Assembly (NCBI RefSeq): GCF_900109645.1
Contig: NZ_FOBG01000001.1
Span: 1,488,001-1,552,000 of the forward strand
From: Duganella sp. CF402
GTDB lineage: Bacteria > Pseudomonadota > Gammaproteobacteria > Burkholderiales > Burkholderiaceae_D
DNA length: 64,000 nucleotides
Reading direction: 5' to 3'
Numbering within the stretch: the first letter of the stretch is position 1; every line of letters begins with the position of its first letter. The notes below the pieces were generated by a model. It was given only the letters and a program-made list of their open reading frames with translations. It did not search any database and was not told the DNA's origin. Shown here one piece after another: positions 1 through 64,000 of this stretch. Made by a program: the position numbers and the translations under genes.

Positions 1-1835
1 CCGGCAGCGTGCCGCAGATCAGCCTCGGTTCGGCGGCCTACATGGCCGATGCGAAAAACTACTACTGGGCCTACACCCAGGAAGCACTGGACCGCGCCAA
101 GGCCACCCAGAAGGCGTGGAAGTCGGACTTCAAGTACTCGTTCGACGATCCGGTGCTGCGCGACGTCCGCTTTGGCGTGCGCTTCACCGACCGCGAAGGC
201 GTCAACAACAAGGCCCAGAAGTTCTACAACTGGCAGGGCATTACCTTCCCGTGGATGGAAGGCTGGCAGATCCCGCACGTGGCACGCCTGAACGATCCGC
301 GCTTCGCCGGCGGCGCTTCGCTGCAGACCATCGACAACTTCTTCGGCGGTAAATACAACCTGCCACCGATGCTGTTTGCCGACGAGGCCACCGTGCGCGG
401 CTTCCCGGACCAGTGGAGCAAGATCCACGCTTACCACGACGTGCTGTGCGCGGAGCAGTCGGCCGCCCAGGGCTGGGGCACCTGCGATACGTGGAAGCCG
501 GCGACCTTCAACGATCCGGCTGCCACCAACAAGCAGAACGAGCGTACCCATGCGGCCTACGGCCAACTGCGCTTCGGCTGGGATGACCTCAAGTATCCGG
601 TCGACGGCAACGTCGGCCTGCGCTACGTGAAGACCAACGGCTCGGGCAGCGGCTACGTCTCGTTCACGCCGCCGACCACGCCGACCATTCCGGCCGGCGC
701 CGCCGTGACCGGCCAGGACAAGCTGATCAACATTGCCGGCTTTGCCGAAGCGCAGTCGTACAAGAACTCCTACGACAACTGGCTGCCGAGCCTGAACCTG
801 CGCCTGAAGGCCACCGACCAGCTGCAGTTCCGCTTTGCCGTGGCCCGTGGCATGTCGCGTCCGGACTTCAACCAGCTGCAGGTGCAAACCACGCTGAGCG
901 CCCAGCACCTGCAGACGGTCACCAAGGATGCGGCCGGCAACACCACCGGCGTGCGCTTCGACGGCACCAGCCTGACCGGCACCAGCGACGGCAACCCGCT
1001 GCTGAAGCCGACCATGTCGACCAACGTCGACCTGACCGCCGAATGGTACTTTGCCAAGGCCGGTTCGCTGACCTTCTCGGCGTTCAACAAGGACCTCAAA
1101 GACATCATCATGACGCAGAATTATTCGTACACTGCGAAAGATGTCGCCGGCAAGCCGCAAACCTTCGTGGTCACCGGCCCGGTCAATGGCGCCAACGGCT
1201 ACGCCCGCGGTTTCGAGATCGCTCACCAGCAGTACTACGACTTCGTGCCGGACTGGCTGCGCGGTATCGGCACCCAGGCCAGCTGGACCTACGTGGATAG
1301 CGAGCGCACCCTGAAGAAACCGGTGTTCGAAGCATGGTGCTCGGGTAACGACGCCTCGTCCAACTTCAACCTGAGCATCAATGGCTGCGATACCGACGGC
1401 CGCGCGTTCGGCAAGACCCCGCTGCAGGGCCTGTCGCGCAACACCGTCAACTTCGCGATCATGTACGAGCAGCACGGCCTGTCGATGCGCCTGGCCTACA
1501 ACTGGCGCTCGCGCTACCTGCTGGGCGTGAACCAGTGGGGCAGCCGGGGCAACAACGGCCTGAACACCAATCCGGACTCCGGTGCGGGCCGCTTCCTGAT
1601 CCCGACCACCAACAACGACCAGGCCTTCGGCCTGCCGCTGTACCAGGCTGCGTATGGCCAGGTGGATGCGTCGATCTTCTACGACTTCACGGACAAGTTC
1701 CGTGTCGGCCTGGAAGGCACCAACCTGACCAACTCGTACACGCGCCAGATCATGCAACAGCACTCGGGTGAGTTCACCCGCCAGGTGTTCATGAGCGGTC
1801 CGCGCTACACCCTGCTGGCACAGTACTCGTTCTAA
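1..1835 (+). CDS. TonB-dependent receptor, C-terminal part (5' end outside window)
   Basis: The reading frame is already open at the first base, so this is the 3' part of a larger gene; the GTG at 9 is not a credible start. About 608 codons are visible, essentially the outer-membrane beta-barrel. Alternating aromatic strands, a motif close to the end reading [11 protein letters not shown], and a last residue of Phe after QYS are typical of TonB-dependent receptors, where the terminal aromatic helps barrel insertion. The plug domain and TonB box lie upstream of the window. In this family (TIGR01782-like, common in Massilia and Xanthomonas relatives) substrates are usually oligosaccharides. The next gene is a sodium/sugar-type symporter, which fits uptake of a carbohydrate across both membranes. 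The substrate is unknown. Confidence 0.9.
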
Positions 1836-1851
1836 GCTGTAACACCCCCGC

Positions 1852-1888
1852 CGCCGCCGTGGCCCGCAAAGCCCCGGCGGCGTTTTTT
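1852..1888 (+). terminator. Intrinsic terminator after the TonB receptor
   Basis: An 8-bp GC arm at 1852-1859 (CGCCGCCG) pairs with 1875-1882 (CGGCGGCG), and a further GGC/GCC pairing extends into the loop. Six T residues follow at 1883-1888. It lies 17 bases after the receptor stop, so the symporter downstream is probably transcribed mainly from its own promoter. Confidence 0.85.
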
Positions 1889-2002
1889 ATTACGAAATTA
1901 AACAAACCCGGCAATGATTCTCGCGAAGCTGCGCTGGCACGGTGATTCCTGCGCGATAATGCCAGCCGCAACCTTTATTCCGAGATAGAAGAGACACTAT
2001 TC

Positions 2003-3679
2003 ATGACCGCATTTTCCACACTCGATTCCATCGTTTTCCTGGTGTATTTTGTCCTGGTGGCCGGCTACGGCATCTGGGTCTATCGGCGGCGCCAGGCCAG
2101 CTCCGGCCTGGCCTCCCACGATTACTTCCTGGCGGAAGGCTCGCTGACCTGGTGGGCCATCGGCGCCTCCCTGATCGCCTCCAATATTTCGGCCGAACAG
2201 TTCATCGGCATGAGCGGTTCCGGCTACCGCATCGGCATGGCGATCGCCGTGTACGAGCTGATGGCCGCCGCCACGCTGGTGATTGTGGCCGTGTTCTTCA
2301 TGCCGGTGTATCTTAAACACCACATTTACACCATGCCGCAATTCCTCGAGCAGCGCTACGGCAAGGCGGTCGCCACCACGATGGCGCTGTTCTGGCTGGG
2401 CCTGTACGTGGTGGTCAACCTGACCTCGATCCTGTACCTGGGCGCGCTGGCGATTTCCAGCCTGTCGGGCATCGCCCTGCTGCCGTGCATGCTGTTCCTG
2501 GCCGTGTTCGCCGCCATCATCACGCTGGGCGGCATGAAGGTGATCGGTTATACCGACGTGGTGCAGGTGGCCTGCCTGGTGGTCGGCGGCCTGGTCACGA
2601 CCTGGCTGGCGCTGGACCTGGTGGCCTCGCTGGCCAACGGCCACGGCGCGCTGCAAGGCCTGTCCGAGCTGTACAAGAGCACCCGCGATCATTTCGACAT
2701 GGTGCTGACCCGCGACAACGCCAACTACATGGACCTGCCGGGCCTGTCCATCCTGCTGGGCGGCATGTGGATCGTCAACCTCAACTACTGGGGCTGCAAC
2801 CAGTACATCACCCAGCGCGCGCTGGGCGCCGACCTGCCGACCGCACGCAAGGGCCTGCTGTTTGCCGCCTTCCTGAAACTGCTGATGCCGGTGATCGTGG
2901 TACTGCCAGGTATCGCCGCGTTTGCGCTGGACCGTTCCGGCATGCTGGGCGACGCCATGCGCCAGGGCGGCGAGCTGAATCCTGACCGCGCCTACCCTAT
3001 CCTGCTGGGTCTGCTGCCATCGGGCCTGAAAGGCGTGGCGTTTGCCGCCCTGACCGCTGCCGTGGTCGCTTCGCTGGCCGGCAAGGCCAACAGTATCGCC
3101 ACCATCTTCACGCTGGACATCTACAAGCAGCGCTTCCACAAGAACGCCAGCGAGCAAAGCCTGGTGTGGACCGGCCGCCTGACCGTGGTGGTCGCCATGC
3201 TGCTGGCCGTGCTGATCGCGCCGCTGCTGGGCATCGACAAGCAAGGCGGCTTCCAGTACATCCAGGAATACACCGGCTTCGTGTCGCCAGGCATCCTGGC
3301 CATGTTCCTGATGGGCTTCTTCTGGAAGAAAACCACCTCGGGCGCGGCCATGTTCGCCACCGTCGGCGGCCTGGTGGGCTCCGTGATCCTGAAGTTCCTG
3401 CCGCAGATGACCGACCTGTCGTGGCTGATCCCGTTCGGCTTTGCCAAGGCCACGGCCAGCGGCGTGGTCGAGATTCCATTCCTCGACCGCATGTTCATCG
3501 TGTTCTTCGTGGTGGTGGCCGGCATGGTGCTGATCAGCAAACTGGCCGAGCAGCGCGGCCACAAGGAAGACAAGGGCCTGGAAATCGACCGCGCCCTGTT
3601 CCGTGTCAGCCCTGGCTTCGCGGCCGGCGCAGCCATCATTGGCGTGATCCTGGTGGCAGTCTACGCGCTGTGGTGGTAA
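2003..3679 (+). CDS. SGLT-type sodium/solute symporter
   Basis: A 558-residue integral membrane protein of the solute:sodium symporter family (SSS). Many hydrophobic segments are spread through the whole length, matching about 14 transmembrane helices. The motif NISAEQFIGMSGSG at residues 61-74 is the helix-2 signature of sugar-transporting members such as vSGLT, and the GGMKVIGYTDVVQ segment near residue 175 is also family-typical. Family members couple sodium influx to uptake of sugars or related solutes across the inner membrane. The start ATG follows a purine-rich stretch (GAAGAG) at about -12. The upstream TonB receptor would bring the substrate across the outer membrane. The exact sugar cannot be read from the sequence. 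Confidence 0.9.
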   Translation: MTAFSTLDSIVFLVYFVLVAGYGIWVYRRRQASSGLASHDYFLAEGSLTWWAIGASLIASNISAEQFIGMSGSGYRIGMAIAVYELMAAATLVIVAVFFMPVYLKHHIYTMPQFLEQRYGKAVATTMALFWLGLYVVVNLTSILYLGALAISSLSGIALLPCMLFLAVFAAIITLGGMKVIGYTDVVQVACLVVGGLVTTWLALDLVASLANGHGALQGLSELYKSTRDHFDMVLTRDNANYMDLPGLSILLGGMWIVNLNYWGCNQYITQRALGADLPTARKGLLFAAFLKLLMPVIVVLPGIAAFALDRSGMLGDAMRQGGELNPDRAYPILLGLLPSGLKGVAFAALTAAVVASLAGKANSIATIFTLDIYKQRFHKNASEQSLVWTGRLTVVVAMLLAVLIAPLLGIDKQGGFQYIQEYTGFVSPGILAMFLMGFFWKKTTSGAAMFATVGGLVGSVILKFLPQMTDLSWLIPFGFAKATASGVVEIPFLDRMFIVFFVVVAGMVLISKLAEQRGHKEDKGLEIDRALFRVSPGFAAGAAIIGVILVAVYALWW

Positions 3680-3706
3680 GCAGCCCGTAGTTTTTAGGCA
3701 GACAGG

Positions 3707-4450
3707 CTACTCGCTACGGCTGTAACGGGCTTCGATCGCCTTGGCCGTGCCGTCGCGGGTTAGCTTGTCGACGGCATCGGCAAGGCGGGTGACCATGACC
3801 GGGTCGCAGATTTTCGAGCAGGCCATGTAGTTGAGGGTGGCGCCCAGCGAGGTGCTGGCCTTGATCCGGTGTTGCGGGTCGGCGTCACGCAGCCACTCGC
3901 GAAACTGCAAGGTCGGTCCGTACCAGGCGTCGAAACGCTGGGCCAGCAACATGCGCGGGGCGATGTCGTTGTCGTTGATTTCATAGATCTGGTGCGCCGC
4001 AAAGCCCTGTTCCTGGAGGATGTGAACGCCGGCGGTGCCGCGCGCCACCCCGATCACGCGAAAGGCCGAACGCGCCTCGTCAAAGCTGGCCACACTACGG
4101 TCGAGCGCGAAAAACGTGCGGTTGACTTTGGCGACCGGGGCGATCCAGGTGTAGTGCGGCTCGCGCTCTTTCAACCGCGCCAGCGGGATGATCAGGGTGT
4201 CGCGCGCGTCGCCGCCCTGCACCATCGCCATCGCCCGGTTGTTGGGCACGACGATAATCCTGGCGTCATAGCCTGCGCGCTTGATGGCCGCCAGCGCCAG
4301 ATCGCCGGCGATGCCATAACGGCCGGGACTGTTGAGCGTCAGCGGCGGCACCTGCATCACGTACAGCGTCACCTCGGCCGCCTGCGTGCTTTGGGCGGCG
4401 ACCGTGGCGAACAGCAGACTGACTGCAATGGCGTACCGGTATCGTCTCAT
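3707..4450 (-). CDS. Periplasmic solute-binding protein, SBP_bac_3-like
   Basis: A 247-residue protein beginning with a clear Sec signal peptide (MRRYRYAIAVSLLFATVAAQSTQAA). The mature part has the two-lobed pattern of the polar amino-acid binding family: an N-terminal LYVMQVPPLTL strand and a later segment FDAWYGPTLQFREWL. There is no permease or ATPase gene nearby, so this is an orphan binding protein; in these bacteria such orphans often act as sensors or have no known role. It converges on the symporter gene with a 27-base gap. Its ligand is unknown. A second unrelated-looking binding protein of the same broad class is encoded at 5352-6164. Confidence 0.75.
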   Translation of the reverse strand: MRRYRYAIAVSLLFATVAAQSTQAAEVTLYVMQVPPLTLNSPGRYGIAGDLALAAIKRAGYDARIIVVPNNRAMAMVQGGDARDTLIIPLARLKEREPHYTWIAPVAKVNRTFFALDRSVASFDEARSAFRVIGVARGTAGVHILQEQGFAAHQIYEINDNDIAPRMLLAQRFDAWYGPTLQFREWLRDADPQHRIKASTSLGATLNYMACSKICDPVMVTRLADAVDKLTRDGTAKAIEARYSRSE

Positions 4451-4490
4451 GCATTCGATACTACAAACCGGCCACTACAACGTCAATAAC

Positions 4491-4527
4491 AAAAAAAGGC
4501 CGGCGCCTCGTTGAGGCGCCGGCCTTT
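4491..4527 (-). terminator. Strong terminator after the PEP-CTERM gene
   Basis: A perfect 15-bp stem: left arm 4495-4509, loop GTT, right arm 4513-4527. Read on the minus strand it ends in a run of T (A residues at 4491-4497). It lies about 24 bases downstream of the PEP-CTERM stop. Only about 40 bases remain between it and the start of the next minus-strand gene, so that gene's promoter must be very close to its start or overlap the hairpin. Confidence 0.92.
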
Positions 4528-4550
4528 CTTATCCTGCGATGTAAAGCGAA

Positions 4551-5165
4551 TCAGGCTTTGCGGCGGCGCGCTGCGAAGCCGATCAGGCCCAGGCCCGCCA
4601 TCAGCATGGCGTAGGTTTCTGGTTCCGGCACGGCGGCCATCACGCTGACGTTGTCGACCAGCGCATCGGTGTTGTTCGTGTTCAGGCTGGTGTCGCGGAA
4701 CAGCAGGTGGGTGCTGCTGCTGTTGGCGATGAAGGTGAACGAATACGGCGACACCAGGGCCGCTTGATTAGTGGTGCCATAGGCGCTGACGTCCAGCGAA
4801 CCCAGCAGCGATTGGCCATCCGATGCCTCCACCGTCATGGTCTGCAGTGCGTTGCCGGAGATGGCGCCGTACGAGAAGTTCACGGTATACGTCAGGCCGG
4901 CCACCGTAGCCAGGTCCTGGAAGATGGTGCCGCCCGCTTGCTGGCCCCAGCCGAAGAACGCTGCCGCCACGCCATTGGCGGCGGGATAGCCGCTGCCATC
5001 GATGCCGCAGCAATTGATGTAGGCCGAGATCGGTGCGAAACCGACGGTCTGGGTCGAGCCCCAGCCGGCGCTACCGTCTTCAAAACCACCGTTGCTCACC
5101 AATTCGGCGGCGCTGGCGCCTGCTGCAGCGAAGGCCAGCAAGCTGGCGGCAATTACTTTTTTCAT
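4551..5165 (-). CDS. PEP-CTERM sorting domain protein
   Basis: About 204 residues from the preferred start at 5165 (MKKVIAAS), which has AAAGGA about 8 bases upstream; an upstream in-frame ATG at 5189 is less likely. It has a signal peptide ending at ASA, then a beta-rich body starting ELVSNGGFEDG, the start typical of extracellular carbohydrate-binding-like PEP-CTERM proteins. The C-terminus shows the full sorting signal: VPEPETYAMLMAGLG, a short hydrophobic helix, then RRRKA. Such proteins are processed by an exosortase and delivered to the cell surface or matrix. No exosortase gene is present in this window, so processing must depend on one elsewhere. Specific function unknown. Confidence 0.88.
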   Translation of the reverse strand: MKKVIAASLLAFAAAGASAAELVSNGGFEDGSAGWGSTQTVGFAPISAYINCCGIDGSGYPAANGVAAAFFGWGQQAGGTIFQDLATVAGLTYTVNFSYGAISGNALQTMTVEASDGQSLLGSLDVSAYGTTNQAALVSPYSFTFIANSSSTHLLFRDTSLNTNNTDALVDNVSVMAAVPEPETYAMLMAGLGLIGFAARRRKA

Positions 5166-5351
5166 GGTGAGCATCCTTTTAATATCCATTAAACAACAGT
5201 GATTGCCATTTTACATCACAATTGTCGGCGAGAGTAATATTTTTAACATGCTTTTCAGCAACTTATTTCATGGTTTAGCGGGCTGGCGTCCGTCTTCCTC
5301 AGCCAAGCTGTGTTAGGCTAGCCAACCTGTCTTCTTGCCGAATTGGCTGTC

Positions 5352-6164
5352 ATGTTGCGGTTCATCTGCTTTCTTGCCTGCATACTCCTGGCGCCGTTCT
5401 CATCGGCATCAGCGCCGACAGCGGCGCCGCTTGAACTGCGCATCGCGGTGGTGTCCGATGGACGTGCCGACTACTTTATCCGCCTGCTGGAAGAATCGTT
5501 GAAGCTGATTCACCAGCCTTACCGCATCCACTACGTCAAGGACATTCCGGCCCGCCGCATGTGGTGGATGCTGGAAAAAGGCGACATCAATCTGTTCTAC
5601 GGCATGCAATCGAAGGAAAAAGACAGCAACGCACAGCTGGTCGCGGTGCGCAACGCCCTGACCAATGGCCTGATCGGCCAGCGCGTGCTGTTGATCCGCC
5701 AGGCCGACGCTAATGTTTTCGCACAAGTCCAGACGGTGGCTGAGCTGAAGCGTACCGGCTTGATCGCCGGCTTCGGCGCCGGCTGGGGTGACACCAGGGT
5801 ATGGAAGGCTGCGGGCCTGCCGCTGTACGAGCACGCCGCACCGTGGAGCACGATTTACGCGATGGTGGCGGCGAAAAACCGCAACGTCGACTACCTGCCG
5901 CGCGGCGTTATTGAAGTGATGGAAGAAGCACGCACGCATCCCGAGCTGGTGGTGGAACAGCACCTGCTAGTAGAATACAGCGCTGACTTTGCTTACTATC
6001 TGAACGCATCGGTCGCCAGCTACCGTCCCATCATCGAGCGGGCGTTGAAGGAGGCCGAAGCGACCGGACTCAAAGCCCGCCTGATCGAGGAAGCATTTGG
6101 CGCCGATATCAAGGCGCTCCGCCTGAACCGCCGCCTGCGCGTGCGGCTTTCGGCGGCTCCTTGA
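5352..6164 (+). CDS. Putative periplasmic solute-binding protein
   Basis: About 270 residues from the ATG at 5352; an in-frame TTG at 5343 is possible. The N-terminus MLRFICFLACILLAPFSSASA is a signal peptide. The rest resembles orphan periplasmic binding proteins of the SBP_bac_3 type found in betaproteobacteria: LELRIAVVSDGRADYF, then RRMWWMLEKGDINLFYG and a late hinge-like stretch DYLPRGVIEVMEE. There are no transporter partners beside it. It is transcribed in the opposite direction to the PEP-CTERM gene, with about 190 bases between the two starts. The ligand is unknown and transport or sensing are equally possible. Confidence 0.65.
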   Translation: MLRFICFLACILLAPFSSASAPTAAPLELRIAVVSDGRADYFIRLLEESLKLIHQPYRIHYVKDIPARRMWWMLEKGDINLFYGMQSKEKDSNAQLVAVRNALTNGLIGQRVLLIRQADANVFAQVQTVAELKRTGLIAGFGAGWGDTRVWKAAGLPLYEHAAPWSTIYAMVAAKNRNVDYLPRGVIEVMEEARTHPELVVEQHLLVEYSADFAYYLNASVASYRPIIERALKEAEATGLKARLIEEAFGADIKALRLNRRLRVRLSAAP

Positions 6165-6191
6165 ATCCGAACCAACACCGCCCACCGTACC

Positions 6192-6914
6192 ATGAATACT
6201 ATCGACCTGCCCTTCCGGGCAACCACCACGGAAGCCTGCGCCTGGATGGCCCGGCAAACCGGCGACGCCTGGACTTTGGCGCGCCTGCTTGAACACGCGC
6301 TGACGCCAGTCGTGTGGCTCGACTATGACGCCGCCTATCCTGAATTGTTCGGCGACGCCAATGGCGGCTACGCCGCCCCCATCTTTTTCGCCGACGACAT
6401 TGCCCGGCTGGCAGCCGGCAGCGAAGACGTCCTGATCACGTTTACCAAAGACGCCTACAAACTGCCGGCTCGCCTGCCCGAGCCCGGATTTCGCCGCCCG
6501 CTCGATCAGCTGCGCTTCCAGAAAAAAGACCTGGAGCGGCTCGCCGGCAAGCTCAAGCACGAAGCGCAAGCCGCGCAGCGTCCACCGCAGGACAACAGCG
6601 GGGCCGCCAAGGAGTCGCAAGCAGGTATCGGCAAGGACGAGGTACTGACTGCATTTGCCGGCATGGTGCGGCTGGACCTGGCACGCGCCCTGGATGAGGC
6701 TATCGGCATCTTTGGCGACGATGGCGCCCGCGTCAAAGCCAGCGCCCGCAAGAGCAAGCGCAACGCGGTCTGGAATCCCGTCACGCTGGCGCTCGGGCTG
6801 CATGACGTCTACCGCGTGCCGTTCGGTCCGCTGAAACGCGCATTCAAGACCCACGACTTCCTCTCTCCGTGGCAAGGCGCCTGGGACGAATCGCTGCGCC
6901 TGCTGGGACAATAA
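6192..6914 (+). CDS. Hypothetical protein
   Basis: A 240-residue soluble protein with no signal peptide and no membrane segment. I recognise no domain. The N-terminal half is rich in Ala, Asp and aromatic residues (TPVVWLDYDAAYPELFG), the middle is a charged, probably helical linker (QKKDLERLAGKLKHEAQ), and the end has a compact WNPVTLALGLHDVYRVPFG segment. It lies between a binding-protein gene and an efflux adaptor gene, with 27 and 3 bases of spacing, and may be co-transcribed with the adaptor. Codon use is like that of its neighbours, so it is likely a real gene. No function is proposed. Confidence 0.6.
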   Translation: MNTIDLPFRATTTEACAWMARQTGDAWTLARLLEHALTPVVWLDYDAAYPELFGDANGGYAAPIFFADDIARLAAGSEDVLITFTKDAYKLPARLPEPGFRRPLDQLRFQKKDLERLAGKLKHEAQAAQRPPQDNSGAAKESQAGIGKDEVLTAFAGMVRLDLARALDEAIGIFGDDGARVKASARKSKRNAVWNPVTLALGLHDVYRVPFGPLKRAFKTHDFLSPWQGAWDESLRLLGQ

Positions 6915-6917
6915 ACA

Positions 6918-7871
6918 ATGACTGCTGTTTTGAACGAAGTAAAACTGATGAACGACAAAAAAGACCGCGCCCATCGCCCTACCCGCCTGGCCGCAGCAGC
7001 GCTCGTGCTGGCACTGGCAGCCAATCTCTCGCTGGCGCAAGCACTGGAAACAGCAGAGGCGCCGCAAACGGTCGACGCCATCGGGAAATTGCAGTTCCAC
7101 CGGTTTGCCGACGTCAATGCCCAGGTCGCCGGCCAGATCAAGGATGTGCCGGTTGCGGTCGGCGACGCCGTGCGGGAAGGCCAGCTGGTGATGGAAATCT
7201 CGCCGGCGGTGCGCGCCAACCAGATGGAAAGCAACCGTGCGCAAATGGCGCGGCTGCGGGCCGAACTGGCGGACCAGCAAGCCCAGACAGATTTCGCCGA
7301 GTCGCAGTTCAAGCGCCAGACCCAGCTCAAGGCGCAAAACGCCACCCGCGAAGAAAGCTTCGAGTCGAGCCGCATGAATGTCTCGTCGGCCCGCGCCCGG
7401 CTGGACTCCATCAACGCGCAGATCCAGCAGCTGGAAGCGACGCTGAAACTCGATGAAGAAAGCAACCGGCAAAAGCAGGTGCTGGCGCCGCTGTCGGGAA
7501 CCGTGGTGGCGCTTAATGCGCGCGTCGGGCAAACGGTGGGCGTCGGCCAGGCGGCCCTGCCCTTGATGCGCATTGCCGACCTGTCGCAGATGACGGTCCA
7601 GGCGCGCGTGGCCGAGGCCGATGTGACGCGCCTGAAGCGCGGCATGACCGCCAACTTCCAGACGCCCGGCTATCCCGGCCGCACCTGGTCGGGCAAGCTG
7701 CGCCAGGTGCTGCCCGTACCTGCCGACGGCACGGGCGAGCAAGGCAAGCAGACTTTTTACAATGTGCTGTTCGAGGTCGATAATCCGGAGCAGGAACTGA
7801 TGAGCGGCATGACCGCCAAGGTGCAGTTCATCATTCAGCCCAAGCCCGCTGCGTCGGTGGGAGCGCCATGA
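6918..7871 (+). CDS. Efflux periplasmic adaptor subunit (HlyD/RND-MFP family)
   Basis: About 317 residues. After a hydrophobic export segment (LAAAALVLALAANLSLAQA) come the elements of a membrane-fusion protein: a lipoyl-like half (QVAGQIKDVPVAVGDAVREGQ), a coiled-coil hairpin at about residues 95-175, the second lipoyl half (VLAPLSGTVVALNARVGQ) and a beta-barrel (LSQMTVQARVAEADV). Such proteins bridge an inner-membrane pump to an outer-membrane channel; MacA- and AcrA-like adaptors are relatives. The stop overlaps the start of the outer-membrane factor gene by 4 bases. No pump gene is adjacent, which is unusual. The start at 6948 (MNDKKDRAHRP) would give a more normal signal peptide and cannot be excluded. 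Confidence 0.87.
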   Translation: MTAVLNEVKLMNDKKDRAHRPTRLAAAALVLALAANLSLAQALETAEAPQTVDAIGKLQFHRFADVNAQVAGQIKDVPVAVGDAVREGQLVMEISPAVRANQMESNRAQMARLRAELADQQAQTDFAESQFKRQTQLKAQNATREESFESSRMNVSSARARLDSINAQIQQLEATLKLDEESNRQKQVLAPLSGTVVALNARVGQTVGVGQAALPLMRIADLSQMTVQARVAEADVTRLKRGMTANFQTPGYPGRTWSGKLRQVLPVPADGTGEQGKQTFYNVLFEVDNPEQELMSGMTAKVQFIIQPKPAASVGAP

Positions 7872-9280
7872 AGCAAGGCGCTGCACACTACGCGCCGCGC
7901 GTGCGCGTGCTGGCGGGCTGCCTCGCCGGCATTTTACTGGCCGGCTGTGCCCACAAAATCCCGGTGGCGGAACCGGCGCCGACAGTCGAATTGCCGGCCG
8001 GCTGGTCGCAGGCGGGCAAGCCGGGCAGCCAGGAATGGCCGGACACCGACTGGTGGCAACGCTTCGGCAGCGACGAACTGAGCCAACTGGTGCGCGAGGG
8101 CCAGGACAGCAACCTGCAACTGGCGGCCGCGCTGTCGCGCATGCGCCAGGCGGCGGCGCAGGCACGGATTGCCGGCGTCGCGCTGCTGCCGTCCGTCGAC
8201 GCCTCCGCAAGCGCCAGCCGGGATCTGCCGCTGGCGGGCAATCGCAACGCCAATGTTTCAACCAGCGGACAGTTGCAGGTGTCTTACGAGCTCGACTTTT
8301 GGGGCAAGAACGCCGCCAGCGTTGCCGCAGCCGAGGCATCGCTCCGGGCCAATTTCTACGACCGCCAAACCGTGGCGCTCACCGTCACCAGCGGCGTCGT
8401 GTCGACCTATCTGCAGCTCTTGTCCCTGCACGACCGGCTCGCCGTCGCGCGCGAGAACGCCAGCACTGCAGAGCATGTGCTGTCGCTGGTCGAAGCCCAG
8501 AGCAGCGTCGGCGCCGCCACTTCGGTGGACCTGGCTCGCCAGCGTTCCGCCGTCGCCAGCCAACATGCCACCATCCCTGCTTTGCTGCAGCAGCAGCGCG
8601 AGGCGCAGTCTGCGCTGGCCATCTTGCTTGGCCGGTCGCCGCAAACCTTCAAAGTCAGCGATAGCGGACTGGCCACCATCCGCTTGCCCGAAGTAACGGC
8701 GGGCATGCCGTCCGAACTGCTGTCGCGGCGCCCCGACATCCGCCGTTCGGAAGCGGTGCTGGCAGCCGCCAGCGCGAATGTCGAAGCAGCGCGCGCGGCA
8801 CTGTTCCCCAGCATTCGCCTGACCGGATCGACCGGCACGCAAAGCAATGCCTTGCTGTCGCTGCTGAACGCCCAAAATTTGTTCGCCAATGTCGGCGCCT
8901 CTTTGGTGGCGCCGATTTTCGATGGCGGCCGTTTGCGGACCGAGCGTGATCTCGCCATCGAACAGAAGCAAGAGCTGGTGCAGACCTATCGCTCGACCGT
9001 CCTCGCGGCCTTGGCGGAAGTGGACACGGTGCTGGGCCAGATCAGCAGTCTCGACGAACAGCGCCGGCTGAAAGAGGTGGAACTGGAACAGTCGCGCCTT
9101 GCCTTCAACTTATCGGAGATCCGCTACAAGGCCGGGGCCGAAGACCTGATGACCGTGCTCGATACCCAGCGCAACCTGTCGGACGTGCAAAATGAGCTGG
9201 GCATACTGAAACTCAAACGCCTGCAAGCCACGGTATCGCTCTACAAAGCCCTCGGCGGCGGCTGGCAGAGCGAAGGCTGA
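7868..9280 (+). CDS. Outer-membrane efflux factor, NodT/OprM-type lipoprotein
   Basis: A 470-residue protein with a lipoprotein signal; the lipobox LLAGC places the lipidated Cys near residue 26. Two OEP-type repeats follow, each with long helices (LAAALSRMRQAAAQARIAG and AEVDTVLGQISSLDEQRRL regions), and a conserved segment LLSRRPDIRRSEAVLAAA at the start of the second repeat. This is the TolC/OprM architecture, a trimeric channel across the outer membrane and periplasm. It is translationally coupled to the upstream adaptor (ATGA overlap). With no pump in the operon, the pair must work with one encoded elsewhere or have lost it. Confidence 0.9.
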   Translation: MKQGAAHYAPRVRVLAGCLAGILLAGCAHKIPVAEPAPTVELPAGWSQAGKPGSQEWPDTDWWQRFGSDELSQLVREGQDSNLQLAAALSRMRQAAAQARIAGVALLPSVDASASASRDLPLAGNRNANVSTSGQLQVSYELDFWGKNAASVAAAEASLRANFYDRQTVALTVTSGVVSTYLQLLSLHDRLAVARENASTAEHVLSLVEAQSSVGAATSVDLARQRSAVASQHATIPALLQQQREAQSALAILLGRSPQTFKVSDSGLATIRLPEVTAGMPSELLSRRPDIRRSEAVLAAASANVEAARAALFPSIRLTGSTGTQSNALLSLLNAQNLFANVGASLVAPIFDGGRLRTERDLAIEQKQELVQTYRSTVLAALAEVDTVLGQISSLDEQRRLKEVELEQSRLAFNLSEIRYKAGAEDLMTVLDTQRNLSDVQNELGILKLKRLQATVSLYKALGGGWQSEG

Positions 9281-9304
9281 CAACCGGCTAAGACATCGTC
9301 GTCC

Positions 9305-10198
9305 TCAAACCAGCATCGACTGCTGGGCGGAGATACCCGCCGTCGCGCCCTGCGCTATTGCTGCGGTGACCGAGGCCATCAGCGGGTTTGCGAGATCACC
9401 CGCCGCATAGATGCCGGGCATGCTGGTTTCGCGGCGCTCGTCGACCTGAAGGGCGATACCGAACGGCGTGTTGACCGTGGCCAGGCCCAATGATTCATGC
9501 AGGCTGGCGGATGGCTTGTTGCGCGGATGCGCAAACAACATGTCGACCGCGACATCGGGCCCGGCATCGAGCTTGACGGTGGCATGATGGTCCCCGTGAC
9601 GGGCGATTCCGGTGACCCGGCCCTCGACCACAGGTATCGCGCGGCGTTCCAGGTCGGCCCTGATATCGGGTGCAATGTCGTGACCATCGGCGAACACCGT
9701 CAACCTGTCGGTCCAATCGTGGTACAGCCTGACATAATTATGCGACTGCGGGCCCGACCAGACGAGGCCCCAATGCTGGCCGGCGACCTCAAAGCCATCG
9801 CAATAGGGACAAGGCACAATGGAGGCGCCCCAGTTGTCGGCGAAGCCCGGAATATCGGGCATCTGGTCGGCAACGCCATAGCTCAGGATCAGCCGGCGCG
9901 CCTCAAGGCCTTGACCATCGCCGGTGGTGACGGAGAACTGGTCAATGGCGCCGGCGACGCTGTCGGCCCGGGCATGGACCAGCCTGATCGTGGGATAACG
10001 CGCCAGCTGCTGCCGCGCCTCGGCCAGGATGTCCAGCGGTGGCTTGTGGTCGTGCCCGAGCAGGCCGTGCGAGTGGCCGGCGAAGCGATTGCGCGGCAGG
10101 CCGGTATCGAGAACGATGACCTTGCGGCGGGCACGGCCCAGTTGCAGGGCGGCGGCAAGGCCGGCAAAGCTGCCGCCGATAATGATGACGTCATTCAT
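9305..10198 (-). CDS. FAD-dependent thioredoxin-reductase-like oxidoreductase
   Basis: About 297 residues from MNDVIIIGGSFAGL (start 10198); an upstream in-frame ATG at 10255 lies inside the operator region and is unlikely. The N-terminus has the FAD-binding GGSFAG motif, the middle carries CPYCDG, the redox-active CxxC of thioredoxin-reductase-like proteins, and the C-terminus has the FAD signature GIYAAGDLAN. The NAD(P)H-binding motif is poor: where GxGxxG is expected there is VWSGPQSHNYV. This group is often annotated as an NAD(P)/FAD-dependent oxidoreductase next to TetR regulators. It is divergent from the TetR gene at 10303 and is likely repressed by it. Substrate unknown. Confidence 0.85.
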   Translation of the reverse strand: MNDVIIIGGSFAGLAAALQLGRARRKVIVLDTGLPRNRFAGHSHGLLGHDHKPPLDILAEARQQLARYPTIRLVHARADSVAGAIDQFSVTTGDGQGLEARRLILSYGVADQMPDIPGFADNWGASIVPCPYCDGFEVAGQHWGLVWSGPQSHNYVRLYHDWTDRLTVFADGHDIAPDIRADLERRAIPVVEGRVTGIARHGDHHATVKLDAGPDVAVDMLFAHPRNKPSASLHESLGLATVNTPFGIALQVDERRETSMPGIYAAGDLANPLMASVTAAIAQGATAGISAQQSMLV

Positions 10199-10245
10199 GG
10201 TGATGGACTCCGAACGTGAGGGGATGATCTGGATTGCACACTTAA

Positions 10246-10293
10246 GATACTTCATAGTATCATAATTTGAGAATTAGAATACTAACGAGTACT
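10246..10293. promoter_or_regulatory. Paired palindromic operators between the oxidoreductase and tetR-type genes
   Basis: Two copies of ATACT-N4-AGTAY lie in the divergent intergenic region: GATACT-TCAT-AGTATC at 10246-10261 (perfect arms) and AATACT-AACG-AGTACT at 10278-10293. Their facing halves also form a larger imperfect dyad at 10256-10283 (AGTAT..TAATT....AATTA..ATACT). The second copy ends 9 bases before the regulator's start codon. The layout is that expected for autorepression plus repression of the divergent oxidoreductase by a TetR-family dimer. Binding itself is inferred. Confidence 0.75.
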
Positions 10294-10302
10294 GGAATTT
10301 TT

Positions 10303-10950
10303 ATGAGCGAAAACAGTCAGGCCCGGCGCGGCCGGCCCGTCAACGCGGCGCTTGGACAAACCATAGTCGATGCCGCGTACGAACTTTTTGTGGAATTGGG
10401 TTTTCAAGCGACGACGATGGACAAGGTCGCCCAGCGGGCAAAAATATCCAAGCTCAGCATCTATCGGCATTTCGAGAACAAGGAGGCGCTGTTCAGCGCG
10501 GCCATCGCGGGCCGCTGCCATCAGTTTGTACCGCAGCCCCTTTTTGAAGGCGCCGACGGATCGGCCGAAGACCAGCTCATGGCGGTGGGGTCATCCCTGC
10601 TGCGCACGCTCCTGAGTCCGGAGGTGCGTGGGGTCGAAGCCATGATCATGGCCGACACGACGAATCAAAAGTCGTTAAGCAAGCTGCAATACGAAGCCGG
10701 CCCCGCCTATGTCATCGCCCAGATCGAGGCCCTGTTGCGGCAGTTGCACGAGAAGGGGGCGCTGAACGTGCCCGCCCCTCTTCCATCCGCCCGCTTGTTT
10801 GCCGCGCTGATCAAAGGATCCGATCTCCTGACTATCGTACGCTTCGATGAGGCGCGCGCAAAAGACGACAACGAAATCGCATCCTATTGCCGTTCAGCCG
10901 TCGCCATGTTCATCGCCGCCCACGGTGGCAACAGCCACGCGGGCGGATAA
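10303..10950 (+). CDS. TetR/AcrR family transcriptional regulator
   Basis: About 215 residues from the ATG at 10303 (MSENSQARRGRPVN); an earlier TTG at 10267 lies in the operator and is not preferred. The N-terminal HTH is clear: IVDAAYELFVELGFQATTMDKVAQRAKISKLSIYRHF is the TetR pattern, given here only to mark residues about 22-58 without doubt as to family; the second helix pair ends in IYRHFENKEALF. The C-terminal part resembles the TetR_C_7-type ligand domain (AefR-like). It is transcribed away from the flavoprotein gene and shares with it the palindromic region just upstream. The inducer is unknown; such regulators often control oxidoreductases or efflux. Confidence 0.9.
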   Translation: MSENSQARRGRPVNAALGQTIVDAAYELFVELGFQATTMDKVAQRAKISKLSIYRHFENKEALFSAAIAGRCHQFVPQPLFEGADGSAEDQLMAVGSSLLRTLLSPEVRGVEAMIMADTTNQKSLSKLQYEAGPAYVIAQIEALLRQLHEKGALNVPAPLPSARLFAALIKGSDLLTIVRFDEARAKDDNEIASYCRSAVAMFIAAHGGNSHAGG

Positions 10951-10985
10951 GCAATTGATTGCTCCGGGCTCGCCACACCCGCAGG

Positions 10986-11348
10986 CTACCCGCGTCCATG
11001 CAGTCGCTTCCATTCGACGGCGCGCTCGATCCTGCGGGCGATCGCGGGGTGGTCGTAAAACAGCCACTCCTCCAGCCGACCCGGCGACGCAGCGCGATAG
11101 TTCGCGGTGCGCAGCAGTGCAATCGCCATGCCGTCCGGCTCCTCCGCATGCTCGAGCGAGTAAACGTCGGCCTGGTTTTCCATCAGGCGCACGATGCCGT
11201 TGGTGAGCGGCGTGAAGACCAGGAAACAAAGCGTCAGGATGAGCGACAGCAGCGGCAGGCCTGCGGGATCCGCCAGCGTACCGGTCCCCGGCGCACCGAA
11301 CATGCGCATCAGCGGCGCGTACAGCCTGTGCGTGATCCAGAAAGACAA
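10986..11348 (-). pseudogene. M48-family (Ste24-type) metallopeptidase, C-terminal remnant
   Basis: The readable stretch carries segments of the C-terminal half of Ste24/CAAX-type M48 peptidases: ENQADVYSLEHAEEPDGMA, which contains the zinc-ligand region, and LEEWLFYDHPAIARRI. The catalytic HExxH helix and all N-terminal membrane segments are absent. The frame remains open for about 35 codons upstream of the TTG at 11348 but does not resemble the missing part, and an in-frame stop follows. An intact member would be about 400 residues, against about 120 here. I call it a 5'-truncated relic that is unlikely to be functional. Confidence 0.75.
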
Positions 11349-11456
11349 GGTCAGCAGCAGTTTGCTGGCCGAGGTACGCCGAAGTTGACAATGCAGTATG
11401 AAATGGGTGGTCCGGATGCATGTAAAGGCCAGGGAATATGGATGAAATATGGTTGG

Positions 11457-11840
11457 CTACGGAGAGACGATGCCGCGTTGCGTCGCCAATACCACCGCCT
11501 GCGTACGGGCACTGGCGCCCAGCTTGTTAAACAAGGACTTGATGTGCGACTTCACCGTGCCAACGCCGATATCAAGGTCGCGGGCGATCGGCTTGTTGGA
11601 CTGTCCCTGCGCCAGCAATTTCAGCACGTCGTTCTCGCGTTGGGTAAAGCCGTCCTGCAGACGGTTGTCGGCGGCGCGTGCCAGCAAATCCCTGCTGAAA
11701 TAACGTTCGCCGGCGCCGAGCGTGCGTAGCGCCGTCATCAGCTCGGACGCATTGCACTGCTGCGGCAGGTAGCCATGCGCGCCGGCCGACAAAGCGGTAC
11801 GCACATCCCATTCACGCCCGCGCTGGCCTCGGCATGGCAA
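11457..11840 (-). pseudogene. NarL/LuxR-type response regulator, 5'-truncated
   Basis: About 127 codons. The C-terminal half is a normal LuxR-type HTH (FTQRENDVLKLLAQGQSNK, then GVGTVKSHIKSLFNKLG). Before it only the last part of a receiver domain remains (ALSAGAHGYLPQQ). The start of the receiver, including the acidic pair and the phospho-acceptor Asp, is missing. Complete members have about 210 residues. The first 12 or so residues (MPCRGQRGREWD) do not look like receiver sequence and probably mark the junction of the deletion. It could still make a DNA-binding fragment but cannot be a normal phosphorylated regulator. Confidence 0.75.
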
Positions 11841-11886
11841 ATGCCGACCTTTAAAGGATTTGCTGGCGTCACTCGCTTCCCCTCGC

Positions 11887-12606
11887 TCAGGCCAGGGTGA
11901 TGGCGCTGGCGTCGATCGACACTACCACCGGCTCAGGTTGATGCTTGCCATCGGCGTCACGCACATAGATCACGTGCCTGGTCGGGAACGTGATGCCTTG
12001 CACCGTGATGTGGCCGGACAGATAGTGCGCCGCCGGTGCGCCGCCGCTGATATCGACCTCATAGTCGTGACGACGCAGCAAGCCGTCATCGGAGAAGTAA
12101 AATATTTGTACCGGGCTATGGGTGGCGACCGTCGACGGGAACCGGACTTCAAGACGCCGCAGGCGCTGTCCATCCTCCTCCACTGCGCGCAGTTCGGTCG
12201 CCGAGAAACCGGGCGCGGCAAGCGTGAATGGCATGGTGAAGTAATTCCAGATCGCGTAGCCAACAAAGTAGGCCAGCTGGGCATCGGTCCACGGGGTGTC
12301 CAGTTGATGGCCATCGAACGAAGCGCGCGGCGCCAGCACCTCTTCCAGCACGCGGCCGTCGACGGTTTCAATAGCCACGCGCTCAGGCGTAACAGCGGTG
12401 CGGCGTTCGGGGCCGCCGAACGGACTGTGCGACGTCCACGGATGATGCAGTGCGATCTTGATGTCCACTTCGTCCAGCATGCCGCCCTTGCCCTTCAGCG
12501 GCCAGATGATGCCGCCTTGCGACAAATGCGCGGACAAGGTGCTAAAGCTCTTCCAGCGTGCCATGCCGCCGTGTGCCTCAATGACTTGATCTAACAATTT
12601 TTCCAT
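11887..12606 (-). CDS. Conserved hypothetical protein (intact paralogue)
   Basis: A 239-residue protein with no signal peptide. It starts MEKLLDQVIEAHGGMARW, a beginning seen in proteins resembling outer-membrane lipoprotein carrier folds, and ends in a beta-rich section (DGLLRRHDYEVDI, then VQGITFPTRHVIYVRD). I do not know its function. It is the last gene of the minus-strand operon running from 17687. A second copy at 16426-16811 has the same start and end but lacks the middle. The close similarity between the two C-termini (DGLLRRHDYEVDI is identical in both) makes this one a useful template for that remnant. Confidence 0.7.
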   Translation of the reverse strand: MEKLLDQVIEAHGGMARWKSFSTLSAHLSQGGIIWPLKGKGGMLDEVDIKIALHHPWTSHSPFGGPERRTAVTPERVAIETVDGRVLEEVLAPRASFDGHQLDTPWTDAQLAYFVGYAIWNYFTMPFTLAAPGFSATELRAVEEDGQRLRRLEVRFPSTVATHSPVQIFYFSDDGLLRRHDYEVDISGGAPAAHYLSGHITVQGITFPTRHVIYVRDADGKHQPEPVVVSIDASAITLA

Positions 12607-12639
12607 GATGATTCTCTTTCTGTCTTTCTAAATTAAAAA

Positions 12640-13512
12640 TTACAAATCGCCTGCCAGCCAGCGCGCCACATTGATGACGTAACGATGGATGTCGGCCAGC
12701 GCGGCGGGATGGGTGGACATGCCGTCGCCCGGGGCCTCGCTAACAAAGCCAGGGCAGCCGGTGCGCGCGTCCCAGTTGTAGTCGGCAAAGTGGTGGAAGG
12801 TGCTCTGCGCAATGGCGCGCCCATGCTGCTGGTGACGCTCGAACGCCACCACCAGGTTGAACTGCTCGCCGCTGACCTTGCTGCGGCCGCAGGCGATCAC
12901 CCGGGCCGGCTGGTCCGGCGGCGCACTCACCGCGCCCTCGTGCGGATGCGCCGGGAAAAAGCGGATCGCGCCGCTCGCCGAGCCGGGATCGGCCAGTACC
13001 GGGTGGATGGCCCCGCACACCTGCAGCTCCTGATAATCGCCGTTGCGGCCGGAGTGGTAATTGGGCCAGTGAATGTAGGACGTTGCGACGTCGTCATTCA
13101 CGCGCCGGCTGGCGTCGCCTTCCTGGTTGCGCGTATGGAAGTGATGTGCCAGGCCGATGCCGTTCAAGTCACAAACCGACGAACCAAGATCCATGTGGTC
13201 GCGCGCCACCATCAGCCCGCCGCCACGCAGCCGGAAACGCTCGATGGCGCGGCACTCTTCCGGATGCAGGCCATTACCCACATCGACCGCCAGCAGCCAC
13301 AGTACATCGACGTCGCTGGTGTCCAGCTGCGACAGCACGCTATCGGGCCGCGCGCCGCTATCGCGGTCACGCGCCTGCACCTCGAACAGCGGTGCGCCGC
13401 GCGCATCGCGTTGCGCGCCCAGCAGCGCCACCATTTGGCTGAAGCGGTCGATCGCCCAGTCGTCCAGCGTGGATGGAATGGTGGTCTGGACCAGTATCTT
13501 GCGTACGGTCAT
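12640..13512 (-). CDS. Conserved hypothetical protein, possible GATase-like/ThuA-like fold
   Basis: A 290-residue soluble protein. The N-terminal half alternates strands and helices and includes DVDVLWLLAVDVGNGLHPEE followed by FRLRGGGLMVARDHMDLG, a layout like the class I glutamine-amidotransferase-like or ThuA fold (strand, then a Gly-rich turn where a nucleophile would sit). No catalytic Cys is visible at that turn, so an amidotransferase role is not supported. Several His and Trp residues cluster later (HHFHTRNQEG, YIHWPNYHSG). Its start overlaps the preceding hydrolase gene by 4 bases, so the two are translationally coupled. Function not known. Confidence 0.6.
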   Translation of the reverse strand: MTVRKILVQTTIPSTLDDWAIDRFSQMVALLGAQRDARGAPLFEVQARDRDSGARPDSVLSQLDTSDVDVLWLLAVDVGNGLHPEECRAIERFRLRGGGLMVARDHMDLGSSVCDLNGIGLAHHFHTRNQEGDASRRVNDDVATSYIHWPNYHSGRNGDYQELQVCGAIHPVLADPGSASGAIRFFPAHPHEGAVSAPPDQPARVIACGRSKVSGEQFNLVVAFERHQQHGRAIAQSTFHHFADYNWDARTGCPGFVSEAPGDGMSTHPAALADIHRYVINVARWLAGDL

Positions 13513-14330
13513 TGCGCGGACAGGAAGTAATTAACCTGGCTGGCAAACAGCGCCGGATACTGGAACAGCGAGGCGTGACCCGAGTCCGGGTAAAGACTCA
13601 ACTGCGCATTGGACAGGCTTTCAAACAGGCGAACCGATTGCGGTGTCGGGAACATGGTGTCGTTACTGCCCTGCACCACCAGCACCGGATGCGGAATCGC
13701 CCGCAACGCCGCATCATCAAACGCCGATTCGCACCACGCGACGATTGCCTGGTATTGCGCGGCGAAGACCTGTTCCGACGGATTCGGGCCATGCTCGCCG
13801 CTAAACGACAAGCGCTGCACGAACGCCTGGCCCAGCGCTTGGCTGGCCACGCTCGGCGTGAAGAACAATTGCAGCAGCACGTCGGCACCCGATTTGTCGG
13901 CCACGCCGGCGATTACCTGATGGAACGTGGCGGCGCCCTGCCCCGGCGGGCAGCCGCCCACCATGATGACTTTACGCAGCAACTCGGGACGGCGCTGGGC
14001 CATTTGCTGGGCAATGAAACTGCCGAGCGAGAAGCCCAGCAGGTCGACTTGCTGGAGGTCCAGCGCGGTAACAAAGGCGATCACGTGCGCCGTCATGGCA
14101 TCAACGTTGTCAGGCGTCTGGCCGTGCGAGGCGCCAACGCCGGCATTGTCCAGCAGGATGAGCGGGCGTTCGGCCGCCAGCGCCTGCACCACGGCAGGAT
14201 CCCAATTGTCCATCGTGCCGGTGAAGTGCTGCAACAGCAGCAGCGGCGGGCCGTCCGCGCGGCCGCGGCGGCGGTAAGCGGTACGGATGCCATTGACATC
14301 GATGTAGTTGGTGGTGGCTTGTTGCGACAT
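13509..14330 (-). CDS. Alpha/beta hydrolase
   Basis: A 273-residue alpha/beta-hydrolase of the Abhydrolase_1 type. The nucleophile elbow is GFSLGS (Ser near residue 100), the acid is likely Asp in GSNDTMFP and the base His in DSGHASLF, so the triad is complete. There is no signal peptide. The segment FTGTMDNWDP after the first strand is shared with the paralogue at 16830-17687. Such enzymes hydrolyse esters, lactones or carbon-carbon bonds, or act as cofactor-free haloperoxidases; the substrate is unknown. It sits between a zinc-type dehydrogenase gene and the unknown gene that overlaps its stop by 4 bases. Confidence 0.85.
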   Translation of the reverse strand: MSQQATTNYIDVNGIRTAYRRRGRADGPPLLLLQHFTGTMDNWDPAVVQALAAERPLILLDNAGVGASHGQTPDNVDAMTAHVIAFVTALDLQQVDLLGFSLGSFIAQQMAQRRPELLRKVIMVGGCPPGQGAATFHQVIAGVADKSGADVLLQLFFTPSVASQALGQAFVQRLSFSGEHGPNPSEQVFAAQYQAIVAWCESAFDDAALRAIPHPVLVVQGSNDTMFPTPQSVRLFESLSNAQLSLYPDSGHASLFQYPALFASQVNYFLSAQ

Positions 14331-14353
14331 ACGAATTCCTTCAAACGACTATA

Positions 14354-15361
14354 TTAAAAACCGGCGAGGACAATTTTCCCCAACGTCTTGTTGCTTTCAA
14401 CCAGGGCATGGGCCTGCCGCAAGGTGGCGGCGCTGATGGCGCCGAGCTGCTGGCCGACTGTGGTCTTGATCACGCCCTGGTCGATCAGGGCGGCAAGGCG
14501 GTCCAGCAAGGCATGTTGCGCGGCCATGTCCTGCGCCTGGTACATGGAGCGGGTGAACATGAATTCCCAATGCAGCGAAATCGATTTGCGCTTGAGCGGC
14601 ATGGCGTCCAGCGTGGCGGGATCATCGATCAGCGCCAGTTGGCCTTGCGGCTTCAATACCTCGATGATCTGCGGGTAGTAGCTGTCGGTATGCGTCAGGC
14701 TGACCACATGGTCGACCTGTGCGACGCCGAGCGCGGCCAGCTGCGGCGCGAACGGCTGGCTGTGGTCGATCACGTGATGCGCGCCCAGCTCGCGCACCCA
14801 GGCTTGCGAGTTGGCGCGGGAGGCGGTACCGATCACGGTCAGGCCGGTCAGCTTGGCGGCCAGCTGCACCAGGATGGAACCGACACCGCCGCCGGCGCCG
14901 ATCACCAGCAAGCGTTGGCCCTGGCCACCGCCTTCGGCGATGTTCAGGCGGTCGAACAGCAGTTCCCAGGCGGTGATGCCGGTCAGCGGCAAGGCGGCAG
15001 CCTGCACGGCCGACACCGAGCGCGGACGATGGCCGGCAATCCGTTCGTCCACCAGGCCGTATTCGGCATAGCTGCCGGCGCGGGTAATGTCGCCCGCGTA
15101 CCAGACCGCATCGCCCGGCTTGAACATGGTCACCTCGGCGCCCACCGCCGTCACCGTGCCGGCCGCGTCCCATCCGAGAATGCGCGGACCGGCCGGCTGC
15201 ACGCCGAGCCGCAATTTGGAATCGACCGGATTGACCGATACCGCTTCTATCCTGACCAGCAGGTCGCGCGGGCCCGGCTGCGGCTGCGGCAACTCGGTTT
15301 CATACAAGGCCTTGGGATCGTCGATGGGCAGGCCGGCCTGGGTGTAGACAATGGCTCTCAT
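14354..15361 (-). CDS. Zinc-binding alcohol dehydrogenase family / quinone-reductase-like (MDR)
   Basis: A 335-residue medium-chain dehydrogenase/reductase. The start MRAIVYTQAGLPIDDP and the segment NPVDSKLRLG match the adh_fam_1 / ZADH subgroup, which lacks the catalytic and structural zinc ligands and usually reduces quinones or enones with NADPH. The nucleotide-binding motif is IGAGGGVGSILVQLA. A metal-free quinone oxidoreductase role is the usual assumption for this subgroup. The gene is 13 bases downstream of the alcohol dehydrogenase gene and 23 bases upstream of the hydrolase, in one operon. A metabolic redox step in a small-molecule pathway is likely, but the substrate is unknown. 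Confidence 0.85.
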   Translation of the reverse strand: MRAIVYTQAGLPIDDPKALYETELPQPQPGPRDLLVRIEAVSVNPVDSKLRLGVQPAGPRILGWDAAGTVTAVGAEVTMFKPGDAVWYAGDITRAGSYAEYGLVDERIAGHRPRSVSAVQAAALPLTGITAWELLFDRLNIAEGGGQGQRLLVIGAGGGVGSILVQLAAKLTGLTVIGTASRANSQAWVRELGAHHVIDHSQPFAPQLAALGVAQVDHVVSLTHTDSYYPQIIEVLKPQGQLALIDDPATLDAMPLKRKSISLHWEFMFTRSMYQAQDMAAQHALLDRLAALIDQGVIKTTVGQQLGAISAATLRQAHALVESNKTLGKIVLAGF

Positions 15362-15374
15362 GGATGTTTCCTTG

Positions 15375-16415
15375 TTAGTGTTGTTGAGCGTCGGGATGCA
15401 TGACCAGTACCGCGCGGAAGCGCACGTCTGCGCGCATCATGCGGTCGTAGGCGGCCTGCGCCTGTTCGAGCGGGAAGGTTTCTATCATCGGCAGCACGCC
15501 CTGCAACTGGGCGAAGCCCAGGGTCTCTTCGTTGTCGGTGACGGAGCCGGTGAGCGCACCAATGATGGAGCGGCCGCCGAACACCAGGTCTACCGCGTTC
15601 ACCGAAATCGGATCGTGCGGCACCGCCACCACGATCAGCTTGCCGCGCGGCGACAGCCCCCGCACCACCTCCGCCATGCCCTTGCCGGTCGGTGCGGTGC
15701 CCAGTACCACCTGGGCGCCGCCCATGTCGCGCAGCACGGCCGCCACGTCTTCAGCGTCGGCGTCGATGTAGCGATGTGCGCCCAGCTGCTGCGCCAGCGC
15801 CGCCTTGTCGGCGCCGCGTGCGATGGCCACGGTGTGGAAGCCCATCTTGTTGGCAAACTGCACGCCCAAGTGGCCCAGCCCGCCCAGGCCATGAATCGCC
15901 ACCACATCGCCCGCGCGGGCGCCGGCATTGCGCAGCGCGTTGAAGGTGGTGAGGCCGGCGCACAGCAGCGGCGCCGCTTCCACCGCCAGCAGTTCATCGG
16001 GCACGCGCACCAGGCCGCGCGCTTCGGCCAGCATGACTTCGGCATAGCCGCCGTCGGTGTTCATGCCGGTGATCACCGGGCTTTCGCAGTTGACGACGTC
16101 GCCGTGCCGGCAAGACGGGCAAGTGCGGTCTTCACCGGCCAGGAAGCCGACGCCCACGCGCTGGCCGGGCAACCAGCCGGTGACGCCTTCGCCGACAGCC
16201 TCGATCCGGCCGACGACCTCGTGGCCCGGCACCATCGGCTGGACGCCTGCCGGCACCGGGCGTTGCACGGTGGCGCTATCCGAATGGCACACGCCGCAAG
16301 CGTGCACGCGGATAAGCACCTGGCCCGGCCCCGGCTGCGGCACGGCGCGCTCCACCAGGGTGAGTTCGCCGGGCGCTGTGGCCACCACAGCGCGATAAGT
16401 TGATGCCTGCTGCAT
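15375..16415 (-). CDS. Zinc-dependent alcohol dehydrogenase (AdhP-like)
   Basis: About 346 residues from MQQASTYRAV (start 16415), with AAGGAAG directly upstream; the ATG at 16433 is less good. Catalytic zinc ligands are visible: Cys in HACGVCHSD, His-Glu in PGHEVVG, and a later Cys in LLCAGLT. The structural-zinc loop reads DRTCPSCRHGDVVNC, with Asp where the first of four Cys is usual; this occurs in related proteins and need not be a defect. The cofactor motif is GLGGLGHLGVQFA. It would oxidise an alcohol or reduce an aldehyde. It is followed after 13 bases by the quinone-reductase-like gene. Confidence 0.88.
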   Translation of the reverse strand: MQQASTYRAVVATAPGELTLVERAVPQPGPGQVLIRVHACGVCHSDSATVQRPVPAGVQPMVPGHEVVGRIEAVGEGVTGWLPGQRVGVGFLAGEDRTCPSCRHGDVVNCESPVITGMNTDGGYAEVMLAEARGLVRVPDELLAVEAAPLLCAGLTTFNALRNAGARAGDVVAIHGLGGLGHLGVQFANKMGFHTVAIARGADKAALAQQLGAHRYIDADAEDVAAVLRDMGGAQVVLGTAPTGKGMAEVVRGLSPRGKLIVVAVPHDPISVNAVDLVFGGRSIIGALTGSVTDNEETLGFAQLQGVLPMIETFPLEQAQAAYDRMMRADVRFRAVLVMHPDAQQH

Positions 16416-16425
16416 ACTGCTTCCT

Positions 16426-16811
16426 TTATTCAAAACGGAAATCGGACAGATCGACGCCGACGATCAGCGGTTCGGCCAGCGCCAGGTTGTCCGGCGCGCG
16501 CGGATAAATGCGGAAACGGCTCGGCATACGGATGCCCTGCACTTCGACGTAGTCGCTGAGGTAGCGCGCCGCTGCGTTGCGGCCCTGGATGTCGACCTCG
16601 TAGTCGTGGCGGCGCAGCAAGCCGTCCGCATCGAAATAAAAGGTCTGGACCGCGCTGTGGGTGGCGATCGATGGCGCGAACTCCACGCGCAGGCGGCGCC
16701 ACGCTGCCACAGCACGCCCGAGTGGTGCAGCTGTGCGGAGACGCTGTTAAAACTGCGAAAGCGCTGCAGGCCGCCGGCGGCCTGGAGGGCGAAGTCGATC
16801 AGATCAGTCAT
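16426..16811 (-). pseudogene. Paralogue of the 11887-12606 protein with internal deletion and frameshift
   Basis: The start (MTDLIDFALQAAGGLQRF, then SAQLHHSGVLWQR) matches the N-terminus of the 239-residue protein at 11887-12606. The end, in another frame, matches its C-terminus (DGLLRRHDYEVDI, VQGIRMPSRFRIYPR). Between them about 110 residues are missing; the junction is near 16698-16705. The remaining product would switch frame at the junction, so the gene is broken. It sits inside the operon between a hydrolase gene and the alcohol dehydrogenase gene, in the same relative position expected if a hydrolase plus unknown-protein unit had been duplicated. Confidence 0.85.
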
Positions 16812-16829
16812 GTAATGGGTCCCGTTGTT

Positions 16830-17687
16830 TCAGAGGTTGGGCCGCATCGCGAGGAATGCAGCGATATGCAGGGCCGCTGCGCGCGGGTACTGCTGTTGCG
16901 GGCCGTGGCCTGCTTGCGGAAAGGTGACCAGTTGCAGCGTGGGCAACTGGCCGTTGAGTGCATACCAGTTCTCCACCGGGAACACGATGTCGTGGTCCGC
17001 ACCAAGATGCAGCACCGGGATGGCGGTGGTCTTCAGTGCTTGCAGCACCGCTTCCGATGGAAACACCGGATTTTTCGGCGCATCGCCGAGTTGCTGCCCC
17101 GCCCACTGGAATGGCACAGCTGGGCTGACACCTTGCGTGCGCTGGGCCAGCCGCTGCGCCGATTGCACGGCGGCCTCACGGCTCGCTGGCGAGTGCGGTG
17201 CAAAGAACAAGCGGGTGAAGTCATCGAAATCGTTCTCGCGCTTGGCCATCGTGTAGAACAGCTGTTCGCCGCTGCGCACCAGCGGGCCGGGCGGCGTGGT
17301 GCCGATCAACACCGCGTGGCTGATCAATTGCGGCGCCTGCGCCAGCACGATCTGCGCGGCGATGCCGCCGATCGACCAGCCGCCGATGATCGTCTTGCCA
17401 AGGCGCAGCGTGGTCATCAGTTCAATGGCGTCCTTCGCCAGCGCTGCCGGGTTATAGGTTGGCTCGCCGGTAGACTGCCCCAGCCCGGTGTAATCGAACA
17501 CCGTGACCTGCAAGCCTTGTTCTGCCAGGCTGTCGAGAAACAGCGGATCCCAGCTATCCATCGTGCCCCGGAAGCGTACGCACAGCAGCAGCGGCCGGCC
17601 ACTGCCAAAGGTGCGATACGCCAGCCGGCGCCCGTTGATGTCGGCAAATTGCGTCTCCGCATTCAGACTCGGAGATAGGTGATTCAT
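16830..17687 (-). CDS. Alpha/beta hydrolase (paralogue, first gene of the operon)
   Basis: A 285-residue alpha/beta-hydrolase. The nucleophile elbow is GGWSIGG, the acid lies in GADHDIVFP and the histidine in QAGHGPQQ. There is no signal peptide. It shares FRGTMDSWDP with the hydrolase at 13509-14330, and the two are paralogues. It is the first gene of the minus-strand operon; an AAGGAG-type Shine-Dalgarno lies just upstream of its ATG (CATGAC at 17687 then GCTCCTTTC on the plus strand). The gene starts about 110 bases from the divergent GlxA/AraC-type regulator gene, which is its likely controller. Substrate unknown. Confidence 0.85.
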   Translation of the reverse strand: MNHLSPSLNAETQFADINGRRLAYRTFGSGRPLLLCVRFRGTMDSWDPLFLDSLAEQGLQVTVFDYTGLGQSTGEPTYNPAALAKDAIELMTTLRLGKTIIGGWSIGGIAAQIVLAQAPQLISHAVLIGTTPPGPLVRSGEQLFYTMAKRENDFDDFTRLFFAPHSPASREAAVQSAQRLAQRTQGVSPAVPFQWAGQQLGDAPKNPVFPSEAVLQALKTTAIPVLHLGADHDIVFPVENWYALNGQLPTLQLVTFPQAGHGPQQQYPRAAALHIAAFLAMRPNL

Positions 17688-17799
17688 GACGCTCCTTTCA
17701 TTTATATCAGCGGTCCGTAGCCCATATCTTCCGGGGAATACACGGCATTTTCCAGGCCATTTATAATGGGGTTTTAGGACACGGACACAGGTATTGGCG

Positions 17800-18756
17800 A
17801 TGCATCGAATCGGTTTTTTTCTGACTGAACGCTTTCAGATCATGGCGCTCGGCACGCAGTCGGTGTTTGAATTCGCCAACGTGGTGGCACGCGAACAGGT
17901 GTATCAGGTGAAGAATTATTCGGTGGCCGGCGGCGAGATTCGTTCCTCACAGGGGGTGTCGATCAACACCCTGGCGGCCGGTACCGGCGCCGAGGCCGAC
18001 AGCTGGCTGATCAGTGGCGTGGTCGATCCGATCGCCGGCGCCGCGACCGCCGACGAGGCGGCGTTTATCCGGCGCGCCTCCACCCAGGCGCGGCGCACCG
18101 TGGGCCTGTGCACCGGCGCGTTCTTCCTCGGCCAGGCCGGCCTGCTCGATGGCCGGCGCGCCACCACCCACTGGGCCTATGCCGAGGCACTGAAGGCACG
18201 CCATCCGCTGGCGCGGATCGAACCGGACCGGATATTCATTGTCGATGGACCGATCTGGACCTCCGCCGGCCTCACTGCGGCGATGGACCTCGCACTGGGC
18301 ATGGTGGAAAAAGACCTGGGGCCGGAGATTGCGACCTCCGTGGCGCGCGTGCTGGTGATGGATCACCGGCGTTCGGGTGGGCAGTCGCAGAAGTCCGAGC
18401 TGTTGAAGCTGGCGCCCAAATCGGACCGCATCCAGAAGGCGCTTGCGTATGCGCGCAAAAGCCTGGCGCTGCCGCTGCGCGTGGATGACCTTGCGAGGGA
18501 AGCAAATTTAAGTCCGCGCCAGTTCAGCAGGATTTTTCAATCCGAGACCGGAAAGTCGCCAGCCAAGGCCATCGAACAGCTGCGCGTTGAAGCCGCCCGG
18601 AATATGATTGAACGAGGCCGCCATCCGCTGGAAGTGATTGCGCGGGAAACCGGCTTCCGCGATCGGGAACATCTCAGGGAAGTGTTTGTGCGCGAACTGG
18701 GCGTGGCGCCGCAGTCGCTGCGGCGCGAGGCGCGCAGCGAGCTGGAGGAAGCGTAG
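17800..18756 (+). CDS. GlxA-type AraC-family regulator with DJ-1/PfpI-like domain
   Basis: About 318 residues from the ATG at 17800; an in-frame TTG at 17794 is a weaker start. The N-terminal half is a DJ-1/PfpI (class I GATase-like) domain with VGLCTGAFFLGQAG at the elbow, where Cys replaces a nucleophile. The C-terminal half has the two AraC HTH motifs (VDDLAREANLSPRQFSRIF, then VIARETGFRDREHLREVF). This architecture is known in GlxA and FtrA-like regulators, whose first domain senses a ligand. It is divergent from the minus-strand hydrolase/dehydrogenase operon at 17687 and converges on a broken hydrolase. It is the natural candidate regulator of that operon. Confidence 0.9.
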   Translation: MHRIGFFLTERFQIMALGTQSVFEFANVVAREQVYQVKNYSVAGGEIRSSQGVSINTLAAGTGAEADSWLISGVVDPIAGAATADEAAFIRRASTQARRTVGLCTGAFFLGQAGLLDGRRATTHWAYAEALKARHPLARIEPDRIFIVDGPIWTSAGLTAAMDLALGMVEKDLGPEIATSVARVLVMDHRRSGGQSQKSELLKLAPKSDRIQKALAYARKSLALPLRVDDLAREANLSPRQFSRIFQSETGKSPAKAIEQLRVEAARNMIERGRHPLEVIARETGFRDREHLREVFVRELGVAPQSLRREARSELEEA

Positions 18757-18759
18757 AAA

Positions 18760-19469
18760 TCAGGACTTGAAGAACGCGAGCAGGTCGGCGTTGATCACGT
18801 CGGCATGGGTGGTTGGCATGCCGTGTGGGAAGCCGGGATCGGAAATCAGCTTGCCGTGCTTCAGCAATTTCACCGATTTCACGCCGCTGTTCTGGAATGG
18901 CACGATCTGGTCATCTTCGCCATGCAGCACCAGCACCGGGATGTCCAGCGCACGCAGATCGTCGCTGTAGTCCACTTGCGAGAACTGGTAGATGCAATCG
19001 TAGGCCGCCTTGACGCCGCCCATCATGCCCTGGCGCCACCAGTTGGTGCGCACCGCCTCGGATACTTTCGCGCCGGGACGGTTGAAGCCATAGAACGGCA
19101 GCGTCAGGTCCATATAGAACTGCGAGCGATTGAATGCGGTACCCTTCGGATATCGTCAAACACTTCCAGCGGCACGCCCTCCGGATTGGTTTCTGACTTC
19201 ACCATGATCGGCGGCACCGCGCTGACCAGCACCGCTTTCGACACCAGAGCCTTGCCATGCCGGCGCACATAGCGCGCGACTTCGCCGCCGCCGGTGGAAT
19301 GGCCGACGTGAATGGCGTTCTTGACCTTCAATGCCGCCACCAGTTCCGCGACGTCGGCGCTGTAGGTGTCCATGTCGTTGCCGGTATCGGTTCGGGTGGA
19401 GCGGCCGTGGCCACGGCGGTCATGCGCGATGACGCGATAGCCGTGCTGGAGGAAGAACATCATTTGCAC
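18760..19469 (-). pseudogene. Chloroperoxidase-like alpha/beta hydrolase, truncated and frameshifted
   Basis: Two adjacent frames together give most of a non-heme chloroperoxidase-type hydrolase. The first (to 19104) contains [14 protein letters not shown], the elbow GHSTGGG and [15 protein letters not shown]; the second contains FYGFNRPGAKVSE, NWWRQGMMGG and PGFPHGMPTTHADVI. The switch is near 19152-19155, where one base appears to be missing after the codons for VFDDI. In addition the first 40 or so residues of the family are absent: the frame begins at [10 protein letters not shown] just after an in-frame stop. With two lesions it is very likely inactive. Confidence 0.88.
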
Positions 19470-19494
19470 CGCTTGTAATCTACCTTATGGACAG

Positions 19495-19518
19495 AAAAAA
19501 GCAGCCCCTTCGGGCTGC
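19495..19518 (-). terminator. Minus-strand terminator with no gene in front of it
   Basis: A 7-bp stem (GCAGCCC 19501-19507, GGGCTGC 19512-19518) with a four-base loop is followed, on the minus strand, by six T residues (A at 19495-19500). The shape is that of a strong intrinsic terminator, yet the DNA to its right carries a plus-strand gene. It sits close to where the 5' end of the broken hydrolase is cut off, so the gene it once served has probably been lost. Confidence 0.7.
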
Positions 19519-19522
19519 AAGT

Positions 19523-19552
19523 TATAATACTTTCATCATTTTACGAAGGAGG
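19523..19552 (+). promoter_or_regulatory. Putative -10 box and ribosome-binding site of the sensor kinase gene
   Basis: TATAAT at 19523-19528 is a perfect -10 hexamer, but no good -35 is seen at the right distance, because the preceding hairpin occupies that place. A strong Shine-Dalgarno AAGGAGG lies at 19546-19552, 11 bases before the GTG at 19564. Confidence 0.5.
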
Positions 19553-19563
19553 AAATTGTTATA

Positions 19564-22521
19564 GTGAACGTCTGGGCTGGTACCTTGGCCGTACTCACGG
19601 CATTTTCTCCGCTTGCCAACTCCGCAGTTGAACCGCTGCCGTTCTGGAAGTCTAGCCCGCTCCACCAAGCCTGGGTCAACCGTGACGGCGCGCCGTCCGA
19701 TGCCAGCGCTATGGTGCAGGACCGGACCGGCATGCTCTGGTTTGGCGCCGTCAACGGACTGTTCCGCTTTGACGGTGTCCGTTTCGAACGCATGGATGAT
19801 ATCGCCGGCCACCGACTGCTGTCGCCCAATGTGTACGCGCTGGCCTTGTTCGGTGACGCGCTATGGGTAGGCTACGAGCATGGCGGCATCTCGGTGTTTG
19901 ACCGCGGCACGGTACGGCATTACCGCGAAGCAGAAGGCGTGCCGCCAAATGCCATCTCACGGTTCGGAAAAACCAGCGACGATACGATGTGGTTTTCCAG
20001 TACTTCCGGCATCTACTGGTTAGACGGCTCGCGCTGGCGACAGGTGTTGCCGGCCGATGGCTTACCTTACGGCGACCAACCCCATCTCAACATTTTGCAT
20101 GACGGCAGTCTGCTGGTAACGCACCTTACGGGTGTCTATCGCAATATCCCCGGCACGCATAGATTCCGGCGGATCAGCGACTTTGGCAGTATGCAACCGA
20201 GTCAACTGCTGGCGGATGGCAAGGTCCTCATTTTCAGATTCGGCAAGCCAACGCGTTTATATGATCCAGCGACGGACAGCGTCACCGTCCCCCGCCTGCC
20301 CACCACGGTTGCCACGCCGTACAGCGTGCACCGTGATCGCCGCAACGCATGGTGGATCGGTCAGGGAGACGGCCTGCACTTGTACAGCCCAGACTTACAA
20401 CTGAAGAAGCAATTACTTGCACCTCACGATTTCAGCGCCGTTCGCGTCTACCGCCCGCCGCTGGAAGACCGCGAAGGCAATTTGTGGTTTATCACCGAGA
20501 ACGGCGTTGACCGGATTCGGGAAACCCGTCTTTTGCCGCAGGAGATGCCGGCGGGAAGCACCGATTTTAGTCTCACTCCCGGCCCCGATGGCGAAGTCTG
20601 GATCAGCAGCCACTCATCGAAGGACCCGATCTCCCCGCCAACCTTTGCCATCGCGGCTGACGGCCGCCGCATCGCAAGCGATATGTACTCCGCAACCGCT
20701 GGCACGCGCGCGCCGGATGGCACGCTGTGGTTCGGCGATCCTCACTGGCTGTGGCGCAGGCAAGCCGGCAAGGTGCAGCTCTGGCCGTACCCGCCGCCAT
20801 TGCAAGAGCAGGCAACCCAGGCGCTTGCCGTGGCCGCCGATGGCTTGCTGTGGGTGTCGATAGGGCGACGCGGCGTATATACATTCAACAATGGCGTCTG
20901 GGATGCAGGTGGCGGCCATGCGGCGTTGGCGGAGCGTACCGCCCTATCGCTGCATTCAGACGAACAAGAGCGGCTCTGGTTCGGCTACACCAACAATAGA
21001 ATGGCAATGCTACAGCACGGCAAGATCCAGCAGTTCGATGCTACCGATGGTCTGACGGTTGGCAACGTGCTGGCGATGTTCAGTCGGCGCGGCACCCTGT
21101 GGGTCGGTGGCGATCAAGGCCTGGCATATTTTCACCAAGGGCGCTTTGTCGCGATCAACGATAGCAGCGGCCACCCCTTTTCCGGCGTTTCCGGCATCGT
21201 CGAAACGGCACAAGGCGAGCTGTGGATGCATTGCTCCGACGGTCTGGTCCGTATCGATGCAGCGCAGCTCACCGCTGCACGCAACGGCGCTGACCAGGTC
21301 TCGGACCAACACTTCGACTATCTGGACGGCTATGCCGGCGCGGCCCAGCAACTGCGCCCACTGAACACGTTGATCGAGGCGGATGACGGCCGCCTGTGGT
21401 ACGCCACCTCAAGCAGCGTCGGTCTGATCGACCCGCGCGAGATCCATCGCAACCGGGTCGCGCCAACACCGCTGGTCACCTGGCTGCACACAGACCACCA
21501 GCGCTATCGCGCCGCCAACGGTATCGAACTCCCCCGGCACACCCAGAACCTGCATATCGATTTTACCGCCGCCGTATTATCGATTCCGGAACGGGCGCGT
21601 TTTCGCACCAGACTCATCGGTCAGGACCATGAGTGGCGCGACGCCGGCGGGCTACGACAAACCTTCTATACCAACCTTGGTCCCGGCAATTACCGCTTCG
21701 AAGTGATGGCCGCCAATGAGGACGGCGTCTGGAGCGATGCGCCCGCCAGCTTGAGCTTTTACATTACGCCAGCGTTTTACCAGACCATGTGGTTCAAGCT
21801 GCTGTGCGCCAGCATATTGGCCGGCGGTCTCTACCTGCTGTACCTGCGGCGGCTAAAGCAAATGACGGCGCGCGCGGTCGAGCGCTTACGCACGCGCATC
21901 GATGAACGAGAACGCATCGCCCGTACCCTGCACGACACCTTCCTGCAAAGCGTGCTAAGCCTGAGTCTTCGCTTCCACAGTATCAAGGCAGCTTTGCCGA
22001 AAGATGACGCGGTCCGGCAAAAGATCGACGAGGCGCTGGACGCGGCAGACGCAGTGGTGGAAGAAGGCCGCGAGGAACTGATGGACTTGCGCGTCAACCA
22101 TTTCTGTAGCGGCGATCTGGGATCCGCGCTGAGAGCGTTGGGTGAGAATGCCGCCCTCCCCTATGGTGTGGCGTTCTCGCTGCAAGAGGAAGGTACACGG
22201 CGTCAGCTGCAAGTCCACGTGCAAGAAGAATTGTTCGCCATCGCCAAGGAGGCCATCAGCAATGCACTGCGCCACGCTGACAGTAAAGTGCTGATGGTGA
22301 AGCTGTGCTATGGCGCCACGATGTTCACGATGGAAGCCTGCGATGAAGGCAAGGGACTGGACGACTCGGTACGAAAAACCGGGCGGCGAGAACGGCATTG
22401 GGGTATGACCGGCATGCGCGAGCGGGCGGCCCGGATCAACGCCAGGCTGGCCATCCACAGCGTGCCAGCAGCGGGTACCAGCGTGGTCGTCACGTTGGCG
22501 AGCCGGCTAGCCTATGAATAA
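19564..22521 (+). CDS. Hybrid-type sensor: periplasmic beta-propeller (Reg_prop) with HisKA_3 histidine kinase
   Basis: A 985-residue membrane sensor kinase with a GTG start and a signal-like N-terminus. Residues about 25-640 form two-component-regulator propeller repeats with the typical LWFGAVNGLFRFDG and LWVGGDQGLAYF motifs. A Y_Y_Y domain follows (FRTRLIGQDHEWRDAG, YTNLGPGNYRFEV), then one transmembrane helix near 743-761. The cytoplasmic part carries the HisKA_3 phospho-acceptor, His about 790 in ARTLHDTFLQSV, and a HATPase domain with EAISNALRHA near 896 and a glycine-rich GMTGMRERA. There is no receiver domain. Kinases of this class pair with NarL-type regulators; the one at 25918-26553 is the nearest intact candidate. 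Confidence 0.92.
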   Translation: MNVWAGTLAVLTAFSPLANSAVEPLPFWKSSPLHQAWVNRDGAPSDASAMVQDRTGMLWFGAVNGLFRFDGVRFERMDDIAGHRLLSPNVYALALFGDALWVGYEHGGISVFDRGTVRHYREAEGVPPNAISRFGKTSDDTMWFSSTSGIYWLDGSRWRQVLPADGLPYGDQPHLNILHDGSLLVTHLTGVYRNIPGTHRFRRISDFGSMQPSQLLADGKVLIFRFGKPTRLYDPATDSVTVPRLPTTVATPYSVHRDRRNAWWIGQGDGLHLYSPDLQLKKQLLAPHDFSAVRVYRPPLEDREGNLWFITENGVDRIRETRLLPQEMPAGSTDFSLTPGPDGEVWISSHSSKDPISPPTFAIAADGRRIASDMYSATAGTRAPDGTLWFGDPHWLWRRQAGKVQLWPYPPPLQEQATQALAVAADGLLWVSIGRRGVYTFNNGVWDAGGGHAALAERTALSLHSDEQERLWFGYTNNRMAMLQHGKIQQFDATDGLTVGNVLAMFSRRGTLWVGGDQGLAYFHQGRFVAINDSSGHPFSGVSGIVETAQGELWMHCSDGLVRIDAAQLTAARNGADQVSDQHFDYLDGYAGAAQQLRPLNTLIEADDGRLWYATSSSVGLIDPREIHRNRVAPTPLVTWLHTDHQRYRAANGIELPRHTQNLHIDFTAAVLSIPERARFRTRLIGQDHEWRDAGGLRQTFYTNLGPGNYRFEVMAANEDGVWSDAPASLSFYITPAFYQTMWFKLLCASILAGGLYLLYLRRLKQMTARAVERLRTRIDERERIARTLHDTFLQSVLSLSLRFHSIKAALPKDDAVRQKIDEALDAADAVVEEGREELMDLRVNHFCSGDLGSALRALGENAALPYGVAFSLQEEGTRRQLQVHVQEELFAIAKEAISNALRHADSKVLMVKLCYGATMFTMEACDEGKGLDDSVRKTGRRERHWGMTGMRERAARINARLAIHSVPAAGTSVVVTLASRLAYE

Positions 22522-22527
22522 TGCTGT

Positions 22528-23136
22528 TCAGGCGCGGCGCAACGCGGCATTCTCCCGTTCCAGTTGCGCTATGCGCTCGCGCAGTGGTTCGACCACGATG
22601 GCGATCTGGGACTCGGTGTAGCGCCGGGTAATGTGCTGCGGACAGTTCCAGTCAAAAGCCTGCAGACGCAGTCTGAAGATCCGCTCCGGGCGCGCTGCGT
22701 AGCCCGGGTCCAGCACGCGTTCGGCCAGCTGCGGGTCGGCATCCAGCGCCAGCTTTTCGACGTGGGCGTAGATCTTCAACCGGGCGCGCCGGGGATAGTC
22801 GACCAGGATCATGCAGGCGCGGTCATTGGCCTTGAAATTGCCGGTGCTGATGTATTGCCGGTTGCCCCGGTAATCAGCAAACGCCAGCGTCTGGTCGTCG
22901 ATCATTTTCAGAAACCCGGCTGGTCCGCCGCGATGCTGGACGTAGGGCCAGCCGGTTTCCGACACGGAGGCAAGATATAGCGTGTCCTGCTGCGCAATGA
23001 AGGCCGCCTCCTGATCGGTGAAGCGATCGAAGTCGCGATGCCCGTTGAAATCGGCCCAAAGATGGTCCGCGCCCCTCTCGGCCTGCGCGGCACGTACCGC
23101 CGGCGTGATCGCTACATCCATGAATCCGTATGTCAT
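22528..23136 (-). CDS. Pyridoxamine 5'-phosphate oxidase-fold family protein
   Basis: A 202-residue protein with the split-barrel flavin-binding fold. Recognisable parts are TLYLASVSETGWPYVQHRGGP, as two strands with a conserved turn, and then LAFADYRGNRQYISTGN with RACMILVDYPRRARLKI. This subgroup is annotated as pyridoxamine 5'-phosphate oxidase family; most such members are FMN-, F420- or heme-binding reductases and not true PdxH. The C-terminus is a short coiled stretch (ERIAQLERENAALRRA). The start has a perfect AAGGAG 7 bases upstream. It is the last gene of the minus operon starting at 25662. Physiological role unknown. Confidence 0.85.
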   Translation of the reverse strand: MTYGFMDVAITPAVRAAQAERGADHLWADFNGHRDFDRFTDQEAAFIAQQDTLYLASVSETGWPYVQHRGGPAGFLKMIDDQTLAFADYRGNRQYISTGNFKANDRACMILVDYPRRARLKIYAHVEKLALDADPQLAERVLDPGYAARPERIFRLRLQAFDWNCPQHITRRYTESQIAIVVEPLRERIAQLERENAALRRA

Positions 23137-23146
23137 GGCCAGCTCC

Positions 23147-23827
23147 TTAAACCTTGTCCCTGGCGGCTTGCTGCGCGCGTGCGTAGCTCTCCATCACCGC
23201 AGCGTAATTTGGCGCCGCCAGTGCATACAGCTGCGCCAGGTCGGCAGCTTCCGGACGCGCCCAGGTACGGTGCATTTCCGACAGCAAGGCGTTGGTGCTG
23301 GTCGGCTTGACGCCGCCCTGCACGAAACGCGCCAGCGACACGCGCGACGCCATCTCGCCCGGGTCGCCGGAGGCGTCGATGACGGCATAGACGTCGTAGC
23401 CTGCCGCCACCGCGTCGAGCGCCGGGAACATCACGCACACGCTGGTCCAGACGCCCGCCATCACCAGCGTTTTGCGGCCGGTCGCGCGCACCTGGGCGAC
23501 GAAGTCTTCGTTGTCCCACGCGTTGACTTCGCCTTTGCGCGGCACATAAACCGCATGCGGCGCCAGCTCGTGGATTTCCGGCATCAGCGGACCGTTGCTG
23601 CCGGCCGGCTCCGAGGCGGTGGTGATGACCGGCACCTTCAGCAAGGTGCACAGCCGGGCGATCATGGCCACATTGCGCCGCAGGTCAGCGACCGGAATAT
23701 CCTTGACGGTCTGGAACAGGCCGGACTGGTGATCGAGCAGCAGCACCAGGGTGTCGGCCGGGTCTAGCAGGCGCGCGCCGCCGCCGGTGGCCAACACGCT
23801 GGCTTTTGCCGTTGAAGTGGTTTGCAT
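23147..23827 (-). CDS. Isochorismatase-like (YcaC-type) hydrolase
   Basis: A 226-residue cysteine hydrolase of the isochorismatase superfamily. The catalytic triad is visible: Asp in VLLLDHQSGLF, Lys in YVPRKGEVNAWDN and Cys in VMAGVWTSVCVMFPAL. The WTSVCV context is that of YcaC-like proteins, whose natural substrates are not settled. There is no signal peptide. A strong AAGGAG is located just upstream of the ATG. It lies 12 bases downstream of the cytoplasmic hydrolase gene and 10 bases before the PNPOx-fold gene, in one operon. Confidence 0.87.
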   Translation of the reverse strand: MQTTSTAKASVLATGGGARLLDPADTLVLLLDHQSGLFQTVKDIPVADLRRNVAMIARLCTLLKVPVITTASEPAGSNGPLMPEIHELAPHAVYVPRKGEVNAWDNEDFVAQVRATGRKTLVMAGVWTSVCVMFPALDAVAAGYDVYAVIDASGDPGEMASRVSLARFVQGGVKPTSTNALLSEMHRTWARPEAADLAQLYALAAPNYAAVMESYARAQQAARDKV

Positions 23828-23839
23828 GGTAGTTCTCCT

Positions 23840-24685
23840 TTATTTGAGGAATTGCCGGATCAGCGGGACCATCTGGTCGCTCTTGTCTTCCAGCGCGAAA
23901 TGGCCAGTATCGAGGAGGTGCAGCTCGGCCTGCGGCAGATCGCGCAGGAAGGCTTGCGCGCCTTCGAGCAGGAAAATGGGATCGTTGACCCCCCATAAAA
24001 TCAGCGCAGGCGGTTGGAACACCCGGAAGTAGTCATGGAAGGCCGGATACAGCGCGACATTGGTGCGGTAGTCGTACATGATGGCCAGCTGGATTTCGTC
24101 GTTGCCGGGACGGTCGAGGAAAAACTGGTCGTGTATCCACGCAGCCGGATCGATCCTGCTCTCGTCCTTCACCCCTGCCACATACTGGAAACGGGTGGCG
24201 TCCAGCTTGAGGAAAGGCCGCATGGCGTCACGCTGCGCCGCGCTATTGTCCTCCCACAGTGCGCGCGTGCTAGCCCAGAACTCGCCCATGCCGGCCTCAT
24301 AGGCGTTGCCGTTCTGGATGATCAGGGCCGACACGCGTTCAGGATGCCGCAGCGCCAGGCGGAAGCCGACCGGCGCGCCGTAATCCATCACGTACAGTGC
24401 ATAGCGCTCAACACCCAACTGCGACAGCAACTGATCAACGATGACGGCGAAGGTCGCAAAGCTGTACGAAAAATCCGCAGGGGACGGCATATCGGACAGG
24501 CCGAAGCCTGGCAGGTCGGGCGCAATCACACGATAGCGGTCAGCCAGCGCCGGGATCAGATGGCGGAACATGTGCGACGAACTGGGGAAGCCATGCAGCA
24601 GCACCACCACCGGCGCATCGGCCGGCCCCGCCTCGCGGTAAAACAAGGTGAGGCCGTCCACCTGTGCCGTGCGGTGATGGGTCAT
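23840..24685 (-). CDS. Alpha/beta hydrolase, haloalkane-dehalogenase/epoxide-hydrolase-like (cytoplasmic)
   Basis: A 281-residue alpha/beta-hydrolase of the subgroup with an Asp nucleophile: the elbow is [10 protein letters not shown], the acid is in [11 protein letters not shown] and the histidine in [25 protein letters not shown] provides the oxyanion-hole HG. There is no signal peptide. It is a close paralogue of the next gene upstream (24682-25662), and their ends overlap by 4 bases, so translation is coupled. Asp-nucleophile enzymes usually hydrolyse epoxides or carbon-halogen bonds; the true substrate is unknown. Confidence 0.87.
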
Positions 24686-25662
24686 TTCGCATCCTTGCAG
24701 AGCTTGCGGTCGAGGAAGTTGTGGATCAGCGGCGCCATCACGTGCAACTGGTCTTCCAGCGCAAAGTGGCCGCTGTCGAGGATGTGTATTTCAGCCTTGG
24801 GCAGGTCGCGCAGGTAAGGGTGTGCGCCGGCTTCCGGGAAGATCTTGTCGTTCTTGCCCCAAACAATCAAGGTAGGCGGCTTGACCTTGCGGAAGAAGGC
24901 CTGGAAGTCCGGATACAGCGGCAGGTTGGTGCCGTAATCGAGGAACAGGTCGAGCTGGATCTCGCGGTTGCCCGGACGGTCCAGCAGCGCCTGGTCGATG
25001 ATCCAGTTGTCGGGGCTGATGCGGGAAACGTCGCTCATGCCGTCGGTGTACTGGAACTTGGTGATCGGCAGCGTCACCAGGTTGCCGATGGCTTCGCGGT
25101 GGGCCTGCGAGCCGTCCGCCCAGTAGGCTTTGATCGGATCCCAGAAAGCGCCCAGGCCCTCGGTGTAGGCGTTGCCGTTCTGGACGATCAGCGCCTGCAC
25201 GCGTTCAGGATGTTTGATCGCCATGCGGTAACCGACCGGCGCGCCGTAGTCCATCATGTACATGCTGTATTTCTTGACGCCGAGCGCGACGGTCAGCTTG
25301 TCGGTGATGTCGGCGAAATTGGCGAAGGTGTATTTGAACTTGGCGCGGTCGGGCGAGTCGCTCTGGCCAAAACCCGGATAATCCGGTGCGATCACATGGT
25401 AGCGGTCGGCCAGCAGCGGGATCAGGTTGCGGAACATATGGGACGAGGTCGGGAAGCCATGCAACAGCAACACCACCGGCGCATTGGCCGGTCCGGCCTC
25501 GCGGTAGAACACATTGATGCCGTCGATCTTCGCCGTCTTGTAGTGAATCACCGGCACCGCTTGCGCAGCGATGCCCTGCGCTGGTTTCGTGCAGACGTTC
25601 TCGGCGAACGCCGGACTGGCCGACATCAGGAAAACCAGGGCCAATAATTTAAGTTTGTTCAT
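24682..25662 (-). CDS. Alpha/beta hydrolase with signal peptide, paralogue of the next gene
   Basis: About 326 residues from the ATG at 25662, which has GGAGG 5 bases upstream. The N-terminus [20 protein letters not shown] is a signal peptide with an AFA cleavage site, so the enzyme is exported. The catalytic parts match the cytoplasmic paralogue: [15 protein letters not shown], elbow [10 protein letters not shown], acid in GKNDKIFPE and His in [10 protein letters not shown]. It is the first gene of the four-gene operon. A perfect 22-bp palindrome lies about 200 bases upstream. The pairing of exported and cytoplasmic versions of one enzyme is unusual and discussed in the findings. Confidence 0.88.
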
Positions 25663-25865
25663 CAATCCTCCAAAAGCCTACCTTGCTTAACGCGGTGTGA
25701 GCGGCTTGAGGTAGTGAGCAAGCCACAGGCACGAAAGCTGGCCCGGTTGGGAGCCGCTTTCATAGGATCAGCTTGCCTGTTTTTCTTGCCGCCGAGCGAT
25801 GCCGGGGAAAAGATGACGCCGCGCTTTCCCCCCGAACAGGGGGAGCGGCGGCGCTGGATTGTGCA

Positions 25866-25887
25866 CACTACCTCGATCGAGGTAGTG
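25866..25887. promoter_or_regulatory. Perfect 22-bp palindrome upstream of the hydrolase operon
   Basis: CACTACCTCGA is followed directly by its exact reverse complement, TCGAGGTAGTG. No T run follows on either strand, so it is not an intrinsic terminator. The half-site GAGGTAGTG occurs again at 25708-25716, closer to the hydrolase start. Both lie in the 255-base gap between the response regulator stop and the hydrolase start. It looks like an operator for a dimeric regulator. Confidence 0.65.
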
Positions 25888-25917
25888 CGGTCTGCTACTC
25901 TGTGCAGAGGTGCGCCG

Positions 25918-26553
25918 TCAGAGGCTGAGGATACCCCGTTCCAAGGCAATCATCACCGCGTGGGTCCGATCGCGCGCCTCCAGCTTGAGCAGGATGCTGC
26001 TCATATAGCCCTTGACCGTTTCGCTGGACAGCCCCAGCGCCGCGGCGATCATCGGATTGGAATTACCACGTGCAGCCAGCTTGAGCACATCGACCTCGCG
26101 CGCGGTGATGGCATTGCCGTTGCGCGTTTCGGCCAGCGCGTACACCAGCGACGGCGGAATGCAGCGTCCGCCAGCGTGGACGCTGCGTAGCGTGTCAATC
26201 AGGTTTTTGCGTACCGTGCTCTTGTAGATGAACCCGACCGCGCCGGCCTTGATGGCGCGTGTCGCATGCACGTCGCCCTCGAGCGTGGTGAGGACGACGA
26301 TGCGCGCGGCCGGGAATTCCGCACGGATGGCGGTAATGGCGTCGATGCCACTCATGTCCGGCAACTGCAAGTCCATCAGGGTGACGGCCGGACGCGTCTG
26401 GCGATACAGCGCGACCGCTTCGGCGCCGCTGGCCGCCTGGCCGACCAGGTACAGATCGGGCTCGATATTGATGACGCTGGCGATGCCCTGTTGGAACAGC
26501 GGGTGGTCGTCCACGGTCAGGATCGAGATCGGCAGCGGATGGATGAGATTCAT
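25918..26553 (-). CDS. NarL/FixJ-type response regulator
   Basis: About 211 residues from the ATG at 26553 (MNLIHPLPIS); a TTG at 26562 is possible. The receiver domain has the acidic pair VDDH at residues 15-16, the phospho-acceptor Asp 61 in TLMDLQLPDMSG and the Lys in GFIYKST. A LuxR-type HTH closes the protein (ITAREVDVLKLAARGNSN, then LSSETVKGYMSSILLKL). The orphan sensor kinase at 19564-22521 is the likely partner by class, although four genes separate them. The operon downstream starts 255 bases after this gene's stop and may be its target. Confidence 0.92.
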   Translation of the reverse strand: MNLIHPLPISILTVDDHPLFQQGIASVINIEPDLYLVGQAASGAEAVALYRQTRPAVTLMDLQLPDMSGIDAITAIRAEFPAARIVVLTTLEGDVHATRAIKAGAVGFIYKSTVRKNLIDTLRSVHAGGRCIPPSLVYALAETRNGNAITAREVDVLKLAARGNSNPMIAAALGLSSETVKGYMSSILLKLEARDRTHAVMIALERGILSL

Positions 26554-26648
26554 CGAAGTCAAGGTAGAGCGGATGATGGCAGAGAAGCAACAGCCTACAA
26601 CAGGACGTATTTCGTATCAATACCTCTGATTGATGCGTCGCCGTTCTG

Positions 26649-27000
26649 CTAGCGGGCCGCGATCTCCCGGATCGCGGCCACCAGCCGGTCGAGGTCGGCC
26701 GGGCCGGTGAACAGCGAGGGGGTGATGCGGACACAGCTGCCGCCGGCAGGCCCGCTGCGCGCCACCGGCAACACCAGGCCGGTGCGATGGCTGATATGGG
26801 TCAGCAACAGCAAGCGGGTGCGCGGATTGCTGCGCAGCGCTTGCTCAGCTGCGCACGGATGGTCTCGATGCCGTCGCGGTCGAACTCCTGCCGCATGTAG
26901 CGCGAATTCTCAAGATTGAGAAAATCGATGTTGCGCTTGACAGGGCGGCGCCAATGGCGGAGCAATGCAGGAAGGCACGGCGGCTAATCGTATTGGTCAT
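26649..27000 (-). pseudogene. Twin-arginine class V aminotransferase remnant with several internal deletions
   Basis: Three pieces in different frames resemble a PLP-dependent class V aminotransferase (isopenicillin-N-epimerase-like). The first is a start with a twin-arginine motif, MTNTISRRAFLHCSAIG, running into NIDFLNLENSRYM in another frame. The second is a central piece, TRLLLLTHISHRTGLVLPV. The third is the C-terminus CVRITPSLFTGPADLDRLVAAI before a stop at 26649. Intact members have over 400 residues; about 115 codons remain here. The PLP-lysine region is gone. It cannot be active. Confidence 0.8.
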
Positions 27001-27299
27001 GTTTTTCCCGGTAGGGTTGGACCACCACACCATTCTAGGCAGTTATACTGCGCGTGCACGCCAGTCCACTTTTCAACCCATAAGCCAGACGGTGTTTCTG
27101 CAACTCTCCCATGAAAAACGACGGTGAAACGATCCTACCCCCCGGCCTACCGCCCGTTTATGTACACTTTGATACCACGGGCGCCCTTTGAAGCTGATGA
27201 TATTTTCCTTGTTCGGACAGGCGGTCTGAAAGCCAGGCGGCTATCGTGCAACGTGATACGACGGCTGCTACGTCAATCGATTATCGTCTATGCCAGTAG
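27001..27299. other. Intergenic strip, no supported gene
   Basis: I see no convincing gene. One short open frame starting at 27111 (26 codons, MKNDGETILPPGLPP) has no clear ribosome-binding site or similarity that I recognise. Base composition is lower in GC than the coding DNA around it. Confidence 0.5.
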
Positions 27300-27542
27300 C
27301 TAGACTTCAAGAGAGAACAAGTATCGAATCCACACTTGAGCGCAAGCTTTGGTCAGATCCTGCTTGTCCCTGGCAGCAGAGACTACCTCAGGCCACATAC
27401 CGCCCCAGCCAGACATTTCCATGTGATTCCTCATGTCAGAAATGCTGATCACGCGATCGCAACTGTACATCAGCAGGAAGGAACGCACTGCCAAATTCTG
27501 GCCGTCCGCATCAAGCATCTCTTGATATTGGATATTATTCAT
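27300..27542 (-). CDS. Small hypothetical protein
   Basis: An 80-residue reading frame starting MNNIQYQEMLDADGQNLA at 27542, with no strong Shine-Dalgarno. The protein would be soluble and contains a dense group of Met, Trp and Gly (MRNHMEMSGWGGMWPEVV). It has no domain I recognise. The frame continues further upstream without a stop to 27701, but that extension is Cys/Pro-rich and not convincing. It lies alone in a gene-poor strip, so its reality is uncertain. Confidence 0.4.
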   Translation of the reverse strand: MNNIQYQEMLDADGQNLAVRSFLLMYSCDRVISISDMRNHMEMSGWGGMWPEVVSAARDKQDLTKACAQVWIRYLFSLEV

Positions 27543-27884
27543 CCGATTATTCCGATCTAAAAAGGGCAATCGCGTATCCGGGGGTGGGCAAGAGTGCGCG
27601 GGCGAACAAGTGATGCCGCCCCAGGACAAGCCGGCGTCGGAGGTAGCACGGTAGAACGGAATTACGGATCGAACCCGCGAGTGAAAGGGAAAGCCATGCA
27701 TGCGCCTTTGATCTTACAGCGTTTTCACCAGAACAGTGCAGCTTTATGCATGCCACGCGCCAGCGCCAACCTTGCCGTCGCGGCTGAGGCTTGTTGCTTG
27801 TCACGACAGCGATAGATCGCAGTGGACAGCGGCCGTCAACCTGCTAAGGTGATCTGCTCTACTCCTTTCGATGGGCACACTGTC
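27543..27884. other. Intergenic region of about 340 bases
   Basis: No gene is supported here. Overlapping open frames on both strands (27594-27815 plus, 27547-27804 minus) have poor composition and no ribosome-binding site. A short stretch at 27666-27680 resembles the complement of a tRNA T-arm but has no matching tRNA around it. The promoter of the plus-strand gene at 27885 probably lies at the right end. Confidence 0.5.
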
Positions 27885-28442
27885 ATGCAGAACCGCGAAA
27901 ATATCCGACTGGCAGTCAAGGTCCGCACCGGCATCCTGATTGATGCGGTCAACGGCGCCAGTGCGGCCTGGGCCTACATGATGCACTATCAGGTACCGCG
28001 CCACGTGATACTGCGTGTACTGGCGGCCCCCGCCAGAAGGCGCACCAGCGATGCCCGCCATCCCTTGAGTGAACAGGAAACCCGGCGGCTGGGCAATCTG
28101 GCGCAATTGCAGCGCCGCTACCTGAGCGGGCCCGATCAGCCGGCCGATACCGATAACGGCGGCAAGCACCACGGCGTCGACCTCAGCACCGCCAATTTTT
28201 TCCCGCTGCCGACGCTCAGGACCAAGAACACAGTACGGTTGCTACAGCCCGGCATGCGTTTGAAAATCGATGCGGTCAACATCGAGAATCCGTATGACTG
28301 TATTGAGGTCGACACCTGGCTGGTGGTCAAGGCGGACGGCCTGCATTTCCGCTATCAGGACGGTCCCGGCGGCCGCCAGGTCGACCTTGGCAACGCCGAC
28401 GCGGTCCGGGCCGCGATCGACGCCGCCCCTGCGGCGGACTAA
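27885..28442 (+). CDS. Hypothetical protein next to the exopolysaccharide locus
   Basis: About 185 residues from the ATG at 27885 (MQNRENIRLAVKVRTG); the frame is open from 27822. There is no signal peptide. The first third is helical and ends in basic residues (HVILRVLAAPARRRTSDARH), the middle is polar, and the C-terminal part is beta-rich (CIEVDTWLVVKADGLHFRYQ). I recognise no family. Its stop overlaps by 4 bases the stop of the small HTH-like gene on the other strand, so the two converge. It may not belong to the polysaccharide locus. Confidence 0.55.
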   Translation: MQNRENIRLAVKVRTGILIDAVNGASAAWAYMMHYQVPRHVILRVLAAPARRRTSDARHPLSEQETRRLGNLAQLQRRYLSGPDQPADTDNGGKHHGVDLSTANFFPLPTLRTKNTVRLLQPGMRLKIDAVNIENPYDCIEVDTWLVVKADGLHFRYQDGPGGRQVDLGNADAVRAAIDAAPAAD

Positions 28443-28732
28443 GGTAACAGCGGCCCCGCTGGCGCCGCAGCCATGCGTGCCGCGCCCGGCGACGACAGGC
28501 GAAACCGGCGGCGCCGGTCGCCCATCCACTGCCGCAATTCCAGCAAGCTGATACCGGTGATCTCGTGGATCCGCAGCAGCACCACGCCGCTGATCGGCAA
28601 TTGGCGCTGGCGCATCTTGCGCAGCAGCGGCGCAGCGACCTGCAGCTGGCGACACAGTTCGCGGTCGTTGCGCAAGCTGAGGTGCGCTATCGTGCTGTCA
28701 AACAGCTGGCCGGGATCGTAGATGCGGACCAT
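28439..28732 (-). CDS. Small HTH-like protein at the left end of the polysaccharide locus
   Basis: About 97 residues from MVRIYDPGQL (start 28732). A central section resembles a Cro/C1-type HTH: LRNDRELCRQLQVAAPLLRK, then QLPISGVVLLRIHEITGISL, ending in WMGDRRRRFRL. The same pattern with the same MGDRR ending occurs in the protein at 48460-48744, at the other end of the locus. The two are clearly paralogues. It follows the two-domain glycosyltransferase by 25 bases and is probably the second gene of that unit. A regulator role is inferred from the fold; the target is not known. Confidence 0.7.
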   Translation of the reverse strand: MVRIYDPGQLFDSTIAHLSLRNDRELCRQLQVAAPLLRKMRQRQLPISGVVLLRIHEITGISLLELRQWMGDRRRRFRLSSPGAARMAAAPAGPLLP

Positions 28733-28757
28733 GACGTCGCCAGCTCCACGCTCGCCG

Positions 28758-31001
28758 CTACAGGCTGGCCAGGGCCGCGCCAATGCCGCCGCTCAGGCGC
28801 CGCGCCATCTCATCGAGCGTATAGTCGGCGGCGCTGCGCCGCGCCCCGGCACGCAAGCGCGACAGCTTGTCCGGCGCCGATAAGGTGTGCACGATTTCAG
28901 CCGCAAACGCCACGCTGTCATTGACCGTCATGACCCCGTTCACGCCGTTTTCAAGGTAGGCGATCTCGGGCGAATGCAAGCCGCAGTCGGTGGTGAACAT
29001 CGGCGTGCCGCTGGCAAACGAATCGAGGATGCCCAGCCCGACCAGGCCGGGATTGAGCATGACGTCGGCCAGGCGCAAGGCGAGCGCCTTGTCCTGCTCG
29101 TGCAAGGCGCCCAGGACATGAATCCAGCGGTGGCTGTCAGCGGCTTGGTCGATCAGCCCCTGTTCGGGCCCGGCACCGACCACCAGCAGCTGGAAGCCGG
29201 GGATCTGGCGCCGCACTTCCAGCGCCGCCGCCAGCAGGAAGTCCAGGCGTTTTTCCTTGTACAGCGAGCCCAGATAGATGGCCACCGGCCCGTCGCTCAG
29301 GCCCAGCTGCTGCCGCCGCGCCGCCAGCGTCTGGCTATCGATGCCCTGGCACAAGGCCGTCATGGCGGTGGTGTCGATGGCGTTGCGGACCACGGTGGTG
29401 CGGTCCGGCGGAAAGCCGGCGGCCGCGATCAGCGACGCGCTCAGATCGGTGTAGGCGAACCACCAATCGGCGCGGCGGACGGTCCAGCGCTTGAAGCGTT
29501 CCTTCCAGCCTTGGGGACGCGCCGACTGCAGGTTGGCGCCGTGGCCCCAGAATGCCAGCCGCGCCGGGCGCCGCACGAACATCAGCCACAGGTTGTACAG
29601 GATTTTGTTCTCGTGCATGACGATCACGATGTCGGCGCCGCGCGCGTAGCGGCCATACGGCTGCCAGCATAGACGGCCGTTGAGCAGGTAATGGGTCGGG
29701 ATCGACACCACCCAGTCCAGATGCGCGTCGTTGCGCTTGAGCTTTTCGGCCGGCGTGCCCTCGCCGACCAGCAATTGCAGCTCCATGCCCTGGGCCGCCA
29801 GCAGTTCGCGCAGGCGCTCATAGATGCCGACCCGGTAGTGCAGCAGTTGGCGCTCGACGATCAGGACCCGCGGGCGCGAGCGGTAATTGCCGTCCTGCGG
29901 CGCGCTGGCCTGCTGGCGCTGCCACGCGCGGCGGCATGCCTGCTGCAGGCCCTGCGCCGCATGCGCGTAGGTATAGCCGGCCACCAGTTGCTGCGAACGC
30001 GCCGCAAAGCGCCGGTAGGCGGCATCGTCATCGAGCAGGCTGGCGGCGCGCGCGGCCCAGCGGCCGGCGTCGGGCTGGTCGACATAACCATTCTCGCCGT
30101 CCAGCACCAGTTCGCCCACCGCGCCGGCGGCCGGCGTGGTCAGGATCGGCAGCCCGGCGGCACAGGCCTCGTTGAACACCACGCCCCACGGTTCCCAGCT
30201 GGTCGGCATGACGAACAGGCGCGCGCTGCGGTACAGCGCCGGCAGCGCGTGCTGGCTGGCAAAGCCGGCGAAGGTCACGGCCACACGGTCGGCATGGCGG
30301 GCGGCCTCGGCCTTGAGCGCCGCCATCTGCGAGCCGCTGCCGACCATCAGCACGCTCACTTGCCGGCCGCTGCGCGTGGCCAGCGCCAGCGCCATCTGCA
30401 GCACGAACTGCGGCCGCTTGACCGCTTCCAGCCGGCCGCAAAACAGCAGGTCGAACTGCGGCGCCGCCGCCGCCCGCGCAAAGGCCTGGTTGTCAATCGC
30501 CAGGCAGGAGGTGAAGCGCTGCGCGTGCGGCACGCCATAGGCGTCATACAAGGCCTGGCCGCCGGCGCTGGCCGCGACAAAGGCTTGCGAGCGCGCGTAC
30601 ACCCAGCGCCGCACCCAGCGGTGCAGCAGCGTCAGCGTTTGCTCCGACGCCAGCGTGCCGTCGGTCATCGCCACGTGGGCGACGGCGCGCAGCCGGCAGT
30701 AGGCAAACGCATACAGGTGGGTCGGATTGAAGCCGTCGGTCACCACCACGTCCGGATTGTAGCGGTGCAGGCCGCTTAACACGTCGAGGTTGCTGTGGAT
30801 GTAGCGCTGGCGCCAGACCACGAAGCAGCGCTGCAGCGTGGTCTGGCCGGTGCGCAGCGGCGCATAGTCCCACTGCCGGTTCGGCTCGCGCTCGACGCAG
30901 CTGAACACGTGGACCTCGATGCCCGGCATGGCGGCCAGCGCGGAAAACACCGGGGTGCGGTAAGGCGCCAGCGTGTTGGTGACAATCGCAATTTTCAGCA
31001 T
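28758..31001 (-). CDS. Two-domain glycosyltransferase (two GT4-like modules fused)
   Basis: About 747 residues from MLKIAIVTNTLAPY at 31001, where most relatives have about 370. Two complete GT-B proteins are joined in one frame. The first module runs to about residue 365 and has the family E-x7-E motif (SWEPWGVVFNEACAAG) near 268-276 and the Gly-rich start. A short polar linker (RQQASAPQDGNYRSRPR) leads to the second module, which starts RVLIVERQLLHYRVG near 374 and carries YLGSLYKEKRLDFLLAA and NPGLVGLGILDSFASG; there Asn replaces the first Glu of the motif. Each probably adds one sugar to the lipid-linked repeat unit. Transcribed divergently from the main operon. Confidence 0.85.
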   Translation of the reverse strand: MLKIAIVTNTLAPYRTPVFSALAAMPGIEVHVFSCVEREPNRQWDYAPLRTGQTTLQRCFVVWRQRYIHSNLDVLSGLHRYNPDVVVTDGFNPTHLYAFAYCRLRAVAHVAMTDGTLASEQTLTLLHRWVRRWVYARSQAFVAASAGGQALYDAYGVPHAQRFTSCLAIDNQAFARAAAAPQFDLLFCGRLEAVKRPQFVLQMALALATRSGRQVSVLMVGSGSQMAALKAEAARHADRVAVTFAGFASQHALPALYRSARLFVMPTSWEPWGVVFNEACAAGLPILTTPAAGAVGELVLDGENGYVDQPDAGRWAARAASLLDDDAAYRRFAARSQQLVAGYTYAHAAQGLQQACRRAWQRQQASAPQDGNYRSRPRVLIVERQLLHYRVGIYERLRELLAAQGMELQLLVGEGTPAEKLKRNDAHLDWVVSIPTHYLLNGRLCWQPYGRYARGADIVIVMHENKILYNLWLMFVRRPARLAFWGHGANLQSARPQGWKERFKRWTVRRADWWFAYTDLSASLIAAAGFPPDRTTVVRNAIDTTAMTALCQGIDSQTLAARRQQLGLSDGPVAIYLGSLYKEKRLDFLLAAALEVRRQIPGFQLLVVGAGPEQGLIDQAADSHRWIHVLGALHEQDKALALRLADVMLNPGLVGLGILDSFASGTPMFTTDCGLHSPEIAYLENGVNGVMTVNDSVAFAAEIVHTLSAPDKLSRLRAGARRSAADYTLDEMARRLSGGIGAALASL

Positions 31002-31067
31002 GGGAAGGTTCCAGGAAAGAGCGGACCAGCGGCCGCGACATCGGCCATTGAATACCCATTCCGCAGC

Positions 31068-31090
31068 GCCGGTTTGCTTACTGTCATAAA
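31068..31090 (-). promoter_or_regulatory. Shared exopolysaccharide-locus motif upstream of the glycosyltransferase
   Basis: In the direction of the gene this reads TTTATGACAGTAAGCAAA followed by CCGGC. It ends about 66 bases before the start at 31001. It matches the copies at 31151, 53913 and 56382, each in the same orientation relative to its own gene, and it is nearly identical to the copy before the UDP-glucose dehydrogenase gene. Confidence 0.65.
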
Positions 31091-31150
31091 TGCCGGCGAT
31101 CGCGCTCCGGCGCAACAGCGGCTGGCTTATTTTGGCGCTGCGCATGGGTG

Positions 31151-31170
31151 TTATGACAATCAACAAAGAT
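31151..31170 (+). promoter_or_regulatory. Shared exopolysaccharide-locus motif upstream of the export operon
   Basis: Reads TTATGACAATCAACAAAGAT toward the export lipoprotein gene at 31222, about 51 bases from its start. It shares TGACAATCAACAAA exactly with the copy at 53913. No -35/-10 pair at standard spacing was seen, so it is more likely an activator site than a promoter core. Confidence 0.65.
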
Positions 31171-31221
31171 GGCGCGGCCGGGCCGCTTAACCTGAGTCCA
31201 ACCTGATGCAAGGAGCCGCCC

Positions 31222-32337
31222 ATGTCGATGTCCAACCCGCGCCACTGCCGCCTGCAACTGCCGGGCCTGCTGATGATTTGCGGCAGCCTGTTGATGGCCG
31301 GCTGCGCCAACCGCAGCGCCCTGTCCGATAGCACCGGGCGCGCCGACCTGCCGGCCAAGCCGGTCCTGATTACGGCCGCCCTGATCGCCGAGCAGCGCAG
31401 CGCGCGCAAGCAACGCGGCGGCGACGACCTGGCCGCGCTGCGCACCGCGCCCTCCGCCTACACGCTGGGGCCGGGCGACCTGCTGGCCATCAGCGTCTAC
31501 AAGAACGCGGACCTCACCATGTCGGTGCCGGCCGCCGCCGCGCCGGGCGCCGTGGCGGACGAACAGAACGCCGCCGCGCAGCAGGGCTTCCTGCTCAACG
31601 CCGCCGGCGCCATCCAGTTTCCCCTGGTGGGCGAACTGGTGCTGCAAGGGCTGACCGTGGCGCAGGCGCGGGCGCTGTTGACGGAACGGCTGGCCAAATA
31701 CCTGCAGCGGCCCAGCGTCAAGCTGCATGTGCAAGCCTTCCGCAGCCAGCGCATCTATGTCGACGGCGAAGTCAAGCAACCGGGCGTGCAGGCGATCAAC
31801 GACCTGCCGATGACGGTGACCGAAGCGATCAATCGCGCCGGCGGCATCACCGCAGCGGGCGACCAGAGCCAGCTGTGGTTGCTGCGCGACGGCCATCGCT
31901 ATCATATCGACCTGCCGCTGCTGGTGCAGCACGGCGAGGACCCGAACCACCTGCTGATGCGCAGCGGCGACGTGCTGCGCGTGACGGCGCTGGACGAGAG
32001 CAAGGTGTTTGTCAGCGGCGAGGTGGTCACGCCCAAGGCGCTGCTGATGCACAGCGGCCGCCTGTCGCTGAACGAGGCGATCGGCGAAGCCGGCGGCATC
32101 AATCCGCTGAGCGGCGATGCGCGGCGGGTGTTCGTGGTGCGGCGCCGCCAGGACACCATCGAGCTGTACCAGCTGGATGCGCGCGACACCGGCGCGCTGG
32201 CGCTGGCCGAAAGTTTTGAACTGGCGCCGCGCGACCTGGTGTTCATCGACGCCACCGGGCTGGCGCACTGGCACCGCACGCTCAGTCTGATCATCCCCGG
32301 CGCGCTGACGTCGGCCGTCAGCGCCGGGAAGCAATGA
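31222..32337 (+). CDS. Polysaccharide export lipoprotein (Wza/EpsA-like)
   Basis: A 371-residue lipoprotein with the lipobox LLMAGC near residue 28. A Poly_export domain follows, with YTLGPGDLLAISVYKNADL at about 75-93 and FPLVGELVLQGLTVAQARALL, then two SLBB-type repeats (IYVDGEVKQPGVQ, VFVSGEVVTPKALL). The C-terminus ends in a hydrophobic segment fit to form the outer-membrane helical barrel (TLSLIIPGALTSAV). This is the standard exit channel for capsule and exopolysaccharide in Wzx/Wzy systems. It is the first gene of the rightward operon and overlaps the co-polymerase gene by 4 bases. The shared motif lies upstream. Confidence 0.92.
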   Translation: MSMSNPRHCRLQLPGLLMICGSLLMAGCANRSALSDSTGRADLPAKPVLITAALIAEQRSARKQRGGDDLAALRTAPSAYTLGPGDLLAISVYKNADLTMSVPAAAAPGAVADEQNAAAQQGFLLNAAGAIQFPLVGELVLQGLTVAQARALLTERLAKYLQRPSVKLHVQAFRSQRIYVDGEVKQPGVQAINDLPMTVTEAINRAGGITAAGDQSQLWLLRDGHRYHIDLPLLVQHGEDPNHLLMRSGDVLRVTALDESKVFVSGEVVTPKALLMHSGRLSLNEAIGEAGGINPLSGDARRVFVVRRRQDTIELYQLDARDTGALALAESFELAPRDLVFIDATGLAHWHRTLSLIIPGALTSAVSAGKQ

Positions 32338-34589
32338 TGGACCGCCCGCTGTCCCAGCGCGCCCTGCCCGCCCCCGCCAGCCTGCAGGCGGCGGCGCCGC
32401 TGCCGCCCTACGAGGCCGAGATCGAGCTGACCGGCTACCTCGACATCCTCGTCGAGCAGCGCTGGCGCATGGCCTGGATCTTGTCGCTGTGTCTGTTCTG
32501 CGGCGGCGTGTACGCGCTGCTGGTGGCGCCGGTCTACGAGGCCACCATGCTGATCCACGTGGAAGAGGACCTGCCCAACAACAATACCAAAAATATGATC
32601 GGCGAGATTTCCTCCATGTTCGACGTCAAGGCGGCCGCCATCTCGGAAATGGAGCTGATCAAGTCGCGCATGGTGATTGCCAAGTCGGTCGACAGCCTCG
32701 GCCTGTACATCGACGCCCACCCGGTCTACCTGCCGCTGGTCGGCGCCGCCATCGCGCGCTACCGCCGCGGCCTGTCCGCGCCCGGCCTGTTCGGCTACGG
32801 CGGCTACGCCTGGGGCGCGGAAGCGATCGACATCACCCGCTTCTACGTGCCGGAGGCACTGCAGAACAGCCACTTCCGCGTGATCGCCGGCCCCGGCCGC
32901 GACTACCGCCTGCTGCACGCTCAGTCCGGCATCGACGTCCACGGCCAGACCGGCGTGCCGCTGACCCTGACCCTGCCGCAGGGCCAGCTGCTGCTGACCA
33001 TTGAACAGCTGGCGGCCAAACCCGGCACCGAATTTTCGCTGCGCTACGTGCCCAAACTGGCGGCCATCGAGCAGGTGCAAAAGGCGCTGCTGGTGGCCGA
33101 GATCGGCAAGCAGTCGGGCCTGATCAGCGTCACCATGAGCGGGCCGGACGCCAAGAGCACGTACGACACCCTGAGCGCCATCGGCCGCGAGTACATTCAC
33201 CAGAACGTCACCCGCAAGCTGGAGGAGGCGGAAAATTCGCTGGCCTTCCTGGAAAAGCAGCTGCCCGACATCAAGCAGCGGCTGGACCAGTCGGAAAGCG
33301 CGTTCTACCGCTTCCGCCACCAGAGCGGCACCGTGGACCTGGCCGAGGAAAGCAAGCTCAGCCTGCAGCAACTGGCGGCGGTCACCGCGCGCCAGCTGGA
33401 GTTGCGCCAGAAGCGCAACGAACTGCTGGTCAGCTTCACCGCCGCCCACCCGCTGGTCGAAGCGCTCGACCAGCAACTTGGCCAGCTGGACCGCGAGAGC
33501 GCCCGCGTCAACCAGCAGATCCGCAAGCTGCCCATCCTTGAACAGGAATTGCTGCGCCTGAACCGCGAAGTCAAGGTCAATACCGAGCTCTACAGCGCGC
33601 TGCTGAACTCGGCGCAGCAGTTGCGGCTGGTGAAGGCTGGCAAGGTCAGCAACGTGCGCCTGATCGACTTGCCGATGCTGCCCGAAGCGCCGGCCCGGCC
33701 GCACCGCGGCACCATCATGGCGGTCGCGGCGGCGGCGGGGCTGTGCCTCGGGCTGGCGGTGGTGGTGCTGCAGCGCCTGCTGGTCAAGGGCATCCAGAGC
33801 GCCCGCGCCATCGAGCAATTGCTGGGCGCGCGCGTGGTGTACGCCAACATCCCGCACAGCGCGGCGCAGGAGCGCTACCGCCAGCACGCGGCCAAGGCCG
33901 GGCGCGCGGCGCTGCCGCTGCTGGCGGCGCTGGCGCCGGGCGACCCGGCGGTGGAAAGCCTGCGCTGCTTCCGCACCACGCTGCAGGTCAGCATGCCGCG
34001 CCAGCGCAACAACGTGGTGCAGATCTGCGGCGCCACCGCGCTGCTGGGCAAGTCCTTCATCTGCGCCAATTTCGCCGCGGTGCTGGCCTCCAGCGGCAAG
34101 CGCGTGCTGCTGATCGATGCCGACCTGCGCGGCGGCCAGCTGCACTGCTATTTCGGGCAGCCGCGCGGCGCCGGCCTGAGCGAGGTGATCGGCGCCAGCC
34201 TGCCCCTGCAGCAAGCGGTGCGCGAGACCGGCATCGGCCACCTGCAACTGCTGACGACCGGCGCCCTGCCGCCCAACCCGGCGGAATTTCTGCTGCACCC
34301 CAACGTCGGCGCGCTGCTGGCGCTGGCCTCGCTCGACTGGGACTACGTGCTGCTCGACGTGCCGCCGCTGCTGGCGGTATCGGACGCGCTGGTGCTGGGC
34401 AGCCACGCCGGCGCCGTGTTCATCGTGGCGCGCGCCGGCCACACCAGCGACGACGAACTGAATGAGTCGGTCAAGCGCCTGAACCATGCCGGGGTCGCCC
34501 CGCAAGGGGTGCTGTTCAACGACCTGCGGCTGCGCCACGCCGCCTCTCCGCGCCTGCCGGCGCCGGCGCTGCCGGCGCTGGCCGGCTAG
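32334..34589 (+). CDS. Wzc-like polysaccharide co-polymerase / BY-kinase without C-terminal tyrosines
   Basis: A 751-residue PCP-2a type inner-membrane protein. The first transmembrane helix is near residues 46-67 (Wzz domain start), a long periplasmic coiled coil follows, the second helix is near 459-480, and a cytoplasmic kinase domain ends the chain. The kinase has a Walker A (CGATALLGKSFICAN, about 563-577), Walker A' (VLLIDADLRGG, about 590-600) and Walker B (YVLLDVPPLL). The C-terminus (RLRHAASPRLPAPALPALAG) has no tyrosine cluster, unlike E. coli Wzc. It controls chain length and drives export with the lipoprotein. Translationally coupled to that gene by an ATGA overlap. Confidence 0.92.
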   Translation: MMDRPLSQRALPAPASLQAAAPLPPYEAEIELTGYLDILVEQRWRMAWILSLCLFCGGVYALLVAPVYEATMLIHVEEDLPNNNTKNMIGEISSMFDVKAAAISEMELIKSRMVIAKSVDSLGLYIDAHPVYLPLVGAAIARYRRGLSAPGLFGYGGYAWGAEAIDITRFYVPEALQNSHFRVIAGPGRDYRLLHAQSGIDVHGQTGVPLTLTLPQGQLLLTIEQLAAKPGTEFSLRYVPKLAAIEQVQKALLVAEIGKQSGLISVTMSGPDAKSTYDTLSAIGREYIHQNVTRKLEEAENSLAFLEKQLPDIKQRLDQSESAFYRFRHQSGTVDLAEESKLSLQQLAAVTARQLELRQKRNELLVSFTAAHPLVEALDQQLGQLDRESARVNQQIRKLPILEQELLRLNREVKVNTELYSALLNSAQQLRLVKAGKVSNVRLIDLPMLPEAPARPHRGTIMAVAAAAGLCLGLAVVVLQRLLVKGIQSARAIEQLLGARVVYANIPHSAAQERYRQHAAKAGRAALPLLAALAPGDPAVESLRCFRTTLQVSMPRQRNNVVQICGATALLGKSFICANFAAVLASSGKRVLLIDADLRGGQLHCYFGQPRGAGLSEVIGASLPLQQAVRETGIGHLQLLTTGALPPNPAEFLLHPNVGALLALASLDWDYVLLDVPPLLAVSDALVLGSHAGAVFIVARAGHTSDDELNESVKRLNHAGVAPQGVLFNDLRLRHAASPRLPAPALPALAG

Positions 34590-34613
34590 CCCCCTGACCT
34601 GATTGGAATGCAC

Positions 34614-35723
34614 ATGTCCGCTCCCTCCCTCCCGCCGCTGCTGGCCGTGCGCGAGCACCACGTCCGCTGCTGGCACAACCAGGTGCCCGACTGGGTCGGT
34701 CCGGCGCTGGAACGGCTGTATGGCAACCTGTTTGCCTCGCTGCCGCAGTTCCGTACCAGCCGCGACCTGGGCGCGGCCCACACCTACGCCGTGTACCAGC
34801 GCGGCGAACTGCGCACGCTGTTCATCTTCAGCCTGCAGCACGGCGTGGCCACGCTGTACAACGAGGTGATTGCGGTCAGCGCAGCCGAGATCCAGGACTT
34901 CGCCGACTATGTGTTTGCCGAGTTCGCGGCAGCGCAGGTGATCAGCCTGCGCGCGGTGCAGGCCGCGCACCACCGCTACCGCTACCCGAGCCAGCAGTAC
35001 GACTACCTGGAAGACACGGTGGTGGCGCTGCCCGCCAGCGTGGCCGCCTATACCGACAGCCTGAGCAAGAACACCCGCCGCAACGTGCGGCGCTACGGCC
35101 AGAGCGTGGAGCGCGGACTGCCCGGCTGCCGTTTCACCGTCCGCCTGGGCAGCGAGGTCGACCCCGCGCAGATCGACGCCGTGATCGCGCTCAACCATGC
35201 GCGCATGGCCGGCAAGCAGCGGCGCTCGATCATCGACCGCGCCGAAACCGAGCGCCTGCAAAACCTGGCGCGCCACTGCGGCCTGGTGGCGCTGCTGACC
35301 ATCGACGGCAAGGTCTGCGCCGGCGCCATCAGCTACCGGGTCGGCGACAACTTCTTCCTGGTGGTGCTGGCGCACGCGCCCGAGTACGACCGCTACAGCC
35401 TGGGTTTCATGTGCTGCTACTGGACCATCAGCGCCTGCATCGAGCGCGGCGGCAAGGAATTCCACTTCCTGTGGGGGCGCTACGACTACAAGCGCCTGTT
35501 CCTCGGCCAGCTGCGCCAGCTCGACCAGCTGCAGCTGTACCGCTCGCGGCGCGCGCTGCTGGCCCACGGCGGCCTGTGGCTGCGCAGCTGGTGGCGGGCG
35601 CAGCAGCGCCGCCTGCTGGTCTGGCTGCACGCCGCGCGCCACAGCGAGCGCGCCGGCGTGCGCACCGTGTGGCAAGCCTACACGCTGCTGCGGCGCTGGC
35701 GCCAGCGCCTGGCGCCGCGCTGA
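34614..35723 (+). CDS. GNAT/FemAB-like acetyltransferase family protein in the polysaccharide operon
   Basis: About 369 residues from MSAPSLPPLL at 34614; the ATG at 34608 has no well-placed Shine-Dalgarno. A long FemAB/CelD-type fold is suggested by SLSKNTRRNVRRYGQSVE, as the conserved basic loop, and later AGAISYRVGDNFFLVVLAHAPEYDRYSLG with IERGGKEFHFLWGRYDYK. It has no signal peptide. Members of this Acetyltransf_6 family occur in cellulose and capsule loci, where their substrates are mostly unproven; acyl transfer to an amino sugar is plausible. It lies between the co-polymerase and the GMC oxidoreductase genes. Confidence 0.8.
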   Translation: MSAPSLPPLLAVREHHVRCWHNQVPDWVGPALERLYGNLFASLPQFRTSRDLGAAHTYAVYQRGELRTLFIFSLQHGVATLYNEVIAVSAAEIQDFADYVFAEFAAAQVISLRAVQAAHHRYRYPSQQYDYLEDTVVALPASVAAYTDSLSKNTRRNVRRYGQSVERGLPGCRFTVRLGSEVDPAQIDAVIALNHARMAGKQRRSIIDRAETERLQNLARHCGLVALLTIDGKVCAGAISYRVGDNFFLVVLAHAPEYDRYSLGFMCCYWTISACIERGGKEFHFLWGRYDYKRLFLGQLRQLDQLQLYRSRRALLAHGGLWLRSWWRAQQRRLLVWLHAARHSERAGVRTVWQAYTLLRRWRQRLAPR

Positions 35724-35768
35724 CGCGCTGCCGACGCCGCCACCGTCCCCTCCTCACGAAAGATTGCC

Positions 35769-37430
35769 ATGTTCATCGATACGCGCCAGCTTGGCCCGCT
35801 CACCCAGGTCGACACCACCGTCTGCATCGTCGGCGGCGGCGTGGCCGGCCTCACCATCGCGCTGGAGATGGAGCGCCTCGGCATCGCCACCTGCCTGCTG
35901 GAAAGCGGCGGTTTCCACGCCGACGACGCCACCCGCGACCTCTACCGCGGCGCCGACCTCGGCCTGCCCTACCGCTTTGCCGACGGCTGCCGCAGCCGTT
36001 TCCTCGGCGGCAGCAGCAACTGCTGGGGCGGCTGGTGCCGGCCGCTCGATCCCTGGGATTTCCAGCAGCGGCGCTGGATCCCGCACAGTGGCTGGCCGTT
36101 CGGGCCGGAAGCACTGGCGCCGTACTACCTGCGCGCGCACGCGGTGTTGCAACTGGGGCCGTACAACTACGTGCCGCAATACTGGGTCGACGCCATCGGC
36201 CGTGCCGACGTGCGGCGCCTGCCGCTGCGCAGCGGCAAGGTGCGCGACACGATTTCGCAGTTCAGCGCGCCGGTGCGCTTTGGCGCCGCCTACCGCCAGG
36301 ACCTGCAGCGCGCGCGCCAGGTGCGGGTCTACCTGTGGGCCAACGCCACCCACCTGGCCGCCGCCCGCCCGGCGCACCAGCTCGAGCAAGTCGAGGCGCG
36401 CACCCTGTGCGGGCGCCGCCTGCAGGTGCGCGCCCGCTATTACGTGCTGGCGGCCGGCGGCATCGAAAATGCGCGCCTGCTGCTGGCGTCCGACGATGTC
36501 CAGCCGGGCGGGCTGGGCAACGGCAACGACCTGGTCGGCCGCTACTTCATGGACCATCCGCGCATCCTGTCCGGGCAGCTGGCCTGGCTGCCGGAGTGGC
36601 GCCGCAACAAACTGTATGACATCAAGTACCACTACCAGAACACGGCGGTGGCGGTCGGCGCCACCCGCGTCGCGGCCCAGCTGGCGCTGAGCGAGGCCAC
36701 CCAGGCCAGCGAAGGCTTGCTCAACGCCCGCGTCTGGTTTTCCTCGACCTTCCCGGGCGAAGGCAGCCCGGCCGCCGCCGCCCTGTTCCGCTACAAGCAG
36801 GCCGCGCTCAGCAAGGACCAGCCGGACTGGCAGCCGCTGGCCGACGCCGCGCTGATGGTGCGCCATCCGCTAGACACGCTGGGCTACGGCATGACCCGCC
36901 TGCTGCAGCCGCGCTGGCTGGTGCGCGAGGTGCGCTTCCAGGCCATCGTCGAGCCGCAGCCCGATCCCGACAGCCGGGTGACGCTGTCGGCCACCGAGCA
37001 CGACGCGCTGGGCATGCGCCGGGTGCAGGTCGACTGGCGCCTCGGCAGCAATGTCCAGCGCACCTTCGACCGCACGCTGGCCATCATCGGCGCCGAACTG
37101 GAACGCGACGGCGTGGCCAAGGTGACGCTGGGGCCGACGCTGGAAGGCGGCCCCTGGCCGTCCAGCCTGGAACCGGAAGGCACCTGGCATCACATGGGCA
37201 CCACCCGCATGCACCGCTCGCCGCGCCACGGCGTGGCCGATGCCGACTGCCGCGTGCACGGCATGCGCAACCTGTACCTGGCCGGCAGCTCGCTGTTCCC
37301 CACGGCCGGCGCCAACTTCCCGACCATCACCCTGACCGCGCTGGCGCTGCGGCTGGCCGACCACCTGGCCGCCGAGCTGCGGCGGCCGGTGGCCACGGCC
37401 GCCACGCCCAGCGAGGCCTCGCTCCACTAA
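35769..37430 (+). CDS. GMC-type FAD-dependent oxidoreductase in the polysaccharide operon
   Basis: A 553-residue protein with the FAD dinucleotide motif CIVGGGVAGLTIALEME at residues about 19-35 and Gly-rich LGGSSNCWGGWC in the substrate-side region. The C-terminal GMC domain has HHMGTTRMH near 474, with the conserved His, and AGANFPTITLTALALRLAD at the end. GMC enzymes oxidise primary or secondary alcohols, including sugars such as glucose and choline-like substrates. Placement between the GNAT gene and the initiating transferase gene suggests a sugar modification step; there is no export signal, so the substrate is cytoplasmic. The function here is inferred. Confidence 0.87.
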   Translation: MFIDTRQLGPLTQVDTTVCIVGGGVAGLTIALEMERLGIATCLLESGGFHADDATRDLYRGADLGLPYRFADGCRSRFLGGSSNCWGGWCRPLDPWDFQQRRWIPHSGWPFGPEALAPYYLRAHAVLQLGPYNYVPQYWVDAIGRADVRRLPLRSGKVRDTISQFSAPVRFGAAYRQDLQRARQVRVYLWANATHLAAARPAHQLEQVEARTLCGRRLQVRARYYVLAAGGIENARLLLASDDVQPGGLGNGNDLVGRYFMDHPRILSGQLAWLPEWRRNKLYDIKYHYQNTAVAVGATRVAAQLALSEATQASEGLLNARVWFSSTFPGEGSPAAAALFRYKQAALSKDQPDWQPLADAALMVRHPLDTLGYGMTRLLQPRWLVREVRFQAIVEPQPDPDSRVTLSATEHDALGMRRVQVDWRLGSNVQRTFDRTLAIIGAELERDGVAKVTLGPTLEGGPWPSSLEPEGTWHHMGTTRMHRSPRHGVADADCRVHGMRNLYLAGSSLFPTAGANFPTITLTALALRLADHLAAELRRPVATAATPSEASLH

Positions 37431-37446
37431 CGACAGTCCCGACACC

Positions 37447-38820
37447 ATGCGCATCCCCTTACTCAACGATACCGAACGGCTCAGCTTTGCGCTGCGCCTG
37501 GGCGACCTCGCGCTGCTGACGCTGGCCGGCCTGGGCGCCAGCCGCTGGCAGCTCCTGGGCACGATGGCGGCGCCGGCGCCGGCCTGGCTGCCGCTGTGCG
37601 TGGCGCTGGGCGCGGCGCTGCTGCCGCAGTGCGGCCTGTACCGGCTGGACTTGCCGGGCGCACCGCGCGCGCTGCTGGCGCGGCTGCTGGCAACCTGGCT
37701 GTGCCTGCTGGCCGGGTCCCTGCTGGCCGGCCTGGTGCTGGAGCAGTCGCCACGCGCCACGCTGCTGTGGCTGGGACAGTGGCTGCTGCTGGCGCTGCCG
37801 CTGATGTGGGGGCTGCACATGGCCGCGCGCGGCGCCGGCCTGAGCCCGGCGCGGGTGCTGGTGATCGGCCAGGCCGGCGCCAGCCAGACGCTGTACCAGC
37901 GCCACCGCCAGGCCGGCGCCGGGCCCTACCAGATCACCGCGCTGTGCCTGACCGACGGCGCCAGTGCGCCGGCCGCGGCCGGGGTCGAGCAGATCGCGCG
38001 CAGCAGCCAGGTGCCGGCCTACGTCGGCAGCCACGCGATCGACCAGATCTGGATCGTGCTGCCGCTCAGCGACGCCGCCGCCATCGCCCGCCTGCAGCAT
38101 CTGCTGCGCAATACCCTGGTGCACATCCGCTGGCTGCAGGACCTGCGCGACCTGCAGGTGCTCAACGTCAGCGGCAGCACGCTGTACGACTTCCCGGTGC
38201 TGGACCTGAACTGCATGAAAGCCAGCGCCGCCGGCCAGCTGCAGAAATACCTGTTCGACAAGGTCTTCGCGCTGCTGGCGCTGCTGCTGCTGGCGCCGCT
38301 GCTGCTGCTGATCGGCCTGGCCATCCGCTGCGAGACGCCGGGGCCGGCGCTGTTCGTCCAGCCGCGCATCGGCCTCAACGGGCGCCAGTTCAGGCTCTAC
38401 AAGTTCCGCAGCATGCACCGCCACGCCGACAGCCCGACCCTGCAACAGGCCGGCCGCGACGACCCGCGCGTGACCCGGCTCGGGCGCTGGCTGCGGCGTA
38501 CCAGCCTCGACGAGCTGCCGCAGTTTTTCAACGTGCTGCTGGGCGACATGTCGGTGGTCGGTCCGCGCCCGCACGCAGTCCCGCACACCGAGCTGTACTG
38601 CCGCCAGCTCGACGTCTACATGGTGCGCCACCGCGCCAAGCCCGGCATCACCGGCTGGGCCCAGATCAACGGCGCGCGCGGTGAGACCGACACGCTCGAC
38701 AAGATGATCCGGCGGGTGCAGCTGGACCTGTATTACCTGCAGCACTGGTCGCTTTGGCTGGACCTGCGCATCGTGCTGTGGACAGCCTGCAAGGGCTGGA
38801 CCGGCAACAACGTTTATTAA
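37447..38820 (+). CDS. Undecaprenyl-phosphate glucose phosphotransferase (WcaJ-like)
   Basis: A 457-residue polyprenyl-phosphate hexose-1-phosphate transferase. The N-terminal half has four hydrophobic helices, a CoA-binding-like region ([17 protein letters not shown]) and a further helix near residue 275-300. The C-terminal catalytic domain carries [32 protein letters not shown] and [11 protein letters not shown], the typical signature, and ends [15 protein letters not shown] with [14 protein letters not shown]. This step places the first sugar, probably glucose-1-phosphate by homology to WcaJ/GumD, on the lipid carrier. It commits precursor to the repeat unit. Short intergenic gaps on both sides indicate co-transcription. 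Confidence 0.9.
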
Positions 38821-38844
38821 CCATGACATCACCAGGAGCCCCAG

Positions 38845-40023
38845 ATGAATGACAAGCCCGCACTATCCGCGCTGGAGCGCGCAATGCCGCAGCCGCACGC
38901 TGCCAAGGTGGCGCTGATCACCGGCATCACCGGCCAGGACGGCTCTTACCTGACCGAACTGCTGCTCGACAAGGGCTATGTGGTGCACGGCATCGTGCGG
39001 CGCAGCTCCAGTCCCAACACCAGCCGCATCGACCACCTGCTGGGCAGCAGCGACGCCGCCGGCGGCCGCCTGTTCCTGCACGACGGCGACCTGACCGACG
39101 CCGCCGCGCTGATGCGCATCATGGCGGCCGTGCGGCCCGACGAGGTCTACAACCTGGCCGCCCAGAGCCACGTCGCCTGCTCGTTCGAGGTGCCCGAGTA
39201 CACCGCCCAGACCGACGCGCTCGGTCCGCTGCGGCTGCTGGAGGCCATCCGCACGCTGGGGCTGACCCACCGCACCCGCTTCTACCAGGCCTCCACCTCG
39301 GAGCTGTATGGCCAGGCCCAGGCCTCGCCGCAGGCGGAGGACACGCCGTTCGCGCCGCGCAGCCCGTACGCGGCGGCCAAGCTGTATGCCTACTGGATCA
39401 CCGTCAATTACCGCGAGGCGTATGGCATCTACGCCTGCAACGGCATCCTGTTCAACCACGAATCGCCGCGCCGCGGCAACGAATTCGTGACGCGCAAGAT
39501 CACCCTGGCGCTGGCGCGCATCGCCTGCGGCCAGCCGGCCACGCTGCGCCTGGGCAACCTGGCCGCGCTGCGCGACTGGGGCCATGCACGCGACTACGTG
39601 GCGATGCAATGGCTGATGCTGCAGCAGCCCGATGCGCGCGATTACGTGATCGCCACCGGCGTGCATTACAGCGTGCGCCACTTTGTCGATTGCGCCGCCC
39701 ATGAACTGGGCATCACGCTGGCATGGTCCGGCACCGGCTTGCACGAACGCGCCCACATTGCCGCGCTGCAGGCCGGCTCGGCCGCGGCCGCGCACTGCCG
39801 CTGCGGCCAGCTGGTGGTGCAGATCGACCCGGCGCTGTTCCGCCCGACCGAAGTGGCCACCCTGCTCGGCGACGCCAGCCGGGCGCGCCTGCAACTGGGC
39901 TGGACGCCGCAGCACAGCTTTGCGCAGCTGGTGCGCGGCATGGTGCAGGCCGACCTGGCGCTGGCCATGGCCGCGGCGCCCGCCAGCGCGCCCGCTGCCG
40001 TCCACCGGGAGAATCTCGCATGA
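38845..40023 (+). CDS. gmd: GDP-mannose 4,6-dehydratase
   Basis: A 392-residue extended short-chain dehydrogenase. It shows [19 protein letters not shown] for NADP binding, the catalytic ASTSELYG and the YxxxK pair in [22 protein letters not shown]. Further on [17 protein letters not shown] is a family signature close to the LGNLDAKRDWGHAKDYV pattern. It converts GDP-mannose to GDP-4-keto-6-deoxymannose, the first step to GDP-fucose. The start at 38845 has AGGAG about 9 bases upstream; a few extra N-terminal residues come before the first strand. The stop overlaps the next gene's start (ATGA), and the next gene does the second step. Confidence 0.93.
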
Positions 40024-41096
40024 ACCCGCTCAGCCAACGCATCTTCGTCGCCGGCCACCGAGGGCTGGTCGGCTCGTCCATCGTGCGCGCCCTGCGCCGC
40101 CAGGGCTATGTCAATCTGCTGACCTGCTCGCACGAGCAGCTCGACCTGACCGACCAGGCCCAGGTGCGCGCGCTGTTCAAGCGCGAATCGATCGACGTGG
40201 TCTACCTGGCCGCCGCCACCGTCGGCGGCATCCACGCCAACAACAGCTATCCCGCCGAGTTCATTTATTCGAACATGGCCATCGAGGCCAACGTGATCCA
40301 CGAAGCGTGGCGCCACGGCACCCAGAAGCTGCTGTTCCTCGGCTCGTCGTGCATCTACCCGCGGCTGGCGCCGCAGCCGATCCACGAATCGGCGCTGCTG
40401 CACGGCGCGCTGGAGCCGACCAACGAACCGTACGCGATTGCCAAGATCGCCGGCATCAAGATCTGCGAAAGCTACAACCGCCAGTACGGCACCCGCTTCC
40501 GCAGCGTCATGCCGACCAATCTGTACGGCCCGGGCGACAACTACCATGCCGAGAACAGCCACGTGATCCCGGGCCTGATCCGGCGCCTGCACGACGCCCG
40601 CCACAGCGGCGCCAAGGAGGTGCTGATCTGGGGCACCGGCGAGGCGCGCCGCGAATTCCTGTATGTGGACGACCTGGCCAACGCCTGCCTGCACGTGATG
40701 AACGTCAGCGAGGACCGCTACCGCAGCGTCACCAAGCCGATGGTGTCGCACCTGAACATCGGCAGCGGCGAGGAAGTCAGCATCGCCGCGCTGGCGCAGA
40801 TGATCGCGCAGATCGTCGGCTACGGCGGCCGCCTGGTATTCGACCTCAGCCGGCCGGACGGCACGCCGCGCAAGCTGCTCGACACCGCCAGCCTGAACAA
40901 GCTGGGCTGGCGCGCCAGCGTCACCCTGGCGCGCGGCCTGCAGGAGACCTACCACAGCTTCCTGCGCGCCGAGCAGGCCGGCAGCCGCCAGCAGCAGGCG
41001 CGGGCGCTGGACCCGGTCTCGCACCGGCTGCGCGGCCAGTTCCAGCCGGCGCCGTCGCTGGCCCATGCCTACGCCGACATGCGTGCGCCCTACTGA
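40020..41096 (+). CDS. fcl: GDP-L-fucose synthase
   Basis: About 358 residues from [19 protein letters not shown]; the frame is open upstream into gmd, but the ATGA overlap and homology fix the start at 40020. It is an epimerase/reductase of the SDR family: [15 protein letters not shown] binds NADP, then [16 protein letters not shown] and [15 protein letters not shown] contain the Ser-Tyr-Lys catalytic set, and [11 protein letters not shown] is typical. It turns GDP-4-keto-6-deoxymannose into GDP-L-fucose. The C-terminus is somewhat longer than average (residues about 318-358, Gln/Ala-rich). It supplies the fucose expected in the polymer. Confidence 0.93.
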
Positions 41097-41108
41097 GGCC
41101 GGGCCGCC

Positions 41109-42395
41109 GTGTCGACCACCCGCGAGCGCCGCCCGCGCCTCCCTGCCCTGGCGGCGCTGCGCGCGCCGCTGCTGCTGAGCCTGGCCAATCAGCTGCTGGG
41201 CAGCGGCGCCAATTTCGTGGTCGGGGTGTACCTGGCGCGCAGCCTGGCGCTGGCCGAATTCGGGCTGTACGGCATCTGCTACGGCCTGTGCATGCTGTAC
41301 CTCGGCGTCGGCAACGCCCTGCTGCTGACCCAGATGACCGTCAGCATGGCCGGCCAGCCGTCCGCCGTGCAGGCGGCCTATGCCGGGCGGGTGCTGGCCG
41401 GCATCCTGCTGCTGGGCAGCGTGCTGCTGCTGGCCGGCGCCGCCAGCGCCGCCGCGCTGTGGCGCTGGGACGCTGCCAGCCCGTATGCGGGGCTGGCAGC
41501 GCCGGTGGCGGTGGCGGCAGCGCTGATGCTGTGCGGCGAATTTTTCATCACCTACGCCTACATCCGCCACCACGAGCGCGCGGCGCTGCTGGTCAATGCC
41601 GCCGCGCTGGTGGTGGTGGCGGGCGGGCTGGCGCTGCTGCATGGGGCCGGCATGGCGCCGGACGCGGCCGGCGTGCTGCTGCTGTACGCCGGCGGCAATG
41701 CGCTGGGCGCCGCGCTGGCCTACCTGAGCGCGCCGCTGGCCTGGCGCCAGCCGCTGCCGCAGTTGCGCTGCCACTGGCGCAGCGCGCGCGGCCACGGCGG
41801 CTGGTCGCTGGGCGGGATGGCCATCAGCTGGGTGCAGGCGCAAAGCGCGACCTACACCCTGGCCGCCATGCTGGGACCGGCCGGCGCCGGGCTGGCCAAC
41901 CTGAGCCGCCTGTTCATCTCGCCGTTCACCTTCCTGGTGCCGGCGGTAAACAAGATTGCGCTGCCGCGGCTGGCGGCGCTGCGCGCCAGCGACCCGCGCC
42001 GCATGCGCCGCCTGGCCACCCGGCTGGCGCTGGCGATGGTGCTGCTGGCGGCGCTGTACGCGCTGCTGCTGCTGTCCTGCCTGGGCTGGCTGGCGCCGCT
42101 GCTGCTGGGCTACAGCGTGCCGCAGCTGCCGCTGCTGGTGGCGGTGTGGTGCCTGGTGCTGCTGTTCCAGGTGGGCCGCAGCTGCGGCGCCCTGTTGTTG
42201 CAGACGCAAATGAAGTTCCGCCAGCTGACGCTGATTACGCTGCCGTGCGCAGTGCTGGCGGTGGGCACGGCGGTGCTGCTGATGCAGCGCTATCAGGCGG
42301 CCGGCGCCATTGCCGGCGTACTGGCCGGCGAAGGCTTGCTGGCCCTGCTTATCTGGAAGGAGATCGCTCATGGCGCCCGAACTGAACTCGGTTGA
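41109..42395 (+). CDS. Oligosaccharide flippase (Wzx-like)
   Basis: A 428-residue membrane protein with a GTG start at 41109. About 12 to 14 hydrophobic helices alternate with short polar loops, and the start PLLLSLANQLLGSGANFVVG looks like MOP-superfamily flippases. Such proteins move lipid-linked repeat units from the cytoplasmic to the periplasmic leaflet for Wzy-dependent polymerisation. It is 12 bases downstream of fcl and overlaps the following GT2 gene by 26 bases. Sequence conservation in the family is low, so the call rests on topology and on context. Confidence 0.85.
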   Translation: MSTTRERRPRLPALAALRAPLLLSLANQLLGSGANFVVGVYLARSLALAEFGLYGICYGLCMLYLGVGNALLLTQMTVSMAGQPSAVQAAYAGRVLAGILLLGSVLLLAGAASAAALWRWDAASPYAGLAAPVAVAAALMLCGEFFITYAYIRHHERAALLVNAAALVVVAGGLALLHGAGMAPDAAGVLLLYAGGNALGAALAYLSAPLAWRQPLPQLRCHWRSARGHGGWSLGGMAISWVQAQSATYTLAAMLGPAGAGLANLSRLFISPFTFLVPAVNKIALPRLAALRASDPRRMRRLATRLALAMVLLAALYALLLLSCLGWLAPLLLGYSVPQLPLLVAVWCLVLLFQVGRSCGALLLQTQMKFRQLTLITLPCAVLAVGTAVLLMQRYQAAGAIAGVLAGEGLLALLIWKEIAHGARTELG

Positions 42396-43290
42396 TATCT
42401 GTATTGCCACCTATCGCCGGCCGGCCTTGCTGGCCGCGCTGCTGGCCGCGCTGGCGCAGCAGGACCGGCGCGGCATGGCGGTGCGCCTGATCGTGATTGA
42501 CAACGACCGCCACGGCACGGCGCGCGCGGCGGCGCGCGCCGGCGCCGCCCACAGCGGCCTGCCGCTGCTCTACCAGATCGAGCCGCAACAGAACATCGCG
42601 CTGGCGCGCAACCGGGCGCTGCGCTTAAGCAAGGCCGACTACATCGTCTTCATCGACGACGATGAAACCCCCGCGCCCGGCTGGCTGGCGGCGCTGCTGA
42701 CGTGCTGCCAGCGCTGCGACGCCGATCTGGTGTTCGGCCCGGTCGACAGCGTGCTGCCGGCCGACGCGCCGGCGTGGGCCCACGCCTGTTTCCACAAGCC
42801 GCCGCTGGCCACCGGCGCGGCGCTGCGCTACGGCGGCGCCGGCAACGTGCTGCTGCGGCGCCGCGTGCTGGCCCCGCCCGGCCCCTGGTTCGATCCCGAT
42901 TTCGGCCTGACCGGCGGCGAAGATCTGGACTGGTTCTATCGCCTGCACCTGGCCGGCCGGCGCCTGGTCTGGTGCGCCGAAGCCAGCGCCAGCGAGCCGG
43001 TGCCGCCGGCGCGCCTGCAACTGCGCTGGGCGCGCCGGCGCGCCTTCCGCGGCGGGCAGACCTACTACCGGGTGGTGGTGCGGCGCAGCCCGCGCCGCAG
43101 CCGCTGGCTGTGGTTGGGCGGCAAGGCCCTGCAACTGCTGGCGGGCCTGGCGCTGGCGCCGCTGCTGCGCTGCGCCAGCTATCCGGCGTTTGTGCAGCTG
43201 ACGCTGCGCCTGGCCGGCGCCGCCGGCCAGCTGTCGCGCAGCCTGGTGCCCTACGACTACGAGGAATACCATGCGCGCCAACAGCCTTAA
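42370..43290 (+). CDS. Glycosyltransferase family 2
   Basis: About 306 residues from MAPELNSVDICIATYRR at 42370, preceded by AAGGAG; the frame is open earlier inside the flippase gene. It is a GT-A protein with the donor motif DYIVFIDDDETPAPGWL, the metal-binding DDD, near residues 93-105 and GGEDLDWFYRLHLAG as the acceptor-side ED motif near 185. A hydrophobic stretch near the C-terminus (LLAGLALAPLLRC) may hold it at the membrane. It probably adds one sugar to the repeat unit. The start lies within the end of the flippase gene and the stop overlaps the polymerase gene by 20 bases. Confidence 0.88.
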   Translation: MAPELNSVDICIATYRRPALLAALLAALAQQDRRGMAVRLIVIDNDRHGTARAAARAGAAHSGLPLLYQIEPQQNIALARNRALRLSKADYIVFIDDDETPAPGWLAALLTCCQRCDADLVFGPVDSVLPADAPAWAHACFHKPPLATGAALRYGGAGNVLLRRRVLAPPGPWFDPDFGLTGGEDLDWFYRLHLAGRRLVWCAEASASEPVPPARLQLRWARRRAFRGGQTYYRVVVRRSPRRSRWLWLGGKALQLLAGLALAPLLRCASYPAFVQLTLRLAGAAGQLSRSLVPYDYEEYHARQQP

Positions 43291-44605
43291 CCTTACCCCG
43301 GCCGGCGCCGGCGGCCTGGCCGACCGCTGGTGCGCGTGGCCGCTGCTGATCCTGATGGCCAGCTCCGGCCTGCCGATCAGCTACAGCCTGGCGCCGGCGC
43401 GCGTCATGGCGGTGGCCGACGTGGCCGAGCAGACCGCCGCTGCCGCCTCCAGCGCCAGCACCCTGGGCTCGCTCGGCAACCTGCTGCTGCTGGGCGGCCT
43501 GTACAGCTGGGCCGGCGCCATGCTGCTCAGCCGGCCGCGCAGCGTGGCCGCGGTGCTGCTGCGCTGCTGGCCGCTGCTGCTGCTGATGGCGCTGCTGCTG
43601 GCCAGCGCGCTGTGGAGCTATCTGCCGGAAAAAGTCCTGCTCAACGTGGTGCACAACAACGGCGTGCTGCTGATCGCGCTGGCGGCCGCCATGCGCTACC
43701 GCCACCAGCCGGCCAGCCTGCCGCAGCAGCTGGGGCTGGTACTGGGCGCCAACATGGCGCTGCAGGTGGCGGCCGTGCTGCTGCTGCCCGGCTATGCCAT
43801 CGACTGGCAGGGCCGCTGGCAGGGCCTGACCGTGCACCCCAATACGCTGGGCGGGCTCGGCTTCACTGCCTTCTGGGCCAATGCGGCCGCGCTCAGCGCC
43901 GGCCCGCCGCCCTGGCCGCGCTGCCACTGGCTCGGTTGCGCACTGTCGCTGCTGGCCATCGGCGGCGCCGACAGCGTCACCTCCAAGGTGTGCGTGGCGC
44001 TGGTGCTGCTGGTGCTGCTGGGCCTGCGCTGGCTGCGGCGGCGCGGCACCAGCCGCCAGCAGTACCTGCGGCTGCTGGCGGCCGGCGCCATGCTGCTGGT
44101 GCTGCTCAAATTGCTGGCCGGCGCGGTCGACCTCGAATGGCTGTACGCGCTGCTGGGGCGCAACAGCCAGCTGACCGGCCGCGACGAGGTGTGGCGCGAC
44201 GCCTACCAGGCCATCGGCGCGCGGCCGCTGCTGGGCTGGAGTTTCGACGACCACGCCTACCTGATCGCCTCGGCCGGCATGCCGTATTCGAGCTACCACA
44301 ACGGCGTGCTCGACCTGGCGGTCAACGGCGGCGGCGTGGCGGTGCTGCTGCTGGCGCTGCTGATGCTGAACTGGGCGGCCGGCATGCTGCGGCCGCGCCT
44401 GCTGGCGGCGCGCATTGCGCCGTACTCGGTGGCGTTCGTGCTGGCCTACATGCTGCACAACCGGGCCGAAGCCTCGTACGTGTCGCCGCGCGGCCAGATG
44501 TGGGTGATCTTCCTGGCGCTGCTGCTGCTGGGCGCCTGCCGCCCGCCGCAGCGCCAGCGCGAGCACGGCCTGTCCTTTGCGGAGGCCGGCCATGCAGCCC
44601 GCTGA
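43271..44605 (+). CDS. O-antigen ligase/polymerase family protein (Wzy-like)
   Basis: A 444-residue integral membrane protein with about 10 to 12 hydrophobic segments and a large periplasmic loop in the C-terminal half containing NSQLTGRDEVWRDAYQAIG and YSSYHNGVLDLAV, the Wzy_C/WaaL-family pattern. In a locus with Wzx and Wzc homologues the natural call is the polymerase that joins repeat units in the periplasm. A ligase role is not excluded by sequence, but there is no LPS locus here. The start overlaps the GT2 gene by 20 bases and the stop overlaps the acyltransferase gene by 14 bases. Confidence 0.87.
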   Translation: MRANSLNLTPAGAGGLADRWCAWPLLILMASSGLPISYSLAPARVMAVADVAEQTAAAASSASTLGSLGNLLLLGGLYSWAGAMLLSRPRSVAAVLLRCWPLLLLMALLLASALWSYLPEKVLLNVVHNNGVLLIALAAAMRYRHQPASLPQQLGLVLGANMALQVAAVLLLPGYAIDWQGRWQGLTVHPNTLGGLGFTAFWANAAALSAGPPPWPRCHWLGCALSLLAIGGADSVTSKVCVALVLLVLLGLRWLRRRGTSRQQYLRLLAAGAMLLVLLKLLAGAVDLEWLYALLGRNSQLTGRDEVWRDAYQAIGARPLLGWSFDDHAYLIASAGMPYSSYHNGVLDLAVNGGGVAVLLLALLMLNWAAGMLRPRLLAARIAPYSVAFVLAYMLHNRAEASYVSPRGQMWVIFLALLLLGACRPPQRQREHGLSFAEAGHAAR

Positions 44606-46562
44606 GCGCAGCCCCTACCGGGCCGACATCGACGGCCTGCGCGCGCTGGCGGTGCTGGCGGTGATCGGCTTCCACCTGGCGCCTAGCTGGCTGCCGGGCG
44701 GGTTTGCCGGGGTCGACGCCTTCTTTGTGATTTCGGGCTACCTGATCACGCGCCTGATCACCGGCGCGCTCGCGCAGCGGCGCTGGCGCCTGGCCGACTT
44801 CTACCAGCACCGCATCATGCGCCTGCTGCCAGCCTACGCGCTGGTGAGCCTGGCCACGCTGGCGGCGGCCAGCTACCTGCTGATCCCGGACGACTACCTG
44901 TTCTACACCACCTCGCTGGCGGCCTCGTGGGCCTTCGTCTCCAACATCTTCTTCTCCATGCTGAGCTGGGGCTACTTCGGCCAGCGCGCCGAGCAGTTCC
45001 CCTTGCTGCACACCTGGTCGCTGTCGGTCGAGGAACAATTCTACTTTGCCTATCCGCTGCTGCTGATGCTGCTGCAGCGCCACTGGCAGCGCTACCTGAC
45101 GCCGCTGCTGGCGCTGCTGGCGCTGGTCACGCTGCTGTGCTCGCAGTGGCAGGCGGACCAGGTCGGCAGCTACTTCCTGCTGCCCTACCGCGCCCACGAA
45201 CTGCTGCTCGGGGCGCTGGTCGCGCGCGTGCCGGCGCAGCGCCAGCCGGGGCCGCGCCAGGCCGGCTATGCCGCGCTGGCCGGCCTGCTGCTGCTGGCCG
45301 CATCGCTGCTGCTGTTGCGCCGCGAGCTGCCCTTCCCCGGCCTGTATTCGCTGCCGCCGTGCCTGGGCGCGGCGCTGCTGCTGTACGGCGGCGCCCGCGC
45401 CAATCCGGTGTCGGCGCAGCTGGGCCGGGCGCCGCTGGTGGCCATCGGGCGGATGTCGTATTCGCTGTACCTGTGGCACTGGCCGGTGCTGTCGCTGCTG
45501 CGCTATCGCCACATCGCGCTCGACGGCGGCGCCGGGCTGGCGGTGCTGGCGCTGATCTTCGCGCTGTCGTGGCTGACCTGGCGCTACGTCGAGGCGCCGC
45601 TGCGGCGGCGCCGCCTGCCGCTGCGCGCCAGCATGCTGCGCTACTATGCGGCGCCGGCCGCCGCCTGCCTGGCGCTCGGCCTGTACTCGTACGCCACCGA
45701 CGGCGCGCCGCAACGCTTTGCGCCGGACGCCCGCGAACTGCTGGCCAGCTATTCCTACGAGCGCGACCTCGGCGGCGCCTGCGCGCTGCGCAGCGGCGTG
45801 GCGGCCACCATCACCGCGGCCTACCTGCGCCGCCACTGCGGGTTTGGCGCGCCGGCCGAGGCCGGCGAGCGGCCAGCCGTGCTGCTGTACGGCGACTCGC
45901 ACGCCCACCATTTCAAGCCGTTTGTCGATCAGCTGGCGCGCCAGGCCGGCATGCGGGCGGTGTACCACATCGCCGGCAGCTGCGAGCCGTTCGACCTGGC
46001 TGAACCGGGCGCGCCGCCGACCGTCTGCCAGCGCCGCAACGCCGACATGCTGGTGCTGGCGCGCCAATACCGCTACGTGGTGCTGGCCGGGCGCTGGCAA
46101 TACCGCGCGCAGGAAGCCCTGTTCGCGCGCCGCCTGCAGCAGGTGGCGCAGGCGCTGGCCGGCGGCGGCACCACGCTGGTGCTGTTCAAGGATAATCCCT
46201 CGACCGACGCCGACCTGTCGCGCTGCGTGCTGTTCCGCCGGCGCGGCTGGCTGCCGGCCGACCGCGACTGCGACTTCCGTTACGCCGACGTGCAGGCCGC
46301 CCAGGGCTCGATGGACCATGAAATCGACCGCCTGCAGGCGGCCATGCCGCAGGTGCGCGTGATCAACGCCAAGCGCGTGATGTGCGACCAGCAGCGCTGC
46401 CTGACCGCGATCGGCAACACCGCGCTGTACAAGGACGGCAATCATCTGAATGCGCCGGCGGCGCGGCTGCTGGCCGAGCGCTATCTGGCGGTGGCGGCCA
46501 ACCCGCTGGCGCCGGCCCCGACGGAAAGGAGGCCCGCCCATGCGCGTGCTGATCGTCCATAA
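44592..46562 (+). CDS. Acyltransferase with SGNH domain (OafA/YrhL-type)
   Basis: About 656 residues from the ATG at 44592, with GGAGG just upstream. The N-terminal acyltransferase-3 domain begins YRADIDGLRALAVLAVIGFH (conserved DGLRA, His in the first helix) and runs to about residue 345 in ten or so membrane helices. The C-terminal part is a soluble SGNH-like domain: LLYGDSHAHHFKPF near 431-444 with the nucleophile Ser, and DGNHLNAPAARLL near 615 with the catalytic Asp/His. Such fusions O-acetylate polysaccharides on the periplasmic side. It implies that the polymer is acylated. The stop overlaps the next gene's start by 23 bases. Confidence 0.9.
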   Translation: MQPAERSPYRADIDGLRALAVLAVIGFHLAPSWLPGGFAGVDAFFVISGYLITRLITGALAQRRWRLADFYQHRIMRLLPAYALVSLATLAAASYLLIPDDYLFYTTSLAASWAFVSNIFFSMLSWGYFGQRAEQFPLLHTWSLSVEEQFYFAYPLLLMLLQRHWQRYLTPLLALLALVTLLCSQWQADQVGSYFLLPYRAHELLLGALVARVPAQRQPGPRQAGYAALAGLLLLAASLLLLRRELPFPGLYSLPPCLGAALLLYGGARANPVSAQLGRAPLVAIGRMSYSLYLWHWPVLSLLRYRHIALDGGAGLAVLALIFALSWLTWRYVEAPLRRRRLPLRASMLRYYAAPAAACLALGLYSYATDGAPQRFAPDARELLASYSYERDLGGACALRSGVAATITAAYLRRHCGFGAPAEAGERPAVLLYGDSHAHHFKPFVDQLARQAGMRAVYHIAGSCEPFDLAEPGAPPTVCQRRNADMLVLARQYRYVVLAGRWQYRAQEALFARRLQQVAQALAGGGTTLVLFKDNPSTDADLSRCVLFRRRGWLPADRDCDFRYADVQAAQGSMDHEIDRLQAAMPQVRVINAKRVMCDQQRCLTAIGNTALYKDGNHLNAPAARLLAERYLAVAANPLAPAPTERRPAHARADRP

Positions 46563-47709
46563 CCGCTACCAGCTGCGCGGTGGCGAAGACGTGGTGGCCG
46601 AGGCCGAGGCGGCGCTGCTGCGCGCCAACGGCGTCGAGGTGCGCGTCTACCAGCGCAGCAACGACGAGCTGCGCGACATGCCCGCCGCGCTGGCGGCGCT
46701 GGCAACGGTGTGGTCGCGGCGCGCGGCGCGCGAGATCGCCGCGCTGTGCCGCGCCCAGCGCCCGGACCTGATCCACTTCCACAACACCTTCCCGCTGATC
46801 TCCGCCGCGCCGTACTGGACGGCGGCGGCGCACGGCATCCCGGTGGTGCAGACCCTGCACAACTTCCGCCTGCTGTGCCCGCAGGCCATGCTGCTGCGCG
46901 ACGGCCGGCCCTGCCACGACTGTGTCGGCCGGCTGCCGTGGCGCGCGGTGACGCACCGCTGCTACCGCGACTCGCTGCTGCAGTCGGGCGTGGCCGCCGG
47001 CGCGCTGGTGGCGCACCGCCTGCTCGGCAGCTACCGCCACCGGGTGCAGGCATATATCGCGCTGAGCCAGTTCAGCCGCCAGCAATACCTGGCCGGCGGC
47101 CTGCCGGCGCAACGCCTGTACGTCAAGCCCAACTTCGTGGCCGACCACGGCGCGCCGCCGGCGCAGCCGCGCAACGGCGGCCTGTTCGTGGGCCGCCTGT
47201 CGGCCGAAAAAGGCGTGGCCGCGCTGGTCAGCGCCAGCGCCCGGCTCGAGCGCAGCGCCGGCCCGCTGCGGGTGGTGGGCGACGGGCCGCTGGCTGCCGC
47301 CGTGCAGGCCGCCCGCCTCGACTACCTGGGCGCGCGCAGTGCGGCCGAGGTGCACGAGCTGATGCGCAGCAGCAGCTTTCTGGTGGCCCCCAGCACCTGC
47401 CTGGAAACCTTCGGGCTGGTGGCGGTGGAAGCCTTTGCCGCCGGCCTGCCGGTGATTGCCAGCGGCCACGGCGGATTGGGCGAACTGGTCGAGGACGGCG
47501 TCACCGGCCTGCATGTACGGCCCGGCGACGCCGCCGACCTGGCGCACGCCATCCGCTGGGCCCAGCACCACCCGGACGCCATGCTGGCCATGGGCCGGGC
47601 CGCCCGCGCCCGCTATCTGGCGCACTACACGCCCCAGCGCAATTTCGATTTATTGCACGCCATCTATCAACACGTGTTGTCCCTGCCAGGAGCCCGCCAT
47701 GCTGCGTAA
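46540..47709 (+). CDS. Glycosyltransferase family 4
   Basis: About 389 residues from MRVLIVHNRYQLRGGED at 46540, with AAAGGAGG at the right distance. This is a GT-B retaining transferase: N-terminal Gly-rich start, DLIHFHNTFPLISAAPYW, then GLFVGRLSAEKGVAALV and the E-x7-E motif CLETFGLVAVEAFAAGLP near 288-304. A Cys-rich insert (CPQAMLLRDGRPCHDCVG) occurs in a related subset of capsule enzymes. It adds a sugar to the lipid-linked precursor in the cytoplasm. It overlaps the acyltransferase gene by 23 bases and the next transferase gene by 11 bases. Confidence 0.9.
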   Translation: MRVLIVHNRYQLRGGEDVVAEAEAALLRANGVEVRVYQRSNDELRDMPAALAALATVWSRRAAREIAALCRAQRPDLIHFHNTFPLISAAPYWTAAAHGIPVVQTLHNFRLLCPQAMLLRDGRPCHDCVGRLPWRAVTHRCYRDSLLQSGVAAGALVAHRLLGSYRHRVQAYIALSQFSRQQYLAGGLPAQRLYVKPNFVADHGAPPAQPRNGGLFVGRLSAEKGVAALVSASARLERSAGPLRVVGDGPLAAAVQAARLDYLGARSAAEVHELMRSSSFLVAPSTCLETFGLVAVEAFAAGLPVIASGHGGLGELVEDGVTGLHVRPGDAADLAHAIRWAQHHPDAMLAMGRAARARYLAHYTPQRNFDLLHAIYQHVLSLPGARHAA

Positions 47710-48463
47710 ACGCCAACTTGTCCTTCACACCAAAATCGATGTACTGACCTGGGAAGCGGCGCTGCAGCGCCTGCTCGAATGGGGGCGCAAGCGTGACCGC
47801 CGCTACGCCTGCATGTGCAATGTCCACTCGGTGGTCACCGCCGCCTACGACAGCGAATTCCAGGCCATCCTCAACCGCGCCGACCTGGCCACGCCAGACG
47901 GCGCGCCGGTGGCGTGGGCGGTGCGCCATTTTACCGGCCAGCCGCAGGTGCGCATCAACGGCCCGGACCTGATGTGGAAAGCCCTGGCCGCCGCCGCCCA
48001 GGCCGGCATCGCGGTGTACTTCTACGGCAGCAGCCCCGCCACGCTGGCCGCGCTGGGGGCCGCCTGCCAGCGTGATTTCCCGGGCCTGCGCATTGCCGGC
48101 AGCGCGGCGCCGCCGTTCCGGCCGCCGACACGCGAGGAAGAGCTGGCAGATATTGCGCGTATCAATGGCAGCGGCGCCGGCCTGGTGTTTGTCAGCCTCG
48201 GCTGTCCCAAGCAGGAGCGCTGGATGGCGCGCAACTGCGCGCTGGTGGCGGCGCCGCTGATCGGCGTCGGCGCCGCCTTCGACTACCACGCCGGCACGCT
48301 GCGGCGCGCGCCGTTGTGGTGGCAGACGCATGGACTGGAATGGCTGTACCGTCTGGGCAAGGAACCGCGCCGGCTGGCCGGCCGCTACCTGGTGGGCAAC
48401 AGCCTGTTCCTGCTGGGCCTGGTGCGCCAGATGCTGTTCCAGCGTCCGCTCAGGCGGCCATGA
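47699..48463 (+). CDS. WecG/TagA/CpsF family glycosyltransferase (GT26)
   Basis: About 254 residues from MLRKRQLVLHTKIDVLTW at 47699. GT26 features are clear: ADLATPDGAPVAWAVRHF near residue 62, INGPDLMW, AGIAVYFYGSS, and a later VFVSLGCPKQERWMA with GVGAAFDYHAGTLRRAPLWWQ. Known members transfer N-acetylmannosamine(-uronate) or glucose to lipid-linked acceptors, often as a second or last step of the repeat unit. No gene for UDP-ManNAc synthesis is in this window, so the donor is unclear; UDP-glucose or another donor is possible. It is coupled on both sides: start in the GT4 gene, stop overlapping the HTH gene. Confidence 0.9.
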   Translation: MLRKRQLVLHTKIDVLTWEAALQRLLEWGRKRDRRYACMCNVHSVVTAAYDSEFQAILNRADLATPDGAPVAWAVRHFTGQPQVRINGPDLMWKALAAAAQAGIAVYFYGSSPATLAALGAACQRDFPGLRIAGSAAPPFRPPTREEELADIARINGSGAGLVFVSLGCPKQERWMARNCALVAAPLIGVGAAFDYHAGTLRRAPLWWQTHGLEWLYRLGKEPRRLAGRYLVGNSLFLLGLVRQMLFQRPLRRP

Positions 48464-48744
48464 AACCGCCGCCCGTGCCCGACGAGCAGGAGTACAGCCC
48501 GGCGCGCTTGCTGGATGTGCTGGTGGCCAGGCTGCGCCTGAAAAATGACGCTGCCCTGTCGCGCCTGCTCGGGGTGGAAGCCCCGACCATCAGCAAGATC
48601 CGTCACAAGCGGCTGCGGGTCGGGGCGGCAATGCTGCTGCGCATGCACGAGGTGAGCCACCTCAGCATTGATGAACTGCGCGCCCTGATGGGCGACCGGC
48701 GCGCGCGCATGCGCTTGCCGGGCACCCTGGGACGCCACCGCTGA
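48460..48744 (+). CDS. Small HTH-like protein at the right end of the polysaccharide operon
   Basis: A 94-residue protein whose ATG overlaps the GT26 stop (ATGA). The core LKNDAALSRLLGVEAPTISK, RHKRLRVGAAMLLRMHEVSH, then LRALMGDRRARMRLPG resembles Cro/C1 HTH proteins and matches the paralogue at 28439-28732 along most of its length. It is the last gene of the long rightward operon. The function is not known; a DNA-binding or structural regulator role in control of the locus is a reasonable inference. The stop abuts the stop of the next minus-strand gene with no spacing. Confidence 0.75.
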   Translation: MKPPPVPDEQEYSPARLLDVLVARLRLKNDAALSRLLGVEAPTISKIRHKRLRVGAAMLLRMHEVSHLSIDELRALMGDRRARMRLPGTLGRHR

Positions 48745-51300
<2,556 letters not shown>

Positions 51301-51714
51301 TTGAAATTTCCTTGTAGAAATAATAAAATACGTTCCGACGTAGCCGCCTTTTTGTTGTGCGGCAATATTAAGTCAGCGTATTTTGAATCCACAAGGAAAA
51401 ATTTCAGATTAGCAATTTTTCATGGAATATCTTTACTTTAAAAAAAATGAAATAATTCCATGCCAAAATGTCCTGATCAATTTCCTATTTCCATGTCTTT
51501 TATACTCTGCACGATTCTGTTTATTAATACTTCCTTGCATTCCTTCCCTATGAGAAACCGCTTCATATCAAAAAATCCGGGATAAAATATTATTTTTAAA
51601 TAAATAAGTTTGTAACGACCATCATAATTGCTGTGATAGCTTGTTTTTCCCCGTTAAAAAAAATTTTGACAATATTTCACCGCGCGCCCAATCCGTATTT
51701 TTTCAGCCCAATAA
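51301..51714. other. AT-rich intergenic region with inverted repeats
   Basis: A 414-base stretch with clearly lower GC than the neighbours, placed in front of the beta-helix gene (minus) and after the deacetylase gene (minus). It holds two perfect 8-bp inverted repeats: GAAAAATT/AATTTTTC (51396-51403, 51414-51421) and CATGGAAT/ATTCCATG (51421-51428, 51455-51462). No gene is supported. It is likely the regulatory region of the beta-helix gene. Confidence 0.6.
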
Positions 51715-52455
51715 TTAGCCAGAAATTTCTTTTGGGAAATAGTGAGCGGCCAACCCTGCGTTGGTCCAGCGCTGGCCGGGCGGCACGGTGCCGGCCACAT
51801 GCCGCAACAAGCCGTCCAACGCCTCCCAGGCGGCCAGCCGTTCGATATCCATGCTGTGAAGCCATAAATGGAACACCCCGCCGCGCGCCAGCGCGTGATC
51901 GAGCATGGCGTGCAGCCGGCCTTGCCACTCCTGGCGCGCCAGCGCGTCCAGCAGCAGCGGGGCGCGCCGCTGCCAGTGGCCGCCGCGAATAAAGTTGCGC
52001 AGGTAGACCGCGCGGCCATGCGGATAAAACTGGCAGCTGGTGGCCAGTTCGAAGCGCCCCGGGCCGGGCCCCAGATGCAGATTGCTGGTGGTCCTCGCAT
52101 AGTGAAAACCGGCCGCCTGTACCATTTGCACGTGTGCCGGCCGGTATTTTCCGCCGGGATAGCAGAATCCCGCCACCCCCTGCCCCAGGATTTGTTCCAG
52201 CGCGGTTTTGCCCCGTTCGATCTGGAACTGCGCCTGGCCGTCATCCAGGCGGCTCAGGAAACAATGGTCGTGCGTATGCGAGCCAATTTCGAAGCCCTGC
52301 GCCAGCTCACGCATCTGTGCGTCCCGCAGCACCGGCCATCCCTCGGTATTGTGAATTGGAAGATAAAACGTCGCATTGATCCCATGACGGGCCAGGTAGT
52401 GCGCCAGCCGCATATCGGCGGGATGGCCATCATCGACAGAGCAGCTAAAAATCAT
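51715..52455 (-). CDS. Polysaccharide deacetylase (NodB/CE4 family)
   Basis: About 246 residues from MIFSCSVDDGHPAD at 52455; the ATG at 52491 adds a basic stretch (MRGGKFKKGIFG) and is less likely. CE4 motifs are visible: SVDDGH (catalytic Asp and metal Asp), SHTHDHCFLS with the H-x3-H metal pair, and CYPGGKYRPAHV. There is no signal peptide, so it may act on cytoplasmic precursors or be exported otherwise. It lies beside the exopolysaccharide locus and may deacetylate an N-acetylated sugar of the polymer. That link is inferred from position. Confidence 0.88.
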   Translation of the reverse strand: MIFSCSVDDGHPADMRLAHYLARHGINATFYLPIHNTEGWPVLRDAQMRELAQGFEIGSHTHDHCFLSRLDDGQAQFQIERGKTALEQILGQGVAGFCYPGGKYRPAHVQMVQAAGFHYARTTSNLHLGPGPGRFELATSCQFYPHGRAVYLRNFIRGGHWQRRAPLLLDALARQEWQGRLHAMLDHALARGGVFHLWLHSMDIERLAAWEALDGLLRHVAGTVPPGQRWTNAGLAAHYFPKEISG

Positions 52456-52758
52456 ACCGAAAATTCCTTTTTTAAATTTCCCGCCACGCATGCATATGTA
52501 GTTTTATCCCTGCGCCAGCGCCAGATATTGCAGATGTTGTGACTTTCATCAGGAAAATTATGAGAAAGACCCGCAACTCCCGGTTATTAGCAGACCAGTC
52601 TGATACTCTGATTAAGCGTTATCCTATTGACACTGCTGCATTTTTGTTTATCTGAATATTTTTTCACCACTCGGCAGCACCGTTCTCATAGTCTTTCATT
52701 TGGCGCCGTATTGCGGTAGCTGGCATTCCCCGAGTTTGTTTATTATCAGGAGATGTTA
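52456..52758. other. AT-rich divergent regulatory region before the Crp-family gene
   Basis: About 300 bases between the divergent deacetylase and regulator genes, rich in A and T with no supported gene. A weak resemblance to the shared locus motif (TTGACACTGCTGCATTT near 52628) is present but not convincing. The AGGAG at 52748-52752 serves the regulator gene. Confidence 0.5.
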
Positions 52759-53544
52759 ATGTTTTCTATGCAGAAAATTTCATTCGATACGAAGACCAGT
52801 ACCAGCGACCATTTGCCTGCGGCGCGGGCGGCACCGCCGCCACCGTCGTATTCGTCGTCGCTGGCCGAGCTATGTTCGTTGCTCAATATGAGCGTCGACC
52901 TGCGCCATCACCACCACTTCCGTCTGCACCACGTGCGGCTGCACCGCGACCAGCAGCTGTACTTGGCCGGGCAGCCCTGCCGGCAGCTGTACGTGGTCAA
53001 GACCGGCTTTCTGAAAGCTGTGCTGCCAGCCGACACGCAGCGTCCGACGGTGGTCGGCTTTCCCATGCGCGGTTCGCTGGTGGGGGTCGAAGGGATCGCC
53101 TCGGGACACCATACGGTTGAGGTGACGGCGCTGTCGGACTGCGAACTGGTGGTGCTGCCGCTCGACACCCTGGCCCTGCTCAGTCGCGAGTGCGTGGGCC
53201 TGAGCCGCAGCATGTGCTTTGTGATGGCCGGCGAGCTGGCGCGCGAACTGTCGATCAGCAAGCGGCGCGGCCTGAGCGCCAAAGCCCGGGTCGGCCGCTT
53301 TCTGCTGGACTGGTCGGAACGTTTCGCCAACATGGGCTACGCACGCAATACATTCAATCTGCCGATGTCGCGCGGCGACATGGGCAGTTACCTGGGCATG
53401 GCGCTGGAGACCGCCACCCGCGCCCTGCTGGCGCTGGAGCACGAGGGCCTGATCAGCACTAACTACCGTACCGTCTGCATTCATGACCGGCAAGCACTGC
53501 TGACCCTGAAGCGGATGCCGCGCCAACGCTGCCGGCCGGATTGA
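52759..53544 (+). CDS. Crp/Fnr family transcriptional regulator
   Basis: About 261 residues from MFSMQKISFDTKTST at 52759; the ATG at 52753 lies too close to AGGAG. After a long Ser/Pro-rich N-terminal extension of about 50 residues comes the cyclic-nucleotide-binding-like fold (LYLAGQPCRQLYVVKTGFLK, GSLVGVEGIASGHHTVEV) and then a C-terminal HTH of Crp type (MSRGDMGSYLGMALETATRALLAL). The Arg-Ser pair that binds cAMP in Crp is not obvious. A c-di-GMP link or another effector is possible. Its place between polysaccharide genes suggests control of them, perhaps through the shared motif, which has a TTGAT-like half-site. Confidence 0.85.
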   Translation: MFSMQKISFDTKTSTSDHLPAARAAPPPPSYSSSLAELCSLLNMSVDLRHHHHFRLHHVRLHRDQQLYLAGQPCRQLYVVKTGFLKAVLPADTQRPTVVGFPMRGSLVGVEGIASGHHTVEVTALSDCELVVLPLDTLALLSRECVGLSRSMCFVMAGELARELSISKRRGLSAKARVGRFLLDWSERFANMGYARNTFNLPMSRGDMGSYLGMALETATRALLALEHEGLISTNYRTVCIHDRQALLTLKRMPRQRCRPD

Positions 53545-53553
53545 CGCGCCATC

Positions 53554-53904
53554 ATGTCTACCGCCTGGATCACGTTCAGCCGCGCGATGAAATACCTGGC
53601 CGGTCCCGGGGACCAGCGGGAGCGCCTTGCCCATGCCTGCAGCGCCGACATGCTGCACATGAAACGAAAGGAAATTCCACAGGAAGTGCGGGCGGAGTTC
53701 GATGCCCTGCTTCACCTGATCGGCAAAAACTGGACCGCCACGGCGACCGCCCCCACCGGGACCGCGCTGGTGCGCGCGCTCAACGATGCGCAGATCGCCC
53801 AGGCAGCCACCAAGGTGCTGGTGATCTACGACCAGTTGACCCGCTACCAACCGACCAGCAGCATGCCATTCACGCTGTCGAATAACCCGAAGGCCGGCGA
53901 ATAG
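53554..53904 (+). CDS. Hypothetical protein
   Basis: A 116-residue protein, soluble and probably helical, starting MSTAWITFSRAMKYLAGPGDQ. It has no signal peptide and no domain I recognise. Parts are amphipathic (EVRAEFDALLHLIGKNW, LNDAQIAQAATKVLVIYDQL). It is placed 9 bases after the Crp-family gene and is probably co-transcribed with it. It ends 8 bases before the shared motif that precedes the GGDEF gene. Function unknown. Confidence 0.55.
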   Translation: MSTAWITFSRAMKYLAGPGDQRERLAHACSADMLHMKRKEIPQEVRAEFDALLHLIGKNWTATATAPTGTALVRALNDAQIAQAATKVLVIYDQLTRYQPTSSMPFTLSNNPKAGE

Positions 53905-53912
53905 CAGCAGCC

Positions 53913-53930
53913 TGACAATCAACAAAAATC
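53913..53930 (+). promoter_or_regulatory. Shared exopolysaccharide-locus motif upstream of the diguanylate cyclase
   Basis: Reads TGACAATCAACAAAAATC. The first 14 bases match the copy at 31151 exactly. It is 21 bases before the ATG at 53952 and 57 bases before the second ATG at 53988, so the later start may be the one used if the motif acts as an upstream site. Confidence 0.6.
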
Positions 53931-53951
53931 TCATGCGGAGGACAGTGCACC

Positions 53952-54911
53952 ATGTTGGTTTCAACCGATCACAGCAGAAGGCAACCCATGCTGCAACTCG
54001 TCCCTGCGCAAGCCATCGCCCAACAACCGCTGCTGGCCAAGGCGCTGGCCGCCACCGCGACGCCAGCGTTGATTGCCGATGCCCACGGCAAGATCGTCTG
54101 GGTCAACCACGCGTTTATCGCCTTCAGCGGCGCCGCCGAGCATGAGCTGCTGGGCCAGCAGGCGCCGATCCTGCGCGATGGCAAGCGCGACAGCAGCGAC
54201 TATGCGCGCGCCTGGCGCGCACTGCAGCGCGGCCACGAGTTGCACAACGAAGTGGCCGGCACCCATCGCAACGGCGCCCGCTACACGGTCGAGGAATTCA
54301 TCACGCCGCTGTTCGACGACGGCGGCGAGATTACCCATTTCTTCGTGATCCGGCATGACATCACGCAACGTACCCAGCACAACGAAAAGATCCAGCATCT
54401 GGCGGACCACGATGACCTGACCGGCTTGCAGAACCGCAGCAAATTCCGCAAGGAGCTGGCCAGCGCCATCGGCCACGCACGGCAGAGTCCGCACATACTG
54501 GCCACGCTGTTTATCGACCTCGATCATTTCAAGCCGGTCAACGACCAGTTGGGCCACGACGTCGGCGACCTGCTGCTGACTGCGATTGCGCACCGCCTGC
54601 GCAACGCGGTGCGCAACGGCGACCTGATTGCGCGCTTCGGCGGCGATGAATTTGCGGTGCTGCTAACCGACCTGCCGGAAGCCGGCGTGGCCGAAGCGCT
54701 GGCGGCCAAGCTGCTGGCGGCGCTGACCCGGCCCTTCCTCCTGCAGAGCCATCGCGTCACCATCAGCGCCAGCATCGGCGTCGCCATCTACCCCCGTGAC
54801 GGCCGGGATGCGCGCACGCTGCTGCTCAAGGCCGACCGCGCGATGTACCGGATCAAGCATGGCGGCGGCAACGGCGTGGCGACGGCGCCGCTGAGCAACG
54901 GCGCTATCTAG
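53952..54911 (+). CDS. Diguanylate cyclase with PAS domain
   Basis: A 319-residue soluble signalling protein; GGAGG precedes the ATG at 53952, and another start at 53988 is possible. A PAS domain covers about residues 30-140 ([17 protein letters not shown], then [20 protein letters not shown] and a PAC-type [10 protein letters not shown]). The GGDEF domain carries an intact active site [11 protein letters not shown] near 230 and an RxxD inhibitory site (RNGD) five residues ahead of it. It should therefore make cyclic di-GMP and be product-inhibited. Cyclic di-GMP commonly switches on exopolysaccharide production, which agrees with its location. It overlaps ugd convergently by 8 bases. Confidence 0.92.
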
Positions 54912-56301
54912 CCTCGCCAAGGGCGGCCTGGCCGCCCTCGCCGCTTCTCACCGAACGGCCGATGCTGTGGTATTCAATGCCGGCGTTGAACATCGCCTCG
55001 GGATCGAACAAATTGCGCCCGTCAAACACCACGGCCTGCTTCAGATTCGCCTTCAGCCGCTCCAGGTCCGGGCTGCGGAATGCCTTCCACTCGGTGACGA
55101 TGACCAGCGCCTCGGCCTCCACCAGCGCGTCTGCCGGGCTGTCGGCAAAGCGCACCAGCGCCAGTTCGGTGGCGGACAAATCGAGCGCAAGCACGCGCCG
55201 CGCTTCGGCCATCGCAATCGGATCGTACACCGCCAGCGTCGCGCCGGCATCAATCAGCTGGCGCACCAGCACCCGCGCCGGCGCTTCCCGCATATCGTCA
55301 GTATTGGGCTTGAACGACAAGCCCCAGATGGCGAAATGCTTGCGCTCCAGATTGGCGCCGAAACGCGCCAGCACTTTGTGGCCCAGCACCAGCTTCTGCT
55401 TGTTGTTCACCGACTCGACCGCCCGCAGGATCTGCAGGTCGTGCGCACAATGGCGCGCCGTTTGCAGGAGCGCCTGCACGTCCTTGGGGAAACAGGAACC
55501 GCCGTAGCCGGCGCCGGCGTACAGGAAGCTGTGGCCGATGCGCGGATCGGCACCGATACCGCGCCTGACCACCTCGATGTCGACGCCGACATTTTCCGCC
55601 AGGTTGGCCAGCTCGTTCATGAACGAAATGCGGGTCGCCAGCATGGCATTGGCAGCGTATTTGGTGAACTCGGCCGACAGCACATCCATCCAGACGGTGC
55701 GCTCGTGATTGCGGTTGAATGGCGCGTACAGCCGCTTCATCAGCGCGGCGGCCTGCAAGCCTTCCGGCGCGTTGTCATGGCCGATCACGATGCGGTCCGG
55801 GCGCATGAAATCGTCCAGCGCGGCGCCCTCCTTGAGGAACTCGGGATTGGACACCACCGCGAACCTGGCATTGGCGCCACGTGCGTCGAGCTCGTCCTGG
55901 ATCGCCCGCCGCACGCGCTCGCCCGTGCCGACCGGCACCGTGGATTTGTCGACGATCACCTTGTAGCCCGTCATATGCTTGCCGATGTTGCGGCTGGCGG
56001 CCAGCACATATTGCAGGTCGGCCGAACCGTCTTCGTCGGGCGGGGTGCCGACCGCAATGAACTGCAAATCGCCGTGCGCCACCGAGGCCGCCACGTCGGT
56101 TGAAAACCGCAGCCGGCCGGCAGCGCGGTTGCGCGCCACCACGTCCTCCAGCCCCGGCTCCTGGATCGGAATACCGCCCCGGTTCAGCAGATCGACCTTG
56201 CCCTGGTCGAGGTCGAGGCAGAACACCTCGTTGCCCAACTCGGCCAGACAGGCGCCAGTGACCAAACCTACGTAACCAGTACCGATAATCGTGATTTTCA
56301 T
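54904..56301 (-). CDS. ugd: UDP-glucose 6-dehydrogenase
   Basis: About 465 residues from [16 protein letters not shown] at 56301; the ATG at 56352 is upstream of the fold. NAD-binding GTGYVGL, the segment [19 protein letters not shown], and the catalytic Cys in [14 protein letters not shown] are all present, followed by the C-terminal UDP-binding domain ([15 protein letters not shown]). It oxidises UDP-glucose to UDP-glucuronate with two NAD. Glucuronate gives acidic exopolysaccharides, so it likely serves the locus. It has the shared motif 80 bases upstream. Its stop overlaps the diguanylate cyclase gene's end. Confidence 0.92.
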
Positions 56302-56381
56302 GGAATTTAGCCCGGCGAGTGAGGGGTCGACACTGACCGCAATTTGCGGCAACAGCTGCTATTTGATATCAGCCCGGCGCC

Positions 56382-56404
56382 GCCGGTTTGCTGATTGTCA
56401 TAAA
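56382..56404 (-). promoter_or_regulatory. Shared exopolysaccharide-locus motif upstream of ugd
   Basis: Read toward ugd, TTTATGACAATCAGCAAA followed by CCGGC. It differs from the copy at 31068-31090 at only a few places, with the CCGGC flank kept as well. It ends about 80 bases from the ugd start. Confidence 0.65.
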
Positions 56405-56420
56405 CTCCCGCCTCGAACGC

Positions 56421-56454
56421 AAAAAGGGCAGCCCGAATGAACAGGGCTGCCCTT
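56421..56454 (-). terminator. Terminator of guaA
   Basis: An 11-bp stem (AAGGGCAGCCC at 56424-56434, GGGCTGCCCTT at 56444-56454) with a nine-base loop, followed on the minus strand by a T run (A at 56421-56425). It lies about 29 bases after the guaA stop. Confidence 0.9.
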
Positions 56455-56482
56455 CTTTAATCAGCATCTTATAGCAGACGCG

Positions 56483-58093
56483 TCATTCCCACTCGATGGT
56501 CGCAGGCGGCTTGCCCGAGATATCGTAGACTACACGGTTGATACCGCGTACTTCGTTGATGATGCGGTTCGACACTTTGCCCAGCAGCGAATGCGGCAAA
56601 TGGGCCCAGTGTGCGGTCATGAAGTCTTGCGTCTGCACTGCGCGCAGCGCCACCACGTATTCGTAGGTGCGGCCGTCGCCCATCACGCCCACCGATTTCA
56701 CCGGCAGGAACACGGCGAACGCCTGCGAAGTCGCTTCGTACCAGTTCTTCGGTTCGGCGTCCTGATCGAAGCCCGGCACGATGGTGGCCTGGTACGGGGT
56801 GTTGCGCAGTTCTTCGATGAAGATGGCGTCGGCCTGGCGCAGCAGGTCGGCGTATTCCTTCTTCACTTCGCCCAGGATGCGCACGCCCAAGCCTGGACCT
56901 GGGAACGGGTGACGGTAGACCATCTCATGCGGCAGGCCCAGCGCCACGCCCAGCTTGCGCACTTCGTCCTTGAACAGCTCGCGCAGCGGTTCCAGCAGCG
57001 ACAGTTTCATGTGTTCCGGCAGGCCGCCCACGTTGTGGTGCGACTTGATGGTCTGGCCTTTCTTGCCCTTGCCGGCCGACTCGATCACGTCCGGGTAGAT
57101 GGTGCCTTGCGCCAGCCATTTGGCGTTGACCAGCTTGCCCGATTCCTTGTCGAACACTTCGACGAATTCGCGGCCGATGATCTTGCGCTTCTGCTCAGGA
57201 TCGCTGACGCCGGCCAGGTGGCCCATGAACTGGTCTTCCGCATCGACGCGGATCACTTTCACGCCCAGGTTGTTGGCGAACATGTCCATGACCATCTTGC
57301 CTTCGTTCAGGCGCAGCAGGCCGTGGTCGACGAACACGCAGGTCAGCTGGTCGCCGATAGCGCGGTGGATCAGCGCCGCCGCCACCGACGAATCGACGCC
57401 GCCCGACAGGCCCAGGATGACTTCATCCTTGCCCACTTGCGCGCGGATTTTCTCGACCGCTTCCGAAATGTAGTCCGGCATGTTCCAGTCCGACTTGCAG
57501 CCGCAGATTTCGTGCACGAAGCGGCTCAGCATGACCTTGCCCTGCACGGTGTGGGTCACTTCCGGGTGCCACTGCACGCCGTAGAACGATTTCTCTTCGT
57601 TGGCCATTGCGGCGATCGGGCACGACGGGGTATCGCCCATCAGCACGAAGCCCGGCGGCATTTCCAGCACTTTGTCACCGTGGCTCATCCAGACCTTTTG
57701 CATGCCGTGGCCTTCGTCGGTGACGAAGTCGACGATGCCGTCCAGCAGTTTGGTGTGGTTACGCGCGCGCACTTCAGCGTAGCCGAATTCGCGCACCTTG
57801 CCGTTTTCCACTTTACCGCCCAGCTGCGCAGCCATCGTTTGCATGCCGTAGCAGATACCCAGCACTGGCACGCCCAGTTCGAACACGGCGTCCGGTGCGC
57901 GTGGCGCGTCGCCTTCCAGCGTCGAGCTGTGGCTGCCCGACAGGATCACGCCGGCGGCGCCGTAGTTGCGCACGAATTCGTCGCTGACGTCATACGGATA
58001 GACTTCCGAGAACACGCCCGAATCGCGCACGCGGCGCGCGATCAGCTGGGTCACCTGGGAACCGAAATCGAGAATGAGGATTTTAGAGTGCAT
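56483..58093 (-). CDS. guaA: GMP synthase (glutamine-hydrolysing)
   Basis: A 536-residue two-domain enzyme. The N-terminal class I amidotransferase has the Cys nucleophile in [11 protein letters not shown] and the His-Glu in [10 protein letters not shown]. The C-terminal ATP-pyrophosphatase domain has the PP-loop [14 protein letters not shown] and the dimerisation end TIEWE. It makes GMP from XMP, ATP and glutamine, the last step of guanine nucleotide synthesis. Length matches the family. It follows guaB with a 60-base gap holding a hairpin, so it may be transcribed with guaB by read-through or from its own promoter. Confidence 0.97.
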
Positions 58094-58118
58094 GGGATGT
58101 AAACCAGTTTGAATATAG

Positions 58119-58145
58119 AAAAACGCCGGCGGGCCGCCGGCGTTT
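58119..58145 (-). terminator. Hairpin between guaB and guaA
   Basis: A 10-bp stem (AAACGCCGGC 58121-58130, GCCGGCGTTT 58136-58145) with loop GGGCC, followed on the minus strand by five T residues. It starts 9 bases after the guaB stop. It would reduce guaA transcription from the guaB promoter. Confidence 0.75.
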
Positions 58146-58153
58146 GCAAGGTC

Positions 58154-59672
<1,519 letters not shown>

Positions 59673-59843
59673 GAACTTATCAAACGGCCTCGGCAATTGT
59701 TAAATCTTGCAGCGCGGAATTGGTGTTGTTTTAACGCCAATCTAAGAAAAAAGATATCGTAGTTCCGCTGCTGAAAAGCGGCATAAACAGCCCGGTAGCT
59801 GCATCTGCCGGTCACTATAAACTATGTTTTTAGGGGTTCTACG

Positions 59844-60317
59844 ATGAAACTGAAACTACTTGCTGCTGCAATTCTCGCCGGTGTCGCATTTTCCGCCAGC
59901 GCCGATGATCAATCGATCGCCATCACGCTGGGCCAAACCTACGACTTCGACGACATCGGTACCATCCTGAGCGGTGGCTCCGATACCATCACCTTCACCG
60001 GCTTGGCTGCTGGTTCCTACAATGTGGTCCTGTCCTACAGCGGCAACTATGTTAACCTGAGCTCGGTAACGCTGAATTCGGCGCCTGCTTCGTACTCGTG
60101 GACCGCCCCATCGGGCAAGTTCACGATCGGCGGCTTTGAACTGGCCACCGGCTCGCCGTTCAACCTGGTCCTGACCGGCAGCCCGATCGGTACCAACGTC
60201 GCCTCCTACAGCGGCCAGATCACCGTGACCGCTGTACCAGAGCCTGCCACCTACGGCATGTTGCTGGGCGGCCTCGGCCTGCTGGGCATGGTCGCTCGCC
60301 GCAAGAAGCAGTCGTAA
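59844..60317 (+). CDS. PEP-CTERM protein, FxDxF type
   Basis: A 157-residue exported protein. It has a signal peptide ending ASA, then a beta-sandwich-like body with YDFDDIGTILSGG and ITFTGLAAGSYNVVLSYSGN, similar to the FxDxF PEP-CTERM subfamily. The C-terminus has the full sorting signal VPEPATYGMLLGGLG, a hydrophobic helix and RRKKQS. AGGGG upstream of the ATG is the likely ribosome-binding site. As for the first PEP-CTERM gene, the exosortase must be encoded elsewhere. Function at the cell surface is unknown. Confidence 0.88.
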   Translation: MKLKLLAAAILAGVAFSASADDQSIAITLGQTYDFDDIGTILSGGSDTITFTGLAAGSYNVVLSYSGNYVNLSSVTLNSAPASYSWTAPSGKFTIGGFELATGSPFNLVLTGSPIGTNVASYSGQITVTAVPEPATYGMLLGGLGLLGMVARRKKQS

Positions 60318-60326
60318 GCATTACCC

Positions 60327-60387
60327 GCGCTCCAGTTGACAGTTGCCATGAATCATGGCGAAATCGCTGCATGCCTATCTGGAGCGC
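60327..60387 (+). promoter_or_regulatory. Nested stem-loop that can hide the ribosome-binding site of the next gene
   Basis: A 9-bp inverted repeat, GCGCTCCAG at 60327-60335 and CTGGAGCGC at 60379-60387, encloses a second perfect 6-bp hairpin (GCCATG-AAT-CATGGC at 60345-60359). The right arm contains GGAG at 60381-60384, the Shine-Dalgarno of the ATG at 60392. There is no T run. A translational control element is suggested. Confidence 0.55.
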
Positions 60388-60391
60388 TCTT

Positions 60392-60880
60392 ATGAATTAC
60401 CGCAACAAGCTGTTGACCGCCCTATTGCTGGCCGCCGCCCCACTGGCGATGGCCCAATACATGTGGATCGACGACAAAGGCATCAAGCAATTCTCCGACC
60501 GCCCGCCGCCGCCCAATGTGCCGGAAAAACGCATTCTCAAGGCGCCCGGCAAACCGCTGTTCAATCCCAACGCCGTCGAGCCGGAACCGGCCGCCGAAGC
60601 GCCAACCGTCAAGCCCGCGCCCACGCTGGCCGAGCGCAATGCCGATTTCAACAAGCGCAAGGCCGATGCCGCCGAGGCCGCCAAGCAGGCCGCCGCCAAC
60701 GCCCAGCGCAAGGCCGACGAAGCCGCCAATTGCAACGCCGCCCGCCAGAACCAGCAGGCGCTGGACCAGGGCCTGCGGCTCAGTTCGTACGATAAAAATG
60801 GCGAACGCGGCTATATGAACGACGAACAACGCGAAGAACTGCGTAAAAACACACAAAAAGTGTTGGCCGCCTGCAAATAG
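60392..60880 (+). CDS. DUF4124 domain protein
   Basis: About 162 residues from MNYRNKLLTALLLAAA at 60392; the ATG at 60371 is out of phase with the GGAG. A signal peptide (cleavage after AMA) is followed by a DUF4124 motif QYMWIDDKGIKQFSDRPPPP, a small domain found in periplasmic proteins of betaproteobacteria. The middle is Pro/Ala-rich, and the end is a charged coiled-coil (RKADAAEAAKQAAANAQRK) with a Cys-containing tail. The function of the domain is unknown. It starts 74 bases after the PEP-CTERM stop. Confidence 0.8.
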   Translation: MNYRNKLLTALLLAAAPLAMAQYMWIDDKGIKQFSDRPPPPNVPEKRILKAPGKPLFNPNAVEPEPAAEAPTVKPAPTLAERNADFNKRKADAAEAAKQAAANAQRKADEAANCNAARQNQQALDQGLRLSSYDKNGERGYMNDEQREELRKNTQKVLAACK

Positions 60881-60910
60881 ATATTCTTCCTTTGGGTATA
60901 GCTGCCGTAT

Positions 60911-60924
60911 GATATCGCTATCAA
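60911..60924. promoter_or_regulatory. Operator copy 1 upstream of the LacI-family gene
   Basis: GATATCGCTATCAA, matching GTTAGCGCTATCAT at 62061 and GTTACCGCTATCAA at 62591. It overlaps a probable -10 (TATGAT, 60908-60913) and lies 20 bases before the ATG, so it would allow autorepression. Confidence 0.7.
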
Positions 60925-60943
60925 TATCACTCAGATTGCAGCA

Positions 60944-61972
60944 ATGACCAAGACTCAAGCGGGCAAGAGCCGCGCCAGCGGCCGGATTACCCTTGCAATG
61001 GTGGCGGAAAAGGCCGGCGTGGCCACCATGACCGCCTCGCGCGCCATCACGCAGCCGGAAATGGTGTCGCAAGCCCTGCGCGACCGGGTCGATGCGGCCG
61101 TGGCGGAACTCGGCTATGTGCCGAACCGCGCCGCCCGCGCGCTGGCGTCGTCGCAATCGAAGGTGATCGCGGTGCTGGTGCCGTCGCTGTCCAACGCGGT
61201 GTTCACCGAAGTGCTGGCCGGCATCCAGGATGCGCTCGATGCGGACGACTACCAGATCCTGATCGGCAACACCCGCTATTCCGACAAGGAAGAGGAAAAG
61301 CTGATCAACACCTACCTGCAATCGAACCCGGACGGCATGCTGCTGTCCGGCCTGAGCCACAGCCCGCGCGTGCAACAGATCCTGTCCACGCTGCGCATGC
61401 CGGTGGTGTCGATGATGGACATGTCGACCGATCCGGAACAGCTGACGGTGGGTTTCTCGCAATTCCAGGCCGGCTACGCCATGACGCGCTACCTGCTGGA
61501 CAAAGGCCACCAGCGCATCGGCTTTATCGGCGCGCAGCTGGATGAACGTACGCTGCGCCGCGCCGAAGGCTACCGCAAGGCCATGCAGGAAGCCGGCCGC
61601 GCCGACGGCAAGCTGGAAGTGATGGTGGCCGAGCCGTCCACCATCGCGCTGGGCGCCGAACTGCTGGGCCGCATGCTGGCGCAAGCACCCGATTGCGACG
61701 CCATCTTCTGCTGTAACGACGACCTGGCGCACGGTGCCATCTACCAGTGCCAGCGGCGCGGCATTTCGGTGCCGTCGCAGCTGGCCATCTGCGGTTTCAA
61801 CGACTTGCCGGCCTCGGCGTGGATGAATCCGTCGCTGACCACCATCGGCACGCCGCGCTATCGCATCGGCTTTGAGGCGGCCACGCTGCTGCGCTCGGTC
61901 ATCAAGGGCGAGCAGCCGGCCAACCGCCAGATCGACCTCGGCTTTACGCTGATGGCGCGCGAAAGCGCCTGA
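60944..61972 (+). CDS. LacI-family regulator, GntR-like (gluconate type)
   Basis: A 342-residue LacI/GalR regulator. The HTH is at residues about 15-40 (ITLAMVAEKAGVATMTASRAI) with the hinge segment GYVPNRAARALASSQS. The periplasmic-binding-like effector domain follows, starting VIAVLVPSLSNAVFTEVLAGIQ. The closest known pattern is the gluconate-utilisation repressor GntR, which agrees with the gluokinase gene directly downstream. The ATG has no clear Shine-Dalgarno. Three operator-like copies, one in front of this gene, one before the kinase and one before the transporter, suggest it controls all three. Confidence 0.85.
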   Translation: MTKTQAGKSRASGRITLAMVAEKAGVATMTASRAITQPEMVSQALRDRVDAAVAELGYVPNRAARALASSQSKVIAVLVPSLSNAVFTEVLAGIQDALDADDYQILIGNTRYSDKEEEKLINTYLQSNPDGMLLSGLSHSPRVQQILSTLRMPVVSMMDMSTDPEQLTVGFSQFQAGYAMTRYLLDKGHQRIGFIGAQLDERTLRRAEGYRKAMQEAGRADGKLEVMVAEPSTIALGAELLGRMLAQAPDCDAIFCCNDDLAHGAIYQCQRRGISVPSQLAICGFNDLPASAWMNPSLTTIGTPRYRIGFEAATLLRSVIKGEQPANRQIDLGFTLMARESA

Positions 61973-62022
61973 GCATAGCTATGAGCATGCGTACGCCTGC
62001 TGCGCCGCAGCATCGATAGTTC

Positions 62023-62074
62023 TTTACAAATTTCGCAATCCCTTTAAACTCGCCCCATCTGTTAGCGCTATCAT
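62023..62074 (+). promoter_or_regulatory. Promoter and operator copy 2 before the gluconokinase gene
   Basis: TTTACA (62023-62028) and TAAACT (62045-62050) are 16 bases apart and could form a sigma-70 promoter. The operator GTTAGCGCTATCAT lies at 62061-62074, just after the predicted start of transcription, where a LacI-type repressor would block elongation. It contains the 8-bp palindrome TAGCGCTA. Confidence 0.65.
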
Positions 62075-62078
62075 TCAT

Positions 62079-62591
62079 ATGCTCAAAAGTATCAACATCA
62101 AGCCAGTCCGCTGGGTCGTCATGGGTGTCAGCGGCTGCGGAAAAAGTTCGGTCGGATTGCAGCTTGCCGGGGCGCTCAGCGTGCCTTTCCTCGAGGGCGA
62201 TAATTATCACTCGTTCGAGAACGTGGCCAAGATGACGGCCGGCGTGCCGCTCACCGATGCGGACCGCGCCGACTGGCTGTGGGCCCTGCACCGCGAAATC
62301 CGCGAAGCGCGCCTCAAACACAACGGGCTGGTGCTGTCGTGTTCCTCGCTGAAGCGACGCTATCGCGACCTGCTGCGCAGCGCCGATCCGGAACTGCACT
62401 TCGCCCATCTGGCCGGCCCGCGCGAACTGATCGCCGAGCGCATGTCGGCACGCCAGGACCACTACATGCCAACCACCCTGCTGGACAGTCAATTGGCCAC
62501 GCTGGAACCGCTGCAGGACGACGAAGCCGGCGTTGTTCTGGACATCGCGCTCCAGCCGGCGGAATTGGTGCGACAAATTTTACGAACATAG
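62079..62591 (+). CDS. gntK: Gluconokinase
   Basis: A 170-residue P-loop kinase. The Walker A is GVSGCGKSSVG near residues 16-26, followed by EGDNYHSFENVAKMTAGVPLTDADR, with the conserved binding set of the GntK family given here in part, and SCSSLKRRYRDLLR. It phosphorylates gluconate to 6-phosphogluconate with ATP. Length matches the family. An N-terminal extension of about 12 residues precedes the first strand; no Shine-Dalgarno is visible. An operator copy is 4 bases ahead of the ATG, and the stop overlaps the third operator copy. Confidence 0.92.
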   Translation: MLKSINIKPVRWVVMGVSGCGKSSVGLQLAGALSVPFLEGDNYHSFENVAKMTAGVPLTDADRADWLWALHREIREARLKHNGLVLSCSSLKRRYRDLLRSADPELHFAHLAGPRELIAERMSARQDHYMPTTLLDSQLATLEPLQDDEAGVVLDIALQPAELVRQILRT

Positions 62592-62604
62592 TTACCGCTA
62601 TCAA
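62591..62604. promoter_or_regulatory. Operator copy 3 before the symporter gene
   Basis: GTTACCGCTATCAA, starting at the last base of the gluconokinase stop. It agrees with the two other copies at 11 to 12 of 14 positions. It lies 72 bases before the symporter ATG, with a terminator-like hairpin in between. Confidence 0.65.
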
Positions 62605-62637
62605 AGAGCTCTCCCCGGAACCCTAACAAGTTCCGTT

Positions 62638-62667
62638 CAGGCAGTGATACCCTTACTGCCTGTTTTT
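62638..62667 (+). terminator. Terminator-like hairpin in the leader of the symporter gene
   Basis: An 8-bp stem (CAGGCAGT 62638-62645, ACTGCCTG 62655-62662) with a nine-base loop is followed by five T residues at 62663-62667. It ends 8 bases before the ATG at 62676 and follows the kinase stop by 46 bases. It may terminate the kinase transcript, or act as an attenuator for a transcript that starts near the third operator. Confidence 0.75.
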
Positions 62668-62675
62668 ACAAGCGT

Positions 62676-64000
62676 ATGAAGACCACCGTGAACAAACATT
62701 TGACCTGGCGCGAAAAGATCAGCTACGGCATCGCCGACATGGGTTTCAATTTTTATTGGACCAATGTCGCGACCTTCCTGCTGATCTATTACACCGACAC
62801 CTTCGGTATCTCGGCCGCCGCCGCCGCCTCGATGATGTTCACGATCAAGCTCATCAACGCATTCACCGACCCCATGATCGGCGCGGCGGCGGACCGCACC
62901 AGCACGCGCTGGGGCAAGTTCCGCCCTTACCTGATCTGGGTTCCACTGCCGCTGGCCGGCGCGGCCTTCCTCACCTATACCACGCCCGACCTGTCGGAAG
63001 ACGGTAAACTGATCTGGGCCTACGGCACCTACCTGTGCATGATGGTGTGCTACACCTGCATCAACATCCCCTACAACGCCTTGTCCGGCGTGCTGTCGGC
63101 CGATGCGCAGGAGCGCTCCACCGTCAACGGCCTGCGCTTTATCTTCGCCTTCGCCGGCGGCACGCTGGTGACGGCGGCCACGCCGTGGCTGGTGCAGCAG
63201 CTGGGCGGCGGCAACGACAAACTGGGCTGGCAACTGACCATGCTGGCGTGGAGCGCCTTTGCCTCGGTGCTGTTCGTGCTCACCTTCCTCAACACGCGCG
63301 AGCGCATTGCGCCGCCGGCCGAGCAAAAGAGCAATGTGTGGCAGGACGTGCGCGACCTGTCGCAGAACCGGCCGTGGGTGGCGCTGTTCTTCCTGGCGCT
63401 GATCATCATGATCACCATCACGCTGCGCACCAGCAGCGCCGCCTACTATTTCAAATACGTGGTGGAGCGCCCGGACCTGATGGCGGGCTTTGTACCGGCC
63501 TATATGCTGGCTGCCGCCGCCGGCGCTTCGCTGACGCCGCTGATGACGCGCTTCGTCGACAAGCGCAAGCTGATGATGATCCTGATGACCATCACCGCCC
63601 TGCTCTCCTCGGCCTTCTTCTTCGTGCCGAAAGACCAGATCGCGCTGATGTTCGCGCTGCAGGTCGGCATGGGCCTGGCGCTGGGACCGAAGTCGCCGCT
63701 GGCCTTCTCCATGTACGCCGACACCGCCGACTACAACGAATGGCGCACCGGCCGCCGCGCCACCGCCATGACCTTCGCCGCCGCCACTTTCTCGCAGAAG
63801 CTGGGCACCGCCGTCGCGGTGGCAGTGATCGGCGCCATCTTCACCAGGCTTGGCTACGTCGCCAACGCCGCGCAGAGCGCGGTGTCGCAAGCCGGCATCG
63901 TGTGGCTGATGTCCTTTATTCCTGCCGCCTTCGCGCTGCTCGCGGTGGCGGTCATGTTCTTCTACAACCTCGATAACCACAAACTGCTGCAGATCCAGAA
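62676..64000 (+). CDS. GPH-family sugar:cation symporter (3' end outside window)
   Basis: Open from the ATG at 62676 to the window end (at least 441 residues); no stop is reached, so it is 3'-truncated by the window. It is a MelB-like glycoside-pentoside-hexuronide symporter: KISYGIADMGFNFYWTNV at the start, then FTDPMIGAAADRTSTRWGKF with the conserved Asp and the RTxxRWGKFRP loop, and an array of about 12 helices. It is placed in a unit with a gluconate-type regulator and gluconokinase, so gluconate, glucuronate or a glycoside could be the substrate. No Shine-Dalgarno is clear. Confidence 0.88.
   Translation, partial: MKTTVNKHLTWREKISYGIADMGFNFYWTNVATFLLIYYTDTFGISAAAAASMMFTIKLINAFTDPMIGAAADRTSTRWGKFRPYLIWVPLPLAGAAFLTYTTPDLSEDGKLIWAYGTYLCMMVCYTCINIPYNALSGVLSADAQERSTVNGLRFIFAFAGGTLVTAATPWLVQQLGGGNDKLGWQLTMLAWSAFASVLFVLTFLNTRERIAPPAEQKSNVWQDVRDLSQNRPWVALFFLALIIMITITLRTSSAAYYFKYVVERPDLMAGFVPAYMLAAAAGASLTPLMTRFVDKRKLMMILMTITALLSSAFFFVPKDQIALMFALQVGMGLALGPKSPLAFSMYADTADYNEWRTGRRATAMTFAAATFSQKLGTAVAVAVIGAIFTRLGYVANAAQSAVSQAGIVWLMSFIPAAFALLAVAVMFFYNLDNHKLLQIQ

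Follow-up and report, generated by a model that had tools for sequence, protein, structure and literature searches.

In the window, the 64,000-nucleotide stretch of DNA from the soil bacterium Duganella sp. CF402 that was analysed, genes for a GNAT protein and a GMC flavoprotein (GNAT and GMC below) are both intact ORFs inside an exopolysaccharide export operon. They lie on one strand between Wzc and WcaJ, with gaps of 18 bp (Wzc to GNAT), 45 bp (GNAT to GMC) and 16 bp (GMC to WcaJ). The first-pass annotation had placed the pair between a co-polymerase and the initiating transferase, and the profile matches of Wzc (32334-34589) and WcaJ (37447-38820) bear this out; its span of 34614-37430 covers both ORFs and has the right end for GMC, but 34614 is the second ATG of GNAT, whose ORF opens at 34608. 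The Wzx/Wzy set (initiating PGT, Wzx, Wzy, Wzc and Wza) is complete in 31222-48463, the Wzx match being weak. The features are as follows.

28758-31445, GTab ORF
31222-32337, + strand, Wza-like outer-membrane export protein (Poly_export 4e-21, SLBB domains)
32334-34589, + strand, Wzc-type co-polymerase and tyrosine autokinase (WZC_N, GNVR, Wzz, kinase domain; TIGR01007 over cut-off)
34608-35723, + strand, FemX-fold tandem GNAT (Acetyltransf_6), putative N-acyl or aminoacyl transferase (Pfam 1.8e-18; pLDDT 89.9; FemX Z 20.6)
35769-37430, + strand, GMC flavoprotein of the EPS-locus clade (GMC_oxred_C 2.9e-19; H474 in H-x-x-G-T and N516 invariant)
37447-38820, + strand, WcaJ-type undecaprenyl-phosphate glucose phosphotransferase (TIGR03023 413.6 bits, cut-off 410.75)
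38845-40023, + strand, gmd, GDP-mannose 4,6-dehydratase (TIGR01472 over cut-off)
40020-41096, + strand, fcl, GDP-L-fucose synthase-like (NF047922 489.6 bits, slightly below the cut-off of 500; start codon by eye)
41109-42395, + strand, Wzx-like flippase (Polysacc_synt_3 27.0 bits, cut-off 23; weak match)
42370-43290, + strand, GT2 glycosyltransferase (Glycos_transf_2 3.3e-15; start codon by eye)
43271-44605, + strand, Wzy-like polymerase (Wzy_C 2.3e-10)
44592-46562, + strand, AT3-SGNH O-acyltransferase (SGNH 8.4e-41, Acyl_transf_3 4e-36; start codon by eye)
46540-47709, + strand, GT4 glycosyltransferase (Glycos_transf_1 1.9e-27; start codon by eye)
47699-48463, + strand, WecG/TagA/CpsF glycosyltransferase (PF03808 2.5e-56; start codon by eye)
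51715-52491, - strand, polysaccharide deacetylase, CE4-like (PF01522 5.4e-18), a possible source of free amines for GNAT
54904-56304, - strand, UDP-glucose dehydrogenase-type nucleotide-sugar dehydrogenase (PF03721 3.7e-65; start codon by eye)

Both family names given by the first-pass annotation are confirmed by Pfam. GMC matches GMC_oxred_C at 70.4 bits (cut-off 24.6) and DAO at 1.9e-9; no match to GMC_oxred_N was found in it at 1e-3, and a genome scan places that domain in three other genes. The FAD domain is covered by the DAO match and by the fold match. Among 37 aligned GMC relatives, G22, G24, G27, E45, H474 and N516, which comprise the GxGxxG motif and the catalytic His and Asn, are invariant in all 37. 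The closest folds to the predicted model are fructose dehydrogenase (Z 33.8, rmsd 3.4, 431 aligned), glucose dehydrogenase (Z 31.5, rmsd 3.5, 436 aligned), C-glycoside oxidase (Z 30.8, rmsd 2.5, 296 aligned) and pyranose 2-oxidase (Z 30.1, rmsd 3.7, 405 aligned); Foldseek superpositions give TM-scores of about 0.6 with rmsd near 8, and the model is poor in the loops at 71-87 and 470-472. Profile matches were found to the large subunits of the FAD-glucose dehydrogenase of Burkholderia cepacia (E 1.3e-37) and the fructose dehydrogenase of Gluconobacter (E 1.7e-31), and the catalytic His of GMC aligns in both (H474 with H1147 of fructose dehydrogenase). With the closest folds and profiles being those of sugar oxidoreductases, GMC probably acts on a sugar, in agreement with the earlier suggestion of a sugar- or alcohol-oxidising enzyme. 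Since the fold is also common to choline oxidase (Z 29.1), a non-sugar substrate is conceivable, and the active site may differ from that of the dehydrogenases because the catalytic Asn of GMC lies one residue off theirs when aligned by eye on the following T-x-T.

Unlike the two dehydrogenases, to which it is 21-25% identical over the aligned part, GMC sits in a Wzx/Wzy operon and has no adjoining gamma (hitchhiker) subunit. The only match in the genome to this subunit (Gluconate_2-dh3, PF13618) adjoins another GMC gene about 82 kb away, and export as a complex of the glucose dehydrogenase type was therefore rejected. We infer that the protein is cytoplasmic, which fits the lack of both a hitchhiker subunit and a signal peptide visible by eye. 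Pyranose 2-oxidase and C-glycoside oxidase share with GMC the fold (Z about 30) and a C-terminal profile match; identity as a pyranose oxidase was rejected, as TIGR02462 reaches 55.0 bits (E 6.6e-15) against a cut-off of 544.9 and covers residues 401-537 only. No cytochrome c was found among the 16 window proteins scanned.

For the first gene, Acetyltransf_6 upholds the earlier label "GNAT-type", but the label is too weak, for in the predicted model the protein is a FemX-type tandem GNAT with its two GNAT domains in the FemX arrangement (FemX Z 20.6, rmsd 3.4, 290 aligned; FemA 19.5; Sbb17 18.4). Folds were used here because a sequence search of the PDB was uninformative, giving one chance match (E 0.48) and otherwise none. 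HfsK, of Caulobacter holdfast synthesis, is described as a FemX-like tandem GNAT (PMC5362036). As far as the likeness can be drawn from that description, which includes c-di-GMP binding and a role in cohesion, the window GNAT resembles HfsK in its FemX-type tandem build, its polysaccharide setting, a deacetylase in the region and a C-terminal extension that is Arg-rich by eye (PMC5362036).

To our knowledge, flavin-dependent oxidation is rare among Wzx/Wzy assembly steps, whose tailoring enzymes are NAD-dependent or are acyl, methyl or pyruvyl transferases. In a tree of 98 rows (built with FastTree alone; branches beyond the clade are long), 81 rows fall on one branch with support 100, and the motifs GGSSNCWGGW and WHH(M/I)GTTRMH are present in all 81. 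Of the 17 rows outside the clade, 16 are distant relatives and the last is a further GMC of Duganella sp. CF402; N-x-P-T-x-T is absent from all of them and H-x-x-G-T-x-x-M is present in only 13. Loci were taken in for 80 of 168 GMC relatives, with rough ORF calls (by longest-ORF or codon-usage scripts; the GMC cluster of the first script holds 75 ORFs for the 80 loci). Wza and/or Wzc are encoded in 51 of the 55 GMC loci with full flanks of about 10 kb on each side, and two of the other four (L036 and L046) have gmd about 15 kb upstream when contigs are matched by coordinates. The first-pass view that an oxidising enzyme is unusual in a Wzx/Wzy locus thus holds only in part: GMC recurs in such loci of Burkholderiales, but it is a minority trait, found in 42 of 294 genomes of the window's family and in 9 of 300 of the order (E<=1e-60). 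In the sampled set GMC is absent from all other members of the window's genus group; two named Duganella species carry it, and the clade includes named species such as Paraburkholderia xenovorans LB400 and P. fungorum. Outside the clade, 13 distant loci were read (L103, L105 and L113 of the 16, together with L119, were left out as the script labelled no GMC ORF in them), and in four (L102, L112, L114 and L117) none of the five genes on either side matched a polysaccharide protein. The distant rows lack the clade motif, and their contexts are thus weak evidence for the clade.

The Burkholderiaceae loci show identities to the window of 58-65% for GMC, 61-66% for gmd and 52-57% for fcl, against 31-42% for Wza and 29-40% for Wzc; as an indirect argument, the conservation of GMC beside variable Wza and Wzc fits a small shared substrate. 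A strict link between GMC and fucose was considered and dropped, because gmd/fcl exceed 150 bits in only 50 of the 80 GMC loci, many of which are truncated, and several Oxalobacteraceae GMC loci have neither gene within 10 kb. In the GMC genomes checked, gmd is present in 8 of 8 and a WcaJ relative in 10 of 10; some of these genes share a contig with GMC at a distance of about 15-33 kb, and others lie elsewhere.

The order of GNAT and GMC among export genes is kept in other genomes. GNAT lies within 1.3 kb upstream of GMC in 20 of the 42 GMC-bearing genomes of the family; the pair, for which other loci were to be searched, therefore recurs but is not obligate, as a WcaF-like gene replaces GNAT upstream of GMC in 47 of 80 loci (Burkholderiaceae). 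Among the 81 clade rows the upstream gene is GNAT in 16, WcaF-like in 47 and bears neither label in 18. Among the matches listed, 15 of the 42 genomes have no GNAT nearby, some of these GMC genes being at contig ends. In the family, 72 of the 294 genomes have a GNAT relative (E<=1e-20), and 31 of these 72 lack GMC; by a hand count that ignores kinship, 41 of 42 genomes with GMC have a GNAT relative versus 31 of 252 without. Moreover, both genes are under purifying selection in comparison with the nearest relative, L004 (dN/dS by NG86: GMC 0.14, GNAT 0.32; Wzc, WcaJ and gmd 0.19-0.36). With the more distant L006 the values are 0.57 and 0.92 (Wzc, WcaJ and gmd 0.49-0.71); as dS seems compressed in this GC-rich DNA, we rely on those from L004 only.

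These results suggest, with a probability that we put at roughly 60%, that GMC and GNAT tailor a Wzx/Wzy exopolysaccharide, the one by FAD-dependent oxidation of a sugar precursor and the other by a separate decoration through acyl transfer. GMC, as a cytoplasmic FAD enzyme, would oxidise a hydroxyl on a sugar intermediate common to many Burkholderiales polymers, bound either to a nucleotide or to the undecaprenyl carrier. The product would be a residue of the keto, aldehydo or uronic type, or else the epimer later reduced from it. The FemX-fold GNAT would add an acyl or aminoacyl group to an amine of the repeat unit, which the deacetylase of the locus may have released, similar to what has been proposed for HfsK (PMC5362036). 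In one of the related loci (L010), a deacetylase gene stands between GNAT and GMC. It is plausible that the pair makes an unusual sugar or substituent. A route from keto-sugar through an aminotransferase to N-acylation was also considered and rejected, since no aminotransferase was found by Pfam among the 16 window proteins scanned.

One alternative, which we regard as unlikely though deserving some weight, is a two-step epimerase: GMC would form a keto-sugar, which a second enzyme, an SDR (fcl, galE or some other), would then reduce to give the epimer, so that the product is an ordinary-looking but rare sugar and not a keto-sugar. Keto-sugars are seldom left as such in polymers, and the next called gene downstream of a distant GMC encodes an NAD-dependent epimerase/SDR in 3 of the 13 loci read (overlapping in L109, at 41 bp in L110 and after a gap of about 1 kb in L116); in 10 near-set loci, a GalE cluster, assigned by eye, also stands at most two genes downstream of GMC. 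However, the adjoining SDRs do not form one family (HpnA-like, ArnA/UDP-xylose-synthase-like and GalE-like, all under cut-offs), that of Noviherbaspirillum resembles an ordinary GalE, no SDR cluster stands beside GMC in the rough gene calls of the Burkholderiaceae loci, and in the window no SDR adjoins GMC, gmd and fcl following WcaJ instead. A possible common logic, oxidation and then reduction of a polyprenyl-linked sugar, is offered by DprE1/DprE2, the mycobacterial flavin oxidase and SDR epimerase for decaprenyl-phosphoryl ribose; DprE1 belongs to the VAO flavin family and not to GMC, and no fixed reductase partner was found within the GMC clade.

It would be more doubtful still that GMC oxidises a non-sugar alcohol to give a substituent such as an acyl group, with the acyltransferase acting in series. 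An acyltransferase gene does stand upstream of GMC in both branches, be it GNAT (16/81) or WcaF-like (47/81), but these two types are unrelated (FemX fold versus hexapeptide repeat), the nearest folds of GMC are sugar enzymes, and neither an acyl-CoA ligase nor any further activating enzyme was seen among the 16 window proteins scanned. That the pair merely rides in the operon for redox housekeeping, detoxification or regulation, as the presence of GMC in a minority of genomes and its absence from the rest of the window's genus group in the sample might suggest, is improbable given the strong retention of GMC with polysaccharide loci across genera, the purifying selection against L004 and the clade-specific motifs in 81 of 81 rows.

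Colanic-acid-type loci have WcaJ, Wza, Wzc, gmd, fcl and WcaF in common with the window or its relatives; the window differs by its GMC gene, as we know of no GMC in the gene lists of colanic acid and cepacian. Among the matches listed from the open-licence PMC literature, we recognised no paper on a GMC enzyme within a Wzx/Wzy locus; the few with a "GMC" match (for example PMC5371717, PMC12474784, PMC4175613 and PMC13001252) bear titles on other subjects. Neither "gmc" nor "oxidoreductase" occurs in the main text of the paper on the bce genes, PMC4101177. With relatives of GMC recurring in comparable loci across many related bacteria, the enzyme likely confers on the coat a feature so far undescribed. 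A conserved GMC clade tied to Wzx/Wzy loci would mean an overlooked, recurrent modification of the polymers of soil- and plant-associated Burkholderiales, and the short diagnostic motifs and the named species in the clade allow a direct test from gene to structure.

If the tailoring reading is carried further, the clade might represent a new class of polysaccharide enzyme, a cytoplasmic GMC that equips the repeat unit with a keto or aldehyde carbonyl ahead of export; we hold this to be a long shot. If it is true, and the deacetylase and the N-acyltransferase of the locus set the number of free amines, then imine cross-links within the exported polymer could make it a self-curing extracellular glue. 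In an alternative form, the new class could be a flavin-driven two-step sugar epimerase working on the undecaprenyl carrier. In one of the related loci (L010), a deacetylase gene stands between GNAT and GMC.

A plus-strand Wzx/Wzy-type exopolysaccharide (EPS) locus spans 31222-48463 of the window, as identified by ORF reading and domain profile searches, with the gene order Wza, Wzc, GNAT, GMC, WcaJ, gmd, fcl, Wzx, GT2, Wzy, AT3-SGNH, GT4, WecG. The ORFs of GNAT and GMC are intact, with spacings of 18 bp between Wzc and GNAT, 45 bp between GNAT and GMC, and 16 bp between GMC and WcaJ; the coordinates given to the two genes in the first-pass annotation were correct except for one alternative start codon. 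The genes discussed are as follows:

34608-35723, plus strand: FemX-fold tandem GNAT protein
35769-37430, plus strand: GMC flavoprotein
48745-51300, minus strand: 851-aa secreted-looking protein
51715-52491: deacetylase
53952-54911, plus strand: PAS-like protein with a GGDEF motif

GMC relatives were scanned in one genome per species, and the best 80 of the 168 found were used; 79 are Burkholderiales by title and one is a Nevskiaceae MAG. The nearest named relative among them is from Duganella guangzhouensis (locus L004, 93% identity). Wza and/or Wzc are encoded in 51 of the 55 loci with ~10 kb on either side of GMC, and in 60 of all 80 loci when short contigs are counted in. Neither was found within ~10 kb on either side in the four full-flank loci L021, L026, L036 and L046; the genomes of L036 and L046 carry gmd ~15 kb upstream of GMC (contigs matched by coordinates), and polysaccharide genes other than Wza and Wzc are present in L026. 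In the window's family, GMC occurs in 42 of 294 genomes and 12 of 44 genera (E<=1e-60). In this sample it is absent from all the remaining genomes in the genus group to which the window belongs; D. guangzhouensis and D. aceris do carry it in the species-level scan (best 80 of 168). The order sample has GMC in 9 of 300 genomes (identity at least 59% in three, 48-49% in three and 34-38% in three), and at E<=1e-40 relatives occur in 18 of the 398 genomes of the phylum sample, 16 of which show no more than 45% identity. These counts, together with the recurrence in EPS loci, make GMC a recurrent minority trait.

In a tree of 98 rows the EPS-locus GMCs form a single group of 81 with support of 100. 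The motifs GGSSNCWGGW, WHH(M/I)GTTRMH and N-x-P-T-x-T are present in 81/81 clade rows versus 0/17 other rows, and the general H-x-x-G-T-x-x-M motif in 81/81 and 13/17, respectively. The GMC and GNAT families themselves are already known; no description of this clade was recognised among the matches listed from open-licence papers, and the association of a conserved GMC clade with EPS loci appears to be undescribed.

The gene upstream of GMC changes. Among the matches listed, GNAT lies on the same strand at most 1.3 kb upstream in 20 of the 42 GMC genomes of the family, and another 7 have it within 15 kb, in one case on the opposite strand; none is near GMC among the matches listed for the other 15, several of whose GMC genes are at contig starts. 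A GNAT relative occurs anywhere in the genome in 41/42 genomes with GMC versus 31/252 without (among the matches listed; a hand count ignoring relatedness). Loci of Paraburkholderia, Caballeronia and Trinickia have a WcaF-like gene upstream instead (47 of the best 80 of 168), encoding a hexapeptide-repeat acyltransferase, a representative of which scores 181 bits against NF007797, just below the cut-off of 192. When the upstream gene is labelled as GNAT (16), WcaF (47) or other (35), the 98-row tree requires six changes of label versus a minimum of two. Because the neighbour varies in this way, GMC seems to work with either acyltransferase adjoining, or with neither.

FAD glucose and fructose dehydrogenases are nearest to GMC in profile searches, followed by pyranose oxidases. 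Its AlphaFold2 model (mean pLDDT 83.6; residues 71-87 and 470-472 poor) matches fructose dehydrogenase with Z 33.8, rmsd 3.4 and 431 aligned residues, and choline oxidase with Z 29.1; Foldseek TM-scores are ~0.6, and the substrate is not fixed by the modelled fold alone. G22, G24, G27, E45, H474 and N516 are invariant in 37/37 aligned members; H474 aligns to H1147 of FDH in a profile alignment, and N516 suits the second catalytic position with a register doubt of one residue. There is no space for a signal peptide ahead of the first Rossmann strand, judged by eye from sequence and model, and a genome search found that the genome's sole gene for a hitchhiker subunit goes with a different GMC. 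The dN/dS is 0.14 versus L004 and 0.57 versus another relative, L006; by this sequence measure GMC is under purifying selection relative to L004.

GMC would oxidise a sugar hydroxyl in the cytoplasm, and the carbonyl may stay, become a uronate or be reduced to an epimer. In Burkholderiaceae loci, identity to the window is 58-65% for GMC, 61-66% for gmd and 52-57% for fcl; because GMC keeps this level where Wza and Wzc fall to 31-42% and 29-40%, the comparison points indirectly to a putative substrate that is small and shared, e.g., a nucleotide sugar or carrier-linked first sugar, and not a variable late structure. A WcaJ-initiated unit is common among GMC loci, because WcaJ homologues head the GMC-bearing cluster in four Paraburkholderia/Burkholderia genomes checked (L041, L069, L045 and L053; contigs matched by coordinates). 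A two-step epimerase, in which GMC oxidation is followed by SDR reduction to the epimer, is kept alive by three distant relatives (L109, L110 and L116) with an SDR as the next gene downstream; however, the three SDRs belong to different families, and the EPS-locus clade itself has no fixed SDR.

The surroundings of 16 distant relatives were examined, and the GMC ORF was readable in 13, of which nine have polysaccharide-protein matches within five genes and four do not. L116 (7613-14683, minus strand) has two GMC genes within a distance of ~7 kb; genes for AT3, a dTDP-sugar isomerase and an SDR are close by. The 34% relative in L107 (9404-10194, minus strand) adjoins a cytochrome c gene and a small unassigned ORF, which suggests an exported dehydrogenase near rml-type genes. 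In L106 (9485-11485, minus strand) the adjoining asparagine-synthase-like protein best matches the XrtA/PEP-CTERM amidotransferase TIGR03108 (484 bits, under the cut-off of 816.9). In L120 (6384-8534, minus strand) a galactose-oxidase-like protein (GO-like_E_set above and Glyoxal_oxid_N below cut-off) adjoins a 46-48% relative, behind two GT4 genes and a HAD phosphatase.

The GNAT model (pLDDT 89.9) matches FemX with Z 20.6, FemA with 19.5 and the aminoacyl-tRNA-dependent Sbb17 with 18.4; on these matches its donor may be either an acyl-CoA or an aminoacyl-tRNA. Its dN/dS is 0.32 versus L004 and 0.92 versus L006, and its conservation is lower than that of GMC. A passage of one report (PMC5362036) describes Caulobacter HfsK as a tandem GNAT resembling FemX, whose possible targets are amines that the deacetylase HfsH uncovers. 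A deacetylase gene sits between GNAT and GMC in the relative L010. The PAS-like protein, whose GGDEF motif was read by eye in translation, is encoded close to the EPS locus and is a possible c-di-GMP source if GNAT is HfsK-like.

In Noviherbaspirillum (L014, 12866-19148, plus strand), GMC and a GalE-like gene are followed by a tandem array encoding four secreted-looking members of a single protein family, whose C-terminal part looks laminarinase-like (GH16-like) on reading the sequence. The 851-aa protein has two similar halves by eye and gave nothing above cut-off in a Pfam search; its relatives lie near GMC in L007 and L025 (80% and 67% identity, respectively).
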